From: a virus
Direction: 5' to 3' (one strand)
IMG/VR virus record: IMGVR_UViG_3300021437_000012
Coordinates: 24,615-88,614 of that record
DNA: 64,000 nucleotides
In this document: positions 1 through 64,000 of the stretch, piece by piece
Layout of the letters: each line of letters begins with the position of its first letter
Position numbering within the stretch: position 1 is the stretch's first letter
Notes under the pieces: model-generated
The model's input: only the letters and a program-made list of their open reading frames with translations
The model's database searches: none
What the model was told of the DNA's origin: nothing
Program-made: the position numbers and the translations under genes

Positions 1-1
1 G

Positions 2-1870
2 AGTCCTAACTCCAATGATAGCCGCGTTTTCCGCAACGTCCCTATCACTTCTGAGAATCAGGATAGGGACGGCGATGTAGTGCGCGTAGATGGTATCAAG
101 CTGGACAATTTCCTGCGTAATCCCGTGCTGCTTTTCGTTCACAATAAGTTGCCTGGAATGCCCGTGTTCCCGGTTGGTAAAGTGTTGTCATTCAAGAAGG
201 GTGCGCTAGCCGATGGAACTAAGGCGCTATTTGCCGATATTCAGTTTGCCAACATTGGCAATGAATTCATCGATACGCTTTACAAGTTATGGCAAGAGGG
301 TTACATGTCGGCAACGTCGATTGGTTTTAAACCGATCAAGGCGCGATCGATTGACCAACGTGGACGCCCGCTTACCGATTTAGTTCCTGCTGGAAACGTT
401 ACGATGGATGCCGACATTGCTTCTAAGTTTCAGGCGATGATGGGTGGTCCTCGCGAATATCTCGAATCCGAGCTTGTTGAACTTTCAGTGGTGCCTGTCG
501 GTTCTAATACTGACGCGGTATATCAGCGGTTCTTCACGCCTACGGTTATGAAGTCCTTTGAGGCGCTTGTCCATAAGACGATGGATACTCAGAATGGACT
601 TGTCGAGGCGGGTAACGTTGCTGAAAAAAAGTGCGTTGGAACACACTGCCCCGACTGTGCGACCAAGGATGCTCACGGTTCTGCGCACTGCGAAAAATGC
701 ACTGCACCCGATGTTATAAAAGAAGTCACTTGCGGCGGCGCGCACTGCGAAGGATGTGTGAACAAATCGCACGAGACTACGCATTGTGAAATGTGCGCGA
801 CCAAAGAAGTGACTAAAGGCGGCGCTGGCTCCGGTAACTTCGGCCATTCCGGTTCCGACTCTTGGGACGCTGCCTCGGAAGTTAAGAGCGCATCTACCGA
901 CGATCTAAATAAAATGTGCGCGTGGGTCGCAGACAAGCCCGACGCCGACCTAACAAAGTCGGATTACAAACTCCCGCACCATGAGCGCGCTGGGTACAAA
1001 ACATCGTGGCCTGGAGTTAAAGCTGCGATGGGCGCACTTCTCGGTGCGCGTGGCGGCGTCGATATTCCGCAAGCGGATAAAGACGCCGTGTACAACCATT
1101 TGGCAAAACATTATGCAGAGTTTGACAAAAAGCCACCGGAAAACAAAGACTACACTCCTGCGCAGTTGAAGCGACTTTTCTCGAATTCTTCACCTTCGGA
1201 AGTGGCGCGCGTTCTCAAGTCTCTCACCGTCGAAGAATGCCCGAATTGCAAAACCATCGCTACTGCATCCGTTGAGTGTGGTGGATTCGTACCACACACT
1301 TCTGAGGCTGGTGAACTTTGCAACGGCCCCGATGAATTCGGCGCGCGTGGTGTGCCGGTTAAAACGCTTGTGCGTTCACTTGCACATTCCCACTTCAAAG
1401 ACTTCGCAGGCGAGCGCGAGAAGTTACTTTTAACTGGTGCAGCGAGTCTTACTTACAAAGAATCAGCTACTCAGTTAATAGCGCGGGCTGCACAATTTGT
1501 GAATTCGCTCGCACATAAGATGGAAATTGAACCTACTCCAATGGCTGATAACGACGGTGATGAGGATAAGGGTAACTTCACCGACGAAGATTATGCTACA
1601 CTAACAGAGTCGATAGAAACTTTGAATCAGGTATTGGACGCTCTCCGCGTCGTCCAAACCCGGGCCAGTCAGACGCGGGTAACGCAACCCTCGGGTGGCG
1701 ACAATCAAGCGATGAACCAATTAAACGCAGAAACTCCAAATAAATCGCTATCGTCGTCCGAAATCGCCAAGTCGGTTGCGTCTAATCCCGCACTTCTTAG
1801 TGCTGTGACTACACTGACTGAACGACTGACGACGGTAGCCAACGAGGCTACCAGTGGCAGACGAGCTTAA
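2..1870 (+). CDS. Prohead serine protease with C-terminal scaffold-like region (5' partial)
   Basis: The frame is open from the window edge, so the start lies upstream; a GTG at 80 is internal to the protease domain. The first ~170 residues look like an HK97-type (S78) prohead protease: a DRDGD motif, then NPVLLFVHN carrying the putative catalytic His, SATSIGF carrying the Ser, and an ELVELSVVPVGSN strand. Nt ~630-810 encode four HCxxC motifs. A KGGAGSGNFGHSG stretch and a KLPHHE...GALLGARGGV segment follow, both recurrent in phage protease C-termini. The remaining ~250 residues are low-complexity and probably act as scaffold (inference). The protease would mature the head and digest scaffold before DNA packaging. 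It overlaps the capsid gene by 17 nt. Confidence 0.9.
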   Translation, partial: SPNSNDSRVFRNVPITSENQDRDGDVVRVDGIKLDNFLRNPVLLFVHNKLPGMPVFPVGKVLSFKKGALADGTKALFADIQFANIGNEFIDTLYKLWQEGYMSATSIGFKPIKARSIDQRGRPLTDLVPAGNVTMDADIASKFQAMMGGPREYLESELVELSVVPVGSNTDAVYQRFFTPTVMKSFEALVHKTMDTQNGLVEAGNVAEKKCVGTHCPDCATKDAHGSAHCEKCTAPDVIKEVTCGGAHCEGCVNKSHETTHCEMCATKEVTKGGAGSGNFGHSGSDSWDAASEVKSASTDDLNKMCAWVADKPDADLTKSDYKLPHHERAGYKTSWPGVKAAMGALLGARGGVDIPQADKDAVYNHLAKHYAEFDKKPPENKDYTPAQLKRLFSNSSPSEVARVLKSLTVEECPNCKTIATASVECGGFVPHTSEAGELCNGPDEFGARGVPVKTLVRSLAHSHFKDFAGEREKLLLTGAASLTYKESATQLIARAAQFVNSLAHKMEIEPTPMADNDGDEDKGNFTDEDYATLTESIETLNQVLDALRVVQTRASQTRVTQPSGGDNQAMNQLNAETPNKSLSSSEIAKSVASNPALLSAVTTLTERLTTVANEATSGRRA

Positions 1871-3539
1871 GACTCCCGATCCGGCGCAGAATCTTGCGGA
1901 TGCGCTCAACAATCTTGCTACCGTCACTAAGGCGGTAAGCACGCAACCCACCCCTAACGCGACTCCTGCCGAGCAGAAGCCCGTTTCGACCGAAACCAAA
2001 GTCGAGCAGACTCCGGTTCAGGCGTTCAAGTCGTATCTCAATCTCGCAAATCAGCAGCTTGATTTGGCTACTTCGGAAGCCGATAAGGCTGCAATTCGTG
2101 CGGGGTTGAATGACACTCTTACGAAGATCGACGCCGACGTTAAAAAAATGCCGGTGGGTGACTACGTTAAGAAAACCGAATGGGGCGTTGAGGAAGCGAA
2201 GAACTACCTTGCTGAAATTGGGGGCATCCCGAAGACGGAAGTGAAGGGTATTTTTTCAAACCTCGGGGCACAACGTACTGCATCCGCAGATTCGTGGCGT
2301 GCTCAGTTCGGCAACCGTACTCCCCTTGACGTTCTTTTCAAGGGTGCGATGATCCCTGACACTTCCGGTCCTTACGAGAAGGCTAAGCCTCTTATCGTTA
2401 AGGATGACATGCTGGAGCGTGCGCGCGATCTGCACGATCAGGTTTTCGTGTGGATGCTACACAAGCAGGCGCAGAACGGCGGCATGGGTGTTGACCCGCG
2501 TACACAGTGCCGCATTTGGCCTGAGTACGCAAAGGCGATGGAGTACGTTGGTAAGGCGCTGGATACCACCGACACTGCTAACTGGGTGCCGACTGGGTTC
2601 ACGACTGACTTACTCGCTCGCTACGATCTTGATCGTAACGTTAGCCGTCAACTGCGTACTTTCCAACAGCCCCGCAACCCCTTTGATTATCCCGTCATGG
2701 GGGCGCGCACGACCACGTACAAAATCAGTGAACAGACTGCGGATATTGAGTCGGCTACGGCTGTCACGACTTCTGACATGACGCCGCTGAAAATCACGTT
2801 AACACTCGCTTCTCTCGGCGCTCGCACGTCTTGGAGCTACGAGTTAGACGAGGATTCGATCATCGCAATCGCTACTGAGGCCCGCAATCAGTTGGGAATC
2901 TCGATGGCGTACTCGGAAGAAGACGCGCTTATCAATGGTGATACCACGGGTACTCACCAGGATGCGGACGTTACTTCTTCGAGCGATATCCGCAAAATCT
3001 GGAAGGGTTTTCGTAAGTACGCGATTCAGCAGTCGTACACCACGGACGGTTCCGCGAAGGTCGTTGAGACGCTGACCGGAATGATCAAGTCGATGGGTAA
3101 GTACGGCGCGCGTCCTGCGGATCTTTTCTGGGTTTGCGCTCCTGGGCTGCGAGCGGACTTCTTGTCCCTTAAGGACACCAACAACAATCCTGTAATGATC
3201 GGCCTTCCTGTCATGGGCGCGGGTAACAGCCCGATGGTCATGACGTTGGCTGATGTGCCACTTCTTCTCGGATTGCCGTTGGTCGTTTCTGAGGCTTTCC
3301 GCTCGGACTTGAACGCGTCGGGCGTTTTCGACAACACTACCACGTCTAAGACGGGTCTTTTGCTCGTCAACCGCAAGGGTTGGATCTATAGCTACTCGAA
3401 TGAGCAGCCGCTTATCGAGTCGCAGCGTTGGATTCGCACCCGGCAGATCGAGATCGTTGCTTCGATGCGGCGTGCGTTCAACCCGATCTTCGCCATTGCA
3501 TCGAACAAGACGGTTTGGTACGATTACAACATGGCCTAA
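1854..3539 (+). CDS. Major capsid protein (HK97 fold)
   Basis: A 561-residue protein starting at GTG 1854 inside the end of the protease gene. The first ~150 residues are polar and alanine-rich, like the delta/scaffold domain removed by prohead protease. The rest has HK97-capsid features: VPTGFTTDLLARYD near residue 240, then TSWSYELDEDS followed ~30 residues later by EEDALINGDTTG (spine helix and the conserved INGD motif). The C-terminus, with RWIRTRQIEIVASMRRAF, fits the family A-domain end. The order protease then capsid matches HK97-like phages. A terminator lies 30 nt after the stop. Confidence 0.93.
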   Translation: MADELKTPDPAQNLADALNNLATVTKAVSTQPTPNATPAEQKPVSTETKVEQTPVQAFKSYLNLANQQLDLATSEADKAAIRAGLNDTLTKIDADVKKMPVGDYVKKTEWGVEEAKNYLAEIGGIPKTEVKGIFSNLGAQRTASADSWRAQFGNRTPLDVLFKGAMIPDTSGPYEKAKPLIVKDDMLERARDLHDQVFVWMLHKQAQNGGMGVDPRTQCRIWPEYAKAMEYVGKALDTTDTANWVPTGFTTDLLARYDLDRNVSRQLRTFQQPRNPFDYPVMGARTTTYKISEQTADIESATAVTTSDMTPLKITLTLASLGARTSWSYELDEDSIIAIATEARNQLGISMAYSEEDALINGDTTGTHQDADVTSSSDIRKIWKGFRKYAIQQSYTTDGSAKVVETLTGMIKSMGKYGARPADLFWVCAPGLRADFLSLKDTNNNPVMIGLPVMGAGNSPMVMTLADVPLLLGLPLVVSEAFRSDLNASGVFDNTTTSKTGLLLVNRKGWIYSYSNEQPLIESQRWIRTRQIEIVASMRRAFNPIFAIASNKTVWYDYNMA

Positions 3540-3569
3540 GTCTTCCTCCTGGACTTAGAGCTTGCACGG

Positions 3570-3603
3570 CGGCGCGCTGAAGTAACTAAGGCGCGCCGTT
3601 TTT
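3570..3603 (+). terminator. Intrinsic terminator after the capsid gene
   Basis: A perfect 8-bp GC stem (CGGCGCGC at 3570-3577 with GCGCGCCG at 3591-3598) has a 13-nt loop and is followed by five T. It would end capsid transcription before the glycosylation cassette. The - strand gene ends inside its loop. Confidence 0.85.
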
Positions 3604-3813
3604 ATTTGGTTTGAATCCTACTTTTTTAGTTAGTCCTGGCTGTATAGCTAAGCTGCTTTCATAGAACCATTCTACTGTGCGCCTTCCTTCAATCCACCAC
3701 GTAATTTCGTAATATGGAGCCTGATTGTTTATTATCGAAATTGCGGTAACAGTGCCTTGAATCCTGCTATCTTCGATGTAAACCCTTGTGTCTAAAGGAA
3801 TTATCTGGATCAT
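3586..3813 (-). CDS. Small hypothetical protein
   Basis: Encodes 75 residues on the strand opposite to all neighbours. The start at ATG 3813 is fixed by AAAGGAG 8 nt upstream; an in-frame ATG at 3831 lies before this ribosome binding site. The sequence is rich in beta-forming residues: MIQIIPLDTRVYIEDS near the N-terminus and YYEITWWIEGRRTVEWF in the middle. This resembles small phage proteins of unknown role that have an SH3-like pattern. Its end overlaps the loop of the capsid terminator. It is an isolated reverse gene at the junction between the capsid operon and the cassette. No function is assigned. Confidence 0.7.
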   Translation of the reverse strand: MIQIIPLDTRVYIEDSRIQGTVTAISIINNQAPYYEITWWIEGRRTVEWFYESSLAIQPGLTKKVGFKPNKNGAP

Positions 3814-3834
3814 GCTGTGGGCTCCTTTCATCGG

Positions 3835-3863
3835 TTGACAACTGAGTTATGCAGGAGTATAGT
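3835..3863 (+). promoter_or_regulatory. Sigma70-type promoter of the glycosylation cassette (P1)
   Basis: TTGACA at 3835-3840 and TATAGT at 3858-3863 are separated by exactly 17 nt. The same hexamers and spacing recur at 14440-14468 before a paralogous gene. Transcription would begin near 3870, only about three bases before ATG 3873. An AGGAG at 3853-3857 overlaps the -10 flank and could serve ATG 3864 on transcripts arriving from upstream. Confidence 0.85.
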
Positions 3864-4586
3864 ATGGTTACGATGAATGAGTCAACGCTAGTTTGTGTAA
3901 GCGGGTTTAATGATGGCGCACAAATGTTGCGCGAATGTGTACAATCCGCCAACGCACTTGGTTTTCATGTTCTGTATATGGACGGTGCATACCCGCTGTT
4001 CTTAGATGATCCCGACGAAGACGTGTGGACTTCAGACGAAGCCTTACAAAAAGCGCTAGTTGATCTTCACGTTGATGAAGGTGATCACGAATTTCGGTGG
4101 ACAAGCGAAGCTGATAAGAAAAATGAAGTTCTGCGTCAGGCCGAAACACTGCGCACACCTAGCGGTGGTTGGTACAAGTGGGCACTGTTTCTCGACGTAG
4201 ACGAAAGACTAGAGGGTACATACTACAATTTTACACCAGAGGACCACTACAAATTAGGTGATCCTACTGAGTTATGGTGGATCAACATGTATCGCTACGA
4301 TGTTCATTTACCCCATAATCCGCAAGGTTTCCCGATGCCGAGAATGTTGCGCTTGCATCCGTCCCTGCACTTCAAACCACCGCGTGATTACGACGTGTAT
4401 CGCGAGGAGAAACAAATCGCTTTCATGGACGGCGCTACTATACCGTCTTATTGCGAAGGACATTATGCGCTGTTAGATCCTGGCATTCTTCGTATTCGGC
4501 ACGAGCGCAATAAACGCACCGATGAGCGGCGCAATAAAGCGGGGCGTTATTATCAACGGCAACGTGGTGATGTGAATGTTAGATAA
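3864..4586 (+). CDS. Glycosyltransferase-like protein A (GT2-like)
   Basis: About 240 residues. The N-terminus has STLVCVSGF, followed by ANALGFHVLYMDGAYPLF; WALFLDVDERLEG near residue 118 carries a DxD-like metal/nucleotide-sugar motif. It is clearly paralogous to the protein at 14479-15189: the same VCVSGF start, SANALG, LY.DGAY, FLD.DERLE and LRIRHE near the C-terminus. The start is uncertain. ATG 3864 has AGGAG six bases upstream, but the promoter -10 ends at 3863, so a transcript from P1 would use ATG 3873 with almost no leader. It is probably a sugar transferase acting on phage or host-surface glycans; the acceptor is unknown. Confidence 0.75.
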   Translation: MVTMNESTLVCVSGFNDGAQMLRECVQSANALGFHVLYMDGAYPLFLDDPDEDVWTSDEALQKALVDLHVDEGDHEFRWTSEADKKNEVLRQAETLRTPSGGWYKWALFLDVDERLEGTYYNFTPEDHYKLGDPTELWWINMYRYDVHLPHNPQGFPMPRMLRLHPSLHFKPPRDYDVYREEKQIAFMDGATIPSYCEGHYALLDPGILRIRHERNKRTDERRNKAGRYYQRQRGDVNVR

Positions 4587-4938
4587 CCAACTTCAAGTAA
4601 CTAAGATGGGTTTTAAGAATGCTCGTAGCTACGAAGTTGGTGATCTTCCTTGGCTTGAAGATTTATTCGACTTAGCGAGGAAGCAGACGAACTTCTTACC
4701 TTATGCCCACAATTTTCCGGTCAAGACTTCGTGGAGCTTATCTGAGCTTGGGGCACATAACTTACTAACTAAAGACATAGTTAATGAGGTAGCTAACACA
4801 CTCGCGCGTGAAGAAGAGGACATGATTATCAATGGTGATCGTGGCGGACTCCTTGTGCGTAACTGGAAGATGCCTGAAATCAAATCCAATGGCAGCCTCA
4901 TCGGTAACTATTCCGTAGGATTTAGGAGCAACACATGA
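4576..4938 (+). CDS. Hypothetical protein with a capsid-like segment
   Basis: Encodes 120 residues, overlapping the preceding gene by 11 nt and the epimerase by 4 nt. It lacks a recognisable enzyme motif. Residues ~55-95 (from TSWSLSEL to EEEDMIINGDRGG) line up with the window's own capsid protein (from TSWSYELDEDS to EEDALINGDTTG), sharing TSWS, an internal E/N/L pattern, EED and INGD with only one residue of length difference. This is the P-domain helix and loop of HK97 capsids. Whether it is a capsid fragment, a minor capsid-related protein or a coincidence cannot be settled by eye. Its position inside a sugar cassette is odd. Confidence 0.6.
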   Translation: MLDNQLQVTKMGFKNARSYEVGDLPWLEDLFDLARKQTNFLPYAHNFPVKTSWSLSELGAHNLLTKDIVNEVANTLAREEEDMIINGDRGGLLVRNWKMPEIKSNGSLIGNYSVGFRSNT

Positions 4939-5915
4939 AATTCCAAAAACAGAACATTCTCATTACTGGTGCGGGTGGTTTTCTTGGTTGGCATCTTTCT
5001 GAATACTTGCACGCGCAAGGTCACAACGTAACTGGTATCGATCTACACACTGCCAAGTATGCTCCTCATTCGTCTACTCAATTGTTAATTCGAGACGTAA
5101 GAAATCCTGGATGGGTGCCTGGAGCTAAATACGACGTAGTGTACGCGCTAGCAGCAGATATGGGCGGTATGGGGTACATCTCGCAACACTCCGCGGAGAT
5201 TCTTGCCAACAACCTTAGAGTGAATCTCAGTACAGTAGAGGCTGTACGCTTGCATAAAATTTCGCGCGTTGTGTTTGCATCTTCCGCGTGTGTCTACAAC
5301 GAATTGAAACAAGATGGGGCGGACTCCAAACCGCTCACTGAAGACGATGCGTACCCCGCACTGCCCGATACAGAATATGGTTGGGAGAAGCTAATCTCGG
5401 AACGTCTGTATCAAGCCTACGCAAAAGCTTACGGATTCACTGCGCATATCGTAAGGTTTCACAACGTCTTCGGACCTTACGGATCGTGGAATGATGGGCG
5501 TGAGAAAGCACCAGCCGCTATTTGTCGGAAAGTCGCGGAGCATAAAGCAAAACGTACTAAAGAGATTGAGGTTTGGGGTGATGGGCAGCAACGTCGGTCA
5601 TTTTTGTATGTGGGTGACTGGCTTAAGGGGTTGCAAAAACTTGTCGATGGTAACATTGTGGGGCCTATCAATCTTGGGTCTGCGGATGACGTGTCTATTG
5701 CGGAGTTAGTAGCTCAGGTGTGTGAAATTGCAGGTGTAAAAGATCCTGTGATTAAGTTCATCCCTGGACCGCAAGGTGTGCGAGCACGTAACTCTGACAA
5801 TACACTTATTAAGAAGTTAACGGAGTGGGAACCGCCTGCGAATACGTTGAATCGTGGGCTTAAGGTGTTGTACCCTTGGATTGAGGAGCAAGTATGGAAC
5901 GTGCGCAAGACTTAA
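4935..5915 (+). CDS. GDP-mannose 3,5-epimerase-like NAD-dependent epimerase
   Basis: A 326-residue extended short-chain dehydrogenase. The N-terminal TGAGGFLG binds NAD. AADMGGMGYI, SSACVY and YGWEK follow, then GPYGSWNDGREKAPAA, WGDGQQRRSF and GPQGVRARNSDNTLI. These blocks closely follow plant GDP-mannose 3,5-epimerase. Cys119, Tyr148, Lys152 and Lys191 have the same spacing as catalytic Cys145, Tyr174, Lys178 and Lys217 of the Arabidopsis enzyme (recalled residues). Predicted reaction: GDP-D-mannose to GDP-L-galactose and/or GDP-L-gulose in the host cytoplasm. It may supply the GT11-like transferase at 13540. ATG 4935 overlaps the previous stop. Confidence 0.88.
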   Translation: MKFQKQNILITGAGGFLGWHLSEYLHAQGHNVTGIDLHTAKYAPHSSTQLLIRDVRNPGWVPGAKYDVVYALAADMGGMGYISQHSAEILANNLRVNLSTVEAVRLHKISRVVFASSACVYNELKQDGADSKPLTEDDAYPALPDTEYGWEKLISERLYQAYAKAYGFTAHIVRFHNVFGPYGSWNDGREKAPAAICRKVAEHKAKRTKEIEVWGDGQQRRSFLYVGDWLKGLQKLVDGNIVGPINLGSADDVSIAELVAQVCEIAGVKDPVIKFIPGPQGVRARNSDNTLIKKLTEWEPPANTLNRGLKVLYPWIEEQVWNVRKT

Positions 5916-6550
5916 CACATTCAGAGATTGCGTCTTTCGTTGGGCACGCTAGTCCACTGATTCTTGAAATCGGCGCTAACGATGGCGCTGATACTGCACA
6001 GTTTCTTGAACACTTCCAAGGTAGACCGCTTATCTACTGTTTCGAGTGTGATCCACGCGCGATTGATAAATTCAGAGTCCGCAATTTTTCACCCGAGCGC
6101 GTAATCCTCACTGAAATCGCACTCGCCTCAAAGTCCGGCACACACGAGTTTTACCAATCTGGTGGTACGCCCACTATGGATCGCTCGATTGATTGGGATA
6201 AGTCTGGCTCTTTATTTCGTCCTACTGGACATCTAGTCTATTCGCCTTGGTGTAAGTTTGATAGCAAAATTGAAGTGCCTACCATTACACTTGATGAATG
6301 GGCTGAAGAAAATATACCAAATGAGCCCATAATCGACTTTATTTGGATCGATACGCAGGGTGCCGAACTAGATATATTTCGTGGTGGTTTGCATACTCTA
6401 GCAAAGACACGTTTTGTTAAGACCGAATGCCACCGCACAATTATGTATGAAGGAGCACCAACTGAGGGAGATTTGCGCGGATTTTTTTATGAGTGGACCT
6501 ATATAGGACGTTACGCTGATGATCTTCTTTTTAGGAATGATGCAGTATGA
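5894..6550 (+). CDS. FkbM-family methyltransferase
   Basis: Encodes 218 residues. LILEIGANDGADT is the SAM-binding glycine motif, CFECDPRAI the acidic strand-2 end, and PTITLDEW followed by FIWIDTQGAELDIFRGG is the hallmark FkbM block. Such enzymes O-methylate sugars or lipids; the substrate here is unknown but the sugar-gene context suggests a glycan. It overlaps the epimerase by 22 nt and the next gene by 4 nt, so it is translationally coupled in the cassette operon. Confidence 0.88.
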   Translation: MERAQDLTHSEIASFVGHASPLILEIGANDGADTAQFLEHFQGRPLIYCFECDPRAIDKFRVRNFSPERVILTEIALASKSGTHEFYQSGGTPTMDRSIDWDKSGSLFRPTGHLVYSPWCKFDSKIEVPTITLDEWAEENIPNEPIIDFIWIDTQGAELDIFRGGLHTLAKTRFVKTECHRTIMYEGAPTEGDLRGFFYEWTYIGRYADDLLFRNDAV

Positions 6551-7515
6551 CGAGTAAAGAGCTACGCGCATTACGAGACGTTACTAAAAATATCGAGGGT
6601 GTTACTGATTTATTTGATATAGCACTGCAAGAATTAGCAATTAAAGAGCAGATGAACGCAGATTTACGTGAAACATACGAAACCTTAGTTGACCAGCGTA
6701 ATCAAGCTGAACTTGAGCGCGCTAGTATTCAAGCTAGTTTTCGCGGAGTTGAGCGCGAACGTGATAATTCTCAGATTGCTCTTTTTGAGTCTCGTCGCGA
6801 ATTGTTTCAACATTATGGAGCTTCTGATGCTTCGTTAGTTACTCGCATATTTGGTGAACCTGGGTATTTGGCAATGGTACGTGCAGAAAAAGCCCATCTC
6901 GTTAGTTTGAAATTAAATTGGGATAATAAGTCTGCATTAGAGGTAGGTGCGGGAATTGGGGAGCATACATCATTTCTTTTAGATCGTAATTGTGTTGTAA
7001 CTACTTCCGATGGGCGGGAAGATAATACGGCAATCCTACAACGTCGTTGGGGACATCGTACACGAGTACGTAAATGGGATGTAGAGAATGTGCAGGACTA
7101 TGACGCTAGTCGATATGAAATTTTGCACGTGTACGGACTTCTTTATCATTTGAAAGAACCTGCGCTAGCAATTAAATTACTTAGTAGATTATGCACTAAT
7201 TTTATGGTACTTAGTACCTGTGTTCAATCAACTGATGGCGAATCTGAATTTATGTTGGCAGAAGACCCTGCTGATTTGCGTAATTCTGTAAATGGCTACG
7301 GAGTACGACCTTCACGTCAATGGGTATTTAACGAGCTTCTCTGCCATTTTCCTTATGCTTATTACACTACTACACAGCCAAATCATACGGATTACCCATT
7401 AGAATTTAAAACTCCAAAATTGGGACTTACTCGTGCTGTATTTGTCGCTTCACATACGTCGCTTAGTAATTCGTCACTTTCTACGTTAAAACCTGATGTG
7501 TATGAGCGCATATAA
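6547..7515 (+). CDS. SAM-dependent methyltransferase with N-terminal coiled coil
   Basis: Encodes 322 residues. Residues 1-90 form a charged, heptad-like helix rich in Glu, Gln and Arg. Residues ~130-260 carry a class I methyltransferase fold: ALEVGAGIGEHTSFL (SAM motif I), TTSDGRED, and ILHVYGLLYHLKEP, the usual 'G..YH...P' segment of sugar-cluster methyltransferases. The coiled coil may oligomerise or anchor the enzyme (inference). It has ATGA-type overlaps with both neighbours. The substrate is unknown. Confidence 0.8.
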   Translation: MTSKELRALRDVTKNIEGVTDLFDIALQELAIKEQMNADLRETYETLVDQRNQAELERASIQASFRGVERERDNSQIALFESRRELFQHYGASDASLVTRIFGEPGYLAMVRAEKAHLVSLKLNWDNKSALEVGAGIGEHTSFLLDRNCVVTTSDGREDNTAILQRRWGHRTRVRKWDVENVQDYDASRYEILHVYGLLYHLKEPALAIKLLSRLCTNFMVLSTCVQSTDGESEFMLAEDPADLRNSVNGYGVRPSRQWVFNELLCHFPYAYYTTTQPNHTDYPLEFKTPKLGLTRAVFVASHTSLSNSSLSTLKPDVYERI

Positions 7516-8294
7516 TGCCTAAATTTGAGCTAGGGACGTTAGATACTTGGTACGTTAATCTTGATTCAAGGTTAGATCGTCGTGAGCATGTAGAGAATCA
7601 GTTAAAAAGAGTGGGTCTTCATGCACAACGGCAACGTGGTTATCTGCCCACTGAGTGGAACGGACCACAAGAAAAAATTCGGCGTATGTATGACCGCACT
7701 CCTGGTGCAATTGGCTGTCATATGAGTCAGACTGCAATTATTGCGCGTAGTCTTTTAACTCATCGCAATGTATTGGTATTAGAGGATGACGTTGTATTTT
7801 GTACTGATTTTATGGCGCGTATTAACTATATAGAAAATTTTCTTGACGGGTGTGAATGGGACATCTTTTGGCTGGGGGCTACTTTTCATTGTAATCCTCC
7901 GGTTTGGCACGCTATGGATGTATCAGATCCTTTGATGGCGCACATCGGACGCGATGTTGAGTTAACTGACGATCCCCGAATTCTGCGAACATATGGCATT
8001 TGGTCAACGTATGCGTACATTGTAAATGCAGATAGCGCGCATAAAATCTTGACTCTGTTTGACCAAAATCTCCATTTGTCAATCGGAATCGATTATTTAG
8101 CAATTATGTTGCAGCCCAAATTAAATACGTTCTGCTTTGTACCAGGGTGTGTAGTACAGTATGATAACCAAAGTAATATAGGCACTGGAGTTACAACGTT
8201 TTCTAACTTTAAAGCGCTTGGGCCTTACTGGTACGCAGACCGTATGACAGATTTTGACCCAGTTACTTTTAATTGGGCAGAGGCACGAGTATGA
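7515..8294 (+). CDS. Glycosyltransferase family 25-like protein
   Basis: Encodes 259 residues. TWYVNLDSRLDRREHVENQL at the N-terminus, PGAIGCHMSQ and NVLVLEDDVVF are the three signature blocks of GT25 (LPS-type beta-galactosyl- and related transferases); EDDV carries the metal-binding acids. The length is usual for the family. It is cytosolic, uses a nucleotide sugar and has an unknown acceptor. It starts at ATG 7515, sharing a base with the preceding stop, and overlaps the next gene by 4 nt. Confidence 0.88.
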   Translation: MPKFELGTLDTWYVNLDSRLDRREHVENQLKRVGLHAQRQRGYLPTEWNGPQEKIRRMYDRTPGAIGCHMSQTAIIARSLLTHRNVLVLEDDVVFCTDFMARINYIENFLDGCEWDIFWLGATFHCNPPVWHAMDVSDPLMAHIGRDVELTDDPRILRTYGIWSTYAYIVNADSAHKILTLFDQNLHLSIGIDYLAIMLQPKLNTFCFVPGCVVQYDNQSNIGTGVTTFSNFKALGPYWYADRMTDFDPVTFNWAEARV

Positions 8295-9151
8295 AACGTG
8301 TTATCGTCTTAGTCGCTGATGATAACTATGTAGATCATGCTAAAGCTCTTGTTATGTGCTGTAAAAAGTATGGTAGTTGGATTGATGATTTTGCGTTTGT
8401 TTGCCCGTCAAATTCACGAGCGGCAGAGACGTTCTCACAAAAGGGGTTTAAGGTATGTCTTCGTGAAGCGGAGTCGTTCTTACAGAAATTTTATGTTTTT
8501 GATGATTTTTTTCGGCAGTGGGACCAAGTTCTATACATGGATTGTGACGTAATTGTACAGAGTGATCTATATAGACTTTTTAGTTTACTTGCTTCGTCTG
8601 AAAAGCCTATATTGATGGATACCGAAGACCTTACGACTCTCGAAACATTTTGGAGAGATGAGCACAAAATTCGCAATGCACCATTATATGCACGTATGCA
8701 ACTTGAATTCCCTCACATTACGCAGCGTACATTTAACTCTGCATTTATGTTGTTTCGCCCAAATGAGTTACCCGTAAATACTGTAAATAAATTGTTCGCA
8801 GTGCAGACATGGGTAAGTCCAGCTAATGTAATAAATTCTGAGAAGGATTCGTGTGGAATTTTGCGCGGGGGTGGTACTGACCAACAAATTATCAATCTTG
8901 TACTTTATTCTTATATAGCAGCTATTCCTAGTAAGTTCGTTTGTTATTGGGCTTTCGATGAAGGTGAATCTCGTGTTGTACCTTCGCGTGGATGGACTGG
9001 TACTGAAATTCCAGTAGCTTTACACTATTCGCGTTGGTACGCCCCTTGGATTGAGAAAGTACCCCACGCGGGAGCTTACATGGTGCATAGATTAGAGGAA
9101 TCCGCATACAATATTTATCAAGAAAATCTTAAGGACTTTGAAGCACTATAA
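8291..9151 (+). CDS. Glycosyltransferase family 8-like protein
   Basis: Encodes 286 residues starting at ATG 8291, which overlaps the previous stop as ATGA. KRVIVLVADDNYVDHAKAL resembles the GT8 nucleotide-binding strand; VLYMDCDVIVQSDLYRLF holds the DxD metal site; FNSAFMLFRPNE and GGGTDQQIINLVL are the later GT8 blocks, and LHYSRWYAPW the C-terminal His region. It probably transfers hexose from a UDP-sugar; the acceptor is unknown. It is tightly coupled to both neighbours. Confidence 0.85.
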   Translation: MKRVIVLVADDNYVDHAKALVMCCKKYGSWIDDFAFVCPSNSRAAETFSQKGFKVCLREAESFLQKFYVFDDFFRQWDQVLYMDCDVIVQSDLYRLFSLLASSEKPILMDTEDLTTLETFWRDEHKIRNAPLYARMQLEFPHITQRTFNSAFMLFRPNELPVNTVNKLFAVQTWVSPANVINSEKDSCGILRGGGTDQQIINLVLYSYIAAIPSKFVCYWAFDEGESRVVPSRGWTGTEIPVALHYSRWYAPWIEKVPHAGAYMVHRLEESAYNIYQENLKDFEAL

Positions 9152-9723
9152 TGGCGACTTTCGGTCTTGATTTACGTACTCGCCGCAGCCTAGTGGCCTC
9201 ACTTCCTCACAACGCTTGTGTTGCAGAAATAGGTGTACTAGCCGGGGACTTTTCTTCTGTTATTTTTACCGAAACCCATCCTACTGCGTTGTACTTAGTG
9301 GACTGCTGGCAGACACAAGATGCAGAGGTGTACGGACAAGACCCTGCTAGTGCAAATTCACAAGCGTACTTAGACGCTTTGTACAAAGAAGTATGTGCCA
9401 AATTTGCAAATAACCGGGAAGTAGTAGTAATACGAGATTTTTCTATTAAGGCTGCAATAAAATTTGCTAGTGAGTCTCTTGATTGGGTGTATATTGACGC
9501 AAATCATCTTCGTGTGCGTGAAGATATTGAAGCGTGGTGGCCCGCAGTAAAAAGTGGTGGATGGATTACAGGGCACGATTTTACTAATACGGTGGGTATC
9601 ACAGTAAAGACTGATGTTACAGCTTTTACTACTTCGCGTAATCTACCTCTATTTGTAACTACAGGTGAAGGTGGCGGTATATACGAAGTTAACTACCCAT
9701 CTTGGGCTTTTCAGAAACCGTGA
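9151..9723 (+). CDS. Class I SAM methyltransferase (Methyltransferase_24-like)
   Basis: Encodes 190 residues. VAEIGVLAGDFSSV is motif I, ALYLVDCWQ is strand beta-2, LDWVYIDANHLRVREDIEAW is the conserved DaxH segment, and GGWITGHDF is the family end motif. Such proteins occur in sugar and antibiotic clusters; the substrate is unknown. The start shares one base with the previous stop. Confidence 0.8.
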   Translation: MATFGLDLRTRRSLVASLPHNACVAEIGVLAGDFSSVIFTETHPTALYLVDCWQTQDAEVYGQDPASANSQAYLDALYKEVCAKFANNREVVVIRDFSIKAAIKFASESLDWVYIDANHLRVREDIEAWWPAVKSGGWITGHDFTNTVGITVKTDVTAFTTSRNLPLFVTTGEGGGIYEVNYPSWAFQKP

Positions 9724-9730
9724 GGTTGGT

Positions 9731-10345
9731 ATGAAATCTTTCAATGAAATTGGTGCATTTTATGGTACAGATAAAGCTGACATATCCCTACATGGTCACT
9801 TTGCTGGTAATCCTGGGCATAATTATATGCGGTATTATGAGCGTATGTTGGGTACTTACCGCGCAGATGAACTTACGATAGTTGAAATTGGTGTACAGTA
9901 CGGCTATTCATTACAAGCATGGGATGAAATTTTCCCTAACGCAAATGTGCACGGGATTGATAAAAGTCCTTTGTGTGCACAAGAGCATATGACACGAGCT
10001 AAGTTACATACTTTTGATGCAACTAATTTGGAGGAATGTACAGCGTTCTTTACTAAGCTCGGGCCTGTCGATGTTCTTATTGAGGACGCATCACACCAAA
10101 GTCAAGAGCAGGTGAACTTATTTCATGCCCTGTTTCGTTATGTTCGATCAGGCGGGTTCTACGTAATTGAAGACATTGGCTGCGGCTATCAAGAATACTA
10201 TGGGGGAGGACCGGACGGCGGTGTTACTATCCAAATGGTCCGCTCATTCATTGATGATATCCACAATGGGTGTAGTAAATCGAAAATTACGGATATAGCA
10301 GGAGTTCATCTTTTTCGTGATATAGCTTTTGTGGAGAAAGCATGA
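9731..10345 (+). CDS. Macrocin O-methyltransferase-like protein
   Basis: Encodes 204 residues from ATG 9731, preceded by GAGGTTGGT. MKSFNEIGAFYGTDKAD...HNYMRYYERML followed by TIVEIGVQYGYSLQAW and VDVLIEDASHQSQEQ...GGFYVIEDIGCGY is the arrangement of demethylmacrocin/mycinose sugar O-methyltransferases. Predicted role: O-methylation of a deoxysugar or hexose in the glycan made by this cassette (inference). It ends in a 4-nt overlap with the next gene. Confidence 0.78.
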   Translation: MKSFNEIGAFYGTDKADISLHGHFAGNPGHNYMRYYERMLGTYRADELTIVEIGVQYGYSLQAWDEIFPNANVHGIDKSPLCAQEHMTRAKLHTFDATNLEECTAFFTKLGPVDVLIEDASHQSQEQVNLFHALFRYVRSGGFYVIEDIGCGYQEYYGGGPDGGVTIQMVRSFIDDIHNGCSKSKITDIAGVHLFRDIAFVEKA

Positions 10346-10968
10346 ATTGGATTGAGCGGCTGTACGAGATTAAGAACAAAGATCTGTATTCACAGAACGG
10401 AGAAGGACTGTTATTAGAACACATCTCTAATGCGTTAGGCTTTAACACTGGAACTATTGATGATATCGGCGGCGGGGATGGCTTGTATCTTAGTAATAGT
10501 AGGCATTTACAAAATCTAGGGTGGGACAGATACGTTATAGACCGCGAACGTGGACAAACTGTTACAGTAGAGAATATTCTTGATATACCATTATTTTTGT
10601 TTGAACGAAATACGGCTACAGTACTGTCTATTGATATTGACGGCAATGACTACTGGATACTTGATACAATCTTGCAACATCGTAAGCCGTCCATCATCGT
10701 TGCTGAGTTTAATGCTACATATACTAACTCTCGTACTATCGCGTATAATCCTGATCATGTATGGGCAGGGGATAGCTATTACGGATTTACTTTTGCCGCT
10801 GGGTGCAAACTTGCTGAACGATTCGGATACCGTGTTATTTTTCAAGTCGCAAATATGAACATGATCATGGTACGTAGCGAATTAGTAACAGTGCGTGTAC
10901 CTTCAATTACAGTCAAGCAAAATCACTATTTCAAAATGTCTGATCGCACTGATTGGGTAGACGTATGA
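10342..10968 (+). CDS. FkbM-like protein of polysaccharide clusters
   Basis: Encodes 208 residues. YSQNGEGLLLEH, TIDDIGGGDGLYLSN, YVIDRERG, LSIDIDGNDYWILD and IVAEFNA are blocks seen in a FkbM-like family common in polysaccharide loci. The glycine-rich loop (IGGGDG) suggests SAM binding, but I cannot tell whether it is catalytically active. 4-nt overlaps on both sides place it in the same operon. Confidence 0.65.
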   Translation: MNWIERLYEIKNKDLYSQNGEGLLLEHISNALGFNTGTIDDIGGGDGLYLSNSRHLQNLGWDRYVIDRERGQTVTVENILDIPLFLFERNTATVLSIDIDGNDYWILDTILQHRKPSIIVAEFNATYTNSRTIAYNPDHVWAGDSYYGFTFAAGCKLAERFGYRVIFQVANMNMIMVRSELVTVRVPSITVKQNHYFKMSDRTDWVDV

Positions 10969-11630
10969 AAATAGCTTTGCTTACGTCTTATTTTGGTGTG
11001 TGTCCCTACGAATTTTTGTTTATGGGGGCCGCTACAGAATACTGCACTCGACACAGCTACAATTTAATAAGTATACGCGGGCAGTATGATGTTGATCAGA
11101 ATTTTAATTTTGGTATACCGTTTAAGACAAGCTACGGCGGCGAACCTTGGATATGGTGGTATAAACAATCGTTAATTTCTACGTATTTGCCGCTATACGA
11201 TTACGTTCTATGGATTGATATGGATTGCTTGCTGCTTAATATGAGTCTATCAATTCAGACTCTTATAGAAGAATTCGGAGATAACGATTTGCTTGTAGCA
11301 GACCATCGTGGTATTCCTGATACGGGCCTTTTATTGTTTCGCAATTCAGTGGCCACGCGAGAATGGGTTAGATATTGGATTGAGTACGGCTACACTAAAT
11401 TTGCCACCGCAGCGTGTGTTCCGCATAACAATCATGCTGCTTTTGAGTCTATGTATGCTACTGGCGCACTACCTGCAAATTCTAAAGTCGTAGTGTCGCC
11501 ACAATTTGGTGTTGGGCATGGATTTATGGATGGTCAACTAAGTACAACATTAGCTATGCATGTTTATGGAACGCCAATAGAGGAGAAAGTACAGATTATG
11601 GCTGCTTTCCAGAATCGAATACGCCGATGA
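10965..11630 (+). CDS. Galactosyltransferase GMA12/MNN10-like (GT34-like)
   Basis: Encodes 221 residues from ATG 10965 (ATGA overlap). LLTSYFG at the N-terminus, WIWWYKQSLI, YDYVLWIDMDCLLLN with the DxD site, IPDTGLLLFRNSVATREWV and FGVGHGF match the layout of GMA12/MNN10-type transferases. The donor is probably UDP-galactose or a related sugar (family knowledge); the acceptor is unknown. Confidence 0.75.
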   Translation: MKIALLTSYFGVCPYEFLFMGAATEYCTRHSYNLISIRGQYDVDQNFNFGIPFKTSYGGEPWIWWYKQSLISTYLPLYDYVLWIDMDCLLLNMSLSIQTLIEEFGDNDLLVADHRGIPDTGLLLFRNSVATREWVRYWIEYGYTKFATAACVPHNNHAAFESMYATGALPANSKVVVSPQFGVGHGFMDGQLSTTLAMHVYGTPIEEKVQIMAAFQNRIRR

Positions 11631-12148
11631 TGCGTTCTGGAGTAGAATTTGGGTTTTCCAAGGTTGGGGAAGACGTGTGGGTATCAGATAAGGCAAGCAT
11701 CTATAGCGCATCAAAAATCAGTATTGGGGACCATGTACGTATAGACGATTTTTGTATTCTCAGCGCGGGTGAGGGTGGTATAGCATTAGGGAACTTTATT
11801 CATATTGCTTGTTACTCGTCTTTAATTGGTCATGCTTTGATCCAGTTGCACGACTACGCAAACATTGCCGCGCGCACGTCTATTTTAAGTTCGTCCGATG
11901 ATTTTTCAGGACGCCACTTAATAGGCCCGACAGTCGAAGAAAAGTATCGTAAAGTTACTCATAGAGAAGTAACTATCGGAGCATATTCTGTTATTGGTGC
12001 GGGGTGTGTGGTTTTACCAGGGTCACATATCGGTGCAAATGTTGCTGTTGGAGCTATGAGTTTGGTACGTGGGTACTTAGAAAATGATAGTATTTATGTA
12101 GGTGTGCCAATAAAAAGGATCAAAGGCCGTGAGCGAAGGTGTCTATAA
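11627..12148 (+). CDS. Hexapeptide-repeat (LbetaH) acyltransferase
   Basis: Encodes 173 residues with repeated hexapeptides over most of the length: ISIGDHVRIDDF, IALGNFIHIA, VTIGAYSVIGAGCVVLPG, SHIGANVAVGAMSLV, ending in IYVGVPIKRIKGRE. This is the left-handed beta-helix of sugar O/N-acetyltransferases. It probably acetylates an amino or deoxy sugar; the following DegT-like gene makes an amino-sugar route possible (inference). Confidence 0.85.
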   Translation: MMRSGVEFGFSKVGEDVWVSDKASIYSASKISIGDHVRIDDFCILSAGEGGIALGNFIHIACYSSLIGHALIQLHDYANIAARTSILSSSDDFSGRHLIGPTVEEKYRKVTHREVTIGAYSVIGAGCVVLPGSHIGANVAVGAMSLVRGYLENDSIYVGVPIKRIKGRERRCL

Positions 12149-12755
12149 AATTACTGAAATGTTCGAGCAATCTCTGTGTGAGTATACAGGGGCGCCGTAT
12201 GCTGTTACCTTTGATTCTTGTAGTAGTGCGTTATTTACAGCCTTATCATACCTAAAGTTAAATGGGGAGTTTATTCGCATCCCATCGCATACGTACATGA
12301 GTGTTCCTTGTGCAGTAAAACAAGCTGGGGGACGGGTTCAATTCGTAGAAAGTAGCCCTATTTTAGTTGGAGCGTATAGGTTATTGCCCACTAACATCAT
12401 AGATAGTGCTCTACGGTTTACGGCAGACATGTACGAATTTGGAACAGAAACGTGTTTGTCATTTACAGGCCCATTCAAGCATCTTAAACTTAGTAAGGCG
12501 GGTGCCATTTTAACGGACAGTCCGTGTAAAGCTGAATGGTATCGTAAATTTCGGTTTAACGGGCGTAACGAATGTTCGTATCATACTGATAACTTTACAA
12601 TGTTGGGATGGAATTTCTACTTGTTACCTGAAATTGCTGCGCGTGGTGTTTTGCTTATGCGACAATTCTATAATCTTGATGGTACAAAAAAACACATGCA
12701 GGATATTGCACTGCCGTATCCTGACCTTAGCAAATTCGAGGTATACACAACATGA
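12129..12755 (+). CDS. DegT/DnrJ-type aminotransferase-like protein, short
   Basis: GTG start at 12129, 208 residues; full-length DegT enzymes have about 370. FEQSLCEYTGAPYAVTFDSC and IRIPSHTYMSVPCAVKQAGG match the cofactor-domain start, and SFTGPFKHLKLSKAGAILTD resembles the PLP-lysine strand (a Lys followed by L..s.aG..l.td). The small C-terminal domain seems missing. It could be a minimal PLP sugar aminotransferase or a degenerate remnant. It overlaps the acyltransferase by 20 nt. Confidence 0.65.
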   Translation: MSEGVYKITEMFEQSLCEYTGAPYAVTFDSCSSALFTALSYLKLNGEFIRIPSHTYMSVPCAVKQAGGRVQFVESSPILVGAYRLLPTNIIDSALRFTADMYEFGTETCLSFTGPFKHLKLSKAGAILTDSPCKAEWYRKFRFNGRNECSYHTDNFTMLGWNFYLLPEIAARGVLLMRQFYNLDGTKKHMQDIALPYPDLSKFEVYTT

Positions 12756-13543
12756 TCACCTTCGCAGTCACAGCATACAACGAATCTCTCCGCGGACGCA
12801 CTCCGTTTCAGTGGATTCGGGAGTGTATTACGCCAGCATTATCGCATAACTATGTTAGCGAGATTTTAGTGTACGACGACGGCTCTGACGATTACCCACA
12901 GTTATACCATACACTGAAAAATTACCCTAAAATTAATATGCACTTCGGAGAACAGAATCTCGGCGTTTTCGGAGCTAAACTAGAATCCGTGTTTCGCACG
13001 GAAAATGAATGGGTGATGATGGCAGATTCTGACAACGTGTTTGACTCTGCATATCTTGATCGATTGGAACGTATGGATAGACTAAGTGATCGTACATTTG
13101 TCTGTCCTAGCTTTGGACTTCCGATGTTAGACTATAGGCACTGCGTAGGTATGTGGTCTATGGATAACATAGGTCGATTGTCACGTATGAAAGCGTTTGA
13201 CTGCGTTGTGAATACAGGCAATCAATTTGTGAATCGTGAAACTTTCATGACGCTATTCGCACCCTACCGTGGACCTCGTTTCGATCTGAAGTTACCTGAT
13301 TACCTAAACGTAGGTGATCGTTCCAATATTCGCTGGCGTAAGATCTACGACGCATGTGATAGCTTGATTATCAATTCCATCGCGTTAAAAGCTGATGTTT
13401 CACTGTGGGTCGCACCTGAGTTAACCTATACTCATGGCTCACTAATGCCCGAGCACAAAAACATCATGCCGTCTTCGTGGGAACAGGCACCGCCTGAAAA
13501 AGAACAGTTATCCAAGATTCTCATTCAGGAGTTACTTAGGTGA
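12752..13543 (+). CDS. Glycosyltransferase family 2-like protein
   Basis: Encodes 263 residues. ITFAVTAYNESLRGRTPFQW and EILVYDDGSDDYPQL are the GT2 N-terminal strands; NLGVFGAKLES and WVMMADSDNVFD give the GT-A DxD-type motif. The C-terminal half includes VNTGNQFVNRETF. It is probably a sugar transferase using a nucleotide-sugar; donor and acceptor are unknown. 4-nt overlaps join it to both neighbours. Confidence 0.85.
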   Translation: MITFAVTAYNESLRGRTPFQWIRECITPALSHNYVSEILVYDDGSDDYPQLYHTLKNYPKINMHFGEQNLGVFGAKLESVFRTENEWVMMADSDNVFDSAYLDRLERMDRLSDRTFVCPSFGLPMLDYRHCVGMWSMDNIGRLSRMKAFDCVVNTGNQFVNRETFMTLFAPYRGPRFDLKLPDYLNVGDRSNIRWRKIYDACDSLIINSIALKADVSLWVAPELTYTHGSLMPEHKNIMPSSWEQAPPEKEQLSKILIQELLR

Positions 13544-14436
13544 GCGTCGTACAGATGACCAACTTCGGTCAAATGGGGCGATGGGGTAATCAGATATTTC
13601 AGTACGCTTTCTTGAATTTATATGCTGAAAGGTACGGTGCAACTGTTGAAATTCCAGCGTGGGCTGGTGATGCTATTTATGGGGTGCCTCGGCAGTCACC
13701 TACAGAAAAACTCCCGCTTTACTATAATCGCAAAGGTGAACGGCATTACGAATATCCGCCGATAGGCAATGAAGTTGTAGATCACGATTATTGTGGATAT
13801 GGGCAGTTCCATACGTCATGGTACGCACTACATAAGGACAAATTTCGCAGCTACTTCCAACCAAATCAATCAATTGTGCGCCGGCTTGCTCCTGCATTGA
13901 GCAGACTACAGCGGCATAATACGACTGTGGGATTACACATTAGGCGGGGAGATTATGGCCGTTCGATTTTCTACATAACTCTTATTGCGTGGTACTTGCA
14001 GCTTCTTTCACATATCTGGCCATTGTTGAACGATCCTATTTTATTTATTGCAACGGAAGACTTGAGTTTAACCACGGAGTTCAACGCTTATCTCCCGGTT
14101 ACAACGCAATCATTGGGCGTTGATCTTAACAGTGCACCTTTGATGCACTACAATTATTTACCTCATGACCTACAGACTCACGAGCTTGTGCAGATGGATT
14201 TCTTCCCCGACTTTTACTTTTTGTCACACTGCGATATTGTCATTGCGCCAAATTCTACATTCAGTTTTGCTGCGGCGATGATGAATCCACACCTTCAGAA
14301 GTTTTACCGATCTGAGTTAGAAACTCAGCGTTTTGTGGAGTTAGATGTATGGAATTCACGTCCATTGACCCATGTTAATGTCAATGAATTTCCCGAAGTG
14401 CCCGGCGTTCGTCTCGACTCTAATCCGTGGTGGTAG
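13540..14436 (+). CDS. Alpha-1,2-fucosyltransferase-like protein (GT11)
   Basis: Encodes 298 residues, GTG start at 13540. GQMGRWGNQIFQYAFLNLYA is the GT11 N-terminal block and VGLHIRRGDYGR the HxRRGDY donor-binding motif; HCDIVIAPNSTFSFAAAMM is the conserved C-terminal NStFS..AA block. The family uses GDP-L-fucose. Because GDP-L-galactose differs from it only at C6 and this operon encodes a GDP-mannose 3,5-epimerase, L-galactose is a possible donor sugar (inference). It ends just before promoter P2. Confidence 0.85.
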   Translation: MSVVQMTNFGQMGRWGNQIFQYAFLNLYAERYGATVEIPAWAGDAIYGVPRQSPTEKLPLYYNRKGERHYEYPPIGNEVVDHDYCGYGQFHTSWYALHKDKFRSYFQPNQSIVRRLAPALSRLQRHNTTVGLHIRRGDYGRSIFYITLIAWYLQLLSHIWPLLNDPILFIATEDLSLTTEFNAYLPVTTQSLGVDLNSAPLMHYNYLPHDLQTHELVQMDFFPDFYFLSHCDIVIAPNSTFSFAAAMMNPHLQKFYRSELETQRFVELDVWNSRPLTHVNVNEFPEVPGVRLDSNPWW

Positions 14437-14439
14437 GGC

Positions 14440-14468
14440 TTGACATGTTTATAGACTCCTGGTATAGT
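14440..14468 (+). promoter_or_regulatory. Sigma70-type promoter P2, extended -10
   Basis: TTGACA at 14440-14445 and TATAGT at 14463-14468 have a 17-nt spacer, and TGG before the -10 makes it an extended -10. It starts two bases after the preceding stop codon. The predicted start site is near 14475, about four bases before ATG 14479, so the mRNA would be essentially leaderless. Confidence 0.88.
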
Positions 14469-14478
14469 TTCGCCCAAC

Positions 14479-15189
14479 ATGAGCTTGGCACCTACCGTTC
14501 TCGTGTGCGTCTCAGGGTTTAGGGATACGGCGCTACTGCGCGGGTGTGTGCGGTCGGCCAACGCACTAGGATGGCCTGTGCTGTACGCTGATGGCGCTTA
14601 TAGGACGTTTCTTGACCGTCCCGACTCTGACCCTTGGGTGACGTCATCAGATGAGCTACGCGAGGCTACAGAAGGGTCTGATGTAGCCTTTATGCCAGCA
14701 TTGCAAAAACAACCGTGGCCCGATGAGCCAACAAAGTTGAATGCAATTTTAAATCATGTTTCAGCGCACTACGATATTTTTTATCGTCCAACTTGGTTAG
14801 TATTTCTTGACTGTGATGAACGGCTAGAGTGGGTAAATCCGCGTGAAGAAGTTACCGGCTTTTTATACGCGCTACTTTCTATGCCTGAAATTAAGTGGGC
14901 TACCATTAAAACGTATCAGCCAAAATCTGGTGTCATTTCGTCCGTTGCCCGGTTTTTTAAGTTCGATGAGCATATTCGTGAGAATTTAGCGTTTAGTTCT
15001 ATTCCGCCGTTTCCGTTGTTATGGGATGGGGCAGCGTTGTGTGCGCCATGTGAATCATCCTACACCGGACTTCGGACAAATTGCGTTAATATACCATATA
15101 GTCTTCTAAGAATTCGGCATGAGTGTGGAAGACAGACTGCGGAACGTAAAGCTCAACTAGCGAGGTATCGTGCAATTATACGTGTTTGA
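14479..15189 (+). CDS. Glycosyltransferase-like protein B, paralogue of 3864-4586
   Basis: Encodes 236 residues. APTVLVCVSGFRDTALLRGC, RSANALGWPVLYADGAYRTF, WLVFLDCDERLEW (DxD-like) and LLRIRHE match protein A at the other end of the cassette. There is no Shine-Dalgarno sequence in the bases before ATG 14479; the P2 -10 ends ten bases upstream, so translation is predicted from a leaderless mRNA. The two paralogues head the two promoter-driven parts of the cassette. The acceptor is unknown. Confidence 0.8.
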   Translation: MSLAPTVLVCVSGFRDTALLRGCVRSANALGWPVLYADGAYRTFLDRPDSDPWVTSSDELREATEGSDVAFMPALQKQPWPDEPTKLNAILNHVSAHYDIFYRPTWLVFLDCDERLEWVNPREEVTGFLYALLSMPEIKWATIKTYQPKSGVISSVARFFKFDEHIRENLAFSSIPPFPLLWDGAALCAPCESSYTGLRTNCVNIPYSLLRIRHECGRQTAERKAQLARYRAIIRV

Positions 15190-15748
15190 TGATGTACTTC
15201 AGATTTACCGCAAATGGCGGCGAGATGAGCTTCAAGGAATTTATCTACAGTATGCAAGTAATGTAGATGCTTTATACAACTTAGTTTGGTGCAAAGGGTA
15301 TGGGTATTCACCTGTTGTAGATGCAGTACAACGAGATACGCCTGTGGGTGACGCATTAACGGAGAATTCAGTGCTGACATTTGCGGTCGCTTATGGTGTA
15401 GTGGACTCATTATGGCTAAATGGAACTACTTGCCAATTAGTTACTAAGGCGCCCTATGTATATAAAGTTCCACTTAATTTGGAACAACAAGCTGGGCTAC
15501 CTTCGTTAAAATCAGGATGGTATGCTTTATTGGATTGGAGTTATTTCGCACCAAAGTGGGAAACAGACGATTCTATTGATAAGTCTATGGATCTTTTCTT
15601 TTCGTTCAACCATGGTGTACCAGAAACAATCTACTTACTAACTCCATGGCATCGTTGCAGTTCAAATTTAGCAAAATTCGCACAGTTCACTTCTCGTTTA
15701 AAAACAATGTATGGCGTAGACACCATCAACTGTCGAGGGATAAAATAA
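15170..15748 (+). CDS. Hypothetical protein
   Basis: Encodes 192 residues, GTG start at 15170 after GAGGTATC, overlapping the previous gene by 20 nt. It is rich in aromatic residues (Trp, Tyr); VFDDVLQIYRKWRRDELQG opens it and NHGVPETIYLLTPWHRCSS lies near the end. I recognise no domain. Its operon position suggests a role in the cassette. Confidence 0.65.
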   Translation: MQLYVFDDVLQIYRKWRRDELQGIYLQYASNVDALYNLVWCKGYGYSPVVDAVQRDTPVGDALTENSVLTFAVAYGVVDSLWLNGTTCQLVTKAPYVYKVPLNLEQQAGLPSLKSGWYALLDWSYFAPKWETDDSIDKSMDLFFSFNHGVPETIYLLTPWHRCSSNLAKFAQFTSRLKTMYGVDTINCRGIK

Positions 15749-15751
15749 ATC

Positions 15752-16447
15752 ATGTTACCGTACACACCCACTATTACTCAAATCCTTGATGTAATTAATA
15801 AGCCATTTCTTGTTAAATGGAAAGTGGAAAACGCGCAGGCTATAACTGCAAAGTTAGCTGCTGAAATGTATAGTGACGCATCATTTACAGATCATATAAA
15901 GTTTCATCAAGCCTTAACTAATAAAGTCACTGCTATTACACAACAATCGCAAACAGACATTTCATCTCGCGGCACGTCTATTCACGATTTAATTAGCTAC
16001 GCATTACTAACTAAAATGAAAAAAACTGATGGGTTAGTAAAACCAGAACCTACGGATTCAACTAGAATTGCTTGGGAAAATTGGAGAACTTGGGCTAACA
16101 AGGTAAAACCAAAACCTCTTTATATTGAGCATCGTATTCAAAGCGACGTACATAAGTATAGAGGTAAGTTGGACGCCATAATACAGCTTGGTAAGATAGT
16201 AACGGTCGTTGATTGGAAGACTGGTAAAGCAGTGTATCCTGAAGCTATTATGCAAGTGGCCGCTTATGCACGTGCAGCAGCAGAGATGAAATTAGTTAAA
16301 CCTGGGTATGAATGTGCTGTAATTCGTATTTCTAAAGATGACCCTCGTGATGAGGTTGAAGTGGTTAAGGTAGATAAGGCGGAGGAAGTAGCAGCATTCG
16401 GTGCTTTTTTGTCTGCACGGCAACTGTGGGGCTACTTAAATGCCTGA
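15752..16447 (+). CDS. PD-(D/E)XK nuclease-like protein (RecB/Cas4-type)
   Basis: Encodes 231 residues. SSRGTSIHDLI provides the early His motif; KYRGKLDAIIQLGKIVTVVDWKTGKAVYP gives the D...DWKTGK catalytic core, and EAIMQVAAYARA the Q..aY motif IV of RecB-family nucleases (PDDEXK_1). Roughly 220 residues suits small phage exonucleases. It probably processes DNA ends; a nuclease inside a sugar cassette is unexpected. It overlaps the next gene by 8 nt. Confidence 0.8.
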   Translation: MLPYTPTITQILDVINKPFLVKWKVENAQAITAKLAAEMYSDASFTDHIKFHQALTNKVTAITQQSQTDISSRGTSIHDLISYALLTKMKKTDGLVKPEPTDSTRIAWENWRTWANKVKPKPLYIEHRIQSDVHKYRGKLDAIIQLGKIVTVVDWKTGKAVYPEAIMQVAAYARAAAEMKLVKPGYECAVIRISKDDPRDEVEVVKVDKAEEVAAFGAFLSARQLWGYLNA

Positions 16448-17423
16448 ATTAAAGTGTGTAGTTCTTGCAAATAAGCAGTATGAAACCTATATGTCCAACG
16501 AAGGTTGGCAGTTACAGGAGGGATTGCAGTTAGCAGGGTGGAAACTACGTGGTTATGGGTATGAAGATAATTCGGTTGACGTGCAAAGCATTATAGATCA
16601 AGACCATCCTGATGTAGTGATGATTCAAGATGTACGGGATTGGGCTAATGGGGATTCTCCCGTTAAATTCTGTAATACACAAATCTTAAGAGAACACAGC
16701 AGTATCTTCAAAGTGATGGTACTAAAAGACCCTTGGTATTGTTCAGATTTTCAATCTATGTACATGGGATTGATGGGTGTTAAGGCGTGTGTGGTTTATT
16801 ACCAGCAAGATACAGTACGCCAACATACTACATGGCTACCACAAAATATGTCACTTATTCGTACATACCATAGCGTTGATCCAACACAAGCGGCTAATGC
16901 GTATAATGTCAATTTACGTAGAGAAGATGGTTTAGTTTCTGGGACTTTGGAGCCGTATGAAACCTATCCCATGCGTAACTGGTTTGTGCGTAATTGTGCT
17001 GAATTAGATTTACGTGTACTACCTCATCCGCAGTATTACGTACAAGCCAAATCAGCAACTAACGCCTATCTACGTATTCTTAGTCAATTTAAAGTACATG
17101 TAGCTACTGCTAGTATTTACCAATGTGCGTTACGTAAGATAATCGAGTCAATTGCAACTGGGTGCATTCCAATCACAAATTTATCTAGTAATGATAAATT
17201 GCCTATGATTGATTCTGCTATTTGGCGCGCCCGATTTGATCAAGATGTGTATAGAATGCACAATGTACTACAATTGGCTAAAGAAAACTGGCGTAAAGAC
17301 CGTGCACTTCACTACGCACGTCTTGCATGGGAACACTATTCTTACATAAATCAAGGTAGACTTTTGTCCGAAGAAATTAAGAGGCAATACTATGCGCATT
17401 TTCGGCATCGTAACGTGTGTTGA
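16440..17423 (+). CDS. Putative glycosyltransferase, CgeB/GT1-like
   Basis: Encodes 327 residues. The N-terminus (KCVVLANKQYETYM...WKLRGYGYED) resembles a Rossmann-type half; the C-terminal ALRKIIESIATGCIPITNLS is the 'ki.E.ma.G..pv' acceptor-site motif of GT-B transferases. There is no strong family signature between them, so this call rests on the C-terminal motif and context. It overlaps the next gene by 32 nt. Confidence 0.55.
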   Translation: MPELKCVVLANKQYETYMSNEGWQLQEGLQLAGWKLRGYGYEDNSVDVQSIIDQDHPDVVMIQDVRDWANGDSPVKFCNTQILREHSSIFKVMVLKDPWYCSDFQSMYMGLMGVKACVVYYQQDTVRQHTTWLPQNMSLIRTYHSVDPTQAANAYNVNLRREDGLVSGTLEPYETYPMRNWFVRNCAELDLRVLPHPQYYVQAKSATNAYLRILSQFKVHVATASIYQCALRKIIESIATGCIPITNLSSNDKLPMIDSAIWRARFDQDVYRMHNVLQLAKENWRKDRALHYARLAWEHYSYINQGRLLSEEIKRQYYAHFRHRNVC

Positions 17424-18072
17424 CTATTCTGGTTTTCTTGAAAAGAGTTTATCTATATGGCAAGCAGGACTAGATAAGTTGGTCGTGGTAACTTCGCAAG
17501 AAGATAACCGCACTCAGCAACTTTTAGATTCTCCTGAATATTCGCAAGTTATCTTGCATCCTACTAATGCGTTTTGGCAAGACGGTGCATTATTCAACAA
17601 AGCTGCGGCTCTAGAAGAAGCTTATATAACACTGCGAACTTCAGCGGATGAATGGGTTTTATTTTTTGATGCTGATGTTATTCCACCTACTGGGTGGCGG
17701 CAGGATATTGAAGAAATTGGACAACTTGAATTGGGTTGCATATATGGTGCTATTCGTCGTACTGAAGACTATAGGCTGATACGTGATACGGAACTAGCTG
17801 GATTTTTTCAGCTATGGCATCGTCGTGATCCTGTTGTTCAGACTTTGCCATTATTAGGTTCATGGCATAATGCTTCTGGTTACGATTCTGCATTTGCCAC
17901 TCGGTGGCCTAAAACTAACCAACGTTGTGCACCAATTAGCTTAATACACCAAGGAAACGTCGGTAGAAATTGGTGCGGGGTAGGCCATGATTCTGACATG
18001 GGCGAAGTTTTTGCAAATCGACGACACAAAGGCGGATTTCTTCACGAGCGACTGGACAATATAGGGCGTTAG
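17392..18072 (+). CDS. Glycosyltransferase-like protein (GT2-like)
   Basis: Encodes 226 residues. FGIVTCVDYSGFLEKSLSIW and DKLVVVTSQEDN form an N-terminal GT-A strand pair; EWVLFFDADVIPPTGW holds the DxD motif, and HQGNVGRNW lies near the C-terminus. It is the last gene of the cassette, ending about 55 nt before a strong terminator. Donor and acceptor are unknown. Confidence 0.78.
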   Translation: MRIFGIVTCVDYSGFLEKSLSIWQAGLDKLVVVTSQEDNRTQQLLDSPEYSQVILHPTNAFWQDGALFNKAAALEEAYITLRTSADEWVLFFDADVIPPTGWRQDIEEIGQLELGCIYGAIRRTEDYRLIRDTELAGFFQLWHRRDPVVQTLPLLGSWHNASGYDSAFATRWPKTNQRCAPISLIHQGNVGRNWCGVGHDSDMGEVFANRRHKGGFLHERLDNIGR

Positions 18073-18086
18073 TGGTACACTTAAAT

Positions 18087-18105
18087 TGCCTAGATCCTCT
18101 AGGCA
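18087..18105 (+). other. Short hairpin after the cassette
   Basis: TGCCTAGA (18087-18094) pairs with TCTAGGCA (18098-18105) around a 3-nt loop. There is no T tract, so it is not a classic terminator by itself; it may assist the one 22 nt downstream or mark an RNA processing site. Confidence 0.5.
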
Positions 18106-18126
18106 CGTCAGTTTCTCCTCTGTATA

Positions 18127-18180
18127 GGTGCATCGTCGTACCCATTAACTCGGACCCACTATGACGATGCACCGTTTTTT
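18127..18180 (+). terminator. Strong intrinsic terminator closing the cassette
   Basis: A perfect 11-bp stem (GGTGCATCGTC at 18127-18137 with GACGATGCACC at 18163-18173) has a 25-nt loop and is followed by GTTTTTT. It ends the glycosylation operon. Only six bases separate the T tract from the next start codon. Confidence 0.85.
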
Positions 18181-18186
18181 CAATAA

Positions 18187-18813
18187 ATGAACTACGATAC
18201 AGCACTCATAACTAGCGAAGACTTCAAATCGTACTATGGTATATTGTCTTCATCTACAGGATCAGATAGCTTAATAGCTCTATTAATAGAAAAGTGCTCT
18301 TCGCTTATAAGTGAATTTTGTGAACGAAAATTTCAGTCTGCTAGCTATACTGAATATTTCGATGGTAGAGGTAAATCTGATTTATTTGTAACGCACTACC
18401 CAATTGCAAGCCCGTTGTCTGCGACTACTGGTGGTGGTTTGTGGGATGACCCTCAGCGTACTTATTCTGATTCGTATAAGTTGACAGAGGATGTAGGCCA
18501 GGGCACTGGTGATTTTGTTGTATACCCTTCGGAAGAAGGTCAAGGCAAAATATCACGTATCAACGGTGTTTTTTACGTAGGGCGTCGAAATATAAAAATA
18601 ACGTACACTGGTGGGTATACGCAAATACCTAGACAAATTCAACTTGCTTGTTTTCGTATGGTTAGTAATGAGTACCAAAAAACACAAAAAGATACCTTTG
18701 GGCAAAGTTCTCAATCAATCCACCGAGATTCAACTACTTATATAGCACCTAAAGATGTACCTCTTGATATTCGGGAAATGTTAGAACGCTGGAGAAAGTG
18801 GTCGTTTAGATGA
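18187..18813 (+). CDS. Head-tail connector protein (gp6-like)
   Basis: Encodes 208 residues. DTALITSEDFKSYYGI...LIEKCSSLISEFCERKF matches the N-terminal helices of HK97 gp6-type adaptors; SYTEYFDGRGKSDLFVTHYPI and IKITYTGGYTQIPRQIQLAC continue the family pattern, and QSIHRDSTTYI precedes the end. It would bind the portal and form the connector ring. No Shine-Dalgarno is visible before ATG 18187, which lies directly after a terminator. It overlaps the next gene by 4 nt. Confidence 0.85.
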   Translation: MNYDTALITSEDFKSYYGILSSSTGSDSLIALLIEKCSSLISEFCERKFQSASYTEYFDGRGKSDLFVTHYPIASPLSATTGGGLWDDPQRTYSDSYKLTEDVGQGTGDFVVYPSEEGQGKISRINGVFYVGRRNIKITYTGGYTQIPRQIQLACFRMVSNEYQKTQKDTFGQSSQSIHRDSTTYIAPKDVPLDIREMLERWRKWSFR

Positions 18814-19418
18814 ACTTTGGCGTTAATGTACAGATTGATAGTACAGTAGCAGAAATGCTTAATAAAATAAGTGGTGGGCTTCCTGAAGCGGCACGTAAAA
18901 TTGCGCTTGGTGTGCTTTCAACCGTCGCAATGGAAGTGTCAGATAACGCGCAGAGCGGAAGACCGTATTTAAACCGAGGGTATGGGGTGTTATCCGATGC
19001 TTGGAAACTTTCGGCAAGTGGTCAGCATAACATAAATTCTGAACTACGGGTTGAATCTACTACGGATGGTGTAGAAGTATCTTTCGCTCCTGACTTACCA
19101 TACACTTGGATTCATGATACTGGCGGAGAAATTACGCCTAAGAATTCACAGTACCTTGCTATTCCTTTAGGTAACTTTGGTGGGTTAGGCCCTCGTGCTT
19201 TTGGTGATTTGTTTGTAATACGTACAAAAAATAACAATTTACTTCTTGCTAGACGTACACGAAATAAAGCATTAGAGTTTCTTTTTGTGTTAAAGAAACG
19301 TGTTGAAATTCCTGCACGTCACTATATTTCAGATGCTATTGCAGTAGCTTCTGAGACCGCTACTTATGTAGGTGTTGGGGTGTTAAACGACTTAATTCGC
19401 GAGGCAACCAGTGGCTAG
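18810..19418 (+). CDS. HK97 gp10-like neck / tail-completion protein
   Basis: Encodes 202 residues. A helical N-terminus (LPEAARKIALGVLSTVAMEV) is followed by beta-rich sequence with LPYTWIHDTGGEITPKNSQY and LAIPL, the 'Y..ihe.Gg.I.pk' motif of gp10-like tail-completion proteins. It sits in the expected slot between connector and tail terminator. It overlaps both neighbours by 4-8 nt. Confidence 0.82.
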   Translation: MNFGVNVQIDSTVAEMLNKISGGLPEAARKIALGVLSTVAMEVSDNAQSGRPYLNRGYGVLSDAWKLSASGQHNINSELRVESTTDGVEVSFAPDLPYTWIHDTGGEITPKNSQYLAIPLGNFGGLGPRAFGDLFVIRTKNNNLLLARRTRNKALEFLFVLKKRVEIPARHYISDAIAVASETATYVGVGVLNDLIREATSG

Positions 19419-19884
19419 TTCTGTTAAAGAAGTTGGGCTTGCTGCGATTAGAACGGATTTATTGGGCATTAACGCTATAACACCATACAATTTTAAGGTA
19501 GAGATTGTGTCGCGAGATGTGGCACCGCCTGAACGGTTAAAAGTAATTTCAGGGGATGTCGCAGCGATAGCTATGCTAGACGGTATTGAAACTAAACACC
19601 GACAAGTTTCTAATCGAGTTATTGTATGGAGAGTACCAGTTACTTTACTTTGTTACATCAAGCGTAATCCAGATGAGTCTGGGTCTGCTACTCTGAATAA
19701 ATTACGTTCCGATGTGTTTATTGCACTGTATTCTTCGAGTAAGTGGAATCATAGCGGTAACGTGATACTAACTGATCCTTTATCATTCGACCCACTTGCT
19801 GTTGCTGGTGTTGACCTTCTTTGTCTTATTGTGGATTTTTATTTTTTGTGCTCTCATACGTGGGATGATCCGACTACAACATGA
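19411..19884 (+). CDS. Putative tail terminator protein
   Basis: Encodes 157 residues, GTG start. The call rests on position (after gp10-like, before tail tube), on length and on a mixed alpha/beta pattern with LNKLRSDVFIALYSS and LTDPLSFDPLAVAG...LIVDFYFLCSH. Tail terminators cap the tail tube and join it to the head. No specific motif is decisive. Confidence 0.6.
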   Translation: MASSVKEVGLAAIRTDLLGINAITPYNFKVEIVSRDVAPPERLKVISGDVAAIAMLDGIETKHRQVSNRVIVWRVPVTLLCYIKRNPDESGSATLNKLRSDVFIALYSSSKWNHSGNVILTDPLSFDPLAVAGVDLLCLIVDFYFLCSHTWDDPTTT

Positions 19885-20111
19885 GTAGACGATATGGGCG
19901 TATTGGAGAAGCTGTATCATTGATTCTTTCTGATATGACAGGAAAAGACGCTTCTTGCTTCATTGAGTCTGATGATAACGGACCCTATGTTGACTTAGAC
20001 ACCAGACGTGTTAAACTGTTACTAGCGGATGTAACTCTAGTTACACTCGAAGAATCTGAAGCGCCACCAACATCCGGCGTCTGTAACTCAGGAGACAAAA
20101 AGTGTCCGTAA
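19881..20111 (+). CDS. Small hypothetical protein of the tail operon
   Basis: Encodes 76 residues between tail terminator and tail tube genes, overlapping them by 4 and 10 nt. GRIGEAVSLILSDMTGKDAS opens it and DTRRVKLLLADVTLVTLEES follows; two Cys lie near the C-terminus. No family is recognised. Confidence 0.65.
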   Translation: MSRRYGRIGEAVSLILSDMTGKDASCFIESDDNGPYVDLDTRRVKLLLADVTLVTLEESEAPPTSGVCNSGDKKCP

Positions 20112-21199
20112 TAAATCTCGCTGTAGGCGCCCCATTTTATGGTGGTTTTAAGCAGGTTACTTCTGCCCCCGATTGGGATGGCGTGATCACCACTCAGGGA
20201 GTACTTTTAGGATCTGGTGATGGGTTAGAAATATTGCCTACAGGCGTCCCAATGACAAAATTGGGATTTGTTGAAGACAACTCGCTTAATTCAACCGGCG
20301 TGCAACGTAAGCGCCAACTTCGTACTATTGATTGTGAAGGCAGCATTCAGGTTCTTTGTCGGTATCGTGGGTGTGAACGTTTAATTTTTGGTTGGTTTGG
20401 TACGGATACAATGACTGGGCCAACTGATACAGTAGTCTACACACATAAGGCTACTATCAACACCATCAATAAAGGTAACATCTTTAACTTTGCAGCTTAC
20501 GACAACCTTGTATGTCGTGATTTTCCTGTTTGTAAAGTTGAACATCTTAAGATGGAATTCGCGGAAAATACGCTCAGCGTGCTAGAAGCGGGGTTAGTTG
20601 CGAAACGTGAACTTCAGGATGGTTCTGGGCTTAATACAACTTCTACCATTACAAGTGTAACGCTACCATCACCGAAAGAGTACGTTGTGCTTTCTGCTGC
20701 TTCGACTGTTCTTCGTATGAAGACAGTTACGGGAAGTGAAACTGCACTCGGGTCGAATGACATTCTGTATCCGTCAAAGATTAGTTTGACGTTCGCTCGT
20801 AAATATAAGAAGCGTCGTTCAACGCGCAACAATCCGTACATTGATGAGCCCGTTGCCGGTGCTTGGTTCTTAATTGGTGGTTCTTTTACATTGCCAATCG
20901 ACGACGCCACTGCGTACTGGACTGATATCGTAGGCGCCTCCGAAAAGAAAATGGACATTACATTTACAGGTGGTGCAATCGCAGGATCAGCGTCAAGTTT
21001 TTACACGTGGTTGTTTGAGTATCCGTCTATGATTATTGAGTCTGGCGGGTTGCCGAACATCAACACACCGGATTTACTCGAAGTAACTTTTCCGTTCACT
21101 GCACATCGTGCAGACGCTAACCCTGGTGGCATGTCTTTCCAGCTTCCTCAGTTCACTTGTAAGAATCTTGTTAGCACGTCTTTCCTTAACGGAGGATAA
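20102..21199 (+). CDS. Major tail tube protein
   Basis: Encodes 365 residues, GTG start at 20102 after AGGAG. It is beta-rich throughout, without enzyme motifs; PMTKLGFVEDNSLNSTG and QRKRQLRTIDCEGSI are followed by strands typical of tube proteins. Position before the frameshifted chaperone pair and tape measure gene is the standard siphovirus order. It is longer than a minimal tube protein, so it may carry an extra surface domain (inference). Confidence 0.75.
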   Translation: MSVINLAVGAPFYGGFKQVTSAPDWDGVITTQGVLLGSGDGLEILPTGVPMTKLGFVEDNSLNSTGVQRKRQLRTIDCEGSIQVLCRYRGCERLIFGWFGTDTMTGPTDTVVYTHKATINTINKGNIFNFAAYDNLVCRDFPVCKVEHLKMEFAENTLSVLEAGLVAKRELQDGSGLNTTSTITSVTLPSPKEYVVLSAASTVLRMKTVTGSETALGSNDILYPSKISLTFARKYKKRRSTRNNPYIDEPVAGAWFLIGGSFTLPIDDATAYWTDIVGASEKKMDITFTGGAIAGSASSFYTWLFEYPSMIIESGGLPNINTPDLLEVTFPFTAHRADANPGGMSFQLPQFTCKNLVSTSFLNGG

Positions 21200-21200
21200 C

Positions 21201-21569
21201 TTGAAGATTGATATTCGTAAAGGTAGGCTTGTTGAGTGGGCGCCGCCTGGTGAGTTGAATGTAGTTAAGTTGTACATTCGTGGAGTGCCTATTGCAAAGC
21301 AGATTGAACTTGTAGAGCGATTTGTAGGTCCACGAGCTAATGAAGAAGGGACACCAAAGTTTGATCCTAAGACGATTGGCGAGATCCAGCAAGTTGTAGT
21401 CGAAGCTACTTCTTCATGGGAAGGTGTAGACGAAGGCGATAAACAAGCAGAGTGCAATGTAGAGAATAAAACGGCGTTTTATGAAATGTACCCGGATGCG
21501 CGAGATACCGTTTTTCGTGCGCTACTTGCAACCACGTCTACAAATACTTCGGAAAAAAAAGTTCATTAG
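21201..21569 (+). CDS. Tail assembly chaperone, upstream frame (G-like)
   Basis: TTG start at 21201, set by GGAGGATAAC directly upstream; 122 residues beginning MKIDIRKGRLVEWAPPGE. It lies between tube and tape measure genes, where lambda-like phages encode G and G-T. Its last codons run through eight A (21553-21560), a -1 slippage site, before the TAG at 21567. Such chaperones coat the tape measure protein during tail assembly. Confidence 0.82.
   Translation: MKIDIRKGRLVEWAPPGELNVVKLYIRGVPIAKQIELVERFVGPRANEEGTPKFDPKTIGEIQQVVVEATSSWEGVDEGDKQAECNVENKTAFYEMYPDARDTVFRALLATTSTNTSEKKVH
21553..21560 (+). other. Programmed -1 ribosomal frameshift site
   Basis: Read in the upstream frame as gaA AAA AAA, the run of eight A fits the X XXY YYZ slippery pattern. 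A -1 shift continues as AGT TCA TTA GAG ATT TGG GTG and joins the open frame ending at 21973, giving a ~257-residue fusion. The stop for unshifted ribosomes is six bases later. Confidence 0.78.
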
Positions 21570-21973
21570 AGATTTGGGTGAGATTTTGCTTGTCTCATCC
21601 GACTATTCGGTGTTGGGAAGTTACTGCGGCTGATGGTACTAAGTATGGGTGTGATCATTTAAAAGTGGTTGCGCCGGAGCGCGCGTACAAGTGTTCCACA
21701 TGTCCTTTACCTAAAGCGGACCCTGGCCCCGAAATCCGCTCTATATATACGTTATATAATTTTATATTTGCATTCCCTGAAAATTCTATCTTCTTTAAAG
21801 ATAGATGGGCGCGCGTACGTCGTAGTATGCCCACAGAACAGTGGGATGACCTACTTAGCAGTTTCTATGTGATTCGTGCTATAGTGGATCGAACTAATGT
21901 GGCTGCTCAAGCAGTCGCCCAAGCGCAAATAGAAGCGAACTTAGCGCTGAAAAAGCGCCAATCTAGGATTTAA
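21560..21973 (+). CDS. Tail assembly chaperone, frameshift extension (T-like)
   Basis: The -1 frame is open through the slippery site to 21973; 137 residues would be added after a shift. A GTG at 21578 could start it alone but has no good Shine-Dalgarno. The segment has four Cys (CDHLKVV...CSTCPLP) and a helical alanine-rich C-terminus (TNVAAQAVAQAQIEANLALK). Its position just before the tape measure gene agrees with the T part of G-T. Confidence 0.75.
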   Translation, partial: SSLEIWVRFCLSHPTIRCWEVTAADGTKYGCDHLKVVAPERAYKCSTCPLPKADPGPEIRSIYTLYNFIFAFPENSIFFKDRWARVRRSMPTEQWDDLLSSFYVIRAIVDRTNVAAQAVAQAQIEANLALKKRQSRI

Positions 21974-21974
21974 C

Positions 21975-24824
21975 GTGGCTGATAACGCAAACGTTAATAT
22001 CAAAGTCACAGCTACTACGGGTGACGCCAATGCGTCTATTCAGGTGCTTACTCAAACAGTACAGCAGCTTGCGTCAAATATGCAGACTGCGTTTATATCT
22101 GCGTCCGCGGCTACTGCGCAATTAGCAGATCATATTCAGGGGCTTGGGCAAAAGCATGAAGAGGCGGGGCATAAAACAGAAGCTCACAGCGTTGCACTCG
22201 GAATGCTTATTGCGGAAGGTGTTGAAAAGTGTATAGAGAAGGGGCGTGAATTAATTGAAACTTTACGTGAATGGTCACACGAAGCCGCTGTAAATGAACA
22301 GGCTAATATTCTTCTTGATAATGCTCTGCGCGCCCAAGGTAGTTTTACTCCTGAATTGTCCGCACATTATAAGGAATTAGCAGACCATCTTTCTAACGTA
22401 GCGGGTGTTGCAGATAATCAAGTTGTTACTGCGTTAACTGGACTTATTACTATAGGTAATGTGTCAGCAGTAAATATGGATCGAGTTACCAAAGCTGCTA
22501 TGAACTTTGGTGATCAGATGGGCTATTCACTACCGCAAGCAATGAGTATGGTGGAACGGGCGGCTGCCGGCCATACAACAATGTTGCATCGTATGGGACT
22601 TAATTTCGTTGAGACTGGTGATAAGGTAAAGGACTTCAACCATGTTCTTGAAGCTATGGAACAAATGAGTCGTGGCGCTACAGATTCTATGCAAACTTCC
22701 GTTATTCGTATGGAAGCACAAATGAACATATCACTTGGTAAGATGGAGGAGACTATAGGTAGTGTAGTTAATGATGGAATTAAACCATTCATTATTGTTA
22801 TTCGAGATGCAGCACAAGAAGTGCAGAGATTCGTAGAAGAACATAGAACCGAAATTCTTAACGACTTCAAAACTGCACTTGAACTTCTTGTACCAATTTT
22901 GACAGTGTTAGCAAAACAGGTGGTGGTTGTAGGTCTTGAAATCGCAGAGTTAGCTGACACTATACATAGATTTGGTGGGCCTATAAAAGAATCAGTCGAA
23001 TCATTTAACTCGTGGGGTAATGCCTCCCATTCGTTAATTATGGCTTTAACGCCACTTGCAGTACCACTGCAAGTTTTGAATTTTGCTATAGACAAAATAA
23101 GCAGTGGTCTGCAAATTCTTTTGCAGGGGTTTGCAGACCTTACTTCAGGATTGGCTGAAAATCCTATGTTTACAGGCGCAATAGCAGCTAAATTAGGTAT
23201 TACTAAAGACGGGTTAGAGAATCTTTCTGGAGGCTTTCAAGATTTAGCTGATAGGGTTAAGAATTCTTCAGCAAAACACGAAGATTTTAAAAAGAAATTA
23301 GAGGAGATAGGTACAACTATTAATGGCAATATTGACGAAACAATGACTAAACTACAAAAGTTATTAGCCGATGTAGGTAAAGAAGGTATGAATGCAGGCA
23401 AAGGCGTTAAGGATGGCGCGGATTTAATGGGGCCTTCGCTATCAAGTGTACCGCCAATTATTCAACAGATAGGGGACCATGTTTTCATAGTAGGTAAGCA
23501 GTTCGACGACACATTTACTCGAATCAAAAACTTAACACGCGATGAAACGCAGTTACTTGGCTCTTTACGTGATGCTTTACCCGATGTACTCGCTGAAAAA
23601 GTCGATACTTTAGAGCAGCGCTTTGCTCTATTGACTAAAACTTTAGGGGATTCAACCAAAGCTTCGATATTGCTTAAATCTGAAGCTAAGGGGATAGCTG
23701 ATAAGTACAAAGAAATGGGGGAAATAGTCCCTTACTCCGTACAAAAAATTATTGATTATAGTGGCGCCGCAGAAAAAGCTGCCAAAATGCACGCTGCGGC
23801 AGTTAAGCAAGTTACAGATAACTTAAAGGAACAGGCTAAGGTTGCGGAAGAAGCAGCGAAGTCTGCTGGTAAGGGTTATGACATGACTTCACCCGCAGGT
23901 CTTGAGGCAACTAAGAAAGCTGCTGATGCAGCCGCTGCGGCTTATGCTAATGTTGCGCAAAGTTCCAAGAATATGGGTAAAGAAGCAACAGAAGCGGCGA
24001 AATCTGCTGCGCAACAAATGGTTCAACTTGTGATGGGCACCGCTAAGTTCGCAAATGAGTTAGAGCGTATCAAAGCTGTAACAGCATCTATAACCATTAC
24101 TTCGGATGAAAAAGTTGATATAGACCCAAAATCTGGCCCTATAAAAAATATCCTTGACGACATCAATACTATGGTTAAGAACAATGCGCCCGGTGCTCAA
24201 TGGTTAAAAACGTTTGCAGAAAATCTTAAGTCCGGCGATCTTGGTGCAATGAAAAAAGAAGTTGATATGTTAAATCAGCAACTTCAAACTTGGGTTGGCG
24301 CTGGTTATGACCACATTTCGGGAGATTTAAAGAACTTAGTTTTTAGTCTTCAGAATAAGTTAAACGAAGCCCAAATTGCAATTGGTAATCAACAGAAAGA
24401 TGTCATACAGTCTTCGGCCGATGTGCAAGATGCAGGGGTAGATGCGTACCACCAAATTGGTGATGCAGCAACTTACGCAGCCCGCGCGATTAATGGAGTT
24501 GCGCAAGCTAATCGTTCAGTGATCGGAGAACCTACTACTGCAAACAAAGTTCGAGGCGGTGGTGGGCTTCGTGATGTTGGGCCTGCGGATACTCAGGGTG
24601 GGTTGATAAATGCGACAGTAGATAATACAAAAGAGCTTGGTGGACTTCGTAATGATACCCGTAGTAGTGCTGATAAGATTGTTAAATCTCTGGGTGAAAA
24701 AAATGATACGATGATTAAACTTTTGCGCGGATTAGTGGATAAACCGGCTATTGATGCAGGAACACTTACGACTGTATTAGCAAAAGCGCAACGTCAGGGT
24801 CTCGCAAAGCCAGGTAATCCATAA
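21975..24824 (+). CDS. Tape measure protein
   Basis: GTG start, 949 residues, the longest mostly helical protein here. SLPQAMSMVERAAAGHTTML and MQTSVIRMEAQMNISLGKME are typical tape-measure helices, followed by a hydrophobic patch near residues 305-400 (VLAKQVVVVGLEIAELADTI; SLIMALTPLAVPLQVLNFAI) and Ala/Lys-rich coiled coil. At about 0.15 nm per residue the tail would be ~140 nm. The protein sets tail length and is ejected with the DNA. Confidence 0.92.
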   Translation: MADNANVNIKVTATTGDANASIQVLTQTVQQLASNMQTAFISASAATAQLADHIQGLGQKHEEAGHKTEAHSVALGMLIAEGVEKCIEKGRELIETLREWSHEAAVNEQANILLDNALRAQGSFTPELSAHYKELADHLSNVAGVADNQVVTALTGLITIGNVSAVNMDRVTKAAMNFGDQMGYSLPQAMSMVERAAAGHTTMLHRMGLNFVETGDKVKDFNHVLEAMEQMSRGATDSMQTSVIRMEAQMNISLGKMEETIGSVVNDGIKPFIIVIRDAAQEVQRFVEEHRTEILNDFKTALELLVPILTVLAKQVVVVGLEIAELADTIHRFGGPIKESVESFNSWGNASHSLIMALTPLAVPLQVLNFAIDKISSGLQILLQGFADLTSGLAENPMFTGAIAAKLGITKDGLENLSGGFQDLADRVKNSSAKHEDFKKKLEEIGTTINGNIDETMTKLQKLLADVGKEGMNAGKGVKDGADLMGPSLSSVPPIIQQIGDHVFIVGKQFDDTFTRIKNLTRDETQLLGSLRDALPDVLAEKVDTLEQRFALLTKTLGDSTKASILLKSEAKGIADKYKEMGEIVPYSVQKIIDYSGAAEKAAKMHAAAVKQVTDNLKEQAKVAEEAAKSAGKGYDMTSPAGLEATKKAADAAAAAYANVAQSSKNMGKEATEAAKSAAQQMVQLVMGTAKFANELERIKAVTASITITSDEKVDIDPKSGPIKNILDDINTMVKNNAPGAQWLKTFAENLKSGDLGAMKKEVDMLNQQLQTWVGAGYDHISGDLKNLVFSLQNKLNEAQIAIGNQQKDVIQSSADVQDAGVDAYHQIGDAATYAARAINGVAQANRSVIGEPTTANKVRGGGGLRDVGPADTQGGLINATVDNTKELGGLRNDTRSSADKIVKSLGEKNDTMIKLLRGLVDKPAIDAGTLTTVLAKAQRQGLAKPGNP

Positions 24825-26341
24825 TGATATACGGAGCTATACAGTGTTTATCCGAGGTGCAAGCACATGGTCGATTGGCGGATACTGCTTCTTTACATCT
24901 TACGGATATGAGTGCAGAAATAAAAGGATTGCGCGTTGATGTTCAACCTAGTGGTACGTATGCCATATTGTCAAAAGGTGGATTAAACGCTACTGACAAG
25001 GCAAATTATTGGATTGGTTACTACTACTCATCAGGTGCCTACTATCTTAAAGCGGGCTTCATGACTAGTGCTGGCGTCGAGAAATCTCTTACGTACCAAG
25101 TGACTTTGAATATTGGGCAGTGGTACGCTGTTTTATATACGTTCAATAATACGACTAAAGCGTCTGCTCTATATCTTGCTATTCGTAAAAGTTTTACTAA
25201 TCCGGTAAGTACGTATACACAAGTTGCTACTGGAGTACATACCGCAGCAACACCCAACGCAAGTACAGCTATGTTACGTATTGGTGCGGATACTGATGCA
25301 ACGGGTGTACTAGCAAATACAGCAAATATTAGTGTAACTGAAGTTGGTGTATTCCCGCAGGCTTACGCAATGGGGGATTTAGACTCATTTTTATCCACTA
25401 GATTTCAGTATACAGCGCTAACTGCTTCAGTTTTGTACGCTTGCGATGAGGGTTCAGGAAATACATTATATGATCGTAGTAGCAGCGGACTTAATATGGA
25501 ACTTGTCGCGAGTCCACCTTGGACAGATGGGCCTCCTGATTTATTCTATTCTACAGGCCAAGTTGATGGACCACTAATCGGCGTACTTAGTGCTACACGT
25601 CGTCCTCAAACTGTGATCACATCTGATGATGAAGATGCTAGTTACCCGGTTACAGAGTTAAAAGTACCACGTTGCGACCACGTTACACGCACTAATAGCG
25701 CTACTGGTGGTAAAACTTGGATATTTAATTTTAACCAACCATATACTATAGTAGCAATTTCTATACGTAACCACAATTTTTCGAGCAAGAGCGCAGTTCA
25801 TGCAGAACTGAGTTCTTCAAATTCATGGGGTGGTCCGTCTGAATGTAGTGAAGCGTTAACGTACGCACCGAACAACTATAACCATATTTTTCAGCGTCAT
25901 CATCAAGCACAATGGGCACGATTAACAGTTAGTGATGATACAAATTCCAATGGCTATTTGTCTGTAGGCACGATTGATTGGTGGTATTGTTGGGAGTCTA
26001 GTGAAGGTATTGAGTTAGCTTCAAAAACGATCACTATTCATGATCCATCAAAACTTACTCGTACAAGACAGGGGGATGCTACGCTTCGTGAATTGGATAT
26101 TTTTACTAGCGTTCAGCTAGATTTTACTTTTATACAACGTGACGCTGCATTAGAATTTAAACGACTTTTTAATCTAGCTGTAGGTTCTGCTGGGTATGTT
26201 TTTGTATGCGATGAACCTAAGCGTAATTTAGCGCACGCAATCTATGGTCCGATTATATCGTGCGCTACTGAAGTTCCTGAAGATGCAGCTTTTCAAGAAA
26301 CTCATCTTAGTACGTTAGTGATTGCAGAGGATAAAGCTTGA
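24824..26341 (+). CDS. Tail protein with LamG/concanavalin-like domain
   Basis: Encodes 505 residues. Residues ~20-190 carry a beta-sandwich pattern (GQWYAVLYTFNNTTKASALY, LRIGADTDATG, VTEVGVFPQAY, then LYACDEGSGNTLYDRSSSGL), as in LamG-like glycan-binding domains. The C-terminal third (TLRELDIFTSVQLDFTFIQR and AALEFKRLFNLAVGSAGYVF) recalls distal tail proteins. It follows tape measure directly, so it is probably a distal tail component. It overlaps neighbours by 1-4 nt. Confidence 0.65.
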   Translation: MIYGAIQCLSEVQAHGRLADTASLHLTDMSAEIKGLRVDVQPSGTYAILSKGGLNATDKANYWIGYYYSSGAYYLKAGFMTSAGVEKSLTYQVTLNIGQWYAVLYTFNNTTKASALYLAIRKSFTNPVSTYTQVATGVHTAATPNASTAMLRIGADTDATGVLANTANISVTEVGVFPQAYAMGDLDSFLSTRFQYTALTASVLYACDEGSGNTLYDRSSSGLNMELVASPPWTDGPPDLFYSTGQVDGPLIGVLSATRRPQTVITSDDEDASYPVTELKVPRCDHVTRTNSATGGKTWIFNFNQPYTIVAISIRNHNFSSKSAVHAELSSSNSWGGPSECSEALTYAPNNYNHIFQRHHQAQWARLTVSDDTNSNGYLSVGTIDWWYCWESSEGIELASKTITIHDPSKLTRTRQGDATLRELDIFTSVQLDFTFIQRDAALEFKRLFNLAVGSAGYVFVCDEPKRNLAHAIYGPIISCATEVPEDAAFQETHLSTLVIAEDKA

Positions 26342-27486
26342 TTATCGCGCCGTGGGAGTGGAGCTTACTTAATGCTGCTGGAGCATCAGTTACTACTTCT
26401 ACCAGTTCGTTTGAATTAGCATTTCCTGCGTCCAATTTATTCACGGCGGATAAACGTCAACCAGCAGTTTTTCGTGGTGGATTTTTGGTAGTTACTGGGT
26501 CTAATGATAAAATTGATTTTCGTGGTAATACAAAACATGCAACATTAAATGCTGGCTGGTATCGTTCTCCTGCGGAGTTTGCGCAAGAAATTGCTAGAGC
26601 TATGACCGCCGCTGACACAGTAGAATGGCGTTGGTGGTGGAAACAAGGCTCTACAGACAGACATCGGTTTGAAGGCGGACCAATTACAGGCACGTCTACA
26701 CTTGATATCTTAACTGGGACTAGTCATACTAAGAATTCCTTAAATTTGCTTGCAGGATTCCGTAATCAAGACCGCACTGCTGCATCTACACATACAGGGG
26801 ATTTTGCTGCTATTCATTCGCGGGACCAAGTGGTTGTGGATTTAGGGCTTACCGCTACGGCCCATGCATCTTTCATTGTTGGGTTAAAATCTTCTCCTGA
26901 TGCAGTAGTTTGGTTACAAGAGGATAGCGTCGATCCTCCTACAGCGTCAGACGGTATTTATTTTCCAGGACATGCTGATGAATCAATTCTTGCGCTATAC
27001 AATATCGTGGGTAGTCTTCATCGATATGTAGGACTTAATATAAATGATGCAGCTAACTCCGCTGCACAACGTACTCAAATAGGTGCGTGGTGGTACGGTC
27101 CTGTTTTCAATACTATGCGCACTACTTTGTATAGTATCGAATGGGAATGGCAAAGTTATAAGCGCAAAGGCGAACTACATCGTGCAGAAGTTGATGGTGT
27201 TTTAGGCCGTCCATTTTTTTCTGAAATGGCACCAGGGGAGACATTTAGTGTATCTTTTGCTTCTGCTCCAGGACTTAATCCTGAACTTATTGCTCCTGCA
27301 CAGAGTCTAATGGAAACTTTAGGTAACCATGGGTTAGCTTTCGTAGGACTTGATCCTGTTAATGAACCAATACGTGAAACTAGGCTATGCTATCTAACAC
27401 CATCACCGATTCATCGCATTGAAGGTGGAACATTAGATGGCTGCTATTCAATGAATTTTGATGGTATAATTGCTGAGGTAGCTTAA
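26338..27486 (+). CDS. Tail tip protein, unknown family
   Basis: TTG start at 26338 overlapping the previous stop; 382 residues. Beta-rich, with GNTKHATLNAGWYRSPAEFA near residue 60 and RKGELHRAEVDGVLGRPFFS near 285. No domain is recognised. Tail baseplate assignment rests on position between two tail genes with overlapping ends. Confidence 0.55.
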   Translation: MIIAPWEWSLLNAAGASVTTSTSSFELAFPASNLFTADKRQPAVFRGGFLVVTGSNDKIDFRGNTKHATLNAGWYRSPAEFAQEIARAMTAADTVEWRWWWKQGSTDRHRFEGGPITGTSTLDILTGTSHTKNSLNLLAGFRNQDRTAASTHTGDFAAIHSRDQVVVDLGLTATAHASFIVGLKSSPDAVVWLQEDSVDPPTASDGIYFPGHADESILALYNIVGSLHRYVGLNINDAANSAAQRTQIGAWWYGPVFNTMRTTLYSIEWEWQSYKRKGELHRAEVDGVLGRPFFSEMAPGETFSVSFASAPGLNPELIAPAQSLMETLGNHGLAFVGLDPVNEPIRETRLCYLTPSPIHRIEGGTLDGCYSMNFDGIIAEVA

Positions 27487-27866
27487 TGGCACTTGCAACA
27501 CCTGTATGGATTCAACCAATTGCTGATGAAGCGGATTTACGGCTTGATGAGCGTATCTTATTTCAATGGACTAAAATTAGTGGCGGCGGGAACTTTAAGT
27601 ACTACCGAATCTTATTTTATTCCGATTCTGGTGGCACTACTTTAGTGCATGACACGTTATGGCAACCTACACACGCACAACGCGGTGGCGATGGGTGGGC
27701 AACTCGTGAAGCCTCAGCACTTGGGTTTACATCTGCAACATCTTACTGGCGTAAAGTTGGCGTACGAGATGATGCGGCAGCAACTTCAAGTTATTCTACA
27801 TTGTTCAAATTTACTATGGAAACAGTAAAGTTGTCTGCAACTAATTGGGAGAAAGCGCAACCATGA
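27486..27866 (+). CDS. Small tail protein, fibronectin III-like
   Basis: Encodes 126 residues. PVWIQPIADEADLRLDERIL then FQWTKISGGGNFKYYRILFY and SATSYWRKVGVRDDAAATS follow the strand pattern of Fn3 repeats. It may be an accessory tip or fibre-attachment domain. It is placed between tip and fibre genes with a 4-nt overlap downstream. Confidence 0.5.
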   Translation: MALATPVWIQPIADEADLRLDERILFQWTKISGGGNFKYYRILFYSDSGGTTLVHDTLWQPTHAQRGGDGWATREASALGFTSATSYWRKVGVRDDAAATSSYSTLFKFTMETVKLSATNWEKAQP

Positions 27867-30800
27867 ACCGACGTGGTTCGCGTCCCGGTGCAGATTCTAC
27901 TACGGTATTACTGCTTGATCGGTTATCAGGTACTCCTCGCGATTTAAGTTTATACGAACAAGTAATTACAGTGGAAAATACTTCAGGGGAACTGCCGCAG
28001 CCCGGACTTGGGTACTTCGGAGATGGTGTTAGACTTGGTAATATCGGAGTTTCGCCAGAAAATGGGTTACCTAGAATTAAAATTGCGCAAGCAGCTAGTC
28101 TAGATTTAGGTACATTACTTACTTTTGAAACTGCTTACTACCGTGCAAATACCGCGGATGCTACTTATTACATTGCATCGCGTAAAGATGGGTCCAATAA
28201 TCTTTCTTGGGAAGTGAAACACGCTAACTTTGCAATTACGTTTGCGATAGAGAATCCGTCTGGAACCGGGGATACACTTTCAATTAGCGTGCCTATAGGT
28301 CAAAATCTTACTACTCTTGCACGTTGGTACTATGTACGATTTGTAGCCGACTTAAACAATGGGTGGCTCTACGGGTTCCTTAATGGAAATTTGCGCGCGA
28401 AGAAAAGTACAGCGTTAGTGGCTTTACGTACGGCAAGTTTAGGGCCGTTATACATCGGAGCTAATGCTAGATTAAGCTCGTCACTAGATTATTCGTTTGG
28501 TGGGCATATCTCTAATGTCAAATTACGCAATGTTGCCGATTTTGATGAAACTACGCTCCCACAAAATATACTCCTTTCAGACCACATTACTACTAAACAA
28601 ACTCGTGCGTTGGAATACGATTTAGGTGAGATTGTTGAAAGTAACACTTGGGTAGACGATACGGCTGGTGGATTTTATACTAGTGCAGCTAGTTTAGGTC
28701 TAATTAATTTTTTGGTGGATGACACCGATTTAGCAGGATTTACGCTTACTACTTCTGGTGGTGTTACCACAACACTTACAAAAGTGGGTAATATAACTGA
28801 TGTAGATTCTACAGCTAATACGTATTGTTACGACGCAGCAAGTAATCGAATTTACGCAAATCCGAATCCATCAACGTATGCCACTGCACTACTTCGAGTT
28901 ACTTATAGGTGTGCAGATCATACTCTAGCTATAGCAGGTCGTAATTATCGAGGTACTTTAGTAGTTTCTGATGCTGGGCATTTAGCTACTAATTACATAT
29001 TCGCACCATTACCATTATCAAGTGGTGGTCGTATCGCTATATCTAGACAACATCCAGATCATCCCGCGTCGTTCGGTGGAGAATCTAGTAGTAAGATTGT
29101 GTGGCCTGGCGCTCCTGTACGATTATATAAAATTTTTGATCACGGGTCTTGGAGTGAAAAAATACCAATTTTTACTGGGTACGTAGAAACTTCACCTGCT
29201 GATGACCGCGATGTTATTGCTGTTAATATTGGTCCTCGTCATATGAAACTTGATAAAGTTGTCGTAGAGCCACATACAATCAACGTAACGGATTACCCAT
29301 ACGCACCTAAAGAGGCAATTGGGTATAAATTCCCTACAATCTGGGGTGTAGGACATCTACGTGTACCTGCTCCATGCGTAGATGTAACTCCTACAGTCAT
29401 AAGTGGAGTTACTTGTTACAAACGTAAAATTTCAGCACGGGCAATAACTTCAATTACTCAACTAGGTTCAGGTAACTCAGCTTTACTTTATTTCACCAAT
29501 GTTGATCTTAGCGTAGGTACTCTTTATTCTTCAGAAGCCCCCACGACAGAATTGTGGGCAAACGTTTCAGGTTATGGAACTCCATCTAGCGCTACTAGTG
29601 CAGCAGGTATATTTATTAAGTCGTTTAGTACTCCAACAGAAGCTATTACAGATCCTATGACGTGGCTAAAGACATGGTTATCATTACTGATTGATTTACC
29701 ATCGTCAGCAATGAGCGATTCAACATGGGCGAATACTGCTACACGAGTACTACTTGGGCGTCGTTTCTGTGAAGTAATGGACGGATTAGGTAGCGGTGCT
29801 GCGGAACTGCAAAGATTTTTTCAAGAAACAGTTACTTTTTTACGGCCTTATGTAGATGGGACTTATGGGTGGTCTGACGTAGATAAAACTACAGTAAGCA
29901 GTGGCGTACTACGAGATTGCAATATTATTTCTGACTTATGGTATAACGACATTGATAAATTAAGTAGACGGGCGGATGGGGAGTGCTACGAATACCAATT
30001 AAGAAGTGATGGCACTACCTCTAGCAGTGCGCCTTTCTCACTAAGTCCGTTAAAATCCGATGTTCGTTATTTGCTTAATCCTGGTTGGAATCCTCCAGGT
30101 GGAAAAACTAGATTTATGTCCACCGGCAGCGCAAATAACTGGCTTCAAAATATGGTTCGTAGATTTCTTGAGGAAGTTGGGCAACTTAGGGATATAACGG
30201 TAAGTCCTAAGTACGCTTCAATTAAAGTGCTGGACGTACTTACCGATTATACGAGTAACTCTCAAGCTGGTAATGGAGCGAGACTTCGAGTCTTTAGTCG
30301 CGAAGAAACACCAGAGGGTAATCTAAAGTTAATCGTAGTTCCTGAAACTTTATTTCCGGCAAATGGTGCTCAACCTTACGATATACGAGATTCTTACGGT
30401 CCACAACGACATTTTAGTTTTGGTAAATCTAGTGGACAGTCAGTTTCTTCCGCTGGTGTTTGGAGTGTGGTTGGCGATTATACGAAACTCTTTCAAGGTT
30501 CAGTGTGTCGCTTTCCACCCTCTGGTGTATCACACCGTTTAGCTATACGTGCACAACGCATCGGTGGAAGTAATGATACGGATTTAGCTTTTAGATTACG
30601 CACTGCTAGTGGGCATACTATCGCCAGCATCGCGGGTGTGACCACAGCGGCCCAGTTCGTCTCTACAACGAGCTTCACTAACATACCGACGATTGATGAA
30701 TTGATTTGGTTAGAGGTACAGACTAATTATGGTGCGACCGGAACGGTGTGGAGCGCGTCATGGGAAAGCGAAGAGACGGCCGCGTCTCCTGGCGACCCGA

Positions 30801-32029
30801 TAAGTGGCACGACGTTGTGGGAGGCAAGCCTCGGCGTGGCGGGCGCGACGCTCGGGACAACTAACCGAGTAGGGCTCAAGCCTACGCACCATTTCAGTTA
30901 CGGTAATAGCGCGGGCACGGCGCTCGCTGCAACCGCTGGCGCGTGGGCGACGGTGGACAATTGCGAGCGGTTGTGGCAAGGCGGATTCGGAACGTTCCCC
31001 GTGGGCACATCTCACCGGCTCCAAGTGTACGCCAGCGGAAGTGCGGGAACGACGCAATTCCGCATTTACGACTTCACTAATTCTCAAGTCGTCATGGGTC
31101 CGGTGACAGGCGTTGGCGGACTGGCGCTGTATCAATCGACCACGGCCGGGACGATACCGGAGAGCAACGCTAGACTCAGGCTTCAATACCTGACTGTCGG
31201 CGCTGAGACGGCGGTGATTTACTCGGCGGGATGGGAGGCGAAGGAAGCCGCGACGCCAGCGAGTGAGCCTGTAGTGCCGGAGGTTATCTACTCTGATGGT
31301 AATTCCGCTGGTGTGGCGTGTGCCACGACTGGCTCTAAGACTGTGTGGAAGAACGTCCCGCTGCGAGCCGGGCAGGTAGTGATAAACAGGGCATACCATG
31401 AGACGCTAGGCGTAACCTATCAAGCGGCTCTGTATTGCGACCCGGGCGCTGCGACGGACTTCGCTGTTAGGCTAAGGATGAGATGGTATTTCGGCGGCAC
31501 GACATTCGACCAGACTATGGACTTCGGAACGCTAACGACGGCAGGACTGTATATAGCAGGGCTGTACCTTGGAAGCGGGACGAGTCAGGCGCAAATGGCG
31601 ATGAACGACTTGCAAGTGACGGTGGAGTATTCCTCGACCGCCAACACGGCTACGGTCTACTCTGCCTCATTGGCCGCGCTGTATACGTATGATGTCACGG
31701 CGGAAAAGTACCTGACTGTTCCTGGCAGGGCCGGGGCGTTCATCACGACTCCGATGCCTGTAGGAGCGCGCCATCGTTGGGCAATTCGCGCGAATGGCAC
31801 TGGGTGCTCTGGATTCAGGCCAGTTATCGTGTCAACAGACGGGCCAGTGGTGGCAAGCGATACGCTTAAGGTTATAGCCGACTTCGGTGTGATTACAACG
31901 GACGGCGTATTTGTGACCGAAGGGTTGGATAACCTAGCCGGATTGGGCGTCGAGCTTCGCTACTCTAACGGCTCAGGTTCTCCGGTGGTGTATGCCGCGA
32001 GCCTTGAGGCTCTGTATCCAGAGGAATAG
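27863..32029 (+). CDS. Large tail fibre / tip protein with LamG and repeated beta-sandwich domains
   Basis: Encodes 1388 residues; ATG 27863 is set by GGGAGAAA nine bases upstream. Residues ~30-230 resemble a LamG sandwich (WYYVRFVADLNNGWLYGFLN, GPLYIGANARLSSSLDYSFG). The middle is unassigned. From about residue 850 at least three ~120-residue repeats follow, opening like HFSFGKSSGQSVSS or HHFSYGNSAGTAL and closing like RLRLQYLTVGAETAVIYSA. Base composition changes near 30620: AT-rich before, GC-rich after, inside the frame. This points to recombination that swapped the distal half. Probably binds host receptors. Confidence 0.75.
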   Translation: MNRRGSRPGADSTTVLLLDRLSGTPRDLSLYEQVITVENTSGELPQPGLGYFGDGVRLGNIGVSPENGLPRIKIAQAASLDLGTLLTFETAYYRANTADATYYIASRKDGSNNLSWEVKHANFAITFAIENPSGTGDTLSISVPIGQNLTTLARWYYVRFVADLNNGWLYGFLNGNLRAKKSTALVALRTASLGPLYIGANARLSSSLDYSFGGHISNVKLRNVADFDETTLPQNILLSDHITTKQTRALEYDLGEIVESNTWVDDTAGGFYTSAASLGLINFLVDDTDLAGFTLTTSGGVTTTLTKVGNITDVDSTANTYCYDAASNRIYANPNPSTYATALLRVTYRCADHTLAIAGRNYRGTLVVSDAGHLATNYIFAPLPLSSGGRIAISRQHPDHPASFGGESSSKIVWPGAPVRLYKIFDHGSWSEKIPIFTGYVETSPADDRDVIAVNIGPRHMKLDKVVVEPHTINVTDYPYAPKEAIGYKFPTIWGVGHLRVPAPCVDVTPTVISGVTCYKRKISARAITSITQLGSGNSALLYFTNVDLSVGTLYSSEAPTTELWANVSGYGTPSSATSAAGIFIKSFSTPTEAITDPMTWLKTWLSLLIDLPSSAMSDSTWANTATRVLLGRRFCEVMDGLGSGAAELQRFFQETVTFLRPYVDGTYGWSDVDKTTVSSGVLRDCNIISDLWYNDIDKLSRRADGECYEYQLRSDGTTSSSAPFSLSPLKSDVRYLLNPGWNPPGGKTRFMSTGSANNWLQNMVRRFLEEVGQLRDITVSPKYASIKVLDVLTDYTSNSQAGNGARLRVFSREETPEGNLKLIVVPETLFPANGAQPYDIRDSYGPQRHFSFGKSSGQSVSSAGVWSVVGDYTKLFQGSVCRFPPSGVSHRLAIRAQRIGGSNDTDLAFRLRTASGHTIASIAGVTTAAQFVSTTSFTNIPTIDELIWLEVQTNYGATGTVWSASWESEETAASPGDPISGTTLWEASLGVAGATLGTTNRVGLKPTHHFSYGNSAGTALAATAGAWATVDNCERLWQGGFGTFPVGTSHRLQVYASGSAGTTQFRIYDFTNSQVVMGPVTGVGGLALYQSTTAGTIPESNARLRLQYLTVGAETAVIYSAGWEAKEAATPASEPVVPEVIYSDGNSAGVACATTGSKTVWKNVPLRAGQVVINRAYHETLGVTYQAALYCDPGAATDFAVRLRMRWYFGGTTFDQTMDFGTLTTAGLYIAGLYLGSGTSQAQMAMNDLQVTVEYSSTANTATVYSASLAALYTYDVTAEKYLTVPGRAGAFITTPMPVGARHRWAIRANGTGCSGFRPVIVSTDGPVVASDTLKVIADFGVITTDGVFVTEGLDNLAGLGVELRYSNGSGSPVVYAASLEALYPEE

Positions 32030-32467
32030 ATGCCAGGGACGCGCAAGTACCATATAGCGACGGTATCGTGGGGGGCGACTCAGGGCGCGAGCCTCGCCGC
32101 GTCATCTACCGTCGAATTGGCCGCCACTGGTGCTGGCACATGGGCAGCCATAGACGGCCACGAGGTTCTACGCGAGGGCGGATTCGCATTCGCCACGGGC
32201 TCGCCGATGGTAACACATTACCTGTATGTGCGCTTCGCGGTGTCGCTGCTGGCGGACACAACGCTATCGTTCCGCCTGCGGGACGTGAGCAATTCTCTGA
32301 CGATTGCGACGGCGACGCCAGAGAGCATAGGTGACACGTCGGCATACTCGACCACATTCTCAAACCTTCCGGCGTCGGATGCTAGGGTAGAATTGCAATA
32401 CACGCTCGTCGCGCCGAGGACGTGCTTGTTCTACTGGGCGCTGTGGGATATGAGCCGATGGCTATAA
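32030..32467 (+). CDS. Single-repeat fibre protein
   Basis: Encodes 145 residues, start after GAGGAATAG. It is one unit of the domain repeated at the end of the large fibre: TVSWGATQGASLAAS...TGAGTWAAIDGHEVLREG, FRLRDVSNSLTIATATPESI, DARVELQYTLVAPRTCLFYW. It is GC-rich like its neighbours. A free-standing repeat suggests an extra copy, a fibre cap or a receptor-binding cassette (inference). Confidence 0.6.
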   Translation: MPGTRKYHIATVSWGATQGASLAASSTVELAATGAGTWAAIDGHEVLREGGFAFATGSPMVTHYLYVRFAVSLLADTTLSFRLRDVSNSLTIATATPESIGDTSAYSTTFSNLPASDARVELQYTLVAPRTCLFYWALWDMSRWL

Positions 32468-32910
32468 GGTTCTACCAGTTAGCGCTTATGGACTGGGGAG
32501 TCACTCAGGCCGCTGGGTCAGACATAAGCGCTCCTACAACTGCCAACCTGGCTATAACAGGAAGCGGAGCGTGGGCTACGGTTAACGCACAAGAGTGCTT
32601 GAGGCAGGCGACGTTCTCAGTCCTGGATACAGACGGGAATGTAGCGCACTCGCTACGCGTGAACGCCTACCGCGGGCCGCTTGTAACGGACCTATGGTTT
32701 CGACTACAGAACGTCACGTCTAGCACTACCATCGTCAGCGGAACGGCCAAATGGGCGACGTCCGCTAATCCAATCACTATCTACGCAATCGATGCGGCAA
32801 ACCTGCCGGCGGCAGATGCGCGAGTCGAATTGCAGTATTGGCTAACCGGGTCAGGCGCCGGGCACGGGTCTTTCCTCGCAGCGTGTTGGCTGATGGAGCG
32901 CACCCCATGA
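32458..32910 (+). CDS. Single-repeat fibre protein, second copy
   Basis: Encodes 150 residues from ATG 32458, overlapping the previous stop by 10 nt. It carries the same unit as the preceding gene (LMDWGVTQAAGSDISAPTTA, FRLQNVTSSTTIVSGTAKW, DARVELQYWLTGSGAGHGSF). With that gene it forms a tandem pair after the large fibre. Confidence 0.6.
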   Translation: MAIRFYQLALMDWGVTQAAGSDISAPTTANLAITGSGAWATVNAQECLRQATFSVLDTDGNVAHSLRVNAYRGPLVTDLWFRLQNVTSSTTIVSGTAKWATSANPITIYAIDAANLPAADARVELQYWLTGSGAGHGSFLAACWLMERTP

Positions 32911-33713
32911 CACCTGAAATGCAAGACATCCTACGCCGCCTCAGAGACCTTGAGAACGGGCATATACCGGCGAACGTGCTTCGCCTCGGGAATGGAGACG
33001 CGAGCGAGGACAGGCGCATAGAGTTCGTCACGGGCTCTGATGTGAACACCGATTCTACATCATCGCACTTACGTCCTGGTATTGTGTATGCTGTTAGTAC
33101 GGGCAAAGTCAGTGTAAGTCAAGATGGAGTAACTTCTGGGCAAATCATAGGTGCTGGAGATATCAACGGTGACGCGATTCCAGTATTTGGTGGTATTGTG
33201 CCGTTTCGCGTTAAATCAAGTGCCGAAGTTCCTTTATTGAATGCAGCTACAGTAGGCAATTTTACAGCACACGATCTTCTTTTGTTTGAAAATCATGTGG
33301 GAACACTAACCGTTCCTTTGGGATTTACTTGGACAAATAGAAGTAATTATCAGCTTCGTGAAGTAAGTTCAACTTACGGGTCCGGCGTATCTTTACTAGA
33401 TTCATTATCATTACCTGGAACTGATCTACTTGGGTTTACGCCGTCTCTTGCACAGTTAATTATCCGGTATACTACTGGTGCATCTCCGGCAGCAACAACG
33501 TACAGTATCAGAGTACGAGATAAAACCACAGGAGCAACCCTAGGAGAAATAACAGGAATTGCAGTAGGTGGTACGAATCTGCTTGCCAATGCAGTGACTA
33601 CCACTACTTGGCCCATTGATGCTACAATGGACTGTGCCATCGAGGTAAAGCATTCGACTGGCGCATCGGGCACTGTGATAACGATTCACAACCTCTTACT
33701 GGTAGCGCGATGA
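32907..33713 (+). CDS. Tail fibre-associated protein
   Basis: Encodes 268 residues, ATG 32907 in an ATGA overlap. The N-terminal ~50 residues ([20 protein letters not shown]) are helical and GC-rich; from about 33060 the DNA is AT-rich and the protein becomes beta-rich ([16 protein letters not shown]-like strands, [19 protein letters not shown]). The switch marks the right end of the first GC-rich block within the gene. Probably a fibre with an N-terminal trimerising helix (inference). Confidence 0.55.
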
Positions 33714-34480
33714 AACGCATTATCATTATACTTACTATTTTACTTGTTGCAACAATTGTGTGGTCGCAAGGATTTTTTGATTTTACCGCTGCACGTCTTT
33801 TATTACCGCAAGGAACAAGTTGTGCAGGAAGTACATTAGAAGGCGATACGTGTTGGGACACTGACGACGATAAATTTTACATAGGGACTGGATCTGCTGC
33901 TTTACTAATCGGTCCTGGTGCTGGAGCAACAGGGAGTACTGGCCCTACGGGTAGCACTGGACCTTCTGGCCCTAGTGGACCGTCCGGTCCTACTGGAGCA
34001 ACAGGATCAACTGGTGTTACTGGAAGTACAGGTACACAAGGATTAAGTGGTCCGAGTGGTCCCGCGGCGTACAAATTTTTATGGGGTGGTGGAACGGGGA
34101 ACACCACACAAACTGTAGGCGTTGGTGGAGCTACTTTCTATGGTCCTATGACCGGAACACTTGCAACTTTAAGTGCAAGTGATACATCAGCAGGTACACG
34201 CTCAACAACATCCTATGCTATAACAACCTGGAGCAATCTTTGTTATACTGTAGGTGCAGACCCCGGCAACACAAAGACTTTCACGATTACGGCAATGAAA
34301 AATGGTAGTGCACAATCAGTTACATGCACTATAACGGGTGATGGTTCAACACACAAAACTTGTTGTGATAATACGAATAATTTTAGTTCATCTGCACAAG
34401 ATGAAGTTGGAATAAAAATTGTGGCATCAGCAAGTGCATCAACCACGATTCATTCATGGGGGGTTTTAGCAACGTTTTGA
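33710..34480 (+). CDS. Collagen-like repeat protein with signal peptide
   Basis: Encodes 256 residues. A Sec-type signal ([20 protein letters not shown]) opens it. Residues ~70-115 are Gly-X-Y repeats, mostly GPT, GST and GPS. A C-terminal domain with four Cys ([11 protein letters not shown]...CTITGDG..KTCC) follows. Collagen triplets form fibre shafts in phages, but a cleavable signal on a virion fibre is unusual. It could be exported or membrane-displayed. Confidence 0.7.
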
Positions 34481-34622
34481 TGTATAAAAACTTAGATTTT
34501 CCTGCGTATATAGAAGATACGTGGACGCTAAACTGCAAACGGTCAAGCGGTGCGGGCAGCGTGACGCTCGGCGAAGGAAGCGCGCTCGCGGCATACGTGG
34601 CAAAATGAATAGGGGAGGAAAC

Positions 34623-35333
34623 ATGAAGAGACTCGCAGCACTCGTTCTCGCACTCGCGTTGGCTGGCGCGGCTGCTGCGCAGAATCCAACGCCGGAGCCG
34701 ACTCCTACTCCAACAACGACTCCCACGCCAGACCCTGCTCCGCCTCCTGGCATACGCGAGGACGGTGACAGCGGCCCTACAGTGACTTCCCAGAAAGCTC
34801 CCGATGACTATCGCGCCAATCGCGATAGGGGCACAGTGCGCTACGATGCGGATCGCCTCAATTACAGCTTCCATCGCGTATTGTTTCCAGCCGTTAGACC
34901 TATCGCAATCGCCGGAGTGAACTTCACGCAAGGGCAGGCGAATACCGTCGTATTCTGGGGGCTCCAGGACCAGGGCCTTGCCAGCACCTTAGCGAACGCC
35001 GTGCGCGTCCGACCAGGGCCAGGGCACATCGTCACCGATGCAGAGATAGGAATGCGTCTGCGCCTACAGGGAACTGGCGTCACGCGAGGAGTCTACGTTA
35101 TCGTGGCGACAGTGACCGTGAATGGCGTCAAGGCGTGGGTGGTTGACCGCGCCCCCGCATCCCCAAATACGTCTGGCATGTCGTGGCAACTCATCGGCCC
35201 TATCAGGGACTTTACGGGGATAACGTTTGTCGGTTGCAACCTACGCAACGTGTGGCTTCCGTCATCCACATATCGTCCTACCGTGACAGCGTGCAACACA
35301 TACCAGTCCGATCTAGATCCAGAGACGCCATGA
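34623..35333 (+). CDS. Exported Pro/Thr-linker protein
   Basis: Encodes 236 residues; ATG 34623 follows GGGGAGGAAAC. A signal peptide (KRLAALVLALALAGAAAAQ) precedes a Pro-Thr-rich linker and a ~180-residue globular part (VLFPAVRPIAIAGVNFTQGQ; GVYVIVATVTVNGVKAWVVD) ending with FVGCNLRNVWLPSSTYRP. GC-rich. The 142 bp upstream (34481-34622) hold no other gene that I can support. Function unknown. Confidence 0.65.
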   Translation: MKRLAALVLALALAGAAAAQNPTPEPTPTPTTTPTPDPAPPPGIREDGDSGPTVTSQKAPDDYRANRDRGTVRYDADRLNYSFHRVLFPAVRPIAIAGVNFTQGQANTVVFWGLQDQGLASTLANAVRVRPGPGHIVTDAEIGMRLRLQGTGVTRGVYVIVATVTVNGVKAWVVDRAPASPNTSGMSWQLIGPIRDFTGITFVGCNLRNVWLPSSTYRPTVTACNTYQSDLDPETP

Positions 35334-37072
35334 GGCTAGCAGCGTTTGTCATCGCGATCCTTCTCGCCTCATCGGCGCTGGCCGCTCTCAATGCCGGCCT
35401 GGCTTGGGATGTGAGGACTACAGCCACAGCGTCGAACATAAACGGAGGTGCGTTCCGCAACGCTGACAACGTGGCCACGCCTAGCGCGCCATCCGTGTCT
35501 TGCCCGACTACCGGCGGAACAGTGGCGGCCAATACGTATTACGTAGTAGTGGTGTATGTGTCGGCGTTTGGGCGTGAAGGGCCAGCCAGCGCGGCTACTT
35601 CCGTGGTATGCACCGGCTCCACGTCCAGCATCGTCACCACGTCTCCGGCAGCGAGCGGAGTTGGTGTATCGACCGCCGTGAACTATCACGTCTATATCGG
35701 GACGGCCAACCTTCCCGGGCCGTGGTTTGCCAACCCAGGAACGGACGTGGCGATTGGCACCAACTCGACGCGCACTACAACCCCAGCTACCAGCGGGACC
35801 AATCCTCCAGGGGCCGATCTCAGTCAGTCGAACGGATCGACCAAGAGCTACACCGATATCATAGTAGGAGGGACGACCACAACCGCCACGTCGGTAGCGC
35901 GCCCATTCGTTCCAGCGGACGTTGGCAACCTAATCAACGTCGCCTCTGGTTGCACGGTTCAAACGGTCGAGATAACGGCGGTGAGCGCGACGAACGTCGC
36001 GACATTCGACAAGTCTCTTGGCACGGCCGCGTCTACATGCGTCGGAGAGCTGGGAGGCGCCAAGCTCACGCTATCTGCGACGGAACTGTTGGCGGTAGCC
36101 GGAAACCGCATCAATGTGAAGTCGGGAACGTATACCGAGACCCTAACCATGACTATCTCAGGAGGGGCCGGAACGCCGCGCAATTGGGACGGCTATCTAT
36201 CTAGCCATCTGGACGCGCCGAGCGGCACTGACAGGCCGCTGATTGACGCTACATCGTTGACGAATGGAGTGGCCGTCGTGGCGACCACTGGGAACGCATT
36301 TTCCTACCTTAGAATCGCCAACGCCACCGGAGCCAACGTCACCGGGACAACTGGCGGCTCGTTGTGGTATCGCTGTAAGTCGAGCGGGGCCGCAGGGGAC
36401 GGATTCGCTGAAACGACAAGCGGGAACCTTACACTTGACGAGTGCGAGTCGGCGTCGAATTCAGGCTATGGTGTGTCGGCGAGCGGTACGCAGCTCGTAG
36501 TCATCGGGTCATACATCCACGACAACACTTTGGCTGGCGTGCTTTCCACGTCGGTCGGAAGCCTGTTTATGTGCCACGACATAGTTGAGATGAACGCCGC
36601 TTCAAACGTCTCCATCGCGTCTCCGACCGTTGCCATTGTGACAAACAGCACGATTGATGGAGCATCAGGCGGTACGTCTGATGGGATACAATTGGGCACG
36701 TCATCTACTGGCCGCTTCACTGTTCTGGCGGATAATGCCATCACAAATAGCGGCAGGTACGGCGTCAACAGGACCGCACAGACAAGCGGCGGGTATGGCG
36801 TGGTGGACTATGACGGCTACTACGGGAATTCCACCGCGGCGCGAAACAACGCGCCTTCAGGATCAGCAGACTTGAGCACCAATCCCGCCTATACGAATGC
36901 CACCGGAGGCGACTTCTCTATCGGCACAGCGGGCTGGAAGACAGGCGGTAGTCCTGGTGCATTCCCTGGAGGCGCGAGCACTGGCTACATGGCGATTGGA
37001 GCGGTGGGGCCGCAGTGTAGTGGTGGCGGAGGACTTATCATCCCGCCAGGGCTTAACGGAGGCATACAATGA
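35330..37072 (+). CDS. Exported right-handed beta-helix protein
   Basis: Encodes 580 residues, ATGA overlap with the previous gene. A signal peptide (RLAAFVIAILLASSALA) leads. An Fn3-like strand pattern follows (ANTYYVVVVYVSAFGREGPA), then, from ~residue 300, repeated short strands of the parallel beta-helix type (FSYLRIANATGANVTG; LTLDECESASNSGYGVSASG; SYIHDNTLAGVLS). Beta-helices occur in tailspikes that bind or cut polysaccharide. No catalytic residues can be assigned. Confidence 0.65.
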   Translation: MRLAAFVIAILLASSALAALNAGLAWDVRTTATASNINGGAFRNADNVATPSAPSVSCPTTGGTVAANTYYVVVVYVSAFGREGPASAATSVVCTGSTSSIVTTSPAASGVGVSTAVNYHVYIGTANLPGPWFANPGTDVAIGTNSTRTTTPATSGTNPPGADLSQSNGSTKSYTDIIVGGTTTTATSVARPFVPADVGNLINVASGCTVQTVEITAVSATNVATFDKSLGTAASTCVGELGGAKLTLSATELLAVAGNRINVKSGTYTETLTMTISGGAGTPRNWDGYLSSHLDAPSGTDRPLIDATSLTNGVAVVATTGNAFSYLRIANATGANVTGTTGGSLWYRCKSSGAAGDGFAETTSGNLTLDECESASNSGYGVSASGTQLVVIGSYIHDNTLAGVLSTSVGSLFMCHDIVEMNAASNVSIASPTVAIVTNSTIDGASGGTSDGIQLGTSSTGRFTVLADNAITNSGRYGVNRTAQTSGGYGVVDYDGYYGNSTAARNNAPSGSADLSTNPAYTNATGGDFSIGTAGWKTGGSPGAFPGGASTGYMAIGAVGPQCSGGGGLIIPPGLNGGIQ

Positions 37073-39612
37073 AGCGCATCGTTATACTTCTGGCGCTCCT
37101 CATCGCGCCGTCCGTTCTGGCCGCTCCTATCGCGTGGGTCGCGGGCACGACGTCGCGCACCATCGATCTGAAAATACTCGACTCGTCATCGACCACGGGC
37201 GCTGGACTATCTGGGCTCGTCTACAATTCGAGCGGCCTTGTGTGCTCATACACACGCGAGAAAGCGGCGCGCGTTGCAATCACGCTCGCAACACAGACCG
37301 TAACTGGTGCATATTCCAGCGGCGGGTTCGTTGAGATTGATGCTACGAATTTCAAGGGGCTTTACCGTCTTGACATACCCGATGCGGCCCTCGCAGCCGG
37401 CGTTAACTTCGTCGTATTGGAGTGCTATGGTGCGACTAACATGCTGCCAGTGGACCGCGAGATTCAACTAATCGGGATGAATTTCGAGGACGCGGTAGCT
37501 GGCGGTATGTCGATGGTCCCGACCGATGTGAAGAAATGGAATGGCACAACGGTAGCGACTCCGGCCACTGCTGGCGTCCCGGATGTCAACGTCAAAAACG
37601 TCAACAATGTCGCCGCGGCTACTCCAGGAGCGAGCGGCGGCATGCTCATATCGGGAAGCAACGCCGGCACTACGACGCTTGGCGCTCTAACCGTGACAGG
37701 CACTACGACGATGAGTGACGGCCTCGTTGTCAATCGCTCCACGTCTAACAGCGACGCGGTATCGCTCACGGCAAGCGGTTCTGGCGTCGGCCTCAAGGCG
37801 ACGGGTGGCGCGGCGAGCGGTGCGACGGCCGGCGGCGACGGGATCAAGGCGATAGGCGGCGCGGCATCGACTACGGGCGGAGGCGTAGCCGGACGTGGCG
37901 TGTATGCACTAGGCGGCGCGGGGGCTGCCACGACTAACACGGCGCGCGGCGGATTCCGCGTAGAGTCTGGCGCTGACAATGGGGCCGGCGGCGATGTTGG
38001 AATGCGCATGGTAGGCGTCGGCGCGTTCCCTGGATTCGAGGCGGATGGCGGAGCGACCGGGGCAGGCGCGAAGTTCGTCGGCGGCGCCACGAGTGGAGAT
38101 GCAATCGACCTCACTACCACGAGCGGCGATGGTTTCAACTCCTCGCCGACTGCCGGCAACGCGATGGTCCTCGCGGCCAACGGAACATCGAAGCACGGAC
38201 TTGTCGCGACGGGCGGCACCGCGGGGACAAGCGACGGAATCAAGGGCGTGGCCGGAACCGGTGGCGTGCCGATTCGCGGAAATATCACGGGGAATATCAC
38301 CGGTACTATCGACACTGTTACGACTCTGACAAACCTACCAGCAATTACGACTAACTGGCTCACCGCTTCCGGCATCGCGGCTGGTGCGCTCAACGGCAAG
38401 GGCGACTGGTCGACATACGCCGGTGGTGACACGAGCGGAACGACCACGCTCTTGTCTCGGCTCACGTCTACGCGTGCAGGATATCTCGACAACTTGAGTG
38501 GCGGGGCTGTGGCTTTGGCGTCCACGGCCCTCAGTACGGCGCAGTGGACTAACGGGCGCGCGGCGAACCTCGACAACCTCGATGCTACGGTTAGCAGTCG
38601 CCTCGCAAGCTCAGGCTATACCGTGCCCCCTACCGCGCTAGCGAATGCAACCGCGGTTTGGACTGACCTACTAGCAAGCTCTGACTTCTCCACCGTCTCA
38701 AGCGTGGGCAAGCTCCTCAAGGACGATATCGACGCCGCGGTATCCAGCCGCATGGCGACATACACTCAACCCACCGGATTCCTCGCGGCTACGTTCCCAG
38801 GAACGGTTGCGAGCACAACCAATATCACCGCCGCCACGGGCATCACCGTCGCGACAAACAGCGACAAGACGGGCTATACGCTCACCGTTACTCCACCCAC
38901 AGCGGCGACCATTGCCACGACGGTATGGCAAGACTCAACGGCCGGTGACTTCACAACAGCATCGAGTATCGGTAAATCTCTCTATAATGCCTTTACTCCA
39001 AATACCAGTGTCTACACTACAGCTTCATTAGCTAATGCACCTACAGGCGGATCTAGTGGGCCAACGTTAACTCAAATAGTTAATGGAGTTTGGGATGAGC
39101 CTAACGCGAGTCACGTCATTACAGGTAGTACAGGCAAAAGTCTGTCTAATTCTGGTGCAGCATCAAACCCTTGGGACATAGATATAAGTACGTATGCTAG
39201 CCCTACTGCGGGCCATACAGTTCAGAGTATCCGCAACGAATTAAGTGCAGCAGCATTAACTTTATCATCCGCAGTTTCAACAAACGGAACATCCATAAAG
39301 TTCGTCCAAGGTGATGACAGGCTACACGCAGACTCCAAGGAATTTGCGTTTACTTGTAGTGCTTCTATATGCCCTACGCTGTCATCCGCCACAATGACAA
39401 TCACACAAAATTCGACGGTAATTTATACACTAACTGGTGTGGTAACAGATGTTACTTCTGACCCACGTACGTTCTACTTTGAACTTACTTCTACACAAAC
39501 TGCTGCAATGACTGTAGCTTCTGATTATAAGTATGCTATCGCAGTTCAATTCACTACAGGGCATAAATTTACACCAATCATAAACGGTGTGATGCAGGTG
39601 TTGGGAAATTAA
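37069..39612 (+). CDS. Exported repetitive fibre-like protein
   Basis: Encodes 847 residues, ATGA overlap. A signal peptide (KRIVILLALLIAPSVLAAP) is followed by IAWVAGTTSRTIDLKI and a ~130-residue beta domain. Residues ~220-400 are Gly/Ala-rich short repeats (LKATGGAASGATAGGDGIKA, GFEADGGATGAGAKFVGG). DNA is GC-rich to about 38970 and AT-rich from there to the stop, so the last ~210 residues came from a different background. It looks like a fibre or adhesin with an exchanged tip. Confidence 0.6.
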   Translation: MKRIVILLALLIAPSVLAAPIAWVAGTTSRTIDLKILDSSSTTGAGLSGLVYNSSGLVCSYTREKAARVAITLATQTVTGAYSSGGFVEIDATNFKGLYRLDIPDAALAAGVNFVVLECYGATNMLPVDREIQLIGMNFEDAVAGGMSMVPTDVKKWNGTTVATPATAGVPDVNVKNVNNVAAATPGASGGMLISGSNAGTTTLGALTVTGTTTMSDGLVVNRSTSNSDAVSLTASGSGVGLKATGGAASGATAGGDGIKAIGGAASTTGGGVAGRGVYALGGAGAATTNTARGGFRVESGADNGAGGDVGMRMVGVGAFPGFEADGGATGAGAKFVGGATSGDAIDLTTTSGDGFNSSPTAGNAMVLAANGTSKHGLVATGGTAGTSDGIKGVAGTGGVPIRGNITGNITGTIDTVTTLTNLPAITTNWLTASGIAAGALNGKGDWSTYAGGDTSGTTTLLSRLTSTRAGYLDNLSGGAVALASTALSTAQWTNGRAANLDNLDATVSSRLASSGYTVPPTALANATAVWTDLLASSDFSTVSSVGKLLKDDIDAAVSSRMATYTQPTGFLAATFPGTVASTTNITAATGITVATNSDKTGYTLTVTPPTAATIATTVWQDSTAGDFTTASSIGKSLYNAFTPNTSVYTTASLANAPTGGSSGPTLTQIVNGVWDEPNASHVITGSTGKSLSNSGAASNPWDIDISTYASPTAGHTVQSIRNELSAAALTLSSAVSTNGTSIKFVQGDDRLHADSKEFAFTCSASICPTLSSATMTITQNSTVIYTLTGVVTDVTSDPRTFYFELTSTQTAAMTVASDYKYAIAVQFTTGHKFTPIINGVMQVLGN

Positions 39613-40014
39613 GTGGACGCTGTTTATATAGAGGCTATTTCTGTTGCAGGTGGTACTGCACTATCCATTGTTGCTTATTACTCTGGATGGAAGCGTCGAG
39701 TACGTAAAGAAGGGGAAGAAGAACGTGCACAAGTGGACACTCTTCACGGCGTTGAAGCTCGTGTTACGTCAATAGGTGTACATACAGACGCTAACGCCGC
39801 AGAGATTCGGCGCGTAGAAACGAAACACGATGCGGATTTAGCTAAATTAAATTCAGAGATAGCTGTACTGCGTACGCAACAAGCAGAAAATATGCGTCGG
39901 TTAGAATCAGGAGATCGCCTTCTTCAACAACTCTCTGAAATGCTTAACAGAATCCGAGGAGCAATTGATGCAGCCGGACCAAATAAGCACAACAATCGTG
40001 ACATCAGATCTTGA
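39613..40014 (+). CDS. Membrane-anchored coiled-coil protein
   Basis: GTG start directly after the previous stop; 133 residues. One N-terminal membrane segment (IEAISVAGGTALSIVAYYSG) is followed by WKRRVRKEG and a long coiled coil (RRVETKHDADLAKLNSEIAV). It could be a single-pass holin-like or lysis-accessory protein at the edge of the lysis region; not proven. Confidence 0.6.
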   Translation: MDAVYIEAISVAGGTALSIVAYYSGWKRRVRKEGEEERAQVDTLHGVEARVTSIGVHTDANAAEIRRVETKHDADLAKLNSEIAVLRTQQAENMRRLESGDRLLQQLSEMLNRIRGAIDAAGPNKHNNRDIRS

Positions 40015-40204
40015 CCGGCGTAAGAAAACACCGGGTAAAACCGCAGTGCATATAGCACTTCGGGAATTACATGAAGTGTGTAAAGAAGGTGTAGAAGTAC
40101 CCGATACTGTGAAAGAAGAAGTACAACAAGCTTTACAATCTATGATAGATAATATTAAGACGCATCTAACTAAATCGGGGTACTATATGAAGTTTCCTCA
40201 GTGA
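39968..40204 (+). CDS. Small hypothetical helical protein
   Basis: Encodes 78 residues; ATG 39968 overlaps the previous gene by 47 nt. HIALRELHEVCKEGVEVPDT then a helix KEEVQQALQSMIDNIKTHL. No family recognised. Confidence 0.55.
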   Translation: MQPDQISTTIVTSDLDRRKKTPGKTAVHIALRELHEVCKEGVEVPDTVKEEVQQALQSMIDNIKTHLTKSGYYMKFPQ

Positions 40205-40419
40205 TTAAAAATGTTGGTGCACAATTTCCATGTCATGGTTTAATGTTATATGTTGCTTTATGTGAGTTAAATCCTGTGTGTTCTAACTGTCCGTACGATA
40301 TCGGTGCAACTAAGTTAGAAGTTTTAGCGGAGTTAGATGCGATAGAAAAAGTGCTAGATGACCATAAATGTAAACAGTGTGTGTTATTGCAACCTGTGTC
40401 TAGCCTAAGCACAGATTAG
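40201..40419 (+). CDS. Small cysteine-rich protein
   Basis: GTG start overlapping the previous stop; 72 residues. CELNPVCSNCPYD and DDHKCKQC carry two CxxC-like pairs that could hold a zinc ion. Function unknown. It ends just before a promoter-like extended -10. Confidence 0.55.
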   Translation: MIKNVGAQFPCHGLMLYVALCELNPVCSNCPYDIGATKLEVLAELDAIEKVLDDHKCKQCVLLQPVSSLSTD

Positions 40420-40428
40420 TGGTATAAT
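40420..40428 (+). promoter_or_regulatory. Extended -10 promoter candidate
   Basis: TGGTATAAT is a perfect extended -10, 20 nt before the lipoprotein start. No convincing -35 is present at the 17-nt distance; extended -10 promoters can work without one. It could drive the exported-protein and lysis genes. Confidence 0.55.
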
Positions 40429-40448
40429 ACGAGTAAAGGAACACAGTA

Positions 40449-42053
40449 ATGAATTTTCTGCGATTCCTCGTATGTGCTTTATTTACAACGGTTTTGGGGT
40501 GTAGTAATGGTGGGAATTATCATCCACCAACCCCTGGACCGACCCCTGGACCGACCCCTGGACCGACCCCTGGACCGACCCCTGGACCGACCCCTGGACC
40601 GACCCCTGGACCGACCCCTTACTCAGTCAACGCATCCGCACCGCCCCCGCCGGCCACCGTCAAATGGAAGCCAGGTACAGGATCTTGTTCCGGCGGTGTA
40701 GGTTATACGGGATGCAGCGAAGGTAATTGTTCTTGTGGTAGTGAAGGTATAAAAGGTGCACACGGATTACCATTCAATGTTTCTTTTAGTGGTTTAGGGT
40801 CTGACAATCCACGGGATATCTTAAGAGCTAATTTATCTCCATCTTTGATTGATACTGAAATTTCAGAGTTACTTGATTCTGAAGTTGTAGATAACAACGT
40901 TATTTGGCGTTATCAAGGTCGTGTAATTGCTCGAATTCCATTTGGCACTAAAGATTTATTCGCAAATGGCGGGTCACAAAACATAGGTCTTTCATGCCGT
41001 GTAGTGAAGTATCGTAAAGATAAAGACAGTAAGTGGATCGAAGGATACTGTGATACGCAACTTAGTGGGGATATAGGAATTGGTGGTACTGAAGCTAACT
41101 CAGGCATGTATGATTCAGTGACGATTGGAAATCTAATAGTAGCTAAATTTCTTGCGCATCAATTTGGTCATTCAGTAGTTGAAAATAAGATTGGGGATTT
41201 ACTTCGACGTAAGTTAGGCTTACAAACTTTGATGGCACAGAAACAACCTGTATTGAATTGGCATTCAATTTTTTATGACGAATTCAGCACAGGTAAGGAT
41301 GTAGATATAACAATCAAGGCAGACAACCCAAGTGGCCCTGGAACAAACTTCATCTGTAACAGAATTTATGGTAATGGCGGCGCAGGGTCATGTGACGGAG
41401 TACAGCACACCTTCCTTGCAATCCTTTATGATATGCCAGATCGTAAAAATGCATGGAAATATTCTACTGATGCAGGGCACAGTGGTCGTCCAGTATGTGC
41501 ACCATTTCATGAAATGCACTTAGACATTGAGCAGGACGGGCATGTCGATTTAGCTAGATACACCGTATCGCCTGAATTTTTTGGATTTGATTCAGTGACT
41601 CAATTTCAAGGGCGTCAATTTCTTGAGTCGAATGGTACTCGCTACTTAAATGAACTAATTTCATGGAATAAGGATAGTACATTCGACTGCGATCTTTGGA
41701 TTTTAAGAACCAAGTACGGGATTACTGTCGCGAACATTCACGCAGACGGCTCAGAGACTCGTGTGTGCAGTGGGACAAAAGGTGGTAGTATACCTATAGC
41801 CACACTTGAGGGTACTACGTCACATACCGTTTCCCGTATTACGCATCAAAACAGCCCTGAAGCAGCTTGGGTTTATCGTAGTGGACCTAATCATGACGGA
41901 GGTTTTGTTTGTGAAAAATCAGACCAACGTCCAGAGAAGTGTGTAGCGTTAGCTACAGGATGGAATAACTCAGACGACGTAATTTACGAACTTGTATGGC
42001 CTGCACACGGAAAGCTACAAATTGTGCGCGCCAATCACCAGGAGATACCTTGA
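40449..42053 (+). CDS. Lipoprotein with TPGP repeat linker
   Basis: Encodes 534 residues; AAAGGA lies 8 nt before ATG 40449. The signal ends in a lipobox (TVLGC), so the mature protein would be lipidated at Cys18. A linker of seven TPGP units follows, then a large domain with many Cys (SCSGGVGYTGCSEGNCSCGS; SCRVVKYRKD; FICNRIYGNG). No enzyme family is recognised. It might be a moron altering the cell surface or superinfection, by analogy with other prophage lipoproteins (inference). Confidence 0.7.
   Translation: MNFLRFLVCALFTTVLGCSNGGNYHPPTPGPTPGPTPGPTPGPTPGPTPGPTPGPTPYSVNASAPPPPATVKWKPGTGSCSGGVGYTGCSEGNCSCGSEGIKGAHGLPFNVSFSGLGSDNPRDILRANLSPSLIDTEISELLDSEVVDNNVIWRYQGRVIARIPFGTKDLFANGGSQNIGLSCRVVKYRKDKDSKWIEGYCDTQLSGDIGIGGTEANSGMYDSVTIGNLIVAKFLAHQFGHSVVENKIGDLLRRKLGLQTLMAQKQPVLNWHSIFYDEFSTGKDVDITIKADNPSGPGTNFICNRIYGNGGAGSCDGVQHTFLAILYDMPDRKNAWKYSTDAGHSGRPVCAPFHEMHLDIEQDGHVDLARYTVSPEFFGFDSVTQFQGRQFLESNGTRYLNELISWNKDSTFDCDLWILRTKYGITVANIHADGSETRVCSGTKGGSIPIATLEGTTSHTVSRITHQNSPEAAWVYRSGPNHDGGFVCEKSDQRPEKCVALATGWNNSDDVIYELVWPAHGKLQIVRANHQEIP
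40531..40614 (+). repeat. 12-bp tandem repeat, seven units
   Basis: The unit CCCCTGGACCGA occurs seven times without interruption and is in frame, coding TPGP repeats. The identical copies suggest recent slippage expansion; copy number is likely variable. Confidence 0.95.
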
Positions 42054-42460
42054 AGAAAAATGGATTCGCAACAATTGCAATTATAGGCATTATTGGTGTT
42101 TCTTCAGTACTTGTTGGGTTAATTCATTATCGACATGCTGCAACATGTTCGATTATCAATGCAGGGTGTAGTGCATTACCAGCAGTACATGCAATTATAA
42201 ATAGCACAACTTCATCTGTACCTAACGCAGTCGCGGATGCTTTAGATGGATTGGATAAAGCATGTCCTGGCGTTGTAGCAGAATGTGCAAAAGGTACAAC
42301 CCCTTCCCTTCACGATCTTGGTCCTTTTCTTGCTGATGTTGTAGACGTATCAGCGTGGGCGTTTGCCCAACCACAGCCACGCGACATTTCTATTCCTTCA
42401 GTCGATTGGGAACAGTTAAACCACGACGCAATTAAATTACATACTAAGGCGGTGAAATAA
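42050..42460 (+). CDS. Membrane-anchored hypothetical protein
   Basis: TTG start at 42050 fits CAGGAGATACC just upstream; 136 residues. An N-terminal membrane segment (ATIAIIGIIGVSSVLVGLIH) is followed by a part with four Cys (ATCSIINAGC...KACPGVVAEC) that would face the periplasm. It overlaps the lipoprotein gene by 4 nt, so the two may act together. Confidence 0.6.
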   Translation: MKKNGFATIAIIGIIGVSSVLVGLIHYRHAATCSIINAGCSALPAVHAIINSTTSSVPNAVADALDGLDKACPGVVAECAKGTTPSLHDLGPFLADVVDVSAWAFAQPQPRDISIPSVDWEQLNHDAIKLHTKAVK

Positions 42461-42462
42461 CT

Positions 42463-42786
42463 ATGCAAAATACAATTTCAATTTGGGCACTCCGTATCGT
42501 AGGGGTCTGTACGGCGCTCATTGGTATTGTCAATGGTGTAAGTACACTTGCAGGACAAGTCGCACATTGGACATTTAACTTTACCGCTGCAACAGAAGCA
42601 TTCGGTATGATAAAAGTTGGCATACCTGCGCTCATTGCTGCTCTTGCAATTCAGCACGCCCCTGCGCTTAAAGTATTGGCTTTAGAGGCGCAATCACGTA
42701 TGTTACTTAGTTTAGGGTCACGTGGGTTGCGTGATGAAGCTATTGCGCATAAGTTGCAGGATAAAGCTCTGGAGATTAAACTCTAA
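42463..42786 (+). CDS. Putative holin-like membrane protein
   Basis: Encodes 107 residues with two hydrophobic segments (ALRIVGVCTALIGIVNGV; MIKVGIPALIAALAI) and a charged helical C-terminus (RDEAIAHKLQDKALEIK). Size, topology and position two genes before an endolysin fit a holin, which would open the inner membrane. No family signature seen. Confidence 0.5.
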   Translation: MQNTISIWALRIVGVCTALIGIVNGVSTLAGQVAHWTFNFTAATEAFGMIKVGIPALIAALAIQHAPALKVLALEAQSRMLLSLGSRGLRDEAIAHKLQDKALEIKL

Positions 42787-42788
42787 CT

Positions 42789-43634
42789 ATGTCAGTACAA
42801 CGCGCTCTATTAATCGGTATCAATGATTATGCAAACCCACGTGCCGATCTACAAGGGTGCGTACCTGACGTAAGCAATGTAGACAAATTCCTTAGATTCT
42901 CTGTAAGTAAGAAGTACGAAACTTATATTATCACTGATCAAAAAGCTACACATGATGCGTCTATAGCGGCCTATCGAAAATTACGGGACATATCGCAACC
43001 TGGGGATACTCTAGGGCTGATGTTCTCTGGACACGGGACTCAATTACCAGACCAAGATGGTGACGAACAAGACGGGTTGGACGAAGCTCTGTGTATGGCT
43101 GATGTATTCACAAATCCGACGGGGTTTGCAGCAGGTTGTGTAAGTGATGATGAACTACGACACGAAATTGCACTAGTTCCACGGGGCGTACGTCTTTGGT
43201 TTTGGCTTGATTCTTGTCACTCTGGCACAGGTACAAGAGAACTTTTTGCACTGAATTCTTATCGTGCAGCTAAATTCATTGCAGCGCCAGACTGCATAAT
43301 GCAAAACTACTATAATCGTAAACGTGGGTTGGCGTCGATTTTTTCTAAGATCGTTAAGTGGCGGCATAAGACCAGTAAATCTGTAATCGAAGCAGATATC
43401 GTAGAATTACTTCTCGCCGGGTGTCGCGCCGATCAAACGTCTTCTGATGCTTTCATCGACGGTGAATATTGTGGGGCGTTCACCCATTTCATATTAAAAG
43501 CTATCACAGAAAATCCCGCACTTTCGATAGGCACGATTGTCAATAAATGCGCGGCGTCCTTAGCAAAGGCAGGGTTCTCTCAAATTCCTCAAGTTGAGGG
43601 AACAGCAGCAAACTTAGCACAGGTTTATTTTTGA
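42789..43634 (+). CDS. Metacaspase (caspase-like peptidase C14)
   Basis: Encodes 281 residues. RALLIGINDYANPRADLQGC is the typical metacaspase opening; LGLMFSGHGTQLPDQDGDE carries catalytic His82, and RLWFWLDSCHSGTGTR catalytic Cys143. DVSNVDKFLRF and ADIVELLLAGCRADQTS fit the p20-p10 arrangement, so both catalytic residues are present. Metacaspases cleave after Arg/Lys (family knowledge). It lies between a holin-like gene and the endolysin with a 4-nt overlap, so expression with lysis genes is likely. Its target is unknown: host lysis, host suicide control or protein processing are possible. Confidence 0.88.
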   Translation: MSVQRALLIGINDYANPRADLQGCVPDVSNVDKFLRFSVSKKYETYIITDQKATHDASIAAYRKLRDISQPGDTLGLMFSGHGTQLPDQDGDEQDGLDEALCMADVFTNPTGFAAGCVSDDELRHEIALVPRGVRLWFWLDSCHSGTGTRELFALNSYRAAKFIAAPDCIMQNYYNRKRGLASIFSKIVKWRHKTSKSVIEADIVELLLAGCRADQTSSDAFIDGEYCGAFTHFILKAITENPALSIGTIVNKCAASLAKAGFSQIPQVEGTAANLAQVYF

Positions 43635-44197
43635 GCAGCAACTTTCAATTTGCATTATCTCGTACCCTTGTTAATGAAGGTGGGTATGATGATGATCCTA
43701 AAGACCCAGGCGGTGAGACATTTCGTGGCATTACACGACGCGACCACCGTACTTGGGCAGGGTGGAAAATAGTGGACGCTGCTAAAGCTACGTCTGAATT
43801 TCCTAAAGGTCTTGTAACTAATTCTGATTTATCTCGTTTAGTAGCTGAGTTGTACTTAGACGAGTATTGGATTCCTATGCGACTTGACGATATTGACAAC
43901 GTACTTATTGCTGCAAAATTATTCGATATGGAAGTGCAGTTTGGTCGTGGTGAAGCAGTACAACTTCTTCAAAGGCTTATTAATATACTAAATCCACAAT
44001 CCGATGAAATTACAGTAGATGGTAAAATCGGTACACAAACGATCAAGGCAATTAATGATCTTGTTAATCACTATGGCGCAGAAGTAATCTTATATGGACT
44101 CCGCTTATTCCACGGTATGCGGTATGCTGAATTACTAGAATCAAATGACGCTCTAACGCCTTTTTCCATCGGATGGATAAAACGAGCGTTCACTTGA
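43631..44197 (+). CDS. Endolysin, GH108-type with peptidoglycan-binding domain
   Basis: TTG start at 43631 in a TTGA overlap; 188 residues. TLVNEGGYDDDPKDPGGETF followed by RGIT is the GH108 catalytic region, with Glu of NEGGY as acid. RLVAELYLDEYWIPM and FDMEVQFGRGEAVQLLQRLI continue the family, and VDGKIGTQTIKAINDL is a peptidoglycan-binding end. It cleaves host peptidoglycan at lysis; there is no signal peptide, so it needs a holin. Confidence 0.88.
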   Translation: MSSNFQFALSRTLVNEGGYDDDPKDPGGETFRGITRRDHRTWAGWKIVDAAKATSEFPKGLVTNSDLSRLVAELYLDEYWIPMRLDDIDNVLIAAKLFDMEVQFGRGEAVQLLQRLINILNPQSDEITVDGKIGTQTIKAINDLVNHYGAEVILYGLRLFHGMRYAELLESNDALTPFSIGWIKRAFT

Positions 44198-44433
44198 TAA
44201 AAGAACTAGAAATTGAATTAGAAGTACGTAAACGGTTACGAGATCGATTACTTGAGCCCCTACTTGACAAACGTATAGAGATCGAGGGAAAATGTCTAGG
44301 TTACTTAGATGCACTCGCACTTCAAGGTGATAACGAAGCAGAACAACTCATTTCACAATTGCACGAAGTTCGTAAACAGATCGCAGACTTAGATACCTAC
44401 GATCACAGCCCGACTATCACAGTCGGAATATAG
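44173..44433 (+). CDS. Small coiled-coil protein after endolysin
   Basis: Encodes 86 residues from ATG 44173, overlapping the endolysin by 25 nt; a TTG at 44194 is an alternative start. Charged helices (KELEIELEVRKRLRDRLLEP; EAEQLISQLHEVRKQIADL). No signal or membrane segment, so a spanin role is not supported. Confidence 0.55.
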   Translation: MDKTSVHLIKELEIELEVRKRLRDRLLEPLLDKRIEIEGKCLGYLDALALQGDNEAEQLISQLHEVRKQIADLDTYDHSPTITVGI

Positions 44434-44444
44434 GAGAATGCGAA

Positions 44445-44870
44445 ATGGCTAAGCAGGTCATAATTAAGAAGTCTGTAGCCCCCGATCCAGGAGCGGAAAA
44501 TGCACATGCTGCATTAAGCAACATCAGTACAGCCTCGGCGTCTGTTCGAGCAGCGCTAGATAATGCAGAGAAAGTTTGGGCTGCTTCTGAAACTACACTT
44601 GGACAACGCATCAATGTTTTGTATAATGAAAATCAAGATTTGAAAAATCAGTTAGAGACTGCAATAGCTAATGCAGAAGCCGACGTAACTAAGTTAACAC
44701 ATAGTTACGAGTTAAAGGCGCGAGACCAAGAAGCTAATTTCAAGGAAAAGATGGCGAACCGGGAACGCGAACTTCAGTTGCAGATCGATACACTCTTGAA
44801 AGAAAATACACAGCTTTCTAACGAGTGTGCGAAGCAGGCTGAGAAGTTACGTAAGATTGCAGCTATCTAA
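44445..44870 (+). CDS. Coiled-coil protein
   Basis: Encodes 141 residues; AGGAGAATGCGAA precedes ATG 44445. Residues ~45-135 form a continuous coiled coil (NENQDLKNQLETAIANAEAD; MANRERELQLQIDTLLKEN). Last rightward gene before the convergent terminator. Function unknown. Confidence 0.65.
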   Translation: MAKQVIIKKSVAPDPGAENAHAALSNISTASASVRAALDNAEKVWAASETTLGQRINVLYNENQDLKNQLETAIANAEADVTKLTHSYELKARDQEANFKEKMANRERELQLQIDTLLKENTQLSNECAKQAEKLRKIAAI

Positions 44871-44876
44871 GCTGAA

Positions 44877-44914
44877 ATAAAAAATGCCCGCCCTCAAGCA
44901 TTTTGAGGGCGGGC
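44877..44914 (-). terminator. Intrinsic terminator between convergent operons
   Basis: A perfect 12-bp stem (GCCCGCCCTCAA at 44886-44897 with TTGAGGGCGGGC at 44903-44914) has a 5-nt loop. On the - strand it is followed by a T-rich tract (the A run at 44877-44884), so it ends the AAA+ gene's transcript. On the + strand it lacks T but may still stall the late transcript. Confidence 0.88.
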
Positions 44915-44936
44915 GAAGAGAAGGGAGAAACTTCGA

Positions 44937-46496
44937 CTAATCGACAACCACTGTGACAGTCCCGGATTTTCCATTACCGGGAGTATTTGACGGATGTGTT
45001 TGTGACTTTTGGTTTTGTTCGCGCCGCATACCGTTGAACTTTTCCATTACTCCGGTCATGACTGACGCGAACCCAGCGCCTCCTGCCTGTGCAACGTTCA
45101 TCAACATTTCTTCCATAGTAGGTTGATGAGGTGGCGTCTGTTGGTGAATTGTTAGTTCAGTGTGCATGGAGTCGATGGTATCAAGTAGCACAGACTTGGT
45201 GATCTTGATTGGTTCCCCCGATTCTCCTACCGATATTGCGGTTAACTTCGACCGTTCCACCACTTCTCGTATCGCAGCCGGTATCACCCCCGCGAGGCGT
45301 TCGCCTACCTCGAATAGATTTTCATTCGGAGATAGGAGTTCTCTTGCGTAGATGCGGACTAACCGTTGTGCTGCTTCCGCGTCCGGTGGTTGCATTTGTA
45401 TGATTGCGTCCATACGACCAGGACGCAACATTGCAGGATTGATGTTACCGAGCGCGTTGGTGGTCAGAATTACCATGATGTTTTTGTCTTTAGAGTCCGC
45501 ACCATCAATGATGTTAAGAATAGCGTCTACGTGGTCCGTTCTGTCCATTTTGATCACACGGTCGATGTCTTCGCAGAAAACCACCACCCCACGTTCTTTG
45601 GTGGCGAACTTCGCAGCGAACTTCATCGCATCTTCGAGTTCTACCGCTTTGTCTACAAGCAAGAACATCCAGCCTGCCTGTACTGCCTTAGCAGCCGCGA
45701 CTGTTCCTGCAAGTGTCTTACCTGTGCCGTAAGTACCAGCAAGCAGTACGCCCCTTTTCACGGGGATGCCGTTGTCCTGGCAGTCTTTAGTACGTATGAT
45801 AGGCGTTACGATATTAGTACGAATTGCAGTTTCGATGCCCTTCGGGTATACCCATTCCTTTTCCATGTTCGGGTTTGTTGTTAGAAAGGTGATATCAGGG
45901 ACTTGTAGCTTAACCCCGTCAAGACTGTAGAAGTTGATCCGCATTGCTTGCCCGTGATAGATGGAGTGTGTCTTTGCGTACTTCTCGATCTCCTCGATTA
46001 GCGTGTTGATCTTTTTGCGGTATTTGCCTAGCGAGTGAATGGTTAACTCGTAAGCAGCGAGTCCGTTCACTGAAGTTATGTTGGAGTGTACGCAAGCATG
46101 CAACTGCTCAATACCGAACGTACCCCACGGTATGTCCGTTTTACCATTAGGTGTCTGCACTGGGATTACCTGAGCACCGTAGAATCCCGGTATTATGATG
46201 TTATTTCCACTCGTCGCACCACGTTGATGGGCGAAACCGAATGTTTTCTGTACTACTTCCTTCACTGCGATGCACCCATCCCACGGCATAACATCAATAG
46301 TACGGCTTATCTCGATCCTTTCTTCGTCCAACTCCTGTTGACGTTGAAGCGCTAAAATCACAGCGCTCACTTCGGCGTCTTCAGGGATTGTCAATGTAGT
46401 CCCGCATGCGATTGTGATTTGATCAGGATCGACGATCTTCTTCTTCTTTGCACCTTGCGGTGCGTTCTTCATCAACTGCTCGAAATGCTGTGCCAT
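44937..46496 (-). CDS. AAA+ ATPase (FtsH/Cdc48-like)
   Basis: Encodes 519 residues. Walker A GTYGTGKT at 254-261 (Tyr replaces the usual Pro), Walker B VVVFCEDID at 304-312, sensor 1 TTN at 345-347 and arginine-finger region LRPGRMD at 357-363. The N-terminal 230 residues are a separate unknown domain; the C-terminal tail is polar and Gln/Thr-rich. It probably remodels a protein or nucleoprotein complex; no protease or helicase domain is seen. It is the last gene of the leftward operons. Confidence 0.85.
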   Translation of the reverse strand: MAQHFEQLMKNAPQGAKKKKIVDPDQITIACGTTLTIPEDAEVSAVILALQRQQELDEERIEISRTIDVMPWDGCIAVKEVVQKTFGFAHQRGATSGNNIIIPGFYGAQVIPVQTPNGKTDIPWGTFGIEQLHACVHSNITSVNGLAAYELTIHSLGKYRKKINTLIEEIEKYAKTHSIYHGQAMRINFYSLDGVKLQVPDITFLTTNPNMEKEWVYPKGIETAIRTNIVTPIIRTKDCQDNGIPVKRGVLLAGTYGTGKTLAGTVAAAKAVQAGWMFLLVDKAVELEDAMKFAAKFATKERGVVVFCEDIDRVIKMDRTDHVDAILNIIDGADSKDKNIMVILTTNALGNINPAMLRPGRMDAIIQMQPPDAEAAQRLVRIYARELLSPNENLFEVGERLAGVIPAAIREVVERSKLTAISVGESGEPIKITKSVLLDTIDSMHTELTIHQQTPPHQPTMEEMLMNVAQAGGAGFASVMTGVMEKFNGMRREQNQKSQTHPSNTPGNGKSGTVTVVVD

Positions 46497-46511
46497 TGTC
46501 AGTTTCTCCGT

Positions 46512-46587
46512 TGGTGCGCCCGGCCGGACTTGAACCGGCGACCTTGAGCTTAAAAGGCTCCTGCTCTACCTTCTGAGCTACGAGCGC
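46512..46587 (-). tRNA. tRNA-Lys (anticodon TTT)
   Basis: On the - strand a 72-nt cloverleaf begins GCGCTCG and ends CGGGCGC, followed by encoded ACCA. D arm GCTC...GAGC, anticodon loop CTTTTAA, T arm GCCGG-TTCAAGT-CCGGC. Anticodon TTT reads AAA/AAG. One mismatch lies at the top of the anticodon stem. Confidence 0.93.
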
Positions 46588-46696
46588 AATGTGATTTATT
46601 TGTTTCTGATCTCTCTGATTGCGTCGAGTGCAATACGAGCCATAACGAATGGTTGTGATACTCTGGCTCTACTTATGGCCAATCTTGTTCATTGAC

Positions 46697-47020
46697 TTAC
46701 CCTTTCTTTGGTTTCCAAGCTACTTCATGATCGAAAATGTGAGCCATCGCTACAATCTCGAAAGTACCATCCGTATGTATTCTAAACGAAATAGAGCAGT
46801 TGCGCATTACTGGTGATTTCGCAATAAACGGACCAACTACCGGTCTAAGCTCCTGCGCGGCTTTACCCAGTGCTTTTTGGTGCGTCTGGATCGATTGATA
46901 ATGTTCTGTGTCGTCTGAATCTTTTTTTGCGCGCGGGCCTTCTTGTTCTCTTTCGGCCTCCCTAATCGCCTTAGCACTTATGCCTAAACTCTTAAGTAGT
47001 GCGCGTTGAGTGTCGTCCAT
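46697..47020 (-). CDS. Hypothetical protein, paralogue of 48519-48953
   Basis: Encodes 107 residues, starting in a TAATG overlap with the upstream gene. An N-terminal helix (RALLKSLGISAKAIREAERE) leads to HQKALGKAAQELRPVVG and a strand pair ending SFRIHTDGTFEIVAMAHIF. The same order and motifs (HQ.AL..A.E.R; DG.FE.(V/I)A) appear in the 144-residue protein at 48519-48953. No known family. The 109 bp to the tRNA hold nothing I can support. Confidence 0.65.
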   Translation of the reverse strand: MDDTQRALLKSLGISAKAIREAEREQEGPRAKKDSDDTEHYQSIQTHQKALGKAAQELRPVVGPFIAKSPVMRNCSISFRIHTDGTFEIVAMAHIFDHEVAWKPKKG

Positions 47021-47301
47021 TACCTAAGATCCTCTAGTACTATTGTGGCGCCGATTAGACGATCCCGTGTCTTTTTGTCAACTTCGTTCGCCGCCATCGT
47101 CAGCAAACGCTTACTGATTTCTGCGACGCAACTATGGGACTCAGTACGAATCTTCTTTAATGCCTTGACGACTTTAGTTGATTTTTTTTTCGCTTGTGGG
47201 TGGTCAGGGTCATTCCACCGAGCTTTGATTGCTTTATGTGATTGTAATGACCGCGCAGAATCAAAACTCGTTGGGCAGTGTTCACAAGTGAACTTTTTCA
47301 T
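47020..47301 (-). CDS. C2H2-like zinc-finger protein
   Basis: Encodes 93 residues. FTCEHCPTSFDSARSLQSHK is a C-x2-C...H zinc-finger pattern at the N-terminus; the rest is Lys-rich and helical (DKKTRDRLIGATIVLEDL). May bind nucleic acid. Tightly packed between similar small genes. Confidence 0.65.
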   Translation of the reverse strand: MKKFTCEHCPTSFDSARSLQSHKAIKARWNDPDHPQAKKKSTKVVKALKKIRTESHSCVAEISKRLLTMAANEVDKKTRDRLIGATIVLEDLR

Positions 47302-47537
47302 TACCGTGCCTTCCGCGGAATATGTCGCTCTGCACGACCAATTAACTCGTTATGCCTATTGATGTACTCTTTAAAATACCGTACACCATGACCCTTCTTA
47401 GTATGGTATTTCTCCCACGCTCGATGTTTAACGCAAAAGTCGGATTTCTTACTTGCGGCGTCGCGCTCGCATCCTGGCATTTGACATGATGGTAGCGGAC
47501 TTGGGTCCGGTGTCTCTAACTGTCCCTGAACTTTCAT
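47301..47537 (-). CDS. Small Cys/His-rich protein
   Basis: Encodes 78 residues; AGGAGAAACTAA precedes the ATG at 47537. PSCQMPGCERDAASKKSDFC followed by VKH suggests a C-C-C-H zinc site; the C-terminus is basic. Overlaps the next upstream gene by 89 nt in another frame. Confidence 0.6.
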   Translation of the reverse strand: MKVQGQLETPDPSPLPSCQMPGCERDAASKKSDFCVKHRAWEKYHTKKGHGVRYFKEYINRHNELIGRAERHIPRKAR

Positions 47538-47667
47538 TTAGTTTCTCCTGCTTTTCGTTATGTATTTCGTTACTGTGACTTGTCAATTCAACTAACGAAT
47601 CAAATGCGACGGCAGGTGTACAAACACCACAAGCATATGGTGCCGGTAAATCAACTTTCTTTTTCAT
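47449..47667 (-). CDS. C2H2-like zinc-finger protein
   Basis: Encodes 72 residues. YACGVCTPAVAFDSLVELTS then HSNEIH is a C-x2-C, H-x4-H finger. Start at ATG 47667 overlaps the upstream stop (ATGA). Its basic C-terminus (SNARMRARRRK) is encoded inside the following gene, an unusually long overlap, so one of the two frames may be less constrained. Confidence 0.55.
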   Translation of the reverse strand: MKKKVDLPAPYACGVCTPAVAFDSLVELTSHSNEIHNEKQEKLNESSGTVRDTGPKSATIMSNARMRARRRK

Positions 47668-48002
47668 CGACTTCTCTTTCGTTCAATTTTCATCGACTGT
47701 TTTAGTGAACCAACCGCTTGTCTCATTGACCAATCACATTTGTTACAATGAATATCCATTAAACGCGCGTCTGCATACACCGCAGCTAAATTCTGCGGCG
47801 GCACCCGTACTCCGTATTTCTTCCACCGAAAACCTAGTGCAGTTTCAAAAGTTGGTGCTAACGCCCCTTTACGCCCCCATCCTTTGAATGGTAAGCTTAC
47901 GGATACAATAAGACGGACTTCTAATCGTCCATTGCATCCTGCGGTTCCTCCACCCACTGCGACTTTTCTTTTCTTACGATAATTAGGACAATAGGTAGCC
48001 AT
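47664..48002 (-). CDS. Small basic protein with Cys pairs
   Basis: Encodes 112 residues. YCPNYRKKRK...GGGTAGCNGR near the N-terminus and IHCNKCDWSMRQ later give two Cys clusters; basic tail (KIERKRSR). Overlaps its neighbours by 1-4 nt. Function unknown; possibly nucleic-acid binding. Confidence 0.6.
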   Translation of the reverse strand: MATYCPNYRKKRKVAVGGGTAGCNGRLEVRLIVSVSLPFKGWGRKGALAPTFETALGFRWKKYGVRVPPQNLAAVYADARLMDIHCNKCDWSMRQAVGSLKQSMKIERKRSR

Positions 48003-48532
48003 TAGTGAACATGGGTTGATGTGTTTTGAAGTAAGTTTGCAAAAATTCCTGTGGAAAGACTTGGTTGTGGTACGTGGACAAATTCCTTTAATACTGGTTT
48101 TGTATTCTGTCTGTCAATTTCAGCGTAAATCATTTTAGAGTTAGTTTTAGTTTCTATTTGAATAGTGATAGCTTCTATTCTCCCCTGCACATCTTCGACA
48201 GATGCGGGTATTTCATTTTCATTATCTACTTTCAATATCCAAGATTCAAAAAGTACAGCATAAATTAATGCACCGAAAGTGTGCATTAATTGTCTGGCAT
48301 AATTTGCCCATAGGTATTTATCCTGTGGTACTTCTAACTTAGTTGCAGCAATGGACATTATATGTCTATTGGCGGAAACAATAAACGGACCTATTACAGT
48401 GTAAGCATTAGGACCACTAGGTACCTCGATATCAGTATCAAATACAATCACAGGTTGAATATAACCATCATTCTGATACATATCACGCGCCATAGATACA
48501 ATTGCGTTTTCAAATTCTTCATTCTTCCTCAT
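48002..48532 (-). CDS. Hypothetical protein
   Basis: Encodes 176 residues. ATG 48532 has GGGAG eight bases upstream; longer in-frame starts lack this. RKNEEFENAIVSMARDMYQN opens it; VIGPFIVSANRHIMSIAATK and LMHTFGALIYAVLFESWIL follow. No domain recognised. Overlaps the upstream gene by 14 nt in the same operon. Confidence 0.65.
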   Translation of the reverse strand: MRKNEEFENAIVSMARDMYQNDGYIQPVIVFDTDIEVPSGPNAYTVIGPFIVSANRHIMSIAATKLEVPQDKYLWANYARQLMHTFGALIYAVLFESWILKVDNENEIPASVEDVQGRIEAITIQIETKTNSKMIYAEIDRQNTKPVLKEFVHVPQPSLSTGIFANLLQNTSTHVH

Positions 48533-48953
48533 GTCCAGCTTCTCCCTTCTCTGGCTGGTATGTACTTTGTTCTGAAAAGAGGTTAGAATATGCGATAACT
48601 TCAAACCGACCATCGGGCTTAAACAGCAAAGTAACGGAGGCGTTACTAAAAACACCATCACTATTATACCGAGTAACTAAGGCAGCTAACTCTGCACGAA
48701 ATTCATTCGCGCGATTTAACAACGCAGTCTGATGTGCCGTTATCTCGTCTTGGTGTTGTTTCCATTTTTTATTATTCGCTGTTTGTTCTTTTAACTGACG
48801 CCTGCGTATGTATCTTTCAAACTCAGGGTGCACCCCGGCAAGTTCAGGCTTTTTTACTCGTTTTGATACTGTCTTTTGTATGAGTTTAGGGTCTAGACCC
48901 GCGTTAGTAAGATCGCGGATTAGTTGCTCTAAATCTGGTACTTTGGCATCCAT
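48519..48953 (-). CDS. Hypothetical protein, paralogue of 46697-47020
   Basis: Encodes 144 residues; GGAGGA lies near 48962-48967 before the ATG. An N-terminal helix, a basic Gln-rich helix (QTANNKKWKQHQDEITAHQT), then ALLNRANEFRAELAALV and strands VTLLFKPDGRFEVIAYSNLF. First gene after a full-consensus promoter. Confidence 0.68.
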   Translation of the reverse strand: MDAKVPDLEQLIRDLTNAGLDPKLIQKTVSKRVKKPELAGVHPEFERYIRRRQLKEQTANNKKWKQHQDEITAHQTALLNRANEFRAELAALVTRYNSDGVFSNASVTLLFKPDGRFEVIAYSNLFSEQSTYQPEKGEAGHEEE

Positions 48954-48979
48954 CCTGATCTTCCTCCGATGGTATTGGA

Positions 48980-49008
48980 ATTATACCATACTTTAAGGGA
49001 TTTGTCAA
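48980..49008 (-). promoter_or_regulatory. Full-consensus sigma70 promoter
   Basis: On the - strand TTGACA (49003-49008), 17-nt spacer, TATAAT (48980-48985), with TGG before the -10 (extended -10). Start predicted near 48973, 20 nt before the 48953 gene. It should drive the leftward small-gene operon and possibly tRNA-Lys and the AAA+ gene. Confidence 0.92.
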
Positions 49009-49019
49009 GCGGGGATTGA

Positions 49020-49241
49020 CTAAGATTCTCCGACCTTTGGGCATATACCGAAGATGATAAAATTGTGGTCTATAGCGTCATCTATGAATGACTCTAAATC
49101 AGACTGCCTAAGAACTAAGAATCCATCACGCCACACCGCAGCTTTTTGCGTATTGAGCCATAAGTGCGCACGGTGATTTAGTGGTTTAATAAGTGTCAGC
49201 AAATTAAGGTCTTGCACGTATAGGTCGGCGTGGTCTGGCAT
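49020..49241 (-). CDS. Small hypothetical protein
   Basis: Encodes 73 residues (PDHADLYVQDLNLLTLIKPL then HRAHLWLNTQKAAVWRDGFL). No motif recognised. It ends just before the consensus promoter. Confidence 0.55.
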   Translation of the reverse strand: MPDHADLYVQDLNLLTLIKPLNHRAHLWLNTQKAAVWRDGFLVLRQSDLESFIDDAIDHNFIIFGICPKVGES

Positions 49242-49251
49242 CCTTATTCTC

Positions 49252-49494
49252 CTATTTATGTGCAGCAGCGAGGATCGCTACAACGATTGTGCCTACTGTC
49301 ATCCATCCGATGATTGCAAGAACGATGAATGCAGGGATAGACGCTAACGCCCACTTTATCATGAACCATACCATTGACCAAAAACTCATGTCGAAGTCAA
49401 CGATTTTCACTCGTTGTATAAGTTCTTGCTTTACAGGTTGTGCGATTGGTATTACCTGTCTACGCGCAATAACTTCAGCGGTTTGAGGTGTCAC
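49252..49494 (-). CDS. Small membrane protein
   Basis: Encodes 80 residues. Two close hydrophobic segments in the C-terminal half (FWSMVWFMIKWALASIPAFI and VLAIIGWMTVGTIVVAILAA) after a basic/Gln N-terminus. Function unknown. Confidence 0.6.
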   Translation of the reverse strand: MTPQTAEVIARRQVIPIAQPVKQELIQRVKIVDFDMSFWSMVWFMIKWALASIPAFIVLAIIGWMTVGTIVVAILAAAHK

Positions 49495-49497
49495 GAT

Positions 49498-50013
49498 TCA
49501 CTTCCCTTCTCTTATGATTTTAGTTAGAATTTTCACTGCTCGTTGATCTGCTAACGTTAGCTTAGTCAGCAGATAAGTAATCTCAGCAATAAACACCTTT
49601 GCAAACCCAGGATCATACGTAATAATTGAAGGTGCGTTATCGATCAGATCACATACTTTAAGAGTGTGCAATTCAGGATCTTCAATTGCTCCAATCTTAT
49701 CGGCGTATCGTCTTTTGCGTGTTGCGCGGTTTCCATTCTTATCCGTATCAGTCATACCCTCAACTAAGCGCGCAACATACGGAGTAAACTGAATCTCAAT
49801 TTCTTGTGCCGTCTTACCGCAATCCTCGATAACATCGTGCAAAAGGGCGGCAGCAACACCAGACTCAGTTTGTTGTAAATTAATCATCATGCCAGCAACC
49901 GCAATTGGGTGCTGAATATACGAACCCATATCGTATTTACGTTGTTGTTGTCCTCTATGAGCATTTTCAGCGTACTTTAGTGCACGAAATACTAAATCCG
50001 ATTTAATTTTCAT
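49498..50013 (-). CDS. HD-domain alarmone hydrolase-like protein (SpoT/Mesh1-type)
   Basis: Encodes 171 residues. ALKYAENAHRGQQQRKYD, YIQHPIAVAGM, AAALLHDVIEDCGKTAQEIE and KVCDLIDNAPSI follow the hydrolase half of RelA/SpoT enzymes: His of QHP, HD at 59-60, and Asp of CDLIDN form the metal site. There is no synthetase domain. Predicted to remove the 3' pyrophosphate of (p)ppGpp in the host, relieving stringent control during infection (inference). tRNA-Leu lies 13 nt upstream. Confidence 0.82.
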   Translation of the reverse strand: MKIKSDLVFRALKYAENAHRGQQQRKYDMGSYIQHPIAVAGMMINLQQTESGVAAALLHDVIEDCGKTAQEIEIQFTPYVARLVEGMTDTDKNGNRATRKRRYADKIGAIEDPELHTLKVCDLIDNAPSIITYDPGFAKVFIAEITYLLTKLTLADQRAVKILTKIIREGK

Positions 50014-50026
50014 TGTACTTCCTTTA

Positions 50027-50110
50027 TGCCGAGGGCGGGAGTCGAACCCGCATGAAGTTACCTTCGACGGATTTTAAGTCCGTTGCCTCTACCAATTGGG
50101 CTACCTCGGC
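50027..50110 (-). tRNA. tRNA-Leu (anticodon TAA)
   Basis: On the - strand acceptor GCCGAGG pairs with CCTCGGC; anticodon stem ACGGA/TCCGT encloses CTTAAAA (anticodon TAA, reading TTA). A long variable arm (GAAGG-TAA-CTTC region) shows the class II shape and the T arm is GCGGG-TTCGACT-CCCGC. CCA is not encoded. Confidence 0.93.
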
Positions 50111-50118
50111 TGTACTAT

Positions 50119-50352
50119 TTACTTAGAATAAGGTACGAAGTTGAAATACACACGCGGAGAATGTGTGAATTCCAGCGAACCCTTCACACCGTCACTCTTC
50201 CGCACAACAACCACAAAAGGTGCTGCGAACCCTATAAAATCGAACTCTGCTGTTGCTTGGTCAGTAGTCCATTTTTGTTGCGCAGATTCCATGTCACGCT
50301 GCGGTTTTCCGGTTTCGATCATGTTCTTACGGATCTTTTCAGTTATGTCCAT
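50119..50352 (-). CDS. Small hypothetical protein with pseudoknot leader
   Basis: Encodes 77 residues; GGGGAG lies before the ATG at 50352. DITEKIRKNMIETGKPQRDM then EFDFIGFAAPFVVVVRKSDG. No family recognised. Its leader carries copy A of the repeated structured element. Confidence 0.6.
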   Translation of the reverse strand: MDITEKIRKNMIETGKPQRDMESAQQKWTTDQATAEFDFIGFAAPFVVVVRKSDGVKGSLEFTHSPRVYFNFVPYSK

Positions 50353-50356
50353 TTGT

Positions 50357-50438
50357 TTCTCCCCTTTGTAGCCTGTCTCTTCAGTGCGAGTAGGCCATTT
50401 CTCGCAGACGGCCGCTAAACTACAGCGGCCCGTTTCGA
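50357..50438 (-). promoter_or_regulatory. Structured leader element, copy A
   Basis: Stem 1: TGCGAG (50385-50390) with CTCGCA (50401-50406). Pseudoknot stem: GCCT (50371-50374) with AGGC (50392-50395). Upper hairpin: GGCCGCT (50410-50416) with AGCGGCC (50424-50430). The sequence differs from copies B-D but the pairings are kept, as expected for a selected RNA. It ends at the ribosome binding site. Confidence 0.75.
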
Positions 50439-50441
50439 CTG

Positions 50442-51167
50442 TTACGATGTTCCGATTCTCTTAGGTCCCATGCCTAAACTCCGCGATGCACCACCTAATC
50501 TGATTTTATCCGCAGCTTCCGCACCAGCACTGAATGCTGCCGAATGGCGCAATGCGCGCCCTTTCATAGACCGCAAACCTAACTTACTGGCAAGATCATC
50601 GACTAACTGAGATTGTTTGTCGATTCTCATCAAAGCGCCTTGAGACGCTTGCAAGTCGTTCAACGCTTGTGCGCGAACTTCACGCAACCGATCTTTCAAC
50701 TTTATCGCGGCGCCCACCCGGAAGCTATTCTTCCACGATTTGGCTTGTCCCGGGCCTGAGAACACACCTTGCATGATGTAGTTTTCTTCGGCAAGGCGAT
50801 TAACAGCGTTTATGAGGTATTCATGAGTGTACTTTATCGCGTCCAACTTTGACTGTACTGCGATAACGCGGTAAAGCGTGGTCCCATAGCCTACCGACAT
50901 ATAAGCGCGGCAGCCGAAACTTACGGCGACGCCATCAAGAATATGCGCTTGCCAACCGATTCTGTTCTTCGACTGATTTAGCACGAAGTCATCCGGCGTC
51001 TCAAGTGTAACGTCACCAGACTCGATTGCGATATCCGCTTCGGATACCTCATGTTCGGCCATCAATGACGCTGCTTTCGCCGCCGCTCTTGCTGCCTCAT
51101 GCTCGTTAGGCGAAGATGAAAGGCGAAGAAGTTTGCGGATTTTGTCTAGTATTTTTTCTTTTTCCAT
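50442..51167 (-). CDS. DUF2786-containing protein
   Basis: Encodes 241 residues. ILDKIRKLLRLSSSPNEHEA followed by AKAASLMAEHEVSEADI is the DUF2786 N-terminal domain; the C-terminal part (HEYLINAVNRLAEENYIMQG; SWKNSFRVGAAIKLKDRL) is the usual partner of this domain in phages. Biochemical role unknown. Copy B of the structured leader precedes it. Confidence 0.8.
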   Translation of the reverse strand: MEKEKILDKIRKLLRLSSSPNEHEAARAAAKAASLMAEHEVSEADIAIESGDVTLETPDDFVLNQSKNRIGWQAHILDGVAVSFGCRAYMSVGYGTTLYRVIAVQSKLDAIKYTHEYLINAVNRLAEENYIMQGVFSGPGQAKSWKNSFRVGAAIKLKDRLREVRAQALNDLQASQGALMRIDKQSQLVDDLASKLGLRSMKGRALRHSAAFSAGAEAADKIRLGGASRSLGMGPKRIGTS

Positions 51168-51171
51168 TTAT

Positions 51172-51253
51172 TGTTTCTCCCTTGTAGCCTATCTCATCAG
51201 CGCAAGTGGGCTAATTCTTGCGGACGCGATACCGTTAGGGTACCGCGTTTCGA
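51172..51253 (-). promoter_or_regulatory. Structured leader element, copy B
   Basis: Stem 1: CGCAAG (51201-51206) with CTTGCG (51217-51222). Pseudoknot stem: TAGCC (51185-51189) with GGCTA (51209-51213). Upper hairpin: ACGCGATACC (51224-51233) with GGTACCGCGT (51239-51248), one A-C mismatch. It fills the whole gap between helicase stop and DUF2786 start. Confidence 0.78.
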
Positions 51254-51254
51254 T

Positions 51255-52685
51255 TCACTTGACGAGCGATAACTCTTCTATCGCCCGTGTGATTCCGACG
51301 TAATGAATATTTTGTTCTTCGAGCGTCTTTCTTCCTCCGGGGTACAAAGTCCCCTCAAGTAAGAACACCCGGCGAGCCTCAAGCCCCTTAGCCTTGTGGA
51401 CCGTCGAGCATGTTACTTGATTTTCACGTGTGCCGTCGTCTGAGAAAAGACTGTCAAGTACACGTTGAAGTTCTGTCAGAGTGACAATCCCTTCAGCGAG
51501 CACTCTCAGCGTTTCGGCGCGATCTGCGATTTCTACTGCCTTACTATCTTTCTTCGCATTCCGAGCACGGCCGACTTCAATCAATTCCCACTCATGTAAC
51601 TTCTCTAGGAATTGACTTACATCGCCGCCGTTACCAAGTTTGCGAACAAGTGCTGTAAGGCCCTTTCCGATGTCTCGCCCTTCAACCGTTGCGCGCGTTC
51701 CGTTTCGCAAGAGTGATAAACACGTCTTAACGAGCGGAGCGTTTACACGACTAAGAACGAAGTCACCGGGCGCAGCAGTTACGGCTAACTTGTCATAGGC
51801 AAGATCGGTTATCAATCCATCCGGCGCAGTGTCGGCGCATTGATAATCGGGCACGAGTGTCTGAGCAAGTTCCACGATTTTCTTAGGGCAGCGATACGTT
51901 ACTGTTAGAGGAAGCTCAACAGCATTGTATTCCGCCTTAAGTCTATCAAGTGACTCTGAATCCGCGCCGCGGAAGCGATAAATACCTTGACGGTCGTCAC
52001 CCACCACTGCGATCCTACCGTTAGGCGCCAACACTTGTTGAGCAAGTAGGATTTGCGCGGGATTCATATCTTGACACTCATCTATGACAACCAACGGGTA
52101 TTTACCTGCCACCCATTCGTTAACAAGTGGCAAGTAACACATATCCTGAAATGAGACAACCTGAGCGCGCCGCCGCGCAAGTCTCATTGCATTGAATGCG
52201 TACTCTGCGATCTGCTCGACAGTGTACTTATTCGTTGCAGGCACACAATCAAAATCGTCCGCGATTTCAATTAGTGCTTCAGAACTGTCAGCCAAGGGCA
52301 TAATCTGCTTACCCAAGTCTGACAACTTAGATACTAACGAAATGATCGTGTCAGGTGTCCCCGCCGGACAACTTTCTTCAGCTAGTACCCAAGTCCGCTG
52401 ATCGTCCACGCCTACCCCGCGCCAATTCGACCGTATGATCGAATAACCTACGGAGTGAAGCGTTTTTGCCTCCGCACGCGGATTCTTCAGCTTACGCTGC
52501 AATTCTGTTGCGATTTTCTTATTGAATGCCGCAAGTAGAATTGATGATTCTGGTGCGAATTCAAGCCCATGCAAGATAGTCGTCGTCTTGCCAGTTCCCG
52601 CGCGTGCTCGGACAACCAAATTGCCTCCGCCTACACGGAACCAATCGAAGATCGCTTCTTGCTGTGGACTCCATTTTATTGTCAT
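51255..52685 (-). CDS. UvrD/Rep-like SF1 DNA helicase
   Basis: Encodes 476 residues, shorter than UvrD. WSPQQEAIFDWF (Q motif), ARAGTGKTTT (Walker A, Lys33), PLVVIDECQDMNPAQ (Walker B), VVGDDRQGIYRFRGAD (motif III), YRCP (motif IV), STVHKAKGLEARRVFLLEG (motif V) and HYVGITRAIEEL (motif VI). All SF1A motifs are intact; the accessory 1B/2B domains are reduced. Probably unwinds DNA during phage replication or repair. Copy C of the leader precedes it. Confidence 0.92.
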   Translation of the reverse strand: MTIKWSPQQEAIFDWFRVGGGNLVVRARAGTGKTTTILHGLEFAPESSILLAAFNKKIATELQRKLKNPRAEAKTLHSVGYSIIRSNWRGVGVDDQRTWVLAEESCPAGTPDTIISLVSKLSDLGKQIMPLADSSEALIEIADDFDCVPATNKYTVEQIAEYAFNAMRLARRRAQVVSFQDMCYLPLVNEWVAGKYPLVVIDECQDMNPAQILLAQQVLAPNGRIAVVGDDRQGIYRFRGADSESLDRLKAEYNAVELPLTVTYRCPKKIVELAQTLVPDYQCADTAPDGLITDLAYDKLAVTAAPGDFVLSRVNAPLVKTCLSLLRNGTRATVEGRDIGKGLTALVRKLGNGGDVSQFLEKLHEWELIEVGRARNAKKDSKAVEIADRAETLRVLAEGIVTLTELQRVLDSLFSDDGTRENQVTCSTVHKAKGLEARRVFLLEGTLYPGGRKTLEEQNIHYVGITRAIEELSLVK

Positions 52686-52689
52686 TTTT

Positions 52690-52769
52690 GTTTCTCCCTG
52701 TAGCCTGTCTCTTCAGCGCAAGTGGGCTAAGTCTTGCGGACGCGATACCCTAACGGTATCGCGTTTCGA
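52690..52769 (-). promoter_or_regulatory. Structured leader element, copy C
   Basis: Stem 1: CGCAAG (52717-52722) with CTTGCG (52733-52738). Pseudoknot stem: TAGCC (52701-52705) with GGCTA (52725-52729). Upper hairpin: ACGCGATACC (52740-52749) with GGTATCGCGT (52755-52764), perfect 10 bp. The ribosome binding site GGGAG follows the pseudoknot directly. Confidence 0.8.
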
Positions 52770-52773
52770 CTTA

Positions 52774-53031
52774 TTACGAGAAAAAACACACATCGCAAGC
52801 GCAGTGGATTTTATCACCACCCGCCGCGATTGCACGTTGATATAAGCACTCGGCATGCCCATCATGGGGCGGCGCGAATTGTGTGCTGCCATCACGCAAA
52901 AGTTGCATGTAACTTGTGCATTCATCGCACCCGATGTGCTGTACGAAGTCCACGCCGTTGATCTTGTGTTTGTGGATTGTATCCTTTTTTACTTTCGGCT
53001 TTGGTATCTTTTCAACTTCCGCCGTTGTCAT
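52774..53031 (-). CDS. Small Cys/His-rich protein with pseudoknot leader
   Basis: Encodes 85 residues. A Lys-rich start (EKIPKPKVKKDTIHKHKING) precedes FVQHIGCDECTSYMQLLRDG and DKIHCACDVCFF, two CxxC-type pairs that could bind zinc. Function unknown. It lies between two copies of the structured element. Confidence 0.65.
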   Translation of the reverse strand: MTTAEVEKIPKPKVKKDTIHKHKINGVDFVQHIGCDECTSYMQLLRDGSTQFAPPHDGHAECLYQRAIAAGGDKIHCACDVCFFS

Positions 53032-53035
53032 TTTT

Positions 53036-53115
53036 GTTTCTCCCTGTAGCCTGTCTCTTCAGCGCAAGTGGGCTAGTTCTTGCGGACGCGATACCCTAAG
53101 AGTATCGCGTTTCGA
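53036..53115 (-). promoter_or_regulatory. Structured leader element, copy D
   Basis: Stem 1: CGCAAG (53063-53068) with CTTGCG (53079-53084). Pseudoknot stem: TAGCC (53047-53051) with GGCTA (53071-53075). Upper hairpin arms 53086-53094 and 53102-53110 (9 bp). Nearly identical to copy C except in hairpin loops. Confidence 0.8.
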
Positions 53116-53148
53116 CTTGCGGGGTTTAGTCACTTCACCCCGCTTAAG

Positions 53149-53532
53149 TTACTTCTCTGACTTCTTGACTTTCTTCGCCTTGGGCTCCGCACCCTCAGCC
53201 TTCGGCTCGCGCTTCTTGCGCGGACGCGGCGAATGGTAGAACAGCACCCAATCCGATTTCCCCGTGGATTCACCCGTCTCGGGGTCGAAGATTTCGCCGA
53301 AGTTCACCATCAGCGACTTCTCTTCGGTATCGAAGAGGGTTTTGTTCGCGCGAAGGATCGGGAGCAGCGCCTTGCGGGCTTCCTCCTGGAATACGTTGAT
53401 CACGCCGCGCTTGGCTTCCATCTCGGCGTTGAATGCCTGCTTTTCCTGCTTACGCAAGATGTTTTCGATGAACTTCTCATCGAAGCCGGCCGCCTTGAGG
53501 GTTTCCAGAACCTTGTTCTTGTCGATAGCCAT
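53149..53532 (-). CDS. Small protein with basic C-terminal tail
   Basis: Encodes 127 residues; ATG 53532 has GGGGAG seven bases upstream, while an in-frame start at 53568 lies before it. An N-terminal helix (NKVLETLKAAGFDEKFIENI) and a middle helix (FQEEARKALLPILRANKTLF) end in a Lys-rich tail with PRPRKKREPKAEGAEPKAKK. The layout resembles the paralogues at 46697 and 48519 but is more divergent. Possibly DNA-binding. More GC-rich than neighbours. Confidence 0.65.
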   Translation of the reverse strand: MAIDKNKVLETLKAAGFDEKFIENILRKQEKQAFNAEMEAKRGVINVFQEEARKALLPILRANKTLFDTEEKSLMVNFGEIFDPETGESTGKSDWVLFYHSPRPRKKREPKAEGAEPKAKKVKKSEK

Positions 53533-53551
53533 TGTGTTTCTCCCCACAATG
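53530..53551 (-). promoter_or_regulatory. Start-codon hairpin
   Basis: CATTGTG and CACAATG (7 bp, perfect) enclose the ribosome binding site GGGGAG in an 8-nt loop; the start ATG is the 3' end of the stem. This structure could gate translation of the 127-residue protein. Confidence 0.65.
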
Positions 53552-53591
53552 CACGCGGAGATTATCACCGCGCGTCGCCCATTTTCCCAAC

Positions 53592-54303
53592 GGGACGATC
53601 AACCCTTTCTAACTTCCGCATTTGGTTTTAGGTGACGGTTAACGCGGGTAGATACCCCGACCGTGACACTCTACGTTAGAAAGGGTTGACCGTCCCGCGA
53701 TTCACACATGCGACCCTTGGGAGAAAGGTGTCCTCGCCGCACAATGGAATCACGGTTAAATGACGGTTTTGTTTAGTTGTCAAAAGACTCTTTCGAGTCC
53801 TACAAACCCCGATTAACGGTATCTATCGATCCTTCGGCCATCCCTCACGGTCAGCCGATTTCATATCCAACTTCCGGCCTCGTTTACTTCTTGAGTTACG
53901 TATCTAATGTCGATCCCCGTAGGGTACTCTCATCCTGATACGTATCCGGGTCTATCGTTGGATTACGGATCTCCCTTGTCCCGTGTTACTGTCGGGGTGT
54001 TTGATGAGCGAGTAGACTATACTCGCTCATCTTACTGGGAATCCCTGATACCCCTGTCCGCGTATCTCGTCTAGTCCTCGTGTCCACTTGGGAGAAGTGA
54101 TTTTTCCGGGGGACGTGATACGGGATGAGATTGTCTCATTAGACTCTATTACTAGAGTCCTAGGACCTCCCAGTCACCCGTCGCATCGCACTCTACCACG
54201 TATCAACTTAACTATAGTAGAGGATCCAACACTCAAGAGTGTTGACGCGACTAGGTTATGTTCAAAGAACTAAGGTCAAGGTGTTTGTACACTTCAACCT
54301 TAC
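53592..54303 (-). ncRNA. Candidate large structured non-coding RNA
   Basis: About 0.7 kb without a credible gene, downstream of a consensus - strand promoter (54310-54338). It holds many inverted repeats: a perfect 12-bp hairpin at 54003-54031, 7-bp hairpin 54142-54159 (loop TTAC), 54227-54244, 54125-54139, an 8-bp stem 53897-53904/53937-53944, a GAAA-capped stem 53786-53799, and a 22-bp stem (one G-U) pairing 53592-53613 with 53675-53696. TTCTCCCAAG occurs twice. Size and complexity recall giant phage RNAs (GOLLD, ROOL) but I cannot match a family. The 3' end is uncertain; it may be near 53785. Confidence 0.55.
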
Positions 54304-54309
54304 ATTAAT

Positions 54310-54338
54310 AGTATAATACGAGTCCTATACAATGTCAA
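54310..54338 (-). promoter_or_regulatory. Sigma70 promoter facing the gene-free region
   Basis: On the - strand TTGACA (54333-54338), 17-nt spacer, TATACT (54310-54315). It points away from the primase operon into about 0.75 kb without genes, so its first product would be a non-coding RNA or a very long leader. Confidence 0.85.
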
Positions 54339-54410
54339 GGGTTTTGGTGTCAATTGGGTACGTATAGATTTTGATCACCTTCCTGTAAAGATATCATAAA
54401 AGTTATGGGT

Positions 54411-54444
54411 GTGTCTAATTAGACACGCGTCCTAAATTAAGGAC
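54411..54444. other. Two adjacent palindromes
   Basis: GTGTCTAATTAGACAC (54411-54426) is a perfect 16-bp palindrome. GTCCTAAATTAAGGAC (54429-54444) is an imperfect one two bases later. They sit between the - strand promoter and the tandem repeats. They may be repressor operators or replication-initiator sites. Confidence 0.7.
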
Positions 54445-54455
54445 ACTTCCCAAGG

Positions 54456-54663
54456 TACGGTCCTAGGACTCACCAGGTTAGGTCTAGTCGCGTTCCCTGG
54501 TACGGTCCTAGGACTCACCAGGTTAGGTCTAGTCGCGTTCCCTGGTACGGTCCTAGGACTCACCAGGTTAGGTCTAGTCGCGTTCCCTGGTACGGTCCTA
54601 GGGACTCACCAGGTTAGGTCTAGTCGCGTTCCCTGGTACGGTCCTAGGGACTCACCAGGTAAG
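54456..54663. repeat. 45-46-bp tandem repeats, five copies
   Basis: Units begin TACGGTCCTAGG at 54456, 54501, 54546, 54591 and 54637; the last is cut to 27 bp. Each contains the palindrome GTCCTAGGAC (the last two with an extra G) and an ACCAGG...CCTGGT inverted repeat. There are no unique spacers, so it is not CRISPR. Near the primase gene and palindromes it is a candidate replication origin or partition/repressor array. Confidence 0.88.
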
Positions 54664-54664
54664 G

Positions 54665-54835
54665 TTATGTACGATCTAACTCTTCTCGCGCTGCCACTAT
54701 GCAACTTTCAATGTGTACTAATTTACGTCGAAGTTCTTTATCATCTAACATAGACACAACTGGCCTGCGTAGTATATAATCAAAATCTTCTTTTGCGTCC
54801 TCTACGTATCGTTGGATCTTATCTGGGTTTTTCAT
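54665..54835 (-). CDS. Small helical protein
   Basis: A 56-residue frame starting in a TAATG overlap with the upstream gene. Sequence is helical and charged: KNPDKIQRYVEDAKEDFDYI, then SMLDDKELRRKLVHIESCIV. Coupling and codon use support a real gene. It ends where the tandem repeats begin. Function unknown. Confidence 0.65.
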   Translation of the reverse strand: MKNPDKIQRYVEDAKEDFDYILRRPVVSMLDDKELRRKLVHIESCIVAAREELDRT

Positions 54836-55068
54836 TATGCTGCTTCCTCTGAAGTTAAATTCTTCAGTATGTAGTCCCTAATTGCAAGTTGCAGCACTAC
54901 ATGCAAATGCCGACCTTTCTGTTGTGCGAATTCTTTTAACACATCCCTCATTTCAGGTGGAATTGGACCTACATACACCCAAGGCAAATCTTTATCAATA
55001 GGTCCATAATCGACCGCGTTACGTGCTCGCGCACCCAATCTACTAGGCATCTGAGTTTTCGTTTCCAT
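54835..55068 (-). CDS. Small protein, possibly RHH-like
   Basis: Encodes 77 residues. ATG 55068 has AAGGGG eight bases upstream; a GTG at 55077 is an alternative. LPWVYVGPIPPEMRDVLKEF then FAQQKGRHLHVVLQLAIRDY resembles a strand followed by two helices, as in ribbon-helix-helix regulators. It overlaps the primase gene by 26 nt. It could bind the repeats next door (inference). Confidence 0.6.
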   Translation of the reverse strand: METKTQMPSRLGARARNAVDYGPIDKDLPWVYVGPIPPEMRDVLKEFAQQKGRHLHVVLQLAIRDYILKNLTSEEAA

Positions 55069-57676
55069 GACTGTCACCCCTTATTTCTAGGTTGAATCCT
55101 CCTATGTCAAGACCGGAGAGATTCGCTTTATTTATTGAAATTGCAACCCAACTTCTGCCGAGATACAGTCGTGCAGGATCTGTAACATATCCGTCTCTTT
55201 TGAGATTTTCATAGACCATACTCCTGTAGGCTTGCTGCGTAAGTGGGTCTAGTGCAGAGTCAGTTCTGCGCGACCACTCTCTAAGTCTAGCAACACATAC
55301 CCGCAATCTCAAGAGAATCTCGCTACGGTTGATATCGTACGCCCATTCGCGTCCGCATGTTACAAATCCAGCCTCACTCATAGATGAAATATCTTCTATC
55401 AAAGCATCTAATGCCACTCGCGGACGTGCGCCAACCACTGGAATCATGTCATCTAGCATATCGGCAATGCCTGCATCCACCCATTCATCGGTATACTTAC
55501 TCGCGTGGTGGCCCATCGACATAAAGAAGGAAGTCATTGCAGACCAACCAAATAAAACACACGCTATCGAAGTCACTACACGTCCCGGCGGTTCCATCAA
55601 ACCACGCAACTTTTTACGCGCGATGCCGTCTGCTCGTTTATACGCACCAGTCCAAATTTGGTGCATTTGTGGCTCTATTTCTTGTAGTGTGTACCTTAAG
55701 TACGGATAAAGAAACCCTCTCAATGGTAATGCGTACATCTGAGTAAGGATCTTCTTAGTGCGTGGCTCTGACGGCGGCACATTTACGGGCACCATACGTT
55801 CTCGTGTTGCAGGGTCTTCCGGTCCAGTCTCTCCAACTAAGGCAACTGGCGCAATTAAGCGAAACGAAGTAACTGATAAGTCTGGTCGTCCACGGTCATC
55901 AAAACCACCGTTGTAAATTTCGCGCAATCGCCGCTTATTTAAATCAGTCTCACGATCCCCTGCGCGATACTCATCAAAGGCAATTGGTACGATGGAGTTA
56001 CTTGCGAGTAATCTAAGCAGGACGAACTTAGTGTGTCCAATGGTGTTCATTTCACCACGCCCGTAGTCCCATCCGCTCATACGTAGCAGCACACCAGTTG
56101 TCTCGGATTTACCAGATCCTTGTGTTCCATACACATTAAGGATCGGAAAACCTCCCGACTCTTTTCTAATCTCTTCTGCAAACGGACAAGCTGCAAACCA
56201 TCCCATCATAGGTACTATTACTTTAGGTTGGTGCAAATGAGCTAGTTGATCTGCAACTTGATGTACTAATTCCTTATTAGCTCGTTGACGTAAGTTCAGC
56301 GGAGCAAATCGAAACGACCCGGTAAGCAAATCTTTTTCGTCCAACGGTGCGTACACCCATTCAGATTCCGTTTCTTTTCCATTCGCGGAGTACACGCCAT
56401 CCGGCATAACGTACACTTTTTTTTCTAACTTCTCGTCATAAACCATCCCAGCGTATCGTAGTCCTTTTTTAGCTGGCGTCGGCGTATTCGCAAGGATTGC
56501 ACGTATCACTTGTATGTCACGGTCGGAACCTGTAAACCAATGAGTTTGCTGGGGCAACGCATTTCTAAAATCCCGAGCCGACGCAAATAACCGATTATCA
56601 ATAATCGAAATAGGATGTTCACCTTCAGCAGTTGAATCCCATTCAACTTGCAGTCTCTCAGGAGATCCATCGGGGTCTACAATACGCATAATGGGTTTCA
56701 GTACAAATGAAGATATCGCGGTTGGTTCAGCGTCATCTTTTCCAACTCTGACGTATTTTTTTGTAAGGTCGTCGATGATTAAATCGAATCCTTCACCTAC
56801 AGGTTTCAGCAAAGGTGCGCTAACTAACTTCTGTAGATCTTCGGTATTCCCACCCGAAATGAAAAAATCTGTTATATCAAACCCTTGCTTATTAATCGTA
56901 GGCCATCGTAAAACGCGGACTTCCGTTACATGAGCAACAAGACTACGCCCGACTTTGAACGCACCTTTTTTCCCAGGTTCATCATTGTCATACGCAATCA
57001 CTACCGACTTGCCTTGAAACAACAAACTCCATTCATCTTTCCAAGTTCCGGCACCACCTGTGTTTGTAACTGCATTTAGGCCGTGGGACAACGCACACAG
57101 AGTATCGGACTCACCTTCGCATAGGTAAAGTGGAGTACCATCGGATTCTTTGGTTAGCTGTTCTACCGGAAACAGATTCACACCACGTCCTGCGTCAATC
57201 GGCAACATCTTTGGATTTCCACCAGGCAGATACTTCCGCACGTCTATGCACTGCCCACCTTCATTCATTACCGGGATTGTCACTCTAGTATCATTCCAAC
57301 CAATTTTGTACTTAATAAGAATTTCCTTCGACCAGCTTCTAGTCCTACACAGTGCCATCCTTTTTTTCTTATCATTCATGAGTCTCTGATGCCACTGCTC
57401 AATAAGATCCGACGATACGATAGGCTGTGCCTGTGGAGCTTCAGTCCGTTCTTTTTTCGACACCATGCTTTTGAGCTTATTGATATCCCCCGAACCACAT
57501 CCTGCAAAACATTTCCATTTACCTGTTTTTAGATTAAGAGACAGCGAATTTTGTGAATCAGGATGAAGAATACATAACGTCGATACCTGTTCTCTATCTG
57601 CGGGAATTACACGTCCAAGGATAACTGAAAATTCATGAACGTATGACACAGTGCGTCCTTGCGGTGAAGCTTGCAT
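55043..57676 (-). CDS. Primase-ATPase (zinc finger, TOPRIM, P-loop)
   Basis: Encodes 877 residues; ATG 57676 follows GCGAGGAATCTTCA. LCILHPDSQNSLSLNLKTG then WKCFAGCGSGDI is a CHC2-like zinc site (~35-62); YLCEGESDTLCAL and SVVIAYDNDEPGK are TOPRIM acids (~185-235), as in DnaG. A linker leads to Walker A YGTQGSGKSE (~517-524) and IVPIAFDEYR, an ATPase related to phage/plasmid helicase-type domains rather than DnaB. It probably primes and unwinds at the replication fork. No separate DnaB-like helicase is seen in the window. Confidence 0.85.
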   Translation of the reverse strand: MQASPQGRTVSYVHEFSVILGRVIPADREQVSTLCILHPDSQNSLSLNLKTGKWKCFAGCGSGDINKLKSMVSKKERTEAPQAQPIVSSDLIEQWHQRLMNDKKKRMALCRTRSWSKEILIKYKIGWNDTRVTIPVMNEGGQCIDVRKYLPGGNPKMLPIDAGRGVNLFPVEQLTKESDGTPLYLCEGESDTLCALSHGLNAVTNTGGAGTWKDEWSLLFQGKSVVIAYDNDEPGKKGAFKVGRSLVAHVTEVRVLRWPTINKQGFDITDFFISGGNTEDLQKLVSAPLLKPVGEGFDLIIDDLTKKYVRVGKDDAEPTAISSFVLKPIMRIVDPDGSPERLQVEWDSTAEGEHPISIIDNRLFASARDFRNALPQQTHWFTGSDRDIQVIRAILANTPTPAKKGLRYAGMVYDEKLEKKVYVMPDGVYSANGKETESEWVYAPLDEKDLLTGSFRFAPLNLRQRANKELVHQVADQLAHLHQPKVIVPMMGWFAACPFAEEIRKESGGFPILNVYGTQGSGKSETTGVLLRMSGWDYGRGEMNTIGHTKFVLLRLLASNSIVPIAFDEYRAGDRETDLNKRRLREIYNGGFDDRGRPDLSVTSFRLIAPVALVGETGPEDPATRERMVPVNVPPSEPRTKKILTQMYALPLRGFLYPYLRYTLQEIEPQMHQIWTGAYKRADGIARKKLRGLMEPPGRVVTSIACVLFGWSAMTSFFMSMGHHASKYTDEWVDAGIADMLDDMIPVVGARPRVALDALIEDISSMSEAGFVTCGREWAYDINRSEILLRLRVCVARLREWSRRTDSALDPLTQQAYRSMVYENLKRDGYVTDPARLYLGRSWVAISINKANLSGLDIGGFNLEIRGDSHGNENSDA

Positions 57677-57687
57677 TGAAGATTCCT

Positions 57688-57722
57688 CGCCCTGCACTCA
57701 TCTTCACGAAGAGTGCAGGGCG
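57688..57722 (-). promoter_or_regulatory. 12-bp intergenic hairpin before the primase start
   Basis: CGCCCTGCACTC (57688-57699) pairs perfectly with GAGTGCAGGGCG (57711-57722), loop 11 nt. On the - strand it is followed by the primase ribosome binding site, not a T tract, so an RNA-processing, stability or translation role is more likely than termination. Confidence 0.65.
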
Positions 57723-57739
57723 GTCGCAATGTGTTTAAG

Positions 57740-58480
57740 CTAAGCGTCTGATTCGTCATCCCCACTATTTTCTGTAGTAGGTTCTGAATCGAACGCACCA
57801 GGGTCGATATCGATCTTCTTAGAGGCTTCGTAACTATCAATCAGAGACGCGATCAACTTGGGATTGGTGATTTCTCCCTTATCGGTAAAAACGAATTGAT
57901 CGTACTTCTCACCATGCTTGACTGACAACTCCGTCCAAGTAGTGAGCCGTTTACGATTCGCCTTGATTAAGGTTAACAGGTAATCTGAAAGTGCTTTGTT
58001 GCTCATCACCGGAATATTGAGCATCTCGACTTTCTCTTCCGCCCCATTACGATGAACGACAAGCAGTGTATTTTCTGCGCACGCTTTCGCGCGTCCGGTC
58101 TTCGCACTACCGAATTGGTTCATCGGGCATTGAGCACATGGGAAGTTAACGTGGTCTACACGTTCACCCTTCCAAATGATGAATCCGTTGCCTTTTCCAT
58201 TACCGCGTGACGAACAATCAGGCGGCACGTGTGACCCAGGCTCAAAAGGTTTTGCGTAATACCGGCGAAGCCCGCCACGACGGTCGATGATCGCGACTTT
58301 AGCAGGCCACGTATCCGGGGTTTTGATTGATAATCTAGGAAGTCCGAGTCCTGCTTTTAATTCAGCTTCTTCCGCAGCTTCCGCGGCCATGATTTCATCC
58401 AACTTTGCTTGAATAACAGCAGAAGTTGGCGCCATCTTTTGCACCGCTTCAGTGGTCTTTTTCTTCACTACTTTTTTCAT
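57740..58480 (-). CDS. Putative ssDNA-binding-type phage protein
   Basis: Encodes 246 residues; AAAGGGAAACCG precedes ATG 58480. A basic start (KKVVKKKTTEAVQKMAP), then HVPPDCSSRGNGKGNGFI, FPCAQCPMNQFGSAKTGRAK, AC, and TTWTELSVKH. The four Cys could form a zinc site. The acidic tail (SEPTTENSGDDESDA) recalls SSB-type C-termini. This pattern occurs in phage proteins beside primases; ssDNA binding is an inference. Confidence 0.6.
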   Translation of the reverse strand: MKKVVKKKTTEAVQKMAPTSAVIQAKLDEIMAAEAAEEAELKAGLGLPRLSIKTPDTWPAKVAIIDRRGGLRRYYAKPFEPGSHVPPDCSSRGNGKGNGFIIWKGERVDHVNFPCAQCPMNQFGSAKTGRAKACAENTLLVVHRNGAEEKVEMLNIPVMSNKALSDYLLTLIKANRKRLTTWTELSVKHGEKYDQFVFTDKGEITNPKLIASLIDSYEASKKIDIDPGAFDSEPTTENSGDDESDA

Positions 58481-58959
58481 CGGTTTCCCTTTCCGCGCGT
58501 TTTGCGCGCCCCTAGTGTATGCCACGGTGTAACGGTAAGCCCATACTTTGTTGGATTTTTATGTATCCCTGGAAGTAGCTCCTCTGATTCTTCCTCCCTA
58601 TTGAAGAACGCATTTAAGGTCTGCGAATGAATAGTAATAAAATCTTCTTTTACTCCTGCTTTCTCAAGTGCCTTCATGAACTTATTACGATCTTCCATTT
58701 TAACCGATGTGCGGAATTGAATAAAAACCATGCCACCATCTACTCGTATGTTTTTTACTTCCCCGTCGATCATGCGTTGCATTAGTATTCTCTGAATTGC
58801 TTGCGCTGCATGTAACGCCTCGTCTGCGTATTCCTTTCGTTTTTCGTATTCATAAGTTAGTTTGAAAAACGTTTTCGCGAGTCCTTCCAGCGGTATGTCT
58901 TTCGCTGCTATATCAAGGTCTTCCGGTGGTTTACCGTACCCGATCTTAGGTTTCGACAT
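58477..58959 (-). CDS. Hypothetical replication-operon protein
   Basis: Encodes 160 residues; GGAGG precedes ATG 58959 by 8 nt. GLAKTFFKLTYEYEKRKEYA is a helix; MVFIQFRTSVKMEDRNKFMK and KEDFITIHSQTLNAFFNREE follow. First gene after a - strand promoter and overlapping the SSB-like gene by 4 nt. No family recognised. Confidence 0.65.
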   Translation of the reverse strand: MSKPKIGYGKPPEDLDIAAKDIPLEGLAKTFFKLTYEYEKRKEYADEALHAAQAIQRILMQRMIDGEVKNIRVDGGMVFIQFRTSVKMEDRNKFMKALEKAGVKEDFITIHSQTLNAFFNREEESEELLPGIHKNPTKYGLTVTPWHTLGARKTRGKGNR

Positions 58960-58983
58960 ACGTTATACCTCCAATCATGTACC

Positions 58984-59012
58984 AGTGTATCATACTTTTA
59001 CTGTATTGTCAA
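58984..59012 (-). promoter_or_regulatory. Sigma70 promoter of the replication operon
   Basis: On the - strand TTGACA (59007-59012), 17-nt spacer, TACACT (58984-58989) with TGA before it as an extended -10. Start near 58977, 18 nt before the 58959 gene. Confidence 0.78.
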
Positions 59013-59120
59013 GTCCGGTGATACCCTATCTAACTTAGTTCGCATGTACGCCTCTTTTCGCTGTCCAATTAATATGCCAACTAAACGGTATAGCATCGCA
59101 GTAAACTCAAATTGTTTCAT
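58998..59120 (-). CDS. Very small basic protein
   Basis: A 40-residue frame from ATG 59120 (ATGA overlap; GGAGCGCA precedes it): KQFEFTAMLYRLVGILIGQR then KEAYMRTKLDRVS. Its end overlaps the promoter -35. Support is coupling and ribosome binding site only. Confidence 0.45.
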   Translation of the reverse strand: MKQFEFTAMLYRLVGILIGQRKEAYMRTKLDRVSPDLTIQ

Positions 59121-59560
59121 TGCGCTCCTATGATTGGGTCTACCATCGAATCGAGCATTCCGATGAATTGTGTTGTGGTAGCGAACCAATAGGCGTTGGA
59201 TAACACATACAGTCCGCGCCCGGTGACAACCCAGTTATTCGCCCACTCTTCTTGATGTGGCGGGTATTTAGTCGTGAGTGCTTTCATACCTGATTTTAGT
59301 TCAATTGCGATAGGCACTCCACGATACGCACCTATAAAATCTGCGGTGCCGTAATGTGTATAACCCGCCTGAAATAGACCTAAACACACCTTCGTTTCGT
59401 CTATTCGCTTTAGCAGCTTTCTACGCATATGTGTTTCTGATTTACGATTACGTGGAACTGGCGCGACGATGGTTGAAAATATACCATACGACGCATGTGC
59501 GTGGACGATACCTAAAGTAATACTACTCGCTACGGAACTTATCGAAACTAATTCGTGCAC
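59117..59560 (-). CDS. VRR-NUC-like nuclease
   Basis: GTG 59560 after GGAAGGGTGAGCA; 147 residues. GTADFIGAYRGVPIAIELKS gives D...ELK, and KYPPHQEEWANNWVVTGRGL the downstream Q, the PD-(D/E)XK pattern of small VRR-NUC nucleases. Possibly a Holliday-junction or structure-specific nuclease. Overlaps both neighbours. Confidence 0.72.
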   Translation of the reverse strand: MHELVSISSVASSITLGIVHAHASYGIFSTIVAPVPRNRKSETHMRRKLLKRIDETKVCLGLFQAGYTHYGTADFIGAYRGVPIAIELKSGMKALTTKYPPHQEEWANNWVVTGRGLYVLSNAYWFATTTQFIGMLDSMVDPIIGAQ

Positions 59561-59964
59561 TGCTCACCCTTCCTTGCAAGATATTCTTTGTGTTGTATAT
59601 CGTGGTTTGCTAACTCATTAACAAACTCTTCAAATACGTACTGCACATCATCAGGTGGTGGTAATGATACACCTTTAATTGCTTTGTCTAACGCCCTTGC
59701 AATTGCCTCTTGCCGGCTCCATTTCGCAGGATTTTCTTTAACGGGATGAAGTACGGACCATCCGAAGAATCTCATACCTTCGTTATCTATTGCGACGCAC
59801 GTAATACGCCGATCATTATCACCGTACTTATACCGGATGTGAACGTTATGCCGGCCCAATGCAACTTCTACGTAATTTAAGTACGACTGACAGCTACGCA
59901 GAAAGTCTGTGCGGTTCTTTGGCACGTCTATTTTCATGAACTCTTTCAACGTACTTAGGTTCAT
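59548..59964 (-). CDS. Hypothetical protein
   Basis: Encodes 138 residues; GAGGAACTGAA precedes ATG 59964. DFLRSCQSYLNYVEVALGRH and RQEAIARALDKAIKGVSLPP; no domain recognised. Overlaps the nuclease gene by 13 nt. Confidence 0.6.
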   Translation of the reverse strand: MNLSTLKEFMKIDVPKNRTDFLRSCQSYLNYVEVALGRHNVHIRYKYGDNDRRITCVAIDNEGMRFFGWSVLHPVKENPAKWSRQEAIARALDKAIKGVSLPPPDDVQYVFEEFVNELANHDIQHKEYLARKGEQCTN

Positions 59965-59980
59965 TTCAGTTCCTCGTTAG

Positions 59981-60016
59981 GCGAACACCGACAAGTCTAT
60001 TCTCGTCGGTGTTCGC
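59981..60016 (-). promoter_or_regulatory. 12-bp intergenic hairpin
   Basis: GCGAACACCGAC (59981-59992) pairs with GTCGGTGTTCGC (60005-60016), loop 12 nt. No T tract on the - strand; it is followed by a ribosome binding site, as with the hairpin at 57688-57722. Confidence 0.65.
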
Positions 60017-60020
60017 TATG

Positions 60021-60602
60021 TTATCTTTCTAGTTTTTGGTAAATCGCCTTTGCGTTAGCGAATCTAATTTGATCTGCGGAACTCATGCCTTCATAAGTTA
60101 CCGCTGCAAGTCCAATAGACAACACATGAATTACTTTATGTTGTCGATCTACAATGAATCTACCTTTGATATACGTTACCCCCATAGGTGTTGTGACTTT
60201 CAGCACAGTACGACCATGACTTTCTGTCCATTCTCGAACATAGTCGGTCAGCATAAGTTCAGAATCCCACGGTGACATTCCTTGGATTGTCATTTTACCG
60301 AAGTTAAACGTAGTCAATGGTTCGTTATGTTCTAGTTGAGCTATGGGGGACTCAGGTAAAAGCGCGAAAGCTATAGTAGCTAAGTCTTCTGCTGGAACAT
60401 CGGAAGATCTTAATCCTGTGCATCCTTTACAGTCTGCACAATCGGGTGAATTTTCACAATTTTGTGAACTATCCGGGTCTGCTGTTGCTGATGTGCACGT
60501 TGCGGTTCCATGCCCACTAGCATTTGGCAGACAACAAGTGTCACACTTATCTTTACAACCTAACACGAAAAGAAGCGTTGACAGTAGTGCGAACTTTTTC
60601 AT
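60021..60602 (-). CDS. Cysteine-rich lipoprotein
   Basis: Encodes 193 residues. Signal with lipobox (FALLSTLLFVLGC) then a Cys-rich stretch (CKDKCDTCC; NCENSPDCADCKGCTG), probably disulphide-bonded outside the cytoplasm. The C-terminal half (VLKVTTPMGVTYIKGRFIVD) is a strand-rich domain. A lipoprotein amid replication genes suggests a moron for superinfection control (inference). Confidence 0.7.
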   Translation of the reverse strand: MKKFALLSTLLFVLGCKDKCDTCCLPNASGHGTATCTSATADPDSSQNCENSPDCADCKGCTGLRSSDVPAEDLATIAFALLPESPIAQLEHNEPLTTFNFGKMTIQGMSPWDSELMLTDYVREWTESHGRTVLKVTTPMGVTYIKGRFIVDRQHKVIHVLSIGLAAVTYEGMSSADQIRFANAKAIYQKLER

Positions 60603-60603
60603 T

Positions 60604-60777
60604 TTACCTCTCTTGTTTAGGACGAATTTTGTGGTTTTGCGGACCTTCGATGGCCTCTCTTTCTAGTCGTTCAATTTCGGCAACCAATGCCTCTACACCA
60701 TACCAAGATAACGTAATAATACCTGTGTCCGACTCTCGCTTTTCTTGTACTAAAATTTCCGCTACTTTTCTATTCAT
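60604..60777 (-). CDS. Small hypothetical protein
   Basis: A 57-residue frame, ATG 60777: NRKVAEILVQEKRESDTGII then LSWYGVEALVAEIERLEREA. It ends one base before the lipoprotein start, so it is probably coupled. Function unknown. Last gene of the AT-rich part; 60778-60830 holds nothing I can support. Confidence 0.6.
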   Translation of the reverse strand: MNRKVAEILVQEKRESDTGIITLSWYGVEALVAEIERLEREAIEGPQNHKIRPKQER

Positions 60778-60830
60778 CTCTTTTTAGTCCTCACTTTTAC
60801 AGGCCGCTTGTAAACATACTGTACAACCTC

Positions 60831-61034
60831 CTATGTCATAGCCCTAGTCGCCTCCTCTGACAACCGATACAATATCATCATGTCTCGCGTCTGCTTGCTC
60901 GGCTGTATGCACTCCTGCCTGAGCTTGTGGTCTCCGTCCCGCACGATAACCCACACCGGAGAGTTTGCCCACCCCGGTCCTGATGCATTTTCGGCGTATG
61001 CCGCGACGATGCTGTCTCCTGGTCTCAGCGTCAT
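60831..61034 (-). CDS. Small protein (GC-rich array)
   Basis: Encodes 67 residues; GGAGG precedes ATG 61034. TLRPGDSIVAAYAENASGPG then WVIVRDGDHKLRQECIQPSK. Leftmost gene of the GC-rich array; overlaps the next by 4 nt. No family recognised. Confidence 0.6.
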   Translation of the reverse strand: MTLRPGDSIVAAYAENASGPGWANSPVWVIVRDGDHKLRQECIQPSKQTRDMMILYRLSEEATRAMT

Positions 61035-61219
61035 TCCGCCCTCCAAATAGTTCGTCCTTTTTTGCTTACCTCGCAGGTCTTGCGCATGTGCAACGCCGAC
61101 TCCCTTCCGCACTCGTCACACACCATCCCGATTGCCCCCGGCATCATGTCCCACTCATCCCACTTCCACGAATGGCGGTGTGAGCACTTTGGGCACGCCC
61201 ATTTGACTTTGACCTTCAT
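61031..61219 (-). CDS. Zinc-ribbon protein
   Basis: Encodes 62 residues with two CxxC knuckles: KWACPKCSHRHSWKW and GMVCDECGRESALHM. Probably a zinc-stabilised nucleic-acid or protein-binding module. Ribosome binding site GAGGA. Confidence 0.68.
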   Translation of the reverse strand: MKVKVKWACPKCSHRHSWKWDEWDMMPGAIGMVCDECGRESALHMRKTCEVSKKGRTIWRAE

Positions 61220-61419
61220 TCCTCACACTCCGTCATTATCGTGCTCGGAATCATCATCCCCGGAGATGGGAAGTCAATTATGGGGCGACCATCTTTCCAT
61301 TTGAATACCTTGACGCAGTGAGCACACCACCAGTAGTCGTATTGACGGATGACATTAACTCCATCATCGACCGGGGCGGTTGTCGATGCCTTGCATGTGT
61401 CACACTTCCAGGTTCTCAT
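61216..61419 (-). CDS. Zinc-ribbon protein
   Basis: Encodes 67 residues; GGAGGA precedes ATG 61419. RTWKCDTCKASTTAPVDDGV then YDYWWCAHCVKVFKWKDGRP: two CxxC pairs. Overlaps neighbours by 4 nt. Confidence 0.65.
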   Translation of the reverse strand: MRTWKCDTCKASTTAPVDDGVNVIRQYDYWWCAHCVKVFKWKDGRPIIDFPSPGMMIPSTIMTECEE

Positions 61420-61565
61420 TCCTCCACCTCTACATCGCCGTCGATGCACGCTCCGCACCGGCACGGGCAGCGCCACGCCTCGCACTCTACGCCGTCGTGG
61501 ATGCAATCGCCTGAATGAGTCGGAGATGCTTCTGGAGAGTCATCGTCCTCATAGAAGTCGGTCAC
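61416..61565 (-). CDS. Very small acidic Cys-rich protein
   Basis: GTG 61565 after GAGGAGGAAAGC; 49 residues, acidic start (TDFYEDDDSPEASPTHSGDC), then ECEAWRCPCRCGACIDGDV with six Cys. Likely zinc-bound; function unknown. Confidence 0.55.
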   Translation of the reverse strand: MTDFYEDDDSPEASPTHSGDCIHDGVECEAWRCPCRCGACIDGDVEVEE

Positions 61566-61774
61566 GCTTTCCTCCTCAATCGCCGGATGGCAGCCAGGAC
61601 CACGGCGCACTCATCGGGACTAAGTTCGAGCGTTTTGATACGGCACGCAATAGACAACTCTCGCGCACTCGGCAGCCGCGTCGCGGCGCTGTAGCCGGCG
61701 AGGAATGTCTCGCGCATCGACTCGCCTCCTGCCGGTACTATGTGCGCTTGCCACGCCAGCTCCAGCTTGTTCAT
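61562..61774 (-). CDS. Small protein, tandem paralogue 1
   Basis: Encodes 70 residues; GAGGAGGAAATC precedes ATG 61774. FLAGYSAATRLPSARELSIA and CAVVLAAIRRLRRKA. The next gene shares F(L/I)AGY, LPSA(R/K) and LAAIRRLRRK, so the two arose by tandem duplication. Confidence 0.62.
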   Translation of the reverse strand: MNKLELAWQAHIVPAGGESMRETFLAGYSAATRLPSARELSIACRIKTLELSPDECAVVLAAIRRLRRKA

Positions 61775-61995
61775 GATTTCCTCCTCAGTCGCCGGATGGC
61801 GGCCAATGCCTGCTCGGCATGGTTGCGGTATATACCACCTCCGACGCGCATATCTTCGTGAAGGACCTTCGCGCTCGGCAGCTTGGCCCCGGAGCGGTAG
61901 CCGGCGATGAAATCCTGCTTGCTGAAGATGGGCCAGTCGGTACGTTTGCGGTGCCTCTCCCACGCCCGCTCAGCTGCCGTCTTGCGCTTCACGGC
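61771..61995 (-). CDS. Small protein, tandem paralogue 2
   Basis: GTG 61995 after GGAGTTCGAGCC; 74 residues. DFIAGYRSGAKLPSAKVLHE and HAEQALAAIRRLRRKS match the preceding paralogue. Function unknown. Confidence 0.6.
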   Translation of the reverse strand, partial: AVKRKTAAERAWERHRKRTDWPIFSKQDFIAGYRSGAKLPSAKVLHEDMRVGGGIYRNHAEQALAAIRRLRRKS

Positions 61996-62120
61996 TCGAA
62001 CTCCACGGGTATCGTCTGCCCACACTTCTCCCAATGGCCCGCCGGCCACTCCGCCGCAAACGACAGGAGGCCGAGCCACACGATACGGCCAACGGTATTG
62101 CACCTCAGGCAGCGGACCTT
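61989..62120 (-). CDS. Very small Cys protein
   Basis: GTG 62120 in a GTGA overlap; 43 residues: KVRCLRCNTVGRIVWLGLLS, then a C-terminal Cys (WEKCGQTIPVEF). Possibly one zinc knuckle. Confidence 0.5.
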   Translation of the reverse strand, partial: KVRCLRCNTVGRIVWLGLLSFAAEWPAGHWEKCGQTIPVEFEP

Positions 62121-62461
62121 CACGGCTTCACCAGTAGCCGAAGCTCGGCGAGCGAGGCTTCGATTGCCGCGCACCCATCACATTCATCGGACGGATAGCG
62201 CGTATTGTCCGCATGGTCCAGCGCCTCCACCGCCCGCGCAAGCACAGCCCTGTCCACCGCCACGGCGTCGATGGTGGGGATGCACGGGGCCTCGCCATCC
62301 GTCCAGGGGCACTCGCGCGAATGCCCCACCGCGTCTATCTCGCCTACGAGCTTGCCGCATCCGCAGCGAGCCATCATCGGCGCGGATGAGGAGCACATCG
62401 GGCACGCCGTTGCGCGCCCCTCGGCGTCCTCGTAGGGATGCTGACAGTCTTGGTCGTTCAT
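62120..62461 (-). CDS. Cys-rich small protein
   Basis: Encodes 113 residues; GGGAGGGTGACAA precedes the ATG. Several CxxC/CxC groups (ATACPMCSSS; ARCGCGKL; DECDGCAAIEASL). Probable zinc-binding protein; no family recognised. Confidence 0.62.
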   Translation of the reverse strand: MNDQDCQHPYEDAEGRATACPMCSSSAPMMARCGCGKLVGEIDAVGHSRECPWTDGEAPCIPTIDAVAVDRAVLARAVEALDHADNTRYPSDECDGCAAIEASLAELRLLVKP

Positions 62462-62745
62462 TTGTCACCCTCCCGGCGCCGTGGCCGGTCGAAATCCCAC
62501 GGCGCGTTGACCACCTCATCCGGCAGCAACGCGAAGCTAACCGGCTGCTGGCGCTGTAGCTCGCGCTCATCCCACACCCTGCGCCACGCCGCGAAGCGTG
62601 GACGCCACCAGGAGAGCGGCCGGCTAGAGCGCAGCACGATTCTCTCAAGCGACCCGAAGCTTTCCCGCGTCGTTTCGACGATGACCGTTTGGTCGCCCAT
62701 GCTCTCCAGGTGGAGCGTTGCCCAGATTGACAGGCTCATGCTCAT
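62458..62745 (-). CDS. Small hypothetical protein
   Basis: Encodes 95 residues; GGTGGGGC precedes ATG 62745. SIWATLHLESMGDQTVIVET then LSWWRPRFAAWRRVWDEREL, rich in Trp and Arg. No family recognised. Confidence 0.55.
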   Translation of the reverse strand: MSMSLSIWATLHLESMGDQTVIVETTRESFGSLERIVLRSSRPLSWWRPRFAAWRRVWDERELQRQQPVSFALLPDEVVNAPWDFDRPRRREGDK

Positions 62746-63155
62746 GCCCCACCGTCCCGGCGCCGCGGGACTGCGCGATATTCGTGGTAATAGCCCGGCT
62801 GGCACACGTTGCACTTGTCTCCAGCCCCATCAGAGCCATCGGGGGCAGCGCCGCACCTGTTGCAGCGCACCCCAATCTCCTCTCTCGCCGCCGGCTCCCC
62901 GGCCGCGATGGCGCGGAGTAACGGCGCGCACCCTTTGAGCCACCCCTCGCGAGCGACGCCGCCCTCGTTGAAATCGGCCGAGCCGCTGCACCACTGAAGC
63001 GCCCCCACCAGCTCCCTCTCGCGGGCTTCGAGGGCGCGGCCACGAGCAATCAGGCACGTCCAGCAATAGGGCCGGTCGGGATAGCTCTTGCCGTCGGCAT
63101 TCCAGACACACAGGCATGGCGCGTCGAATCGCTCGCTCAGCGGTCGCTTGTCCAC
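62742..63155 (-). CDS. Zinc-binding small protein
   Basis: GTG 63155 after GGGAGTAGCC; 137 residues. DAPCLCVWNADGKSYPDRPY, then CWTCL and a C-terminal GVRCNRCGAAPDG...DKCNVCQPG pair of CxxC motifs. Function unknown. Confidence 0.62.
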   Translation of the reverse strand: MDKRPLSERFDAPCLCVWNADGKSYPDRPYCWTCLIARGRALEARERELVGALQWCSGSADFNEGGVAREGWLKGCAPLLRAIAAGEPAAREEIGVRCNRCGAAPDGSDGAGDKCNVCQPGYYHEYRAVPRRRDGGA

Positions 63156-63157
63156 GG

Positions 63158-63361
63158 CTACTCCCTCCCCTCGTGCTTCGCCTTGTCGTGCGCGTTGCGC
63201 GCTGCCGCGGTCTCGAAGATCGCCTCACCGCCAGCGCACTTGAACGGACGGCCGGCATCGTTGGGGTGGCTGCACCTGACGCACCGCCGCCCTGGGAATG
63301 TGAGGCAGCCGCAGCCGGCACAGTTGACCATCTTAGCGCGCTGCGCAGTCTCGTAGCTCAA
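63158..63361 (-). CDS. Zinc-ribbon small protein
   Basis: TTG 63361 in a TTGA overlap after GGGAGGGAGCC; 67 residues. VNCAGCGCLTFPGRRCVRCS is a zinc-ribbon pattern; the C-terminal KCAGGEAIFETAAARNAHDK with His may form a second site. Confidence 0.6.
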   Translation of the reverse strand: MSYETAQRAKMVNCAGCGCLTFPGRRCVRCSHPNDAGRPFKCAGGEAIFETAAARNAHDKAKHEGRE

Positions 63362-63807
63362 GGCTCCCTCCCCTCGGCGATGGCGCGCTCGACCATCTCC
63401 AGCGCCTCGACGTATCCGCAATCGCACGGGCCGGATGGTCGGCAAATTGGCCGGTGTTCCATGTAGACCGTGCTTTGTTCCGCCGCCTGTCGTAGCTTCC
63501 TCTCCCGTTCCTCCCGCGCCAGCCAGTCGGCGGCGAGGCGCTCGGCAAGGTTGCGGGCGAGGGCGATGAAGGCGGCGTCCTCGTTCCTGAGTCCCATGTA
63601 GTCGCCGCAGTCCACGGTGAACGCCGACAAGCTAGCGCCGCTGATTGCCGTCTCGTTCACGCACCCGCCTGGATTGCCGTTGCTGCACTCGACGCAGTAT
63701 CCGCACACTTCCGTCTCGCCGTTGCTCAATTCCCACGGCCCCGGCGTCGCCTGCGCTACCGCCGCCAGCAGCGCCTCGACCTCTTCCCGCGAAACCCTAG
63801 CGTCCAC
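63358..63807 (-). CDS. Ea22-like phage protein
   Basis: GTG 63807 after GGAGGTGAGTC; 149 residues. REEVEALLAAVAQATPGPWE and NEDAAFIALARNLAERLAAD are the ATPGPW...DaaFIA.AR pattern of small Ea22-like phage proteins of unknown role; a Cys-rich insert (CGYCVECSNGNPGGC) lies between. Confidence 0.6.
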   Translation of the reverse strand: MDARVSREEVEALLAAVAQATPGPWELSNGETEVCGYCVECSNGNPGGCVNETAISGASLSAFTVDCGDYMGLRNEDAAFIALARNLAERLAADWLAREERERKLRQAAEQSTVYMEHRPICRPSGPCDCGYVEALEMVERAIAEGREP

Positions 63808-64000
63808 GACTCACCTCCAATTTCGGAGCCTTGTTCATCTTGCGGGCGATGGCCGCGCACTTCGCGAATGTTTTTGCTCGCGCGTCGTCGGCGTCGTCGG
63901 CGGCGGCGGAGGCGGCGGAGGCGGCGTCGGCGGCGTAGGCGGCGGAGGCGGCGTGGGCGGCGTAGGCGGCGTGGGCGGCGGCGGAGGAGGCGGCGGCGTG
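63797..64000 (-). CDS. Alanine-rich repeat protein (5' partial)
   Basis: Open from the right edge to TAG at 63797; at least 67 residues. Repeats of AAx with x mostly Ser, His, Tyr or Asp come from a GCC-rich DNA repeat (about 63897-64000), then RAKTFAKCAAIARKMNKAP. Such repeats occur in small phage proteins. The start is outside the window. Confidence 0.6.
   Translation of the reverse strand, partial: HAAASSAAAHAAYAAHAASAAYAADAASAASAAADDADDARAKTFAKCAAIARKMNKAPKLEVSRGR

Follow-up and report, generated by a model that had tools for sequence, protein, structure and literature searches.

A minus-strand gene run with four similar gaps

The window, by which we mean the whole 64,000-nt stretch analysed here, belongs to the 88.6-kb IMG/VR virus record of an uncultured phage. 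Four of its gaps, called copies A to D below, separate consecutive minus-strand genes (Table 1). An initial annotation had correctly named the genes that follow them: the 85-aa ORF after copy D, the UvrD-like helicase after C, the DUF2786 gene after B and the 77-aa ORF after A. Gene order and strand suggest that the five genes of the run are co-transcribed, and a promoter-like site upstream (54338-54310) could be the start of the shared transcript. At the DNA level the window has no close match among annotated phages, a DUF2786 protein search of viral contigs yielded no confirmed relatives, and relatives of the Toprim/primase type were found at a single weak locus.

Table 1. Predicted features of the gene run in minus-strand order. 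R1 and R2 are covariance models described in the text.
Feature	Position	Strand	Support	Remarks
Promoter-like site TTGACA-17-TATACT	54310..54338	-	consensus match 11/12 only	upstream of run
127-aa ORF	53149..53532	-	no family	first gene of run; upstream of ribozyme D
Type II hammerhead ribozyme D	53040..53117	-	R1 72.1 bits, R2 62.7 bits	
Ribozyme D, GAAA	53113-53110	-	sequence	
Ribozyme D, predicted cut	53085/53084	-	sequence	
Ribozyme D, pseudoknot	53075-53071 with 53051-53047	-		UAGCC with GGCUA
85-aa ORF	52774..53031	-	no family	between ribozymes D and C
Type II hammerhead ribozyme C	52694..52771	-	R1 71.5 bits, R2 62.5 bits	predicted cut 52739/52738
UvrD-like DNA helicase	51255..52685	-	Pfam PF00580 E 1.2e-24; phrog_1967 E 5e-91	between ribozymes C and B
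Type II hammerhead ribozyme B	51178..51255	-	R1 69.9 bits, R2 63.2 bits	predicted cut 51223/51222
DUF2786 gene	50442..51167	-	Pfam PF10979 E 1.3e-13; phrog_421 E 3.5e-38	between ribozymes B and A
Type II hammerhead ribozyme A	50362..50440	-	R1 66.3 bits, R2 62.2 bits	predicted cut 50407/50406
77-aa ORF	50119..50352	-	no family	downstream of ribozyme A

The 1.1-kb non-coding gap that holds the promoter-like site also contains four to five tandem 45-nt repeats (54454-54665; GGTACGGTCCTAGGACTCACCAGG...) and a 23-nt inverted repeat at 53591/53697. An HD_4 domain protein, possibly of the ppGpp hydrolase type, adjoins a tRNA-Leu gene in the early region (49498-50013). Elsewhere in the window, a phage ORF with a caspase-like domain (42789-43634; Peptidase_C14, E 3.5e-21) lies directly upstream of a glycosyl hydrolase 108 endolysin, and about 14 kb inside the structural gene region (3849-18072) are rich in sugar-related genes, of which glycosyltransferases (families 25 and 11) and an aminotransferase of the DegT type were confirmed.

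Hammerhead parts and core in the four gaps

The initial annotation had described the gaps as four copies of one RNA leader, in which an upper hairpin is followed by a short stem whose loop pairs with a downstream segment. We found this layout in each of the four places reported, on the minus strand, including the stem (CGCAAG/CTTGCG, or TGCGAG/CTCGCA), the upper hairpin and the loop pairing (UAGCC or UGGCC with GGCUA). The parts were real, but their identity as pieces of a self-cleaving ribozyme had been missed: the upper hairpin corresponds to stem III of a hammerhead, the 6-bp stem to stem I and the loop pairing to the type II pseudoknot, while stem II (GTC with GAC), CUGANGA and GAAA had been overlooked. 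We identify the element as a hammerhead because a short stem II occurs together with the invariant CUGANGA and GAAA.

On the minus strand the core elements follow one order in 4/4 copies, namely GAAA, stem III, UC^ (the caret marking the predicted cut), stem I, CUGANGA and an open stem II. Copy D, for example, reads 5′ to 3′ GTC GAAA CGCGATACTCTTAGGGTATCGCGT C^ CGCAAG AACTAGCCCA CTTGCG CTGAAGA GAC A GGCTA CA GGGAG AAACAAAAATG. The catalytic core (CUGANGA, GAAA and the UH before the cut) is intact in all four copies, and around it stems I and III are closed by loops and stem II is open, again in every copy. Stem I measures 6 bp, stem II 3 bp and stem III 10-11 bp in copies B to D; stem III of copy A carries a one-base bulge. 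The core reads CUGAUGA in copy B and CUGAAGA elsewhere, and in alignment copies C and D are nearly identical through the start codon. The pseudoknot between loop I and the 3′ tail, which is common in type II hammerheads but not obligatory, has five pairs in each copy.

We count against the hammerhead reading that stem II is only 3 bp long, that stem I is absent from the minimum-energy structure when folding is pseudoknot-free and that Rfam misses three of the copies. Such folds were also examined for sequestration of the Shine-Dalgarno sequence: in copies B, C and D some bases of the ribosome binding site pair with loop I, copy A differs, and all of the folds leave out the pseudoknot, so that we base no claim of sequestration on them.

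Model searches and covariation

A motif search of the window returned exactly these four elements, with 0.40 expected from shuffles, and a hammerhead descriptor matched four times in the window versus three times in total in 60 shuffled windows. The Rfam model RF02276 aligned to the full length of copy A at 33.9 bits (E 0.0002 when the 2.9-kb stretch was searched, 0.0044 for the whole window), which does not reach the gathering cut-off of 37, and it did not report copies B, C and D even at E up to 5. At the gathering cut-off, Rfam reported only two tRNAs in the window; among known riboswitch and leader families, E up to 5 gave Hammerhead_II and two chance matches only.

A core-plus-flanks pattern found 95 stretches in viral contigs, nearly all with three stems. 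We built a covariance model, R1, from 34 of these pattern-found sequences, window copies included, and it scores the window copies at 66-72 bits. A second model, R2, comprises 150 matches and no window sequence, though its rows were gathered with R1 and it is not fully independent; it gives each of the four copies 62-63 bits, with E about 1e-17. Under Rfam's own Hammerhead_II model the homologues score as high as 72 bits, and because these relatives pass it, the window copies can be tied to the Rfam family. We did not count the Rfam gathering score, which the homologues pass, as a defining type II feature. Neither the window nor the remainder of the 88.6-kb record yielded another hammerhead in the model searches.

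The initial annotation had made its reading depend on compensatory changes in homologues, and these are present: the 34 homologues carry 168 double-sided changes, compared with 54 in shuffles and 28-44 in slid structures. Changes on both sides occur at 14 of the 21 pairs and in all four helices, pseudoknot included. Over the same 34, 90.8% of cells are paired, the pseudoknot again counted, a figure inflated for stems I-III, which served as the selection criterion, and not for the pseudoknot, which was not so used. The pseudoknot shows double changes at 4/5 pairs in these homologues, and a Watson-Crick pseudoknot of at least 5 bp is present in 112 of 206 matches, compared with 29 on average when tails were exchanged. 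Covariation is also directly visible among the window copies, as had been claimed. Stem I of copy A replaces C-G with U-A and A-U with G-C, and a pair that had escaped the earlier description changes in stem II, which is GAC/GTC in copies A, C and D and a compensating GAT/ATC in B (C-G to U-A).

Placement between stop and start codons

Measured from the stop codon of the preceding gene to model position 1, the ribozymes begin at 31 nt in copy D, 2 nt in C, -1 nt in B and 1 nt in A, the helicase stop codon being flush with ribozyme B. The next start codon follows CUGANGA at 24 nt in copies D and C, 26 nt in B and 25 nt in A, and each start has a ribosome binding site. Of the four, only ribozyme D stands apart from the preceding stop codon; between the stop of the 127-aa gene and this ribozyme lies an extra GCGGGGT...AACCCCGC hairpin (53117-53149).

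We examined placement in 221 matches at 75 loci, using open frames of at least 40 codons that are mechanical calls. A stop codon falls within -4 to +6 nt of the ribozyme in 164 of these matches (74%), compared with 8% of random same-strand positions, and in 176/221 an ORF of 40 aa or longer that has a ribosome binding site begins no more than 70 nt away, compared with 17% at random. The start codon lies a median of 28 nt after CUGANGA in the homologues. For Streptomyces phage Marav, the independent deposited annotation puts most of the ribozymes in similar intergenic gaps.

Arrays in related viruses

Fifty virus records, picked for holding at least one match and so not a census, include 30 with at least two copies and 14 with 5-21. 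At loci with at least three copies, every copy lies on one strand, the coding strand. A 9.5-kb stretch of IMGVR_UViG_3300017605_000570 (10000-19500) holds 23 type II hammerheads above the Rfam cut-off, in an array that extends over 6.5 kb (1033-7521 of that stretch) on one strand with about one per gene. IMGVR_UViG_3300033112_000310 (1-20000) has 21 hammerheads between consecutive genes over 13 kb (874-13939), including ribozymes before an antirestriction-family gene (phrog_7245) and a methyltransferase-like gene. The genes between ribozymes in these relatives are mostly small and of no known function; those that can be named belong to antirestriction and methyltransferase families or, as in the window, are a DUF2786 gene. 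Ribozymes within one genome resemble one another.

Isolated phages carry the element as well. Marav (OQ995441.1, 40813-48862) has an array of about 12 confident copies, and an OCR-like antirestriction gene follows directly after one of these. Pseudomonas phage DMS3 (DQ631426.1), a model phage of the laboratory, has a single intergenic type II hammerhead (1499-1576; 66.2 bits with Rfam), with similar matches in more than 70 other Pseudomonas phage records. No annotation of these hammerheads appears in the stretches of Marav and DMS3 viewed. Helicase relatives at about 50% identity have no such element beside the gene or elsewhere, and for this reason we attribute the ribozymes to the way the genome is laid out, not to the helicase family.

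The wider survey suggests a placement rule, flush with the stop and with the start about 28 nt after the core, together with arrays of 5-21 copies, and this pattern is the most interesting part of the result.

Proposed processing of the shared transcript and competing readings

On sequence grounds, the four gaps are very probably type II hammerheads that would cut the minus-strand transcript in cis and dice a shared message; our confidence is high for their identity and moderate for their function. The predicted cleavage site, 3′ of the C in GCGUC, separates stem III from stem I, and the shared five-gene transcript would be cut at four such points. Each upstream message would keep its stop codon intact and have its 3′ end in the stem III hairpin, while each downstream message would start at the stem I hairpin and retain the pseudoknot just upstream of its ribosome binding site. 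Hammerhead cleavage leaves a 2′,3′-cyclic phosphate on the upstream product and a 5′-hydroxyl on the downstream product. The hairpin may then shield the 3′ end, and RNase E would meet no 5′-monophosphate. The likely purpose would be the conversion of a polycistronic phage transcript into separately stable, separately translated single-gene messages. A processing site had been the second choice of the initial annotation, and this suggestion holds up, with hammerhead core and stems intact in 4/4 copies. We also considered the upper hairpin as a terminator and rejected it; no terminator-like sites were found at the four gaps. The window offers a clean case, in which four consecutive gene junctions are each filled by a predicted ribozyme, one of them before a replication helicase.

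The first choice of that annotation had been a shared translational operator. Phage T4 gp32 represses its own message via a leader pseudoknot, and here a phage protein would bind the pseudoknot by the ribosome binding site and repress several genes. An H-type pseudoknot does lie 15-19 nt before the start codon in the four leaders, and after cleavage it would still sit at the 5′ end of the message and could act there. A pseudoknot in a phage gene leader is, however, a trait that the gene 32 operator shares with type II hammerheads and is not diagnostic. The operator fails on the invariant unpaired letters, which match the catalytic core and would be needless for it: conserved CUGANGA, GAAA and stem II are left unexplained, and the gene 32 operator has no catalytic core. 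The identical element type precedes unrelated genes in many viruses, and in the window several unrelated genes follow it, namely the helicase, DUF2786 and two unknown ORFs, with no ssb-type leader, and none of the flanking genes was recognised as encoding a single-strand binding protein. An operator specific to the helicase is disfavoured because the ribozymes do not stay with the helicase family, whose relatives at about 50% identity lack the element. We regard the operator as highly improbable.

It is also conceivable, if unlikely, that the hammerheads are active and their cleavage regulated, a ribosome at the flush stop or the nearby start blocking folding, so that cutting reports the translation status of the neighbouring genes. 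In most homologues the 5′ strand of stem II abuts or shares bases with the stop codon, and the 3′ strand of the pseudoknot falls inside a typical initiation footprint, yet the tight packing of compact phage genomes would alone give the same positions. Slimmer still is the chance that the gaps matter mainly as DNA, as duplicated leader cassettes that provide recombination joints for small genes, the ribozyme being a passenger or selfish. The near identity of copies C and D through the start codon, the likeness of copies within a genome and the position of arrays among small genes of no known function speak for it; but compensatory changes that preserve helices and core despite divergence need selection on RNA, and array copies all lie on the coding strand. 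We retain cleavage in cis by type II hammerheads as the preferred reading. Its extension, that in some phages nearly every gene of a long early operon is ribozyme-bounded as a general mode of message maturation, each ribozyme lying flush with the preceding stop codon and at a fixed small spacing from the following start codon, possibly ribosome-controlled, is one to which we would give slightly less than even chances. If true, a single transcript would divide itself into messages of one gene each, with both ends capped by RNA structure.

Relation to known systems

Natural type II hammerheads with the pseudoknot, which is needed for fast cleavage, were described by Perreault et al. (2011; PMC3088659). 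In that work, prophage hammerhead clusters flank single genes, clustered phage and prophage hammerheads cleave in vitro and in E. coli, as does a triple cluster around ardA in E. coli, and long phage transcripts were proposed to be processed to single-gene messages (PMC3088659). In the same tests 4/18 consensus hammerheads were inactive (PMC3088659), which we count against our reading of the window. A 2017 review called the hammerhead role in prokaryotes and phages an open question and noted that clusters flank small unknown ORFs (PMC6155905), and a 2023 paper reported enrichment near Mu-like phage genes and near other ribozymes (PMC10085705). In the literature searched, mostly open-access journal articles, neither arrays of about 20 copies nor the flush stop placement turned up. 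The window is a further case of known type II hammerheads, and the scale of the arrays is undescribed in that literature. Two bench-ready phages, the array-bearing Marav and the single-copy DMS3, make the 2011 processing idea directly testable.

The window copies share with type II hammerheads (RF02276; PMC3088659) the permutation, core, loop I/3′-tail pseudoknot and short stem II, as well as the phage context with several copies flanking single genes; they differ in falling under the Rfam cut-off or being missed by it, and are predicted here from sequence. The triple hammerhead at Agrobacterium ardA (PMC3088659) likewise flanks individual genes in tandem, but the genes are others, and arrays in relatives of the window reach about 20 copies. 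Closest in setting is the HHphage of haloviruses HF1/HF2 (PMC3088659), which likewise precedes a DNA helicase gene by a few nucleotides, within a lytic virus's early region, and for which a mapped RNA 5′ end falls within 3 nt of the cut (PMC3088659). That hammerhead is a single core-variant copy in an archaeal virus, whereas the window holds four copies with the consensus core.
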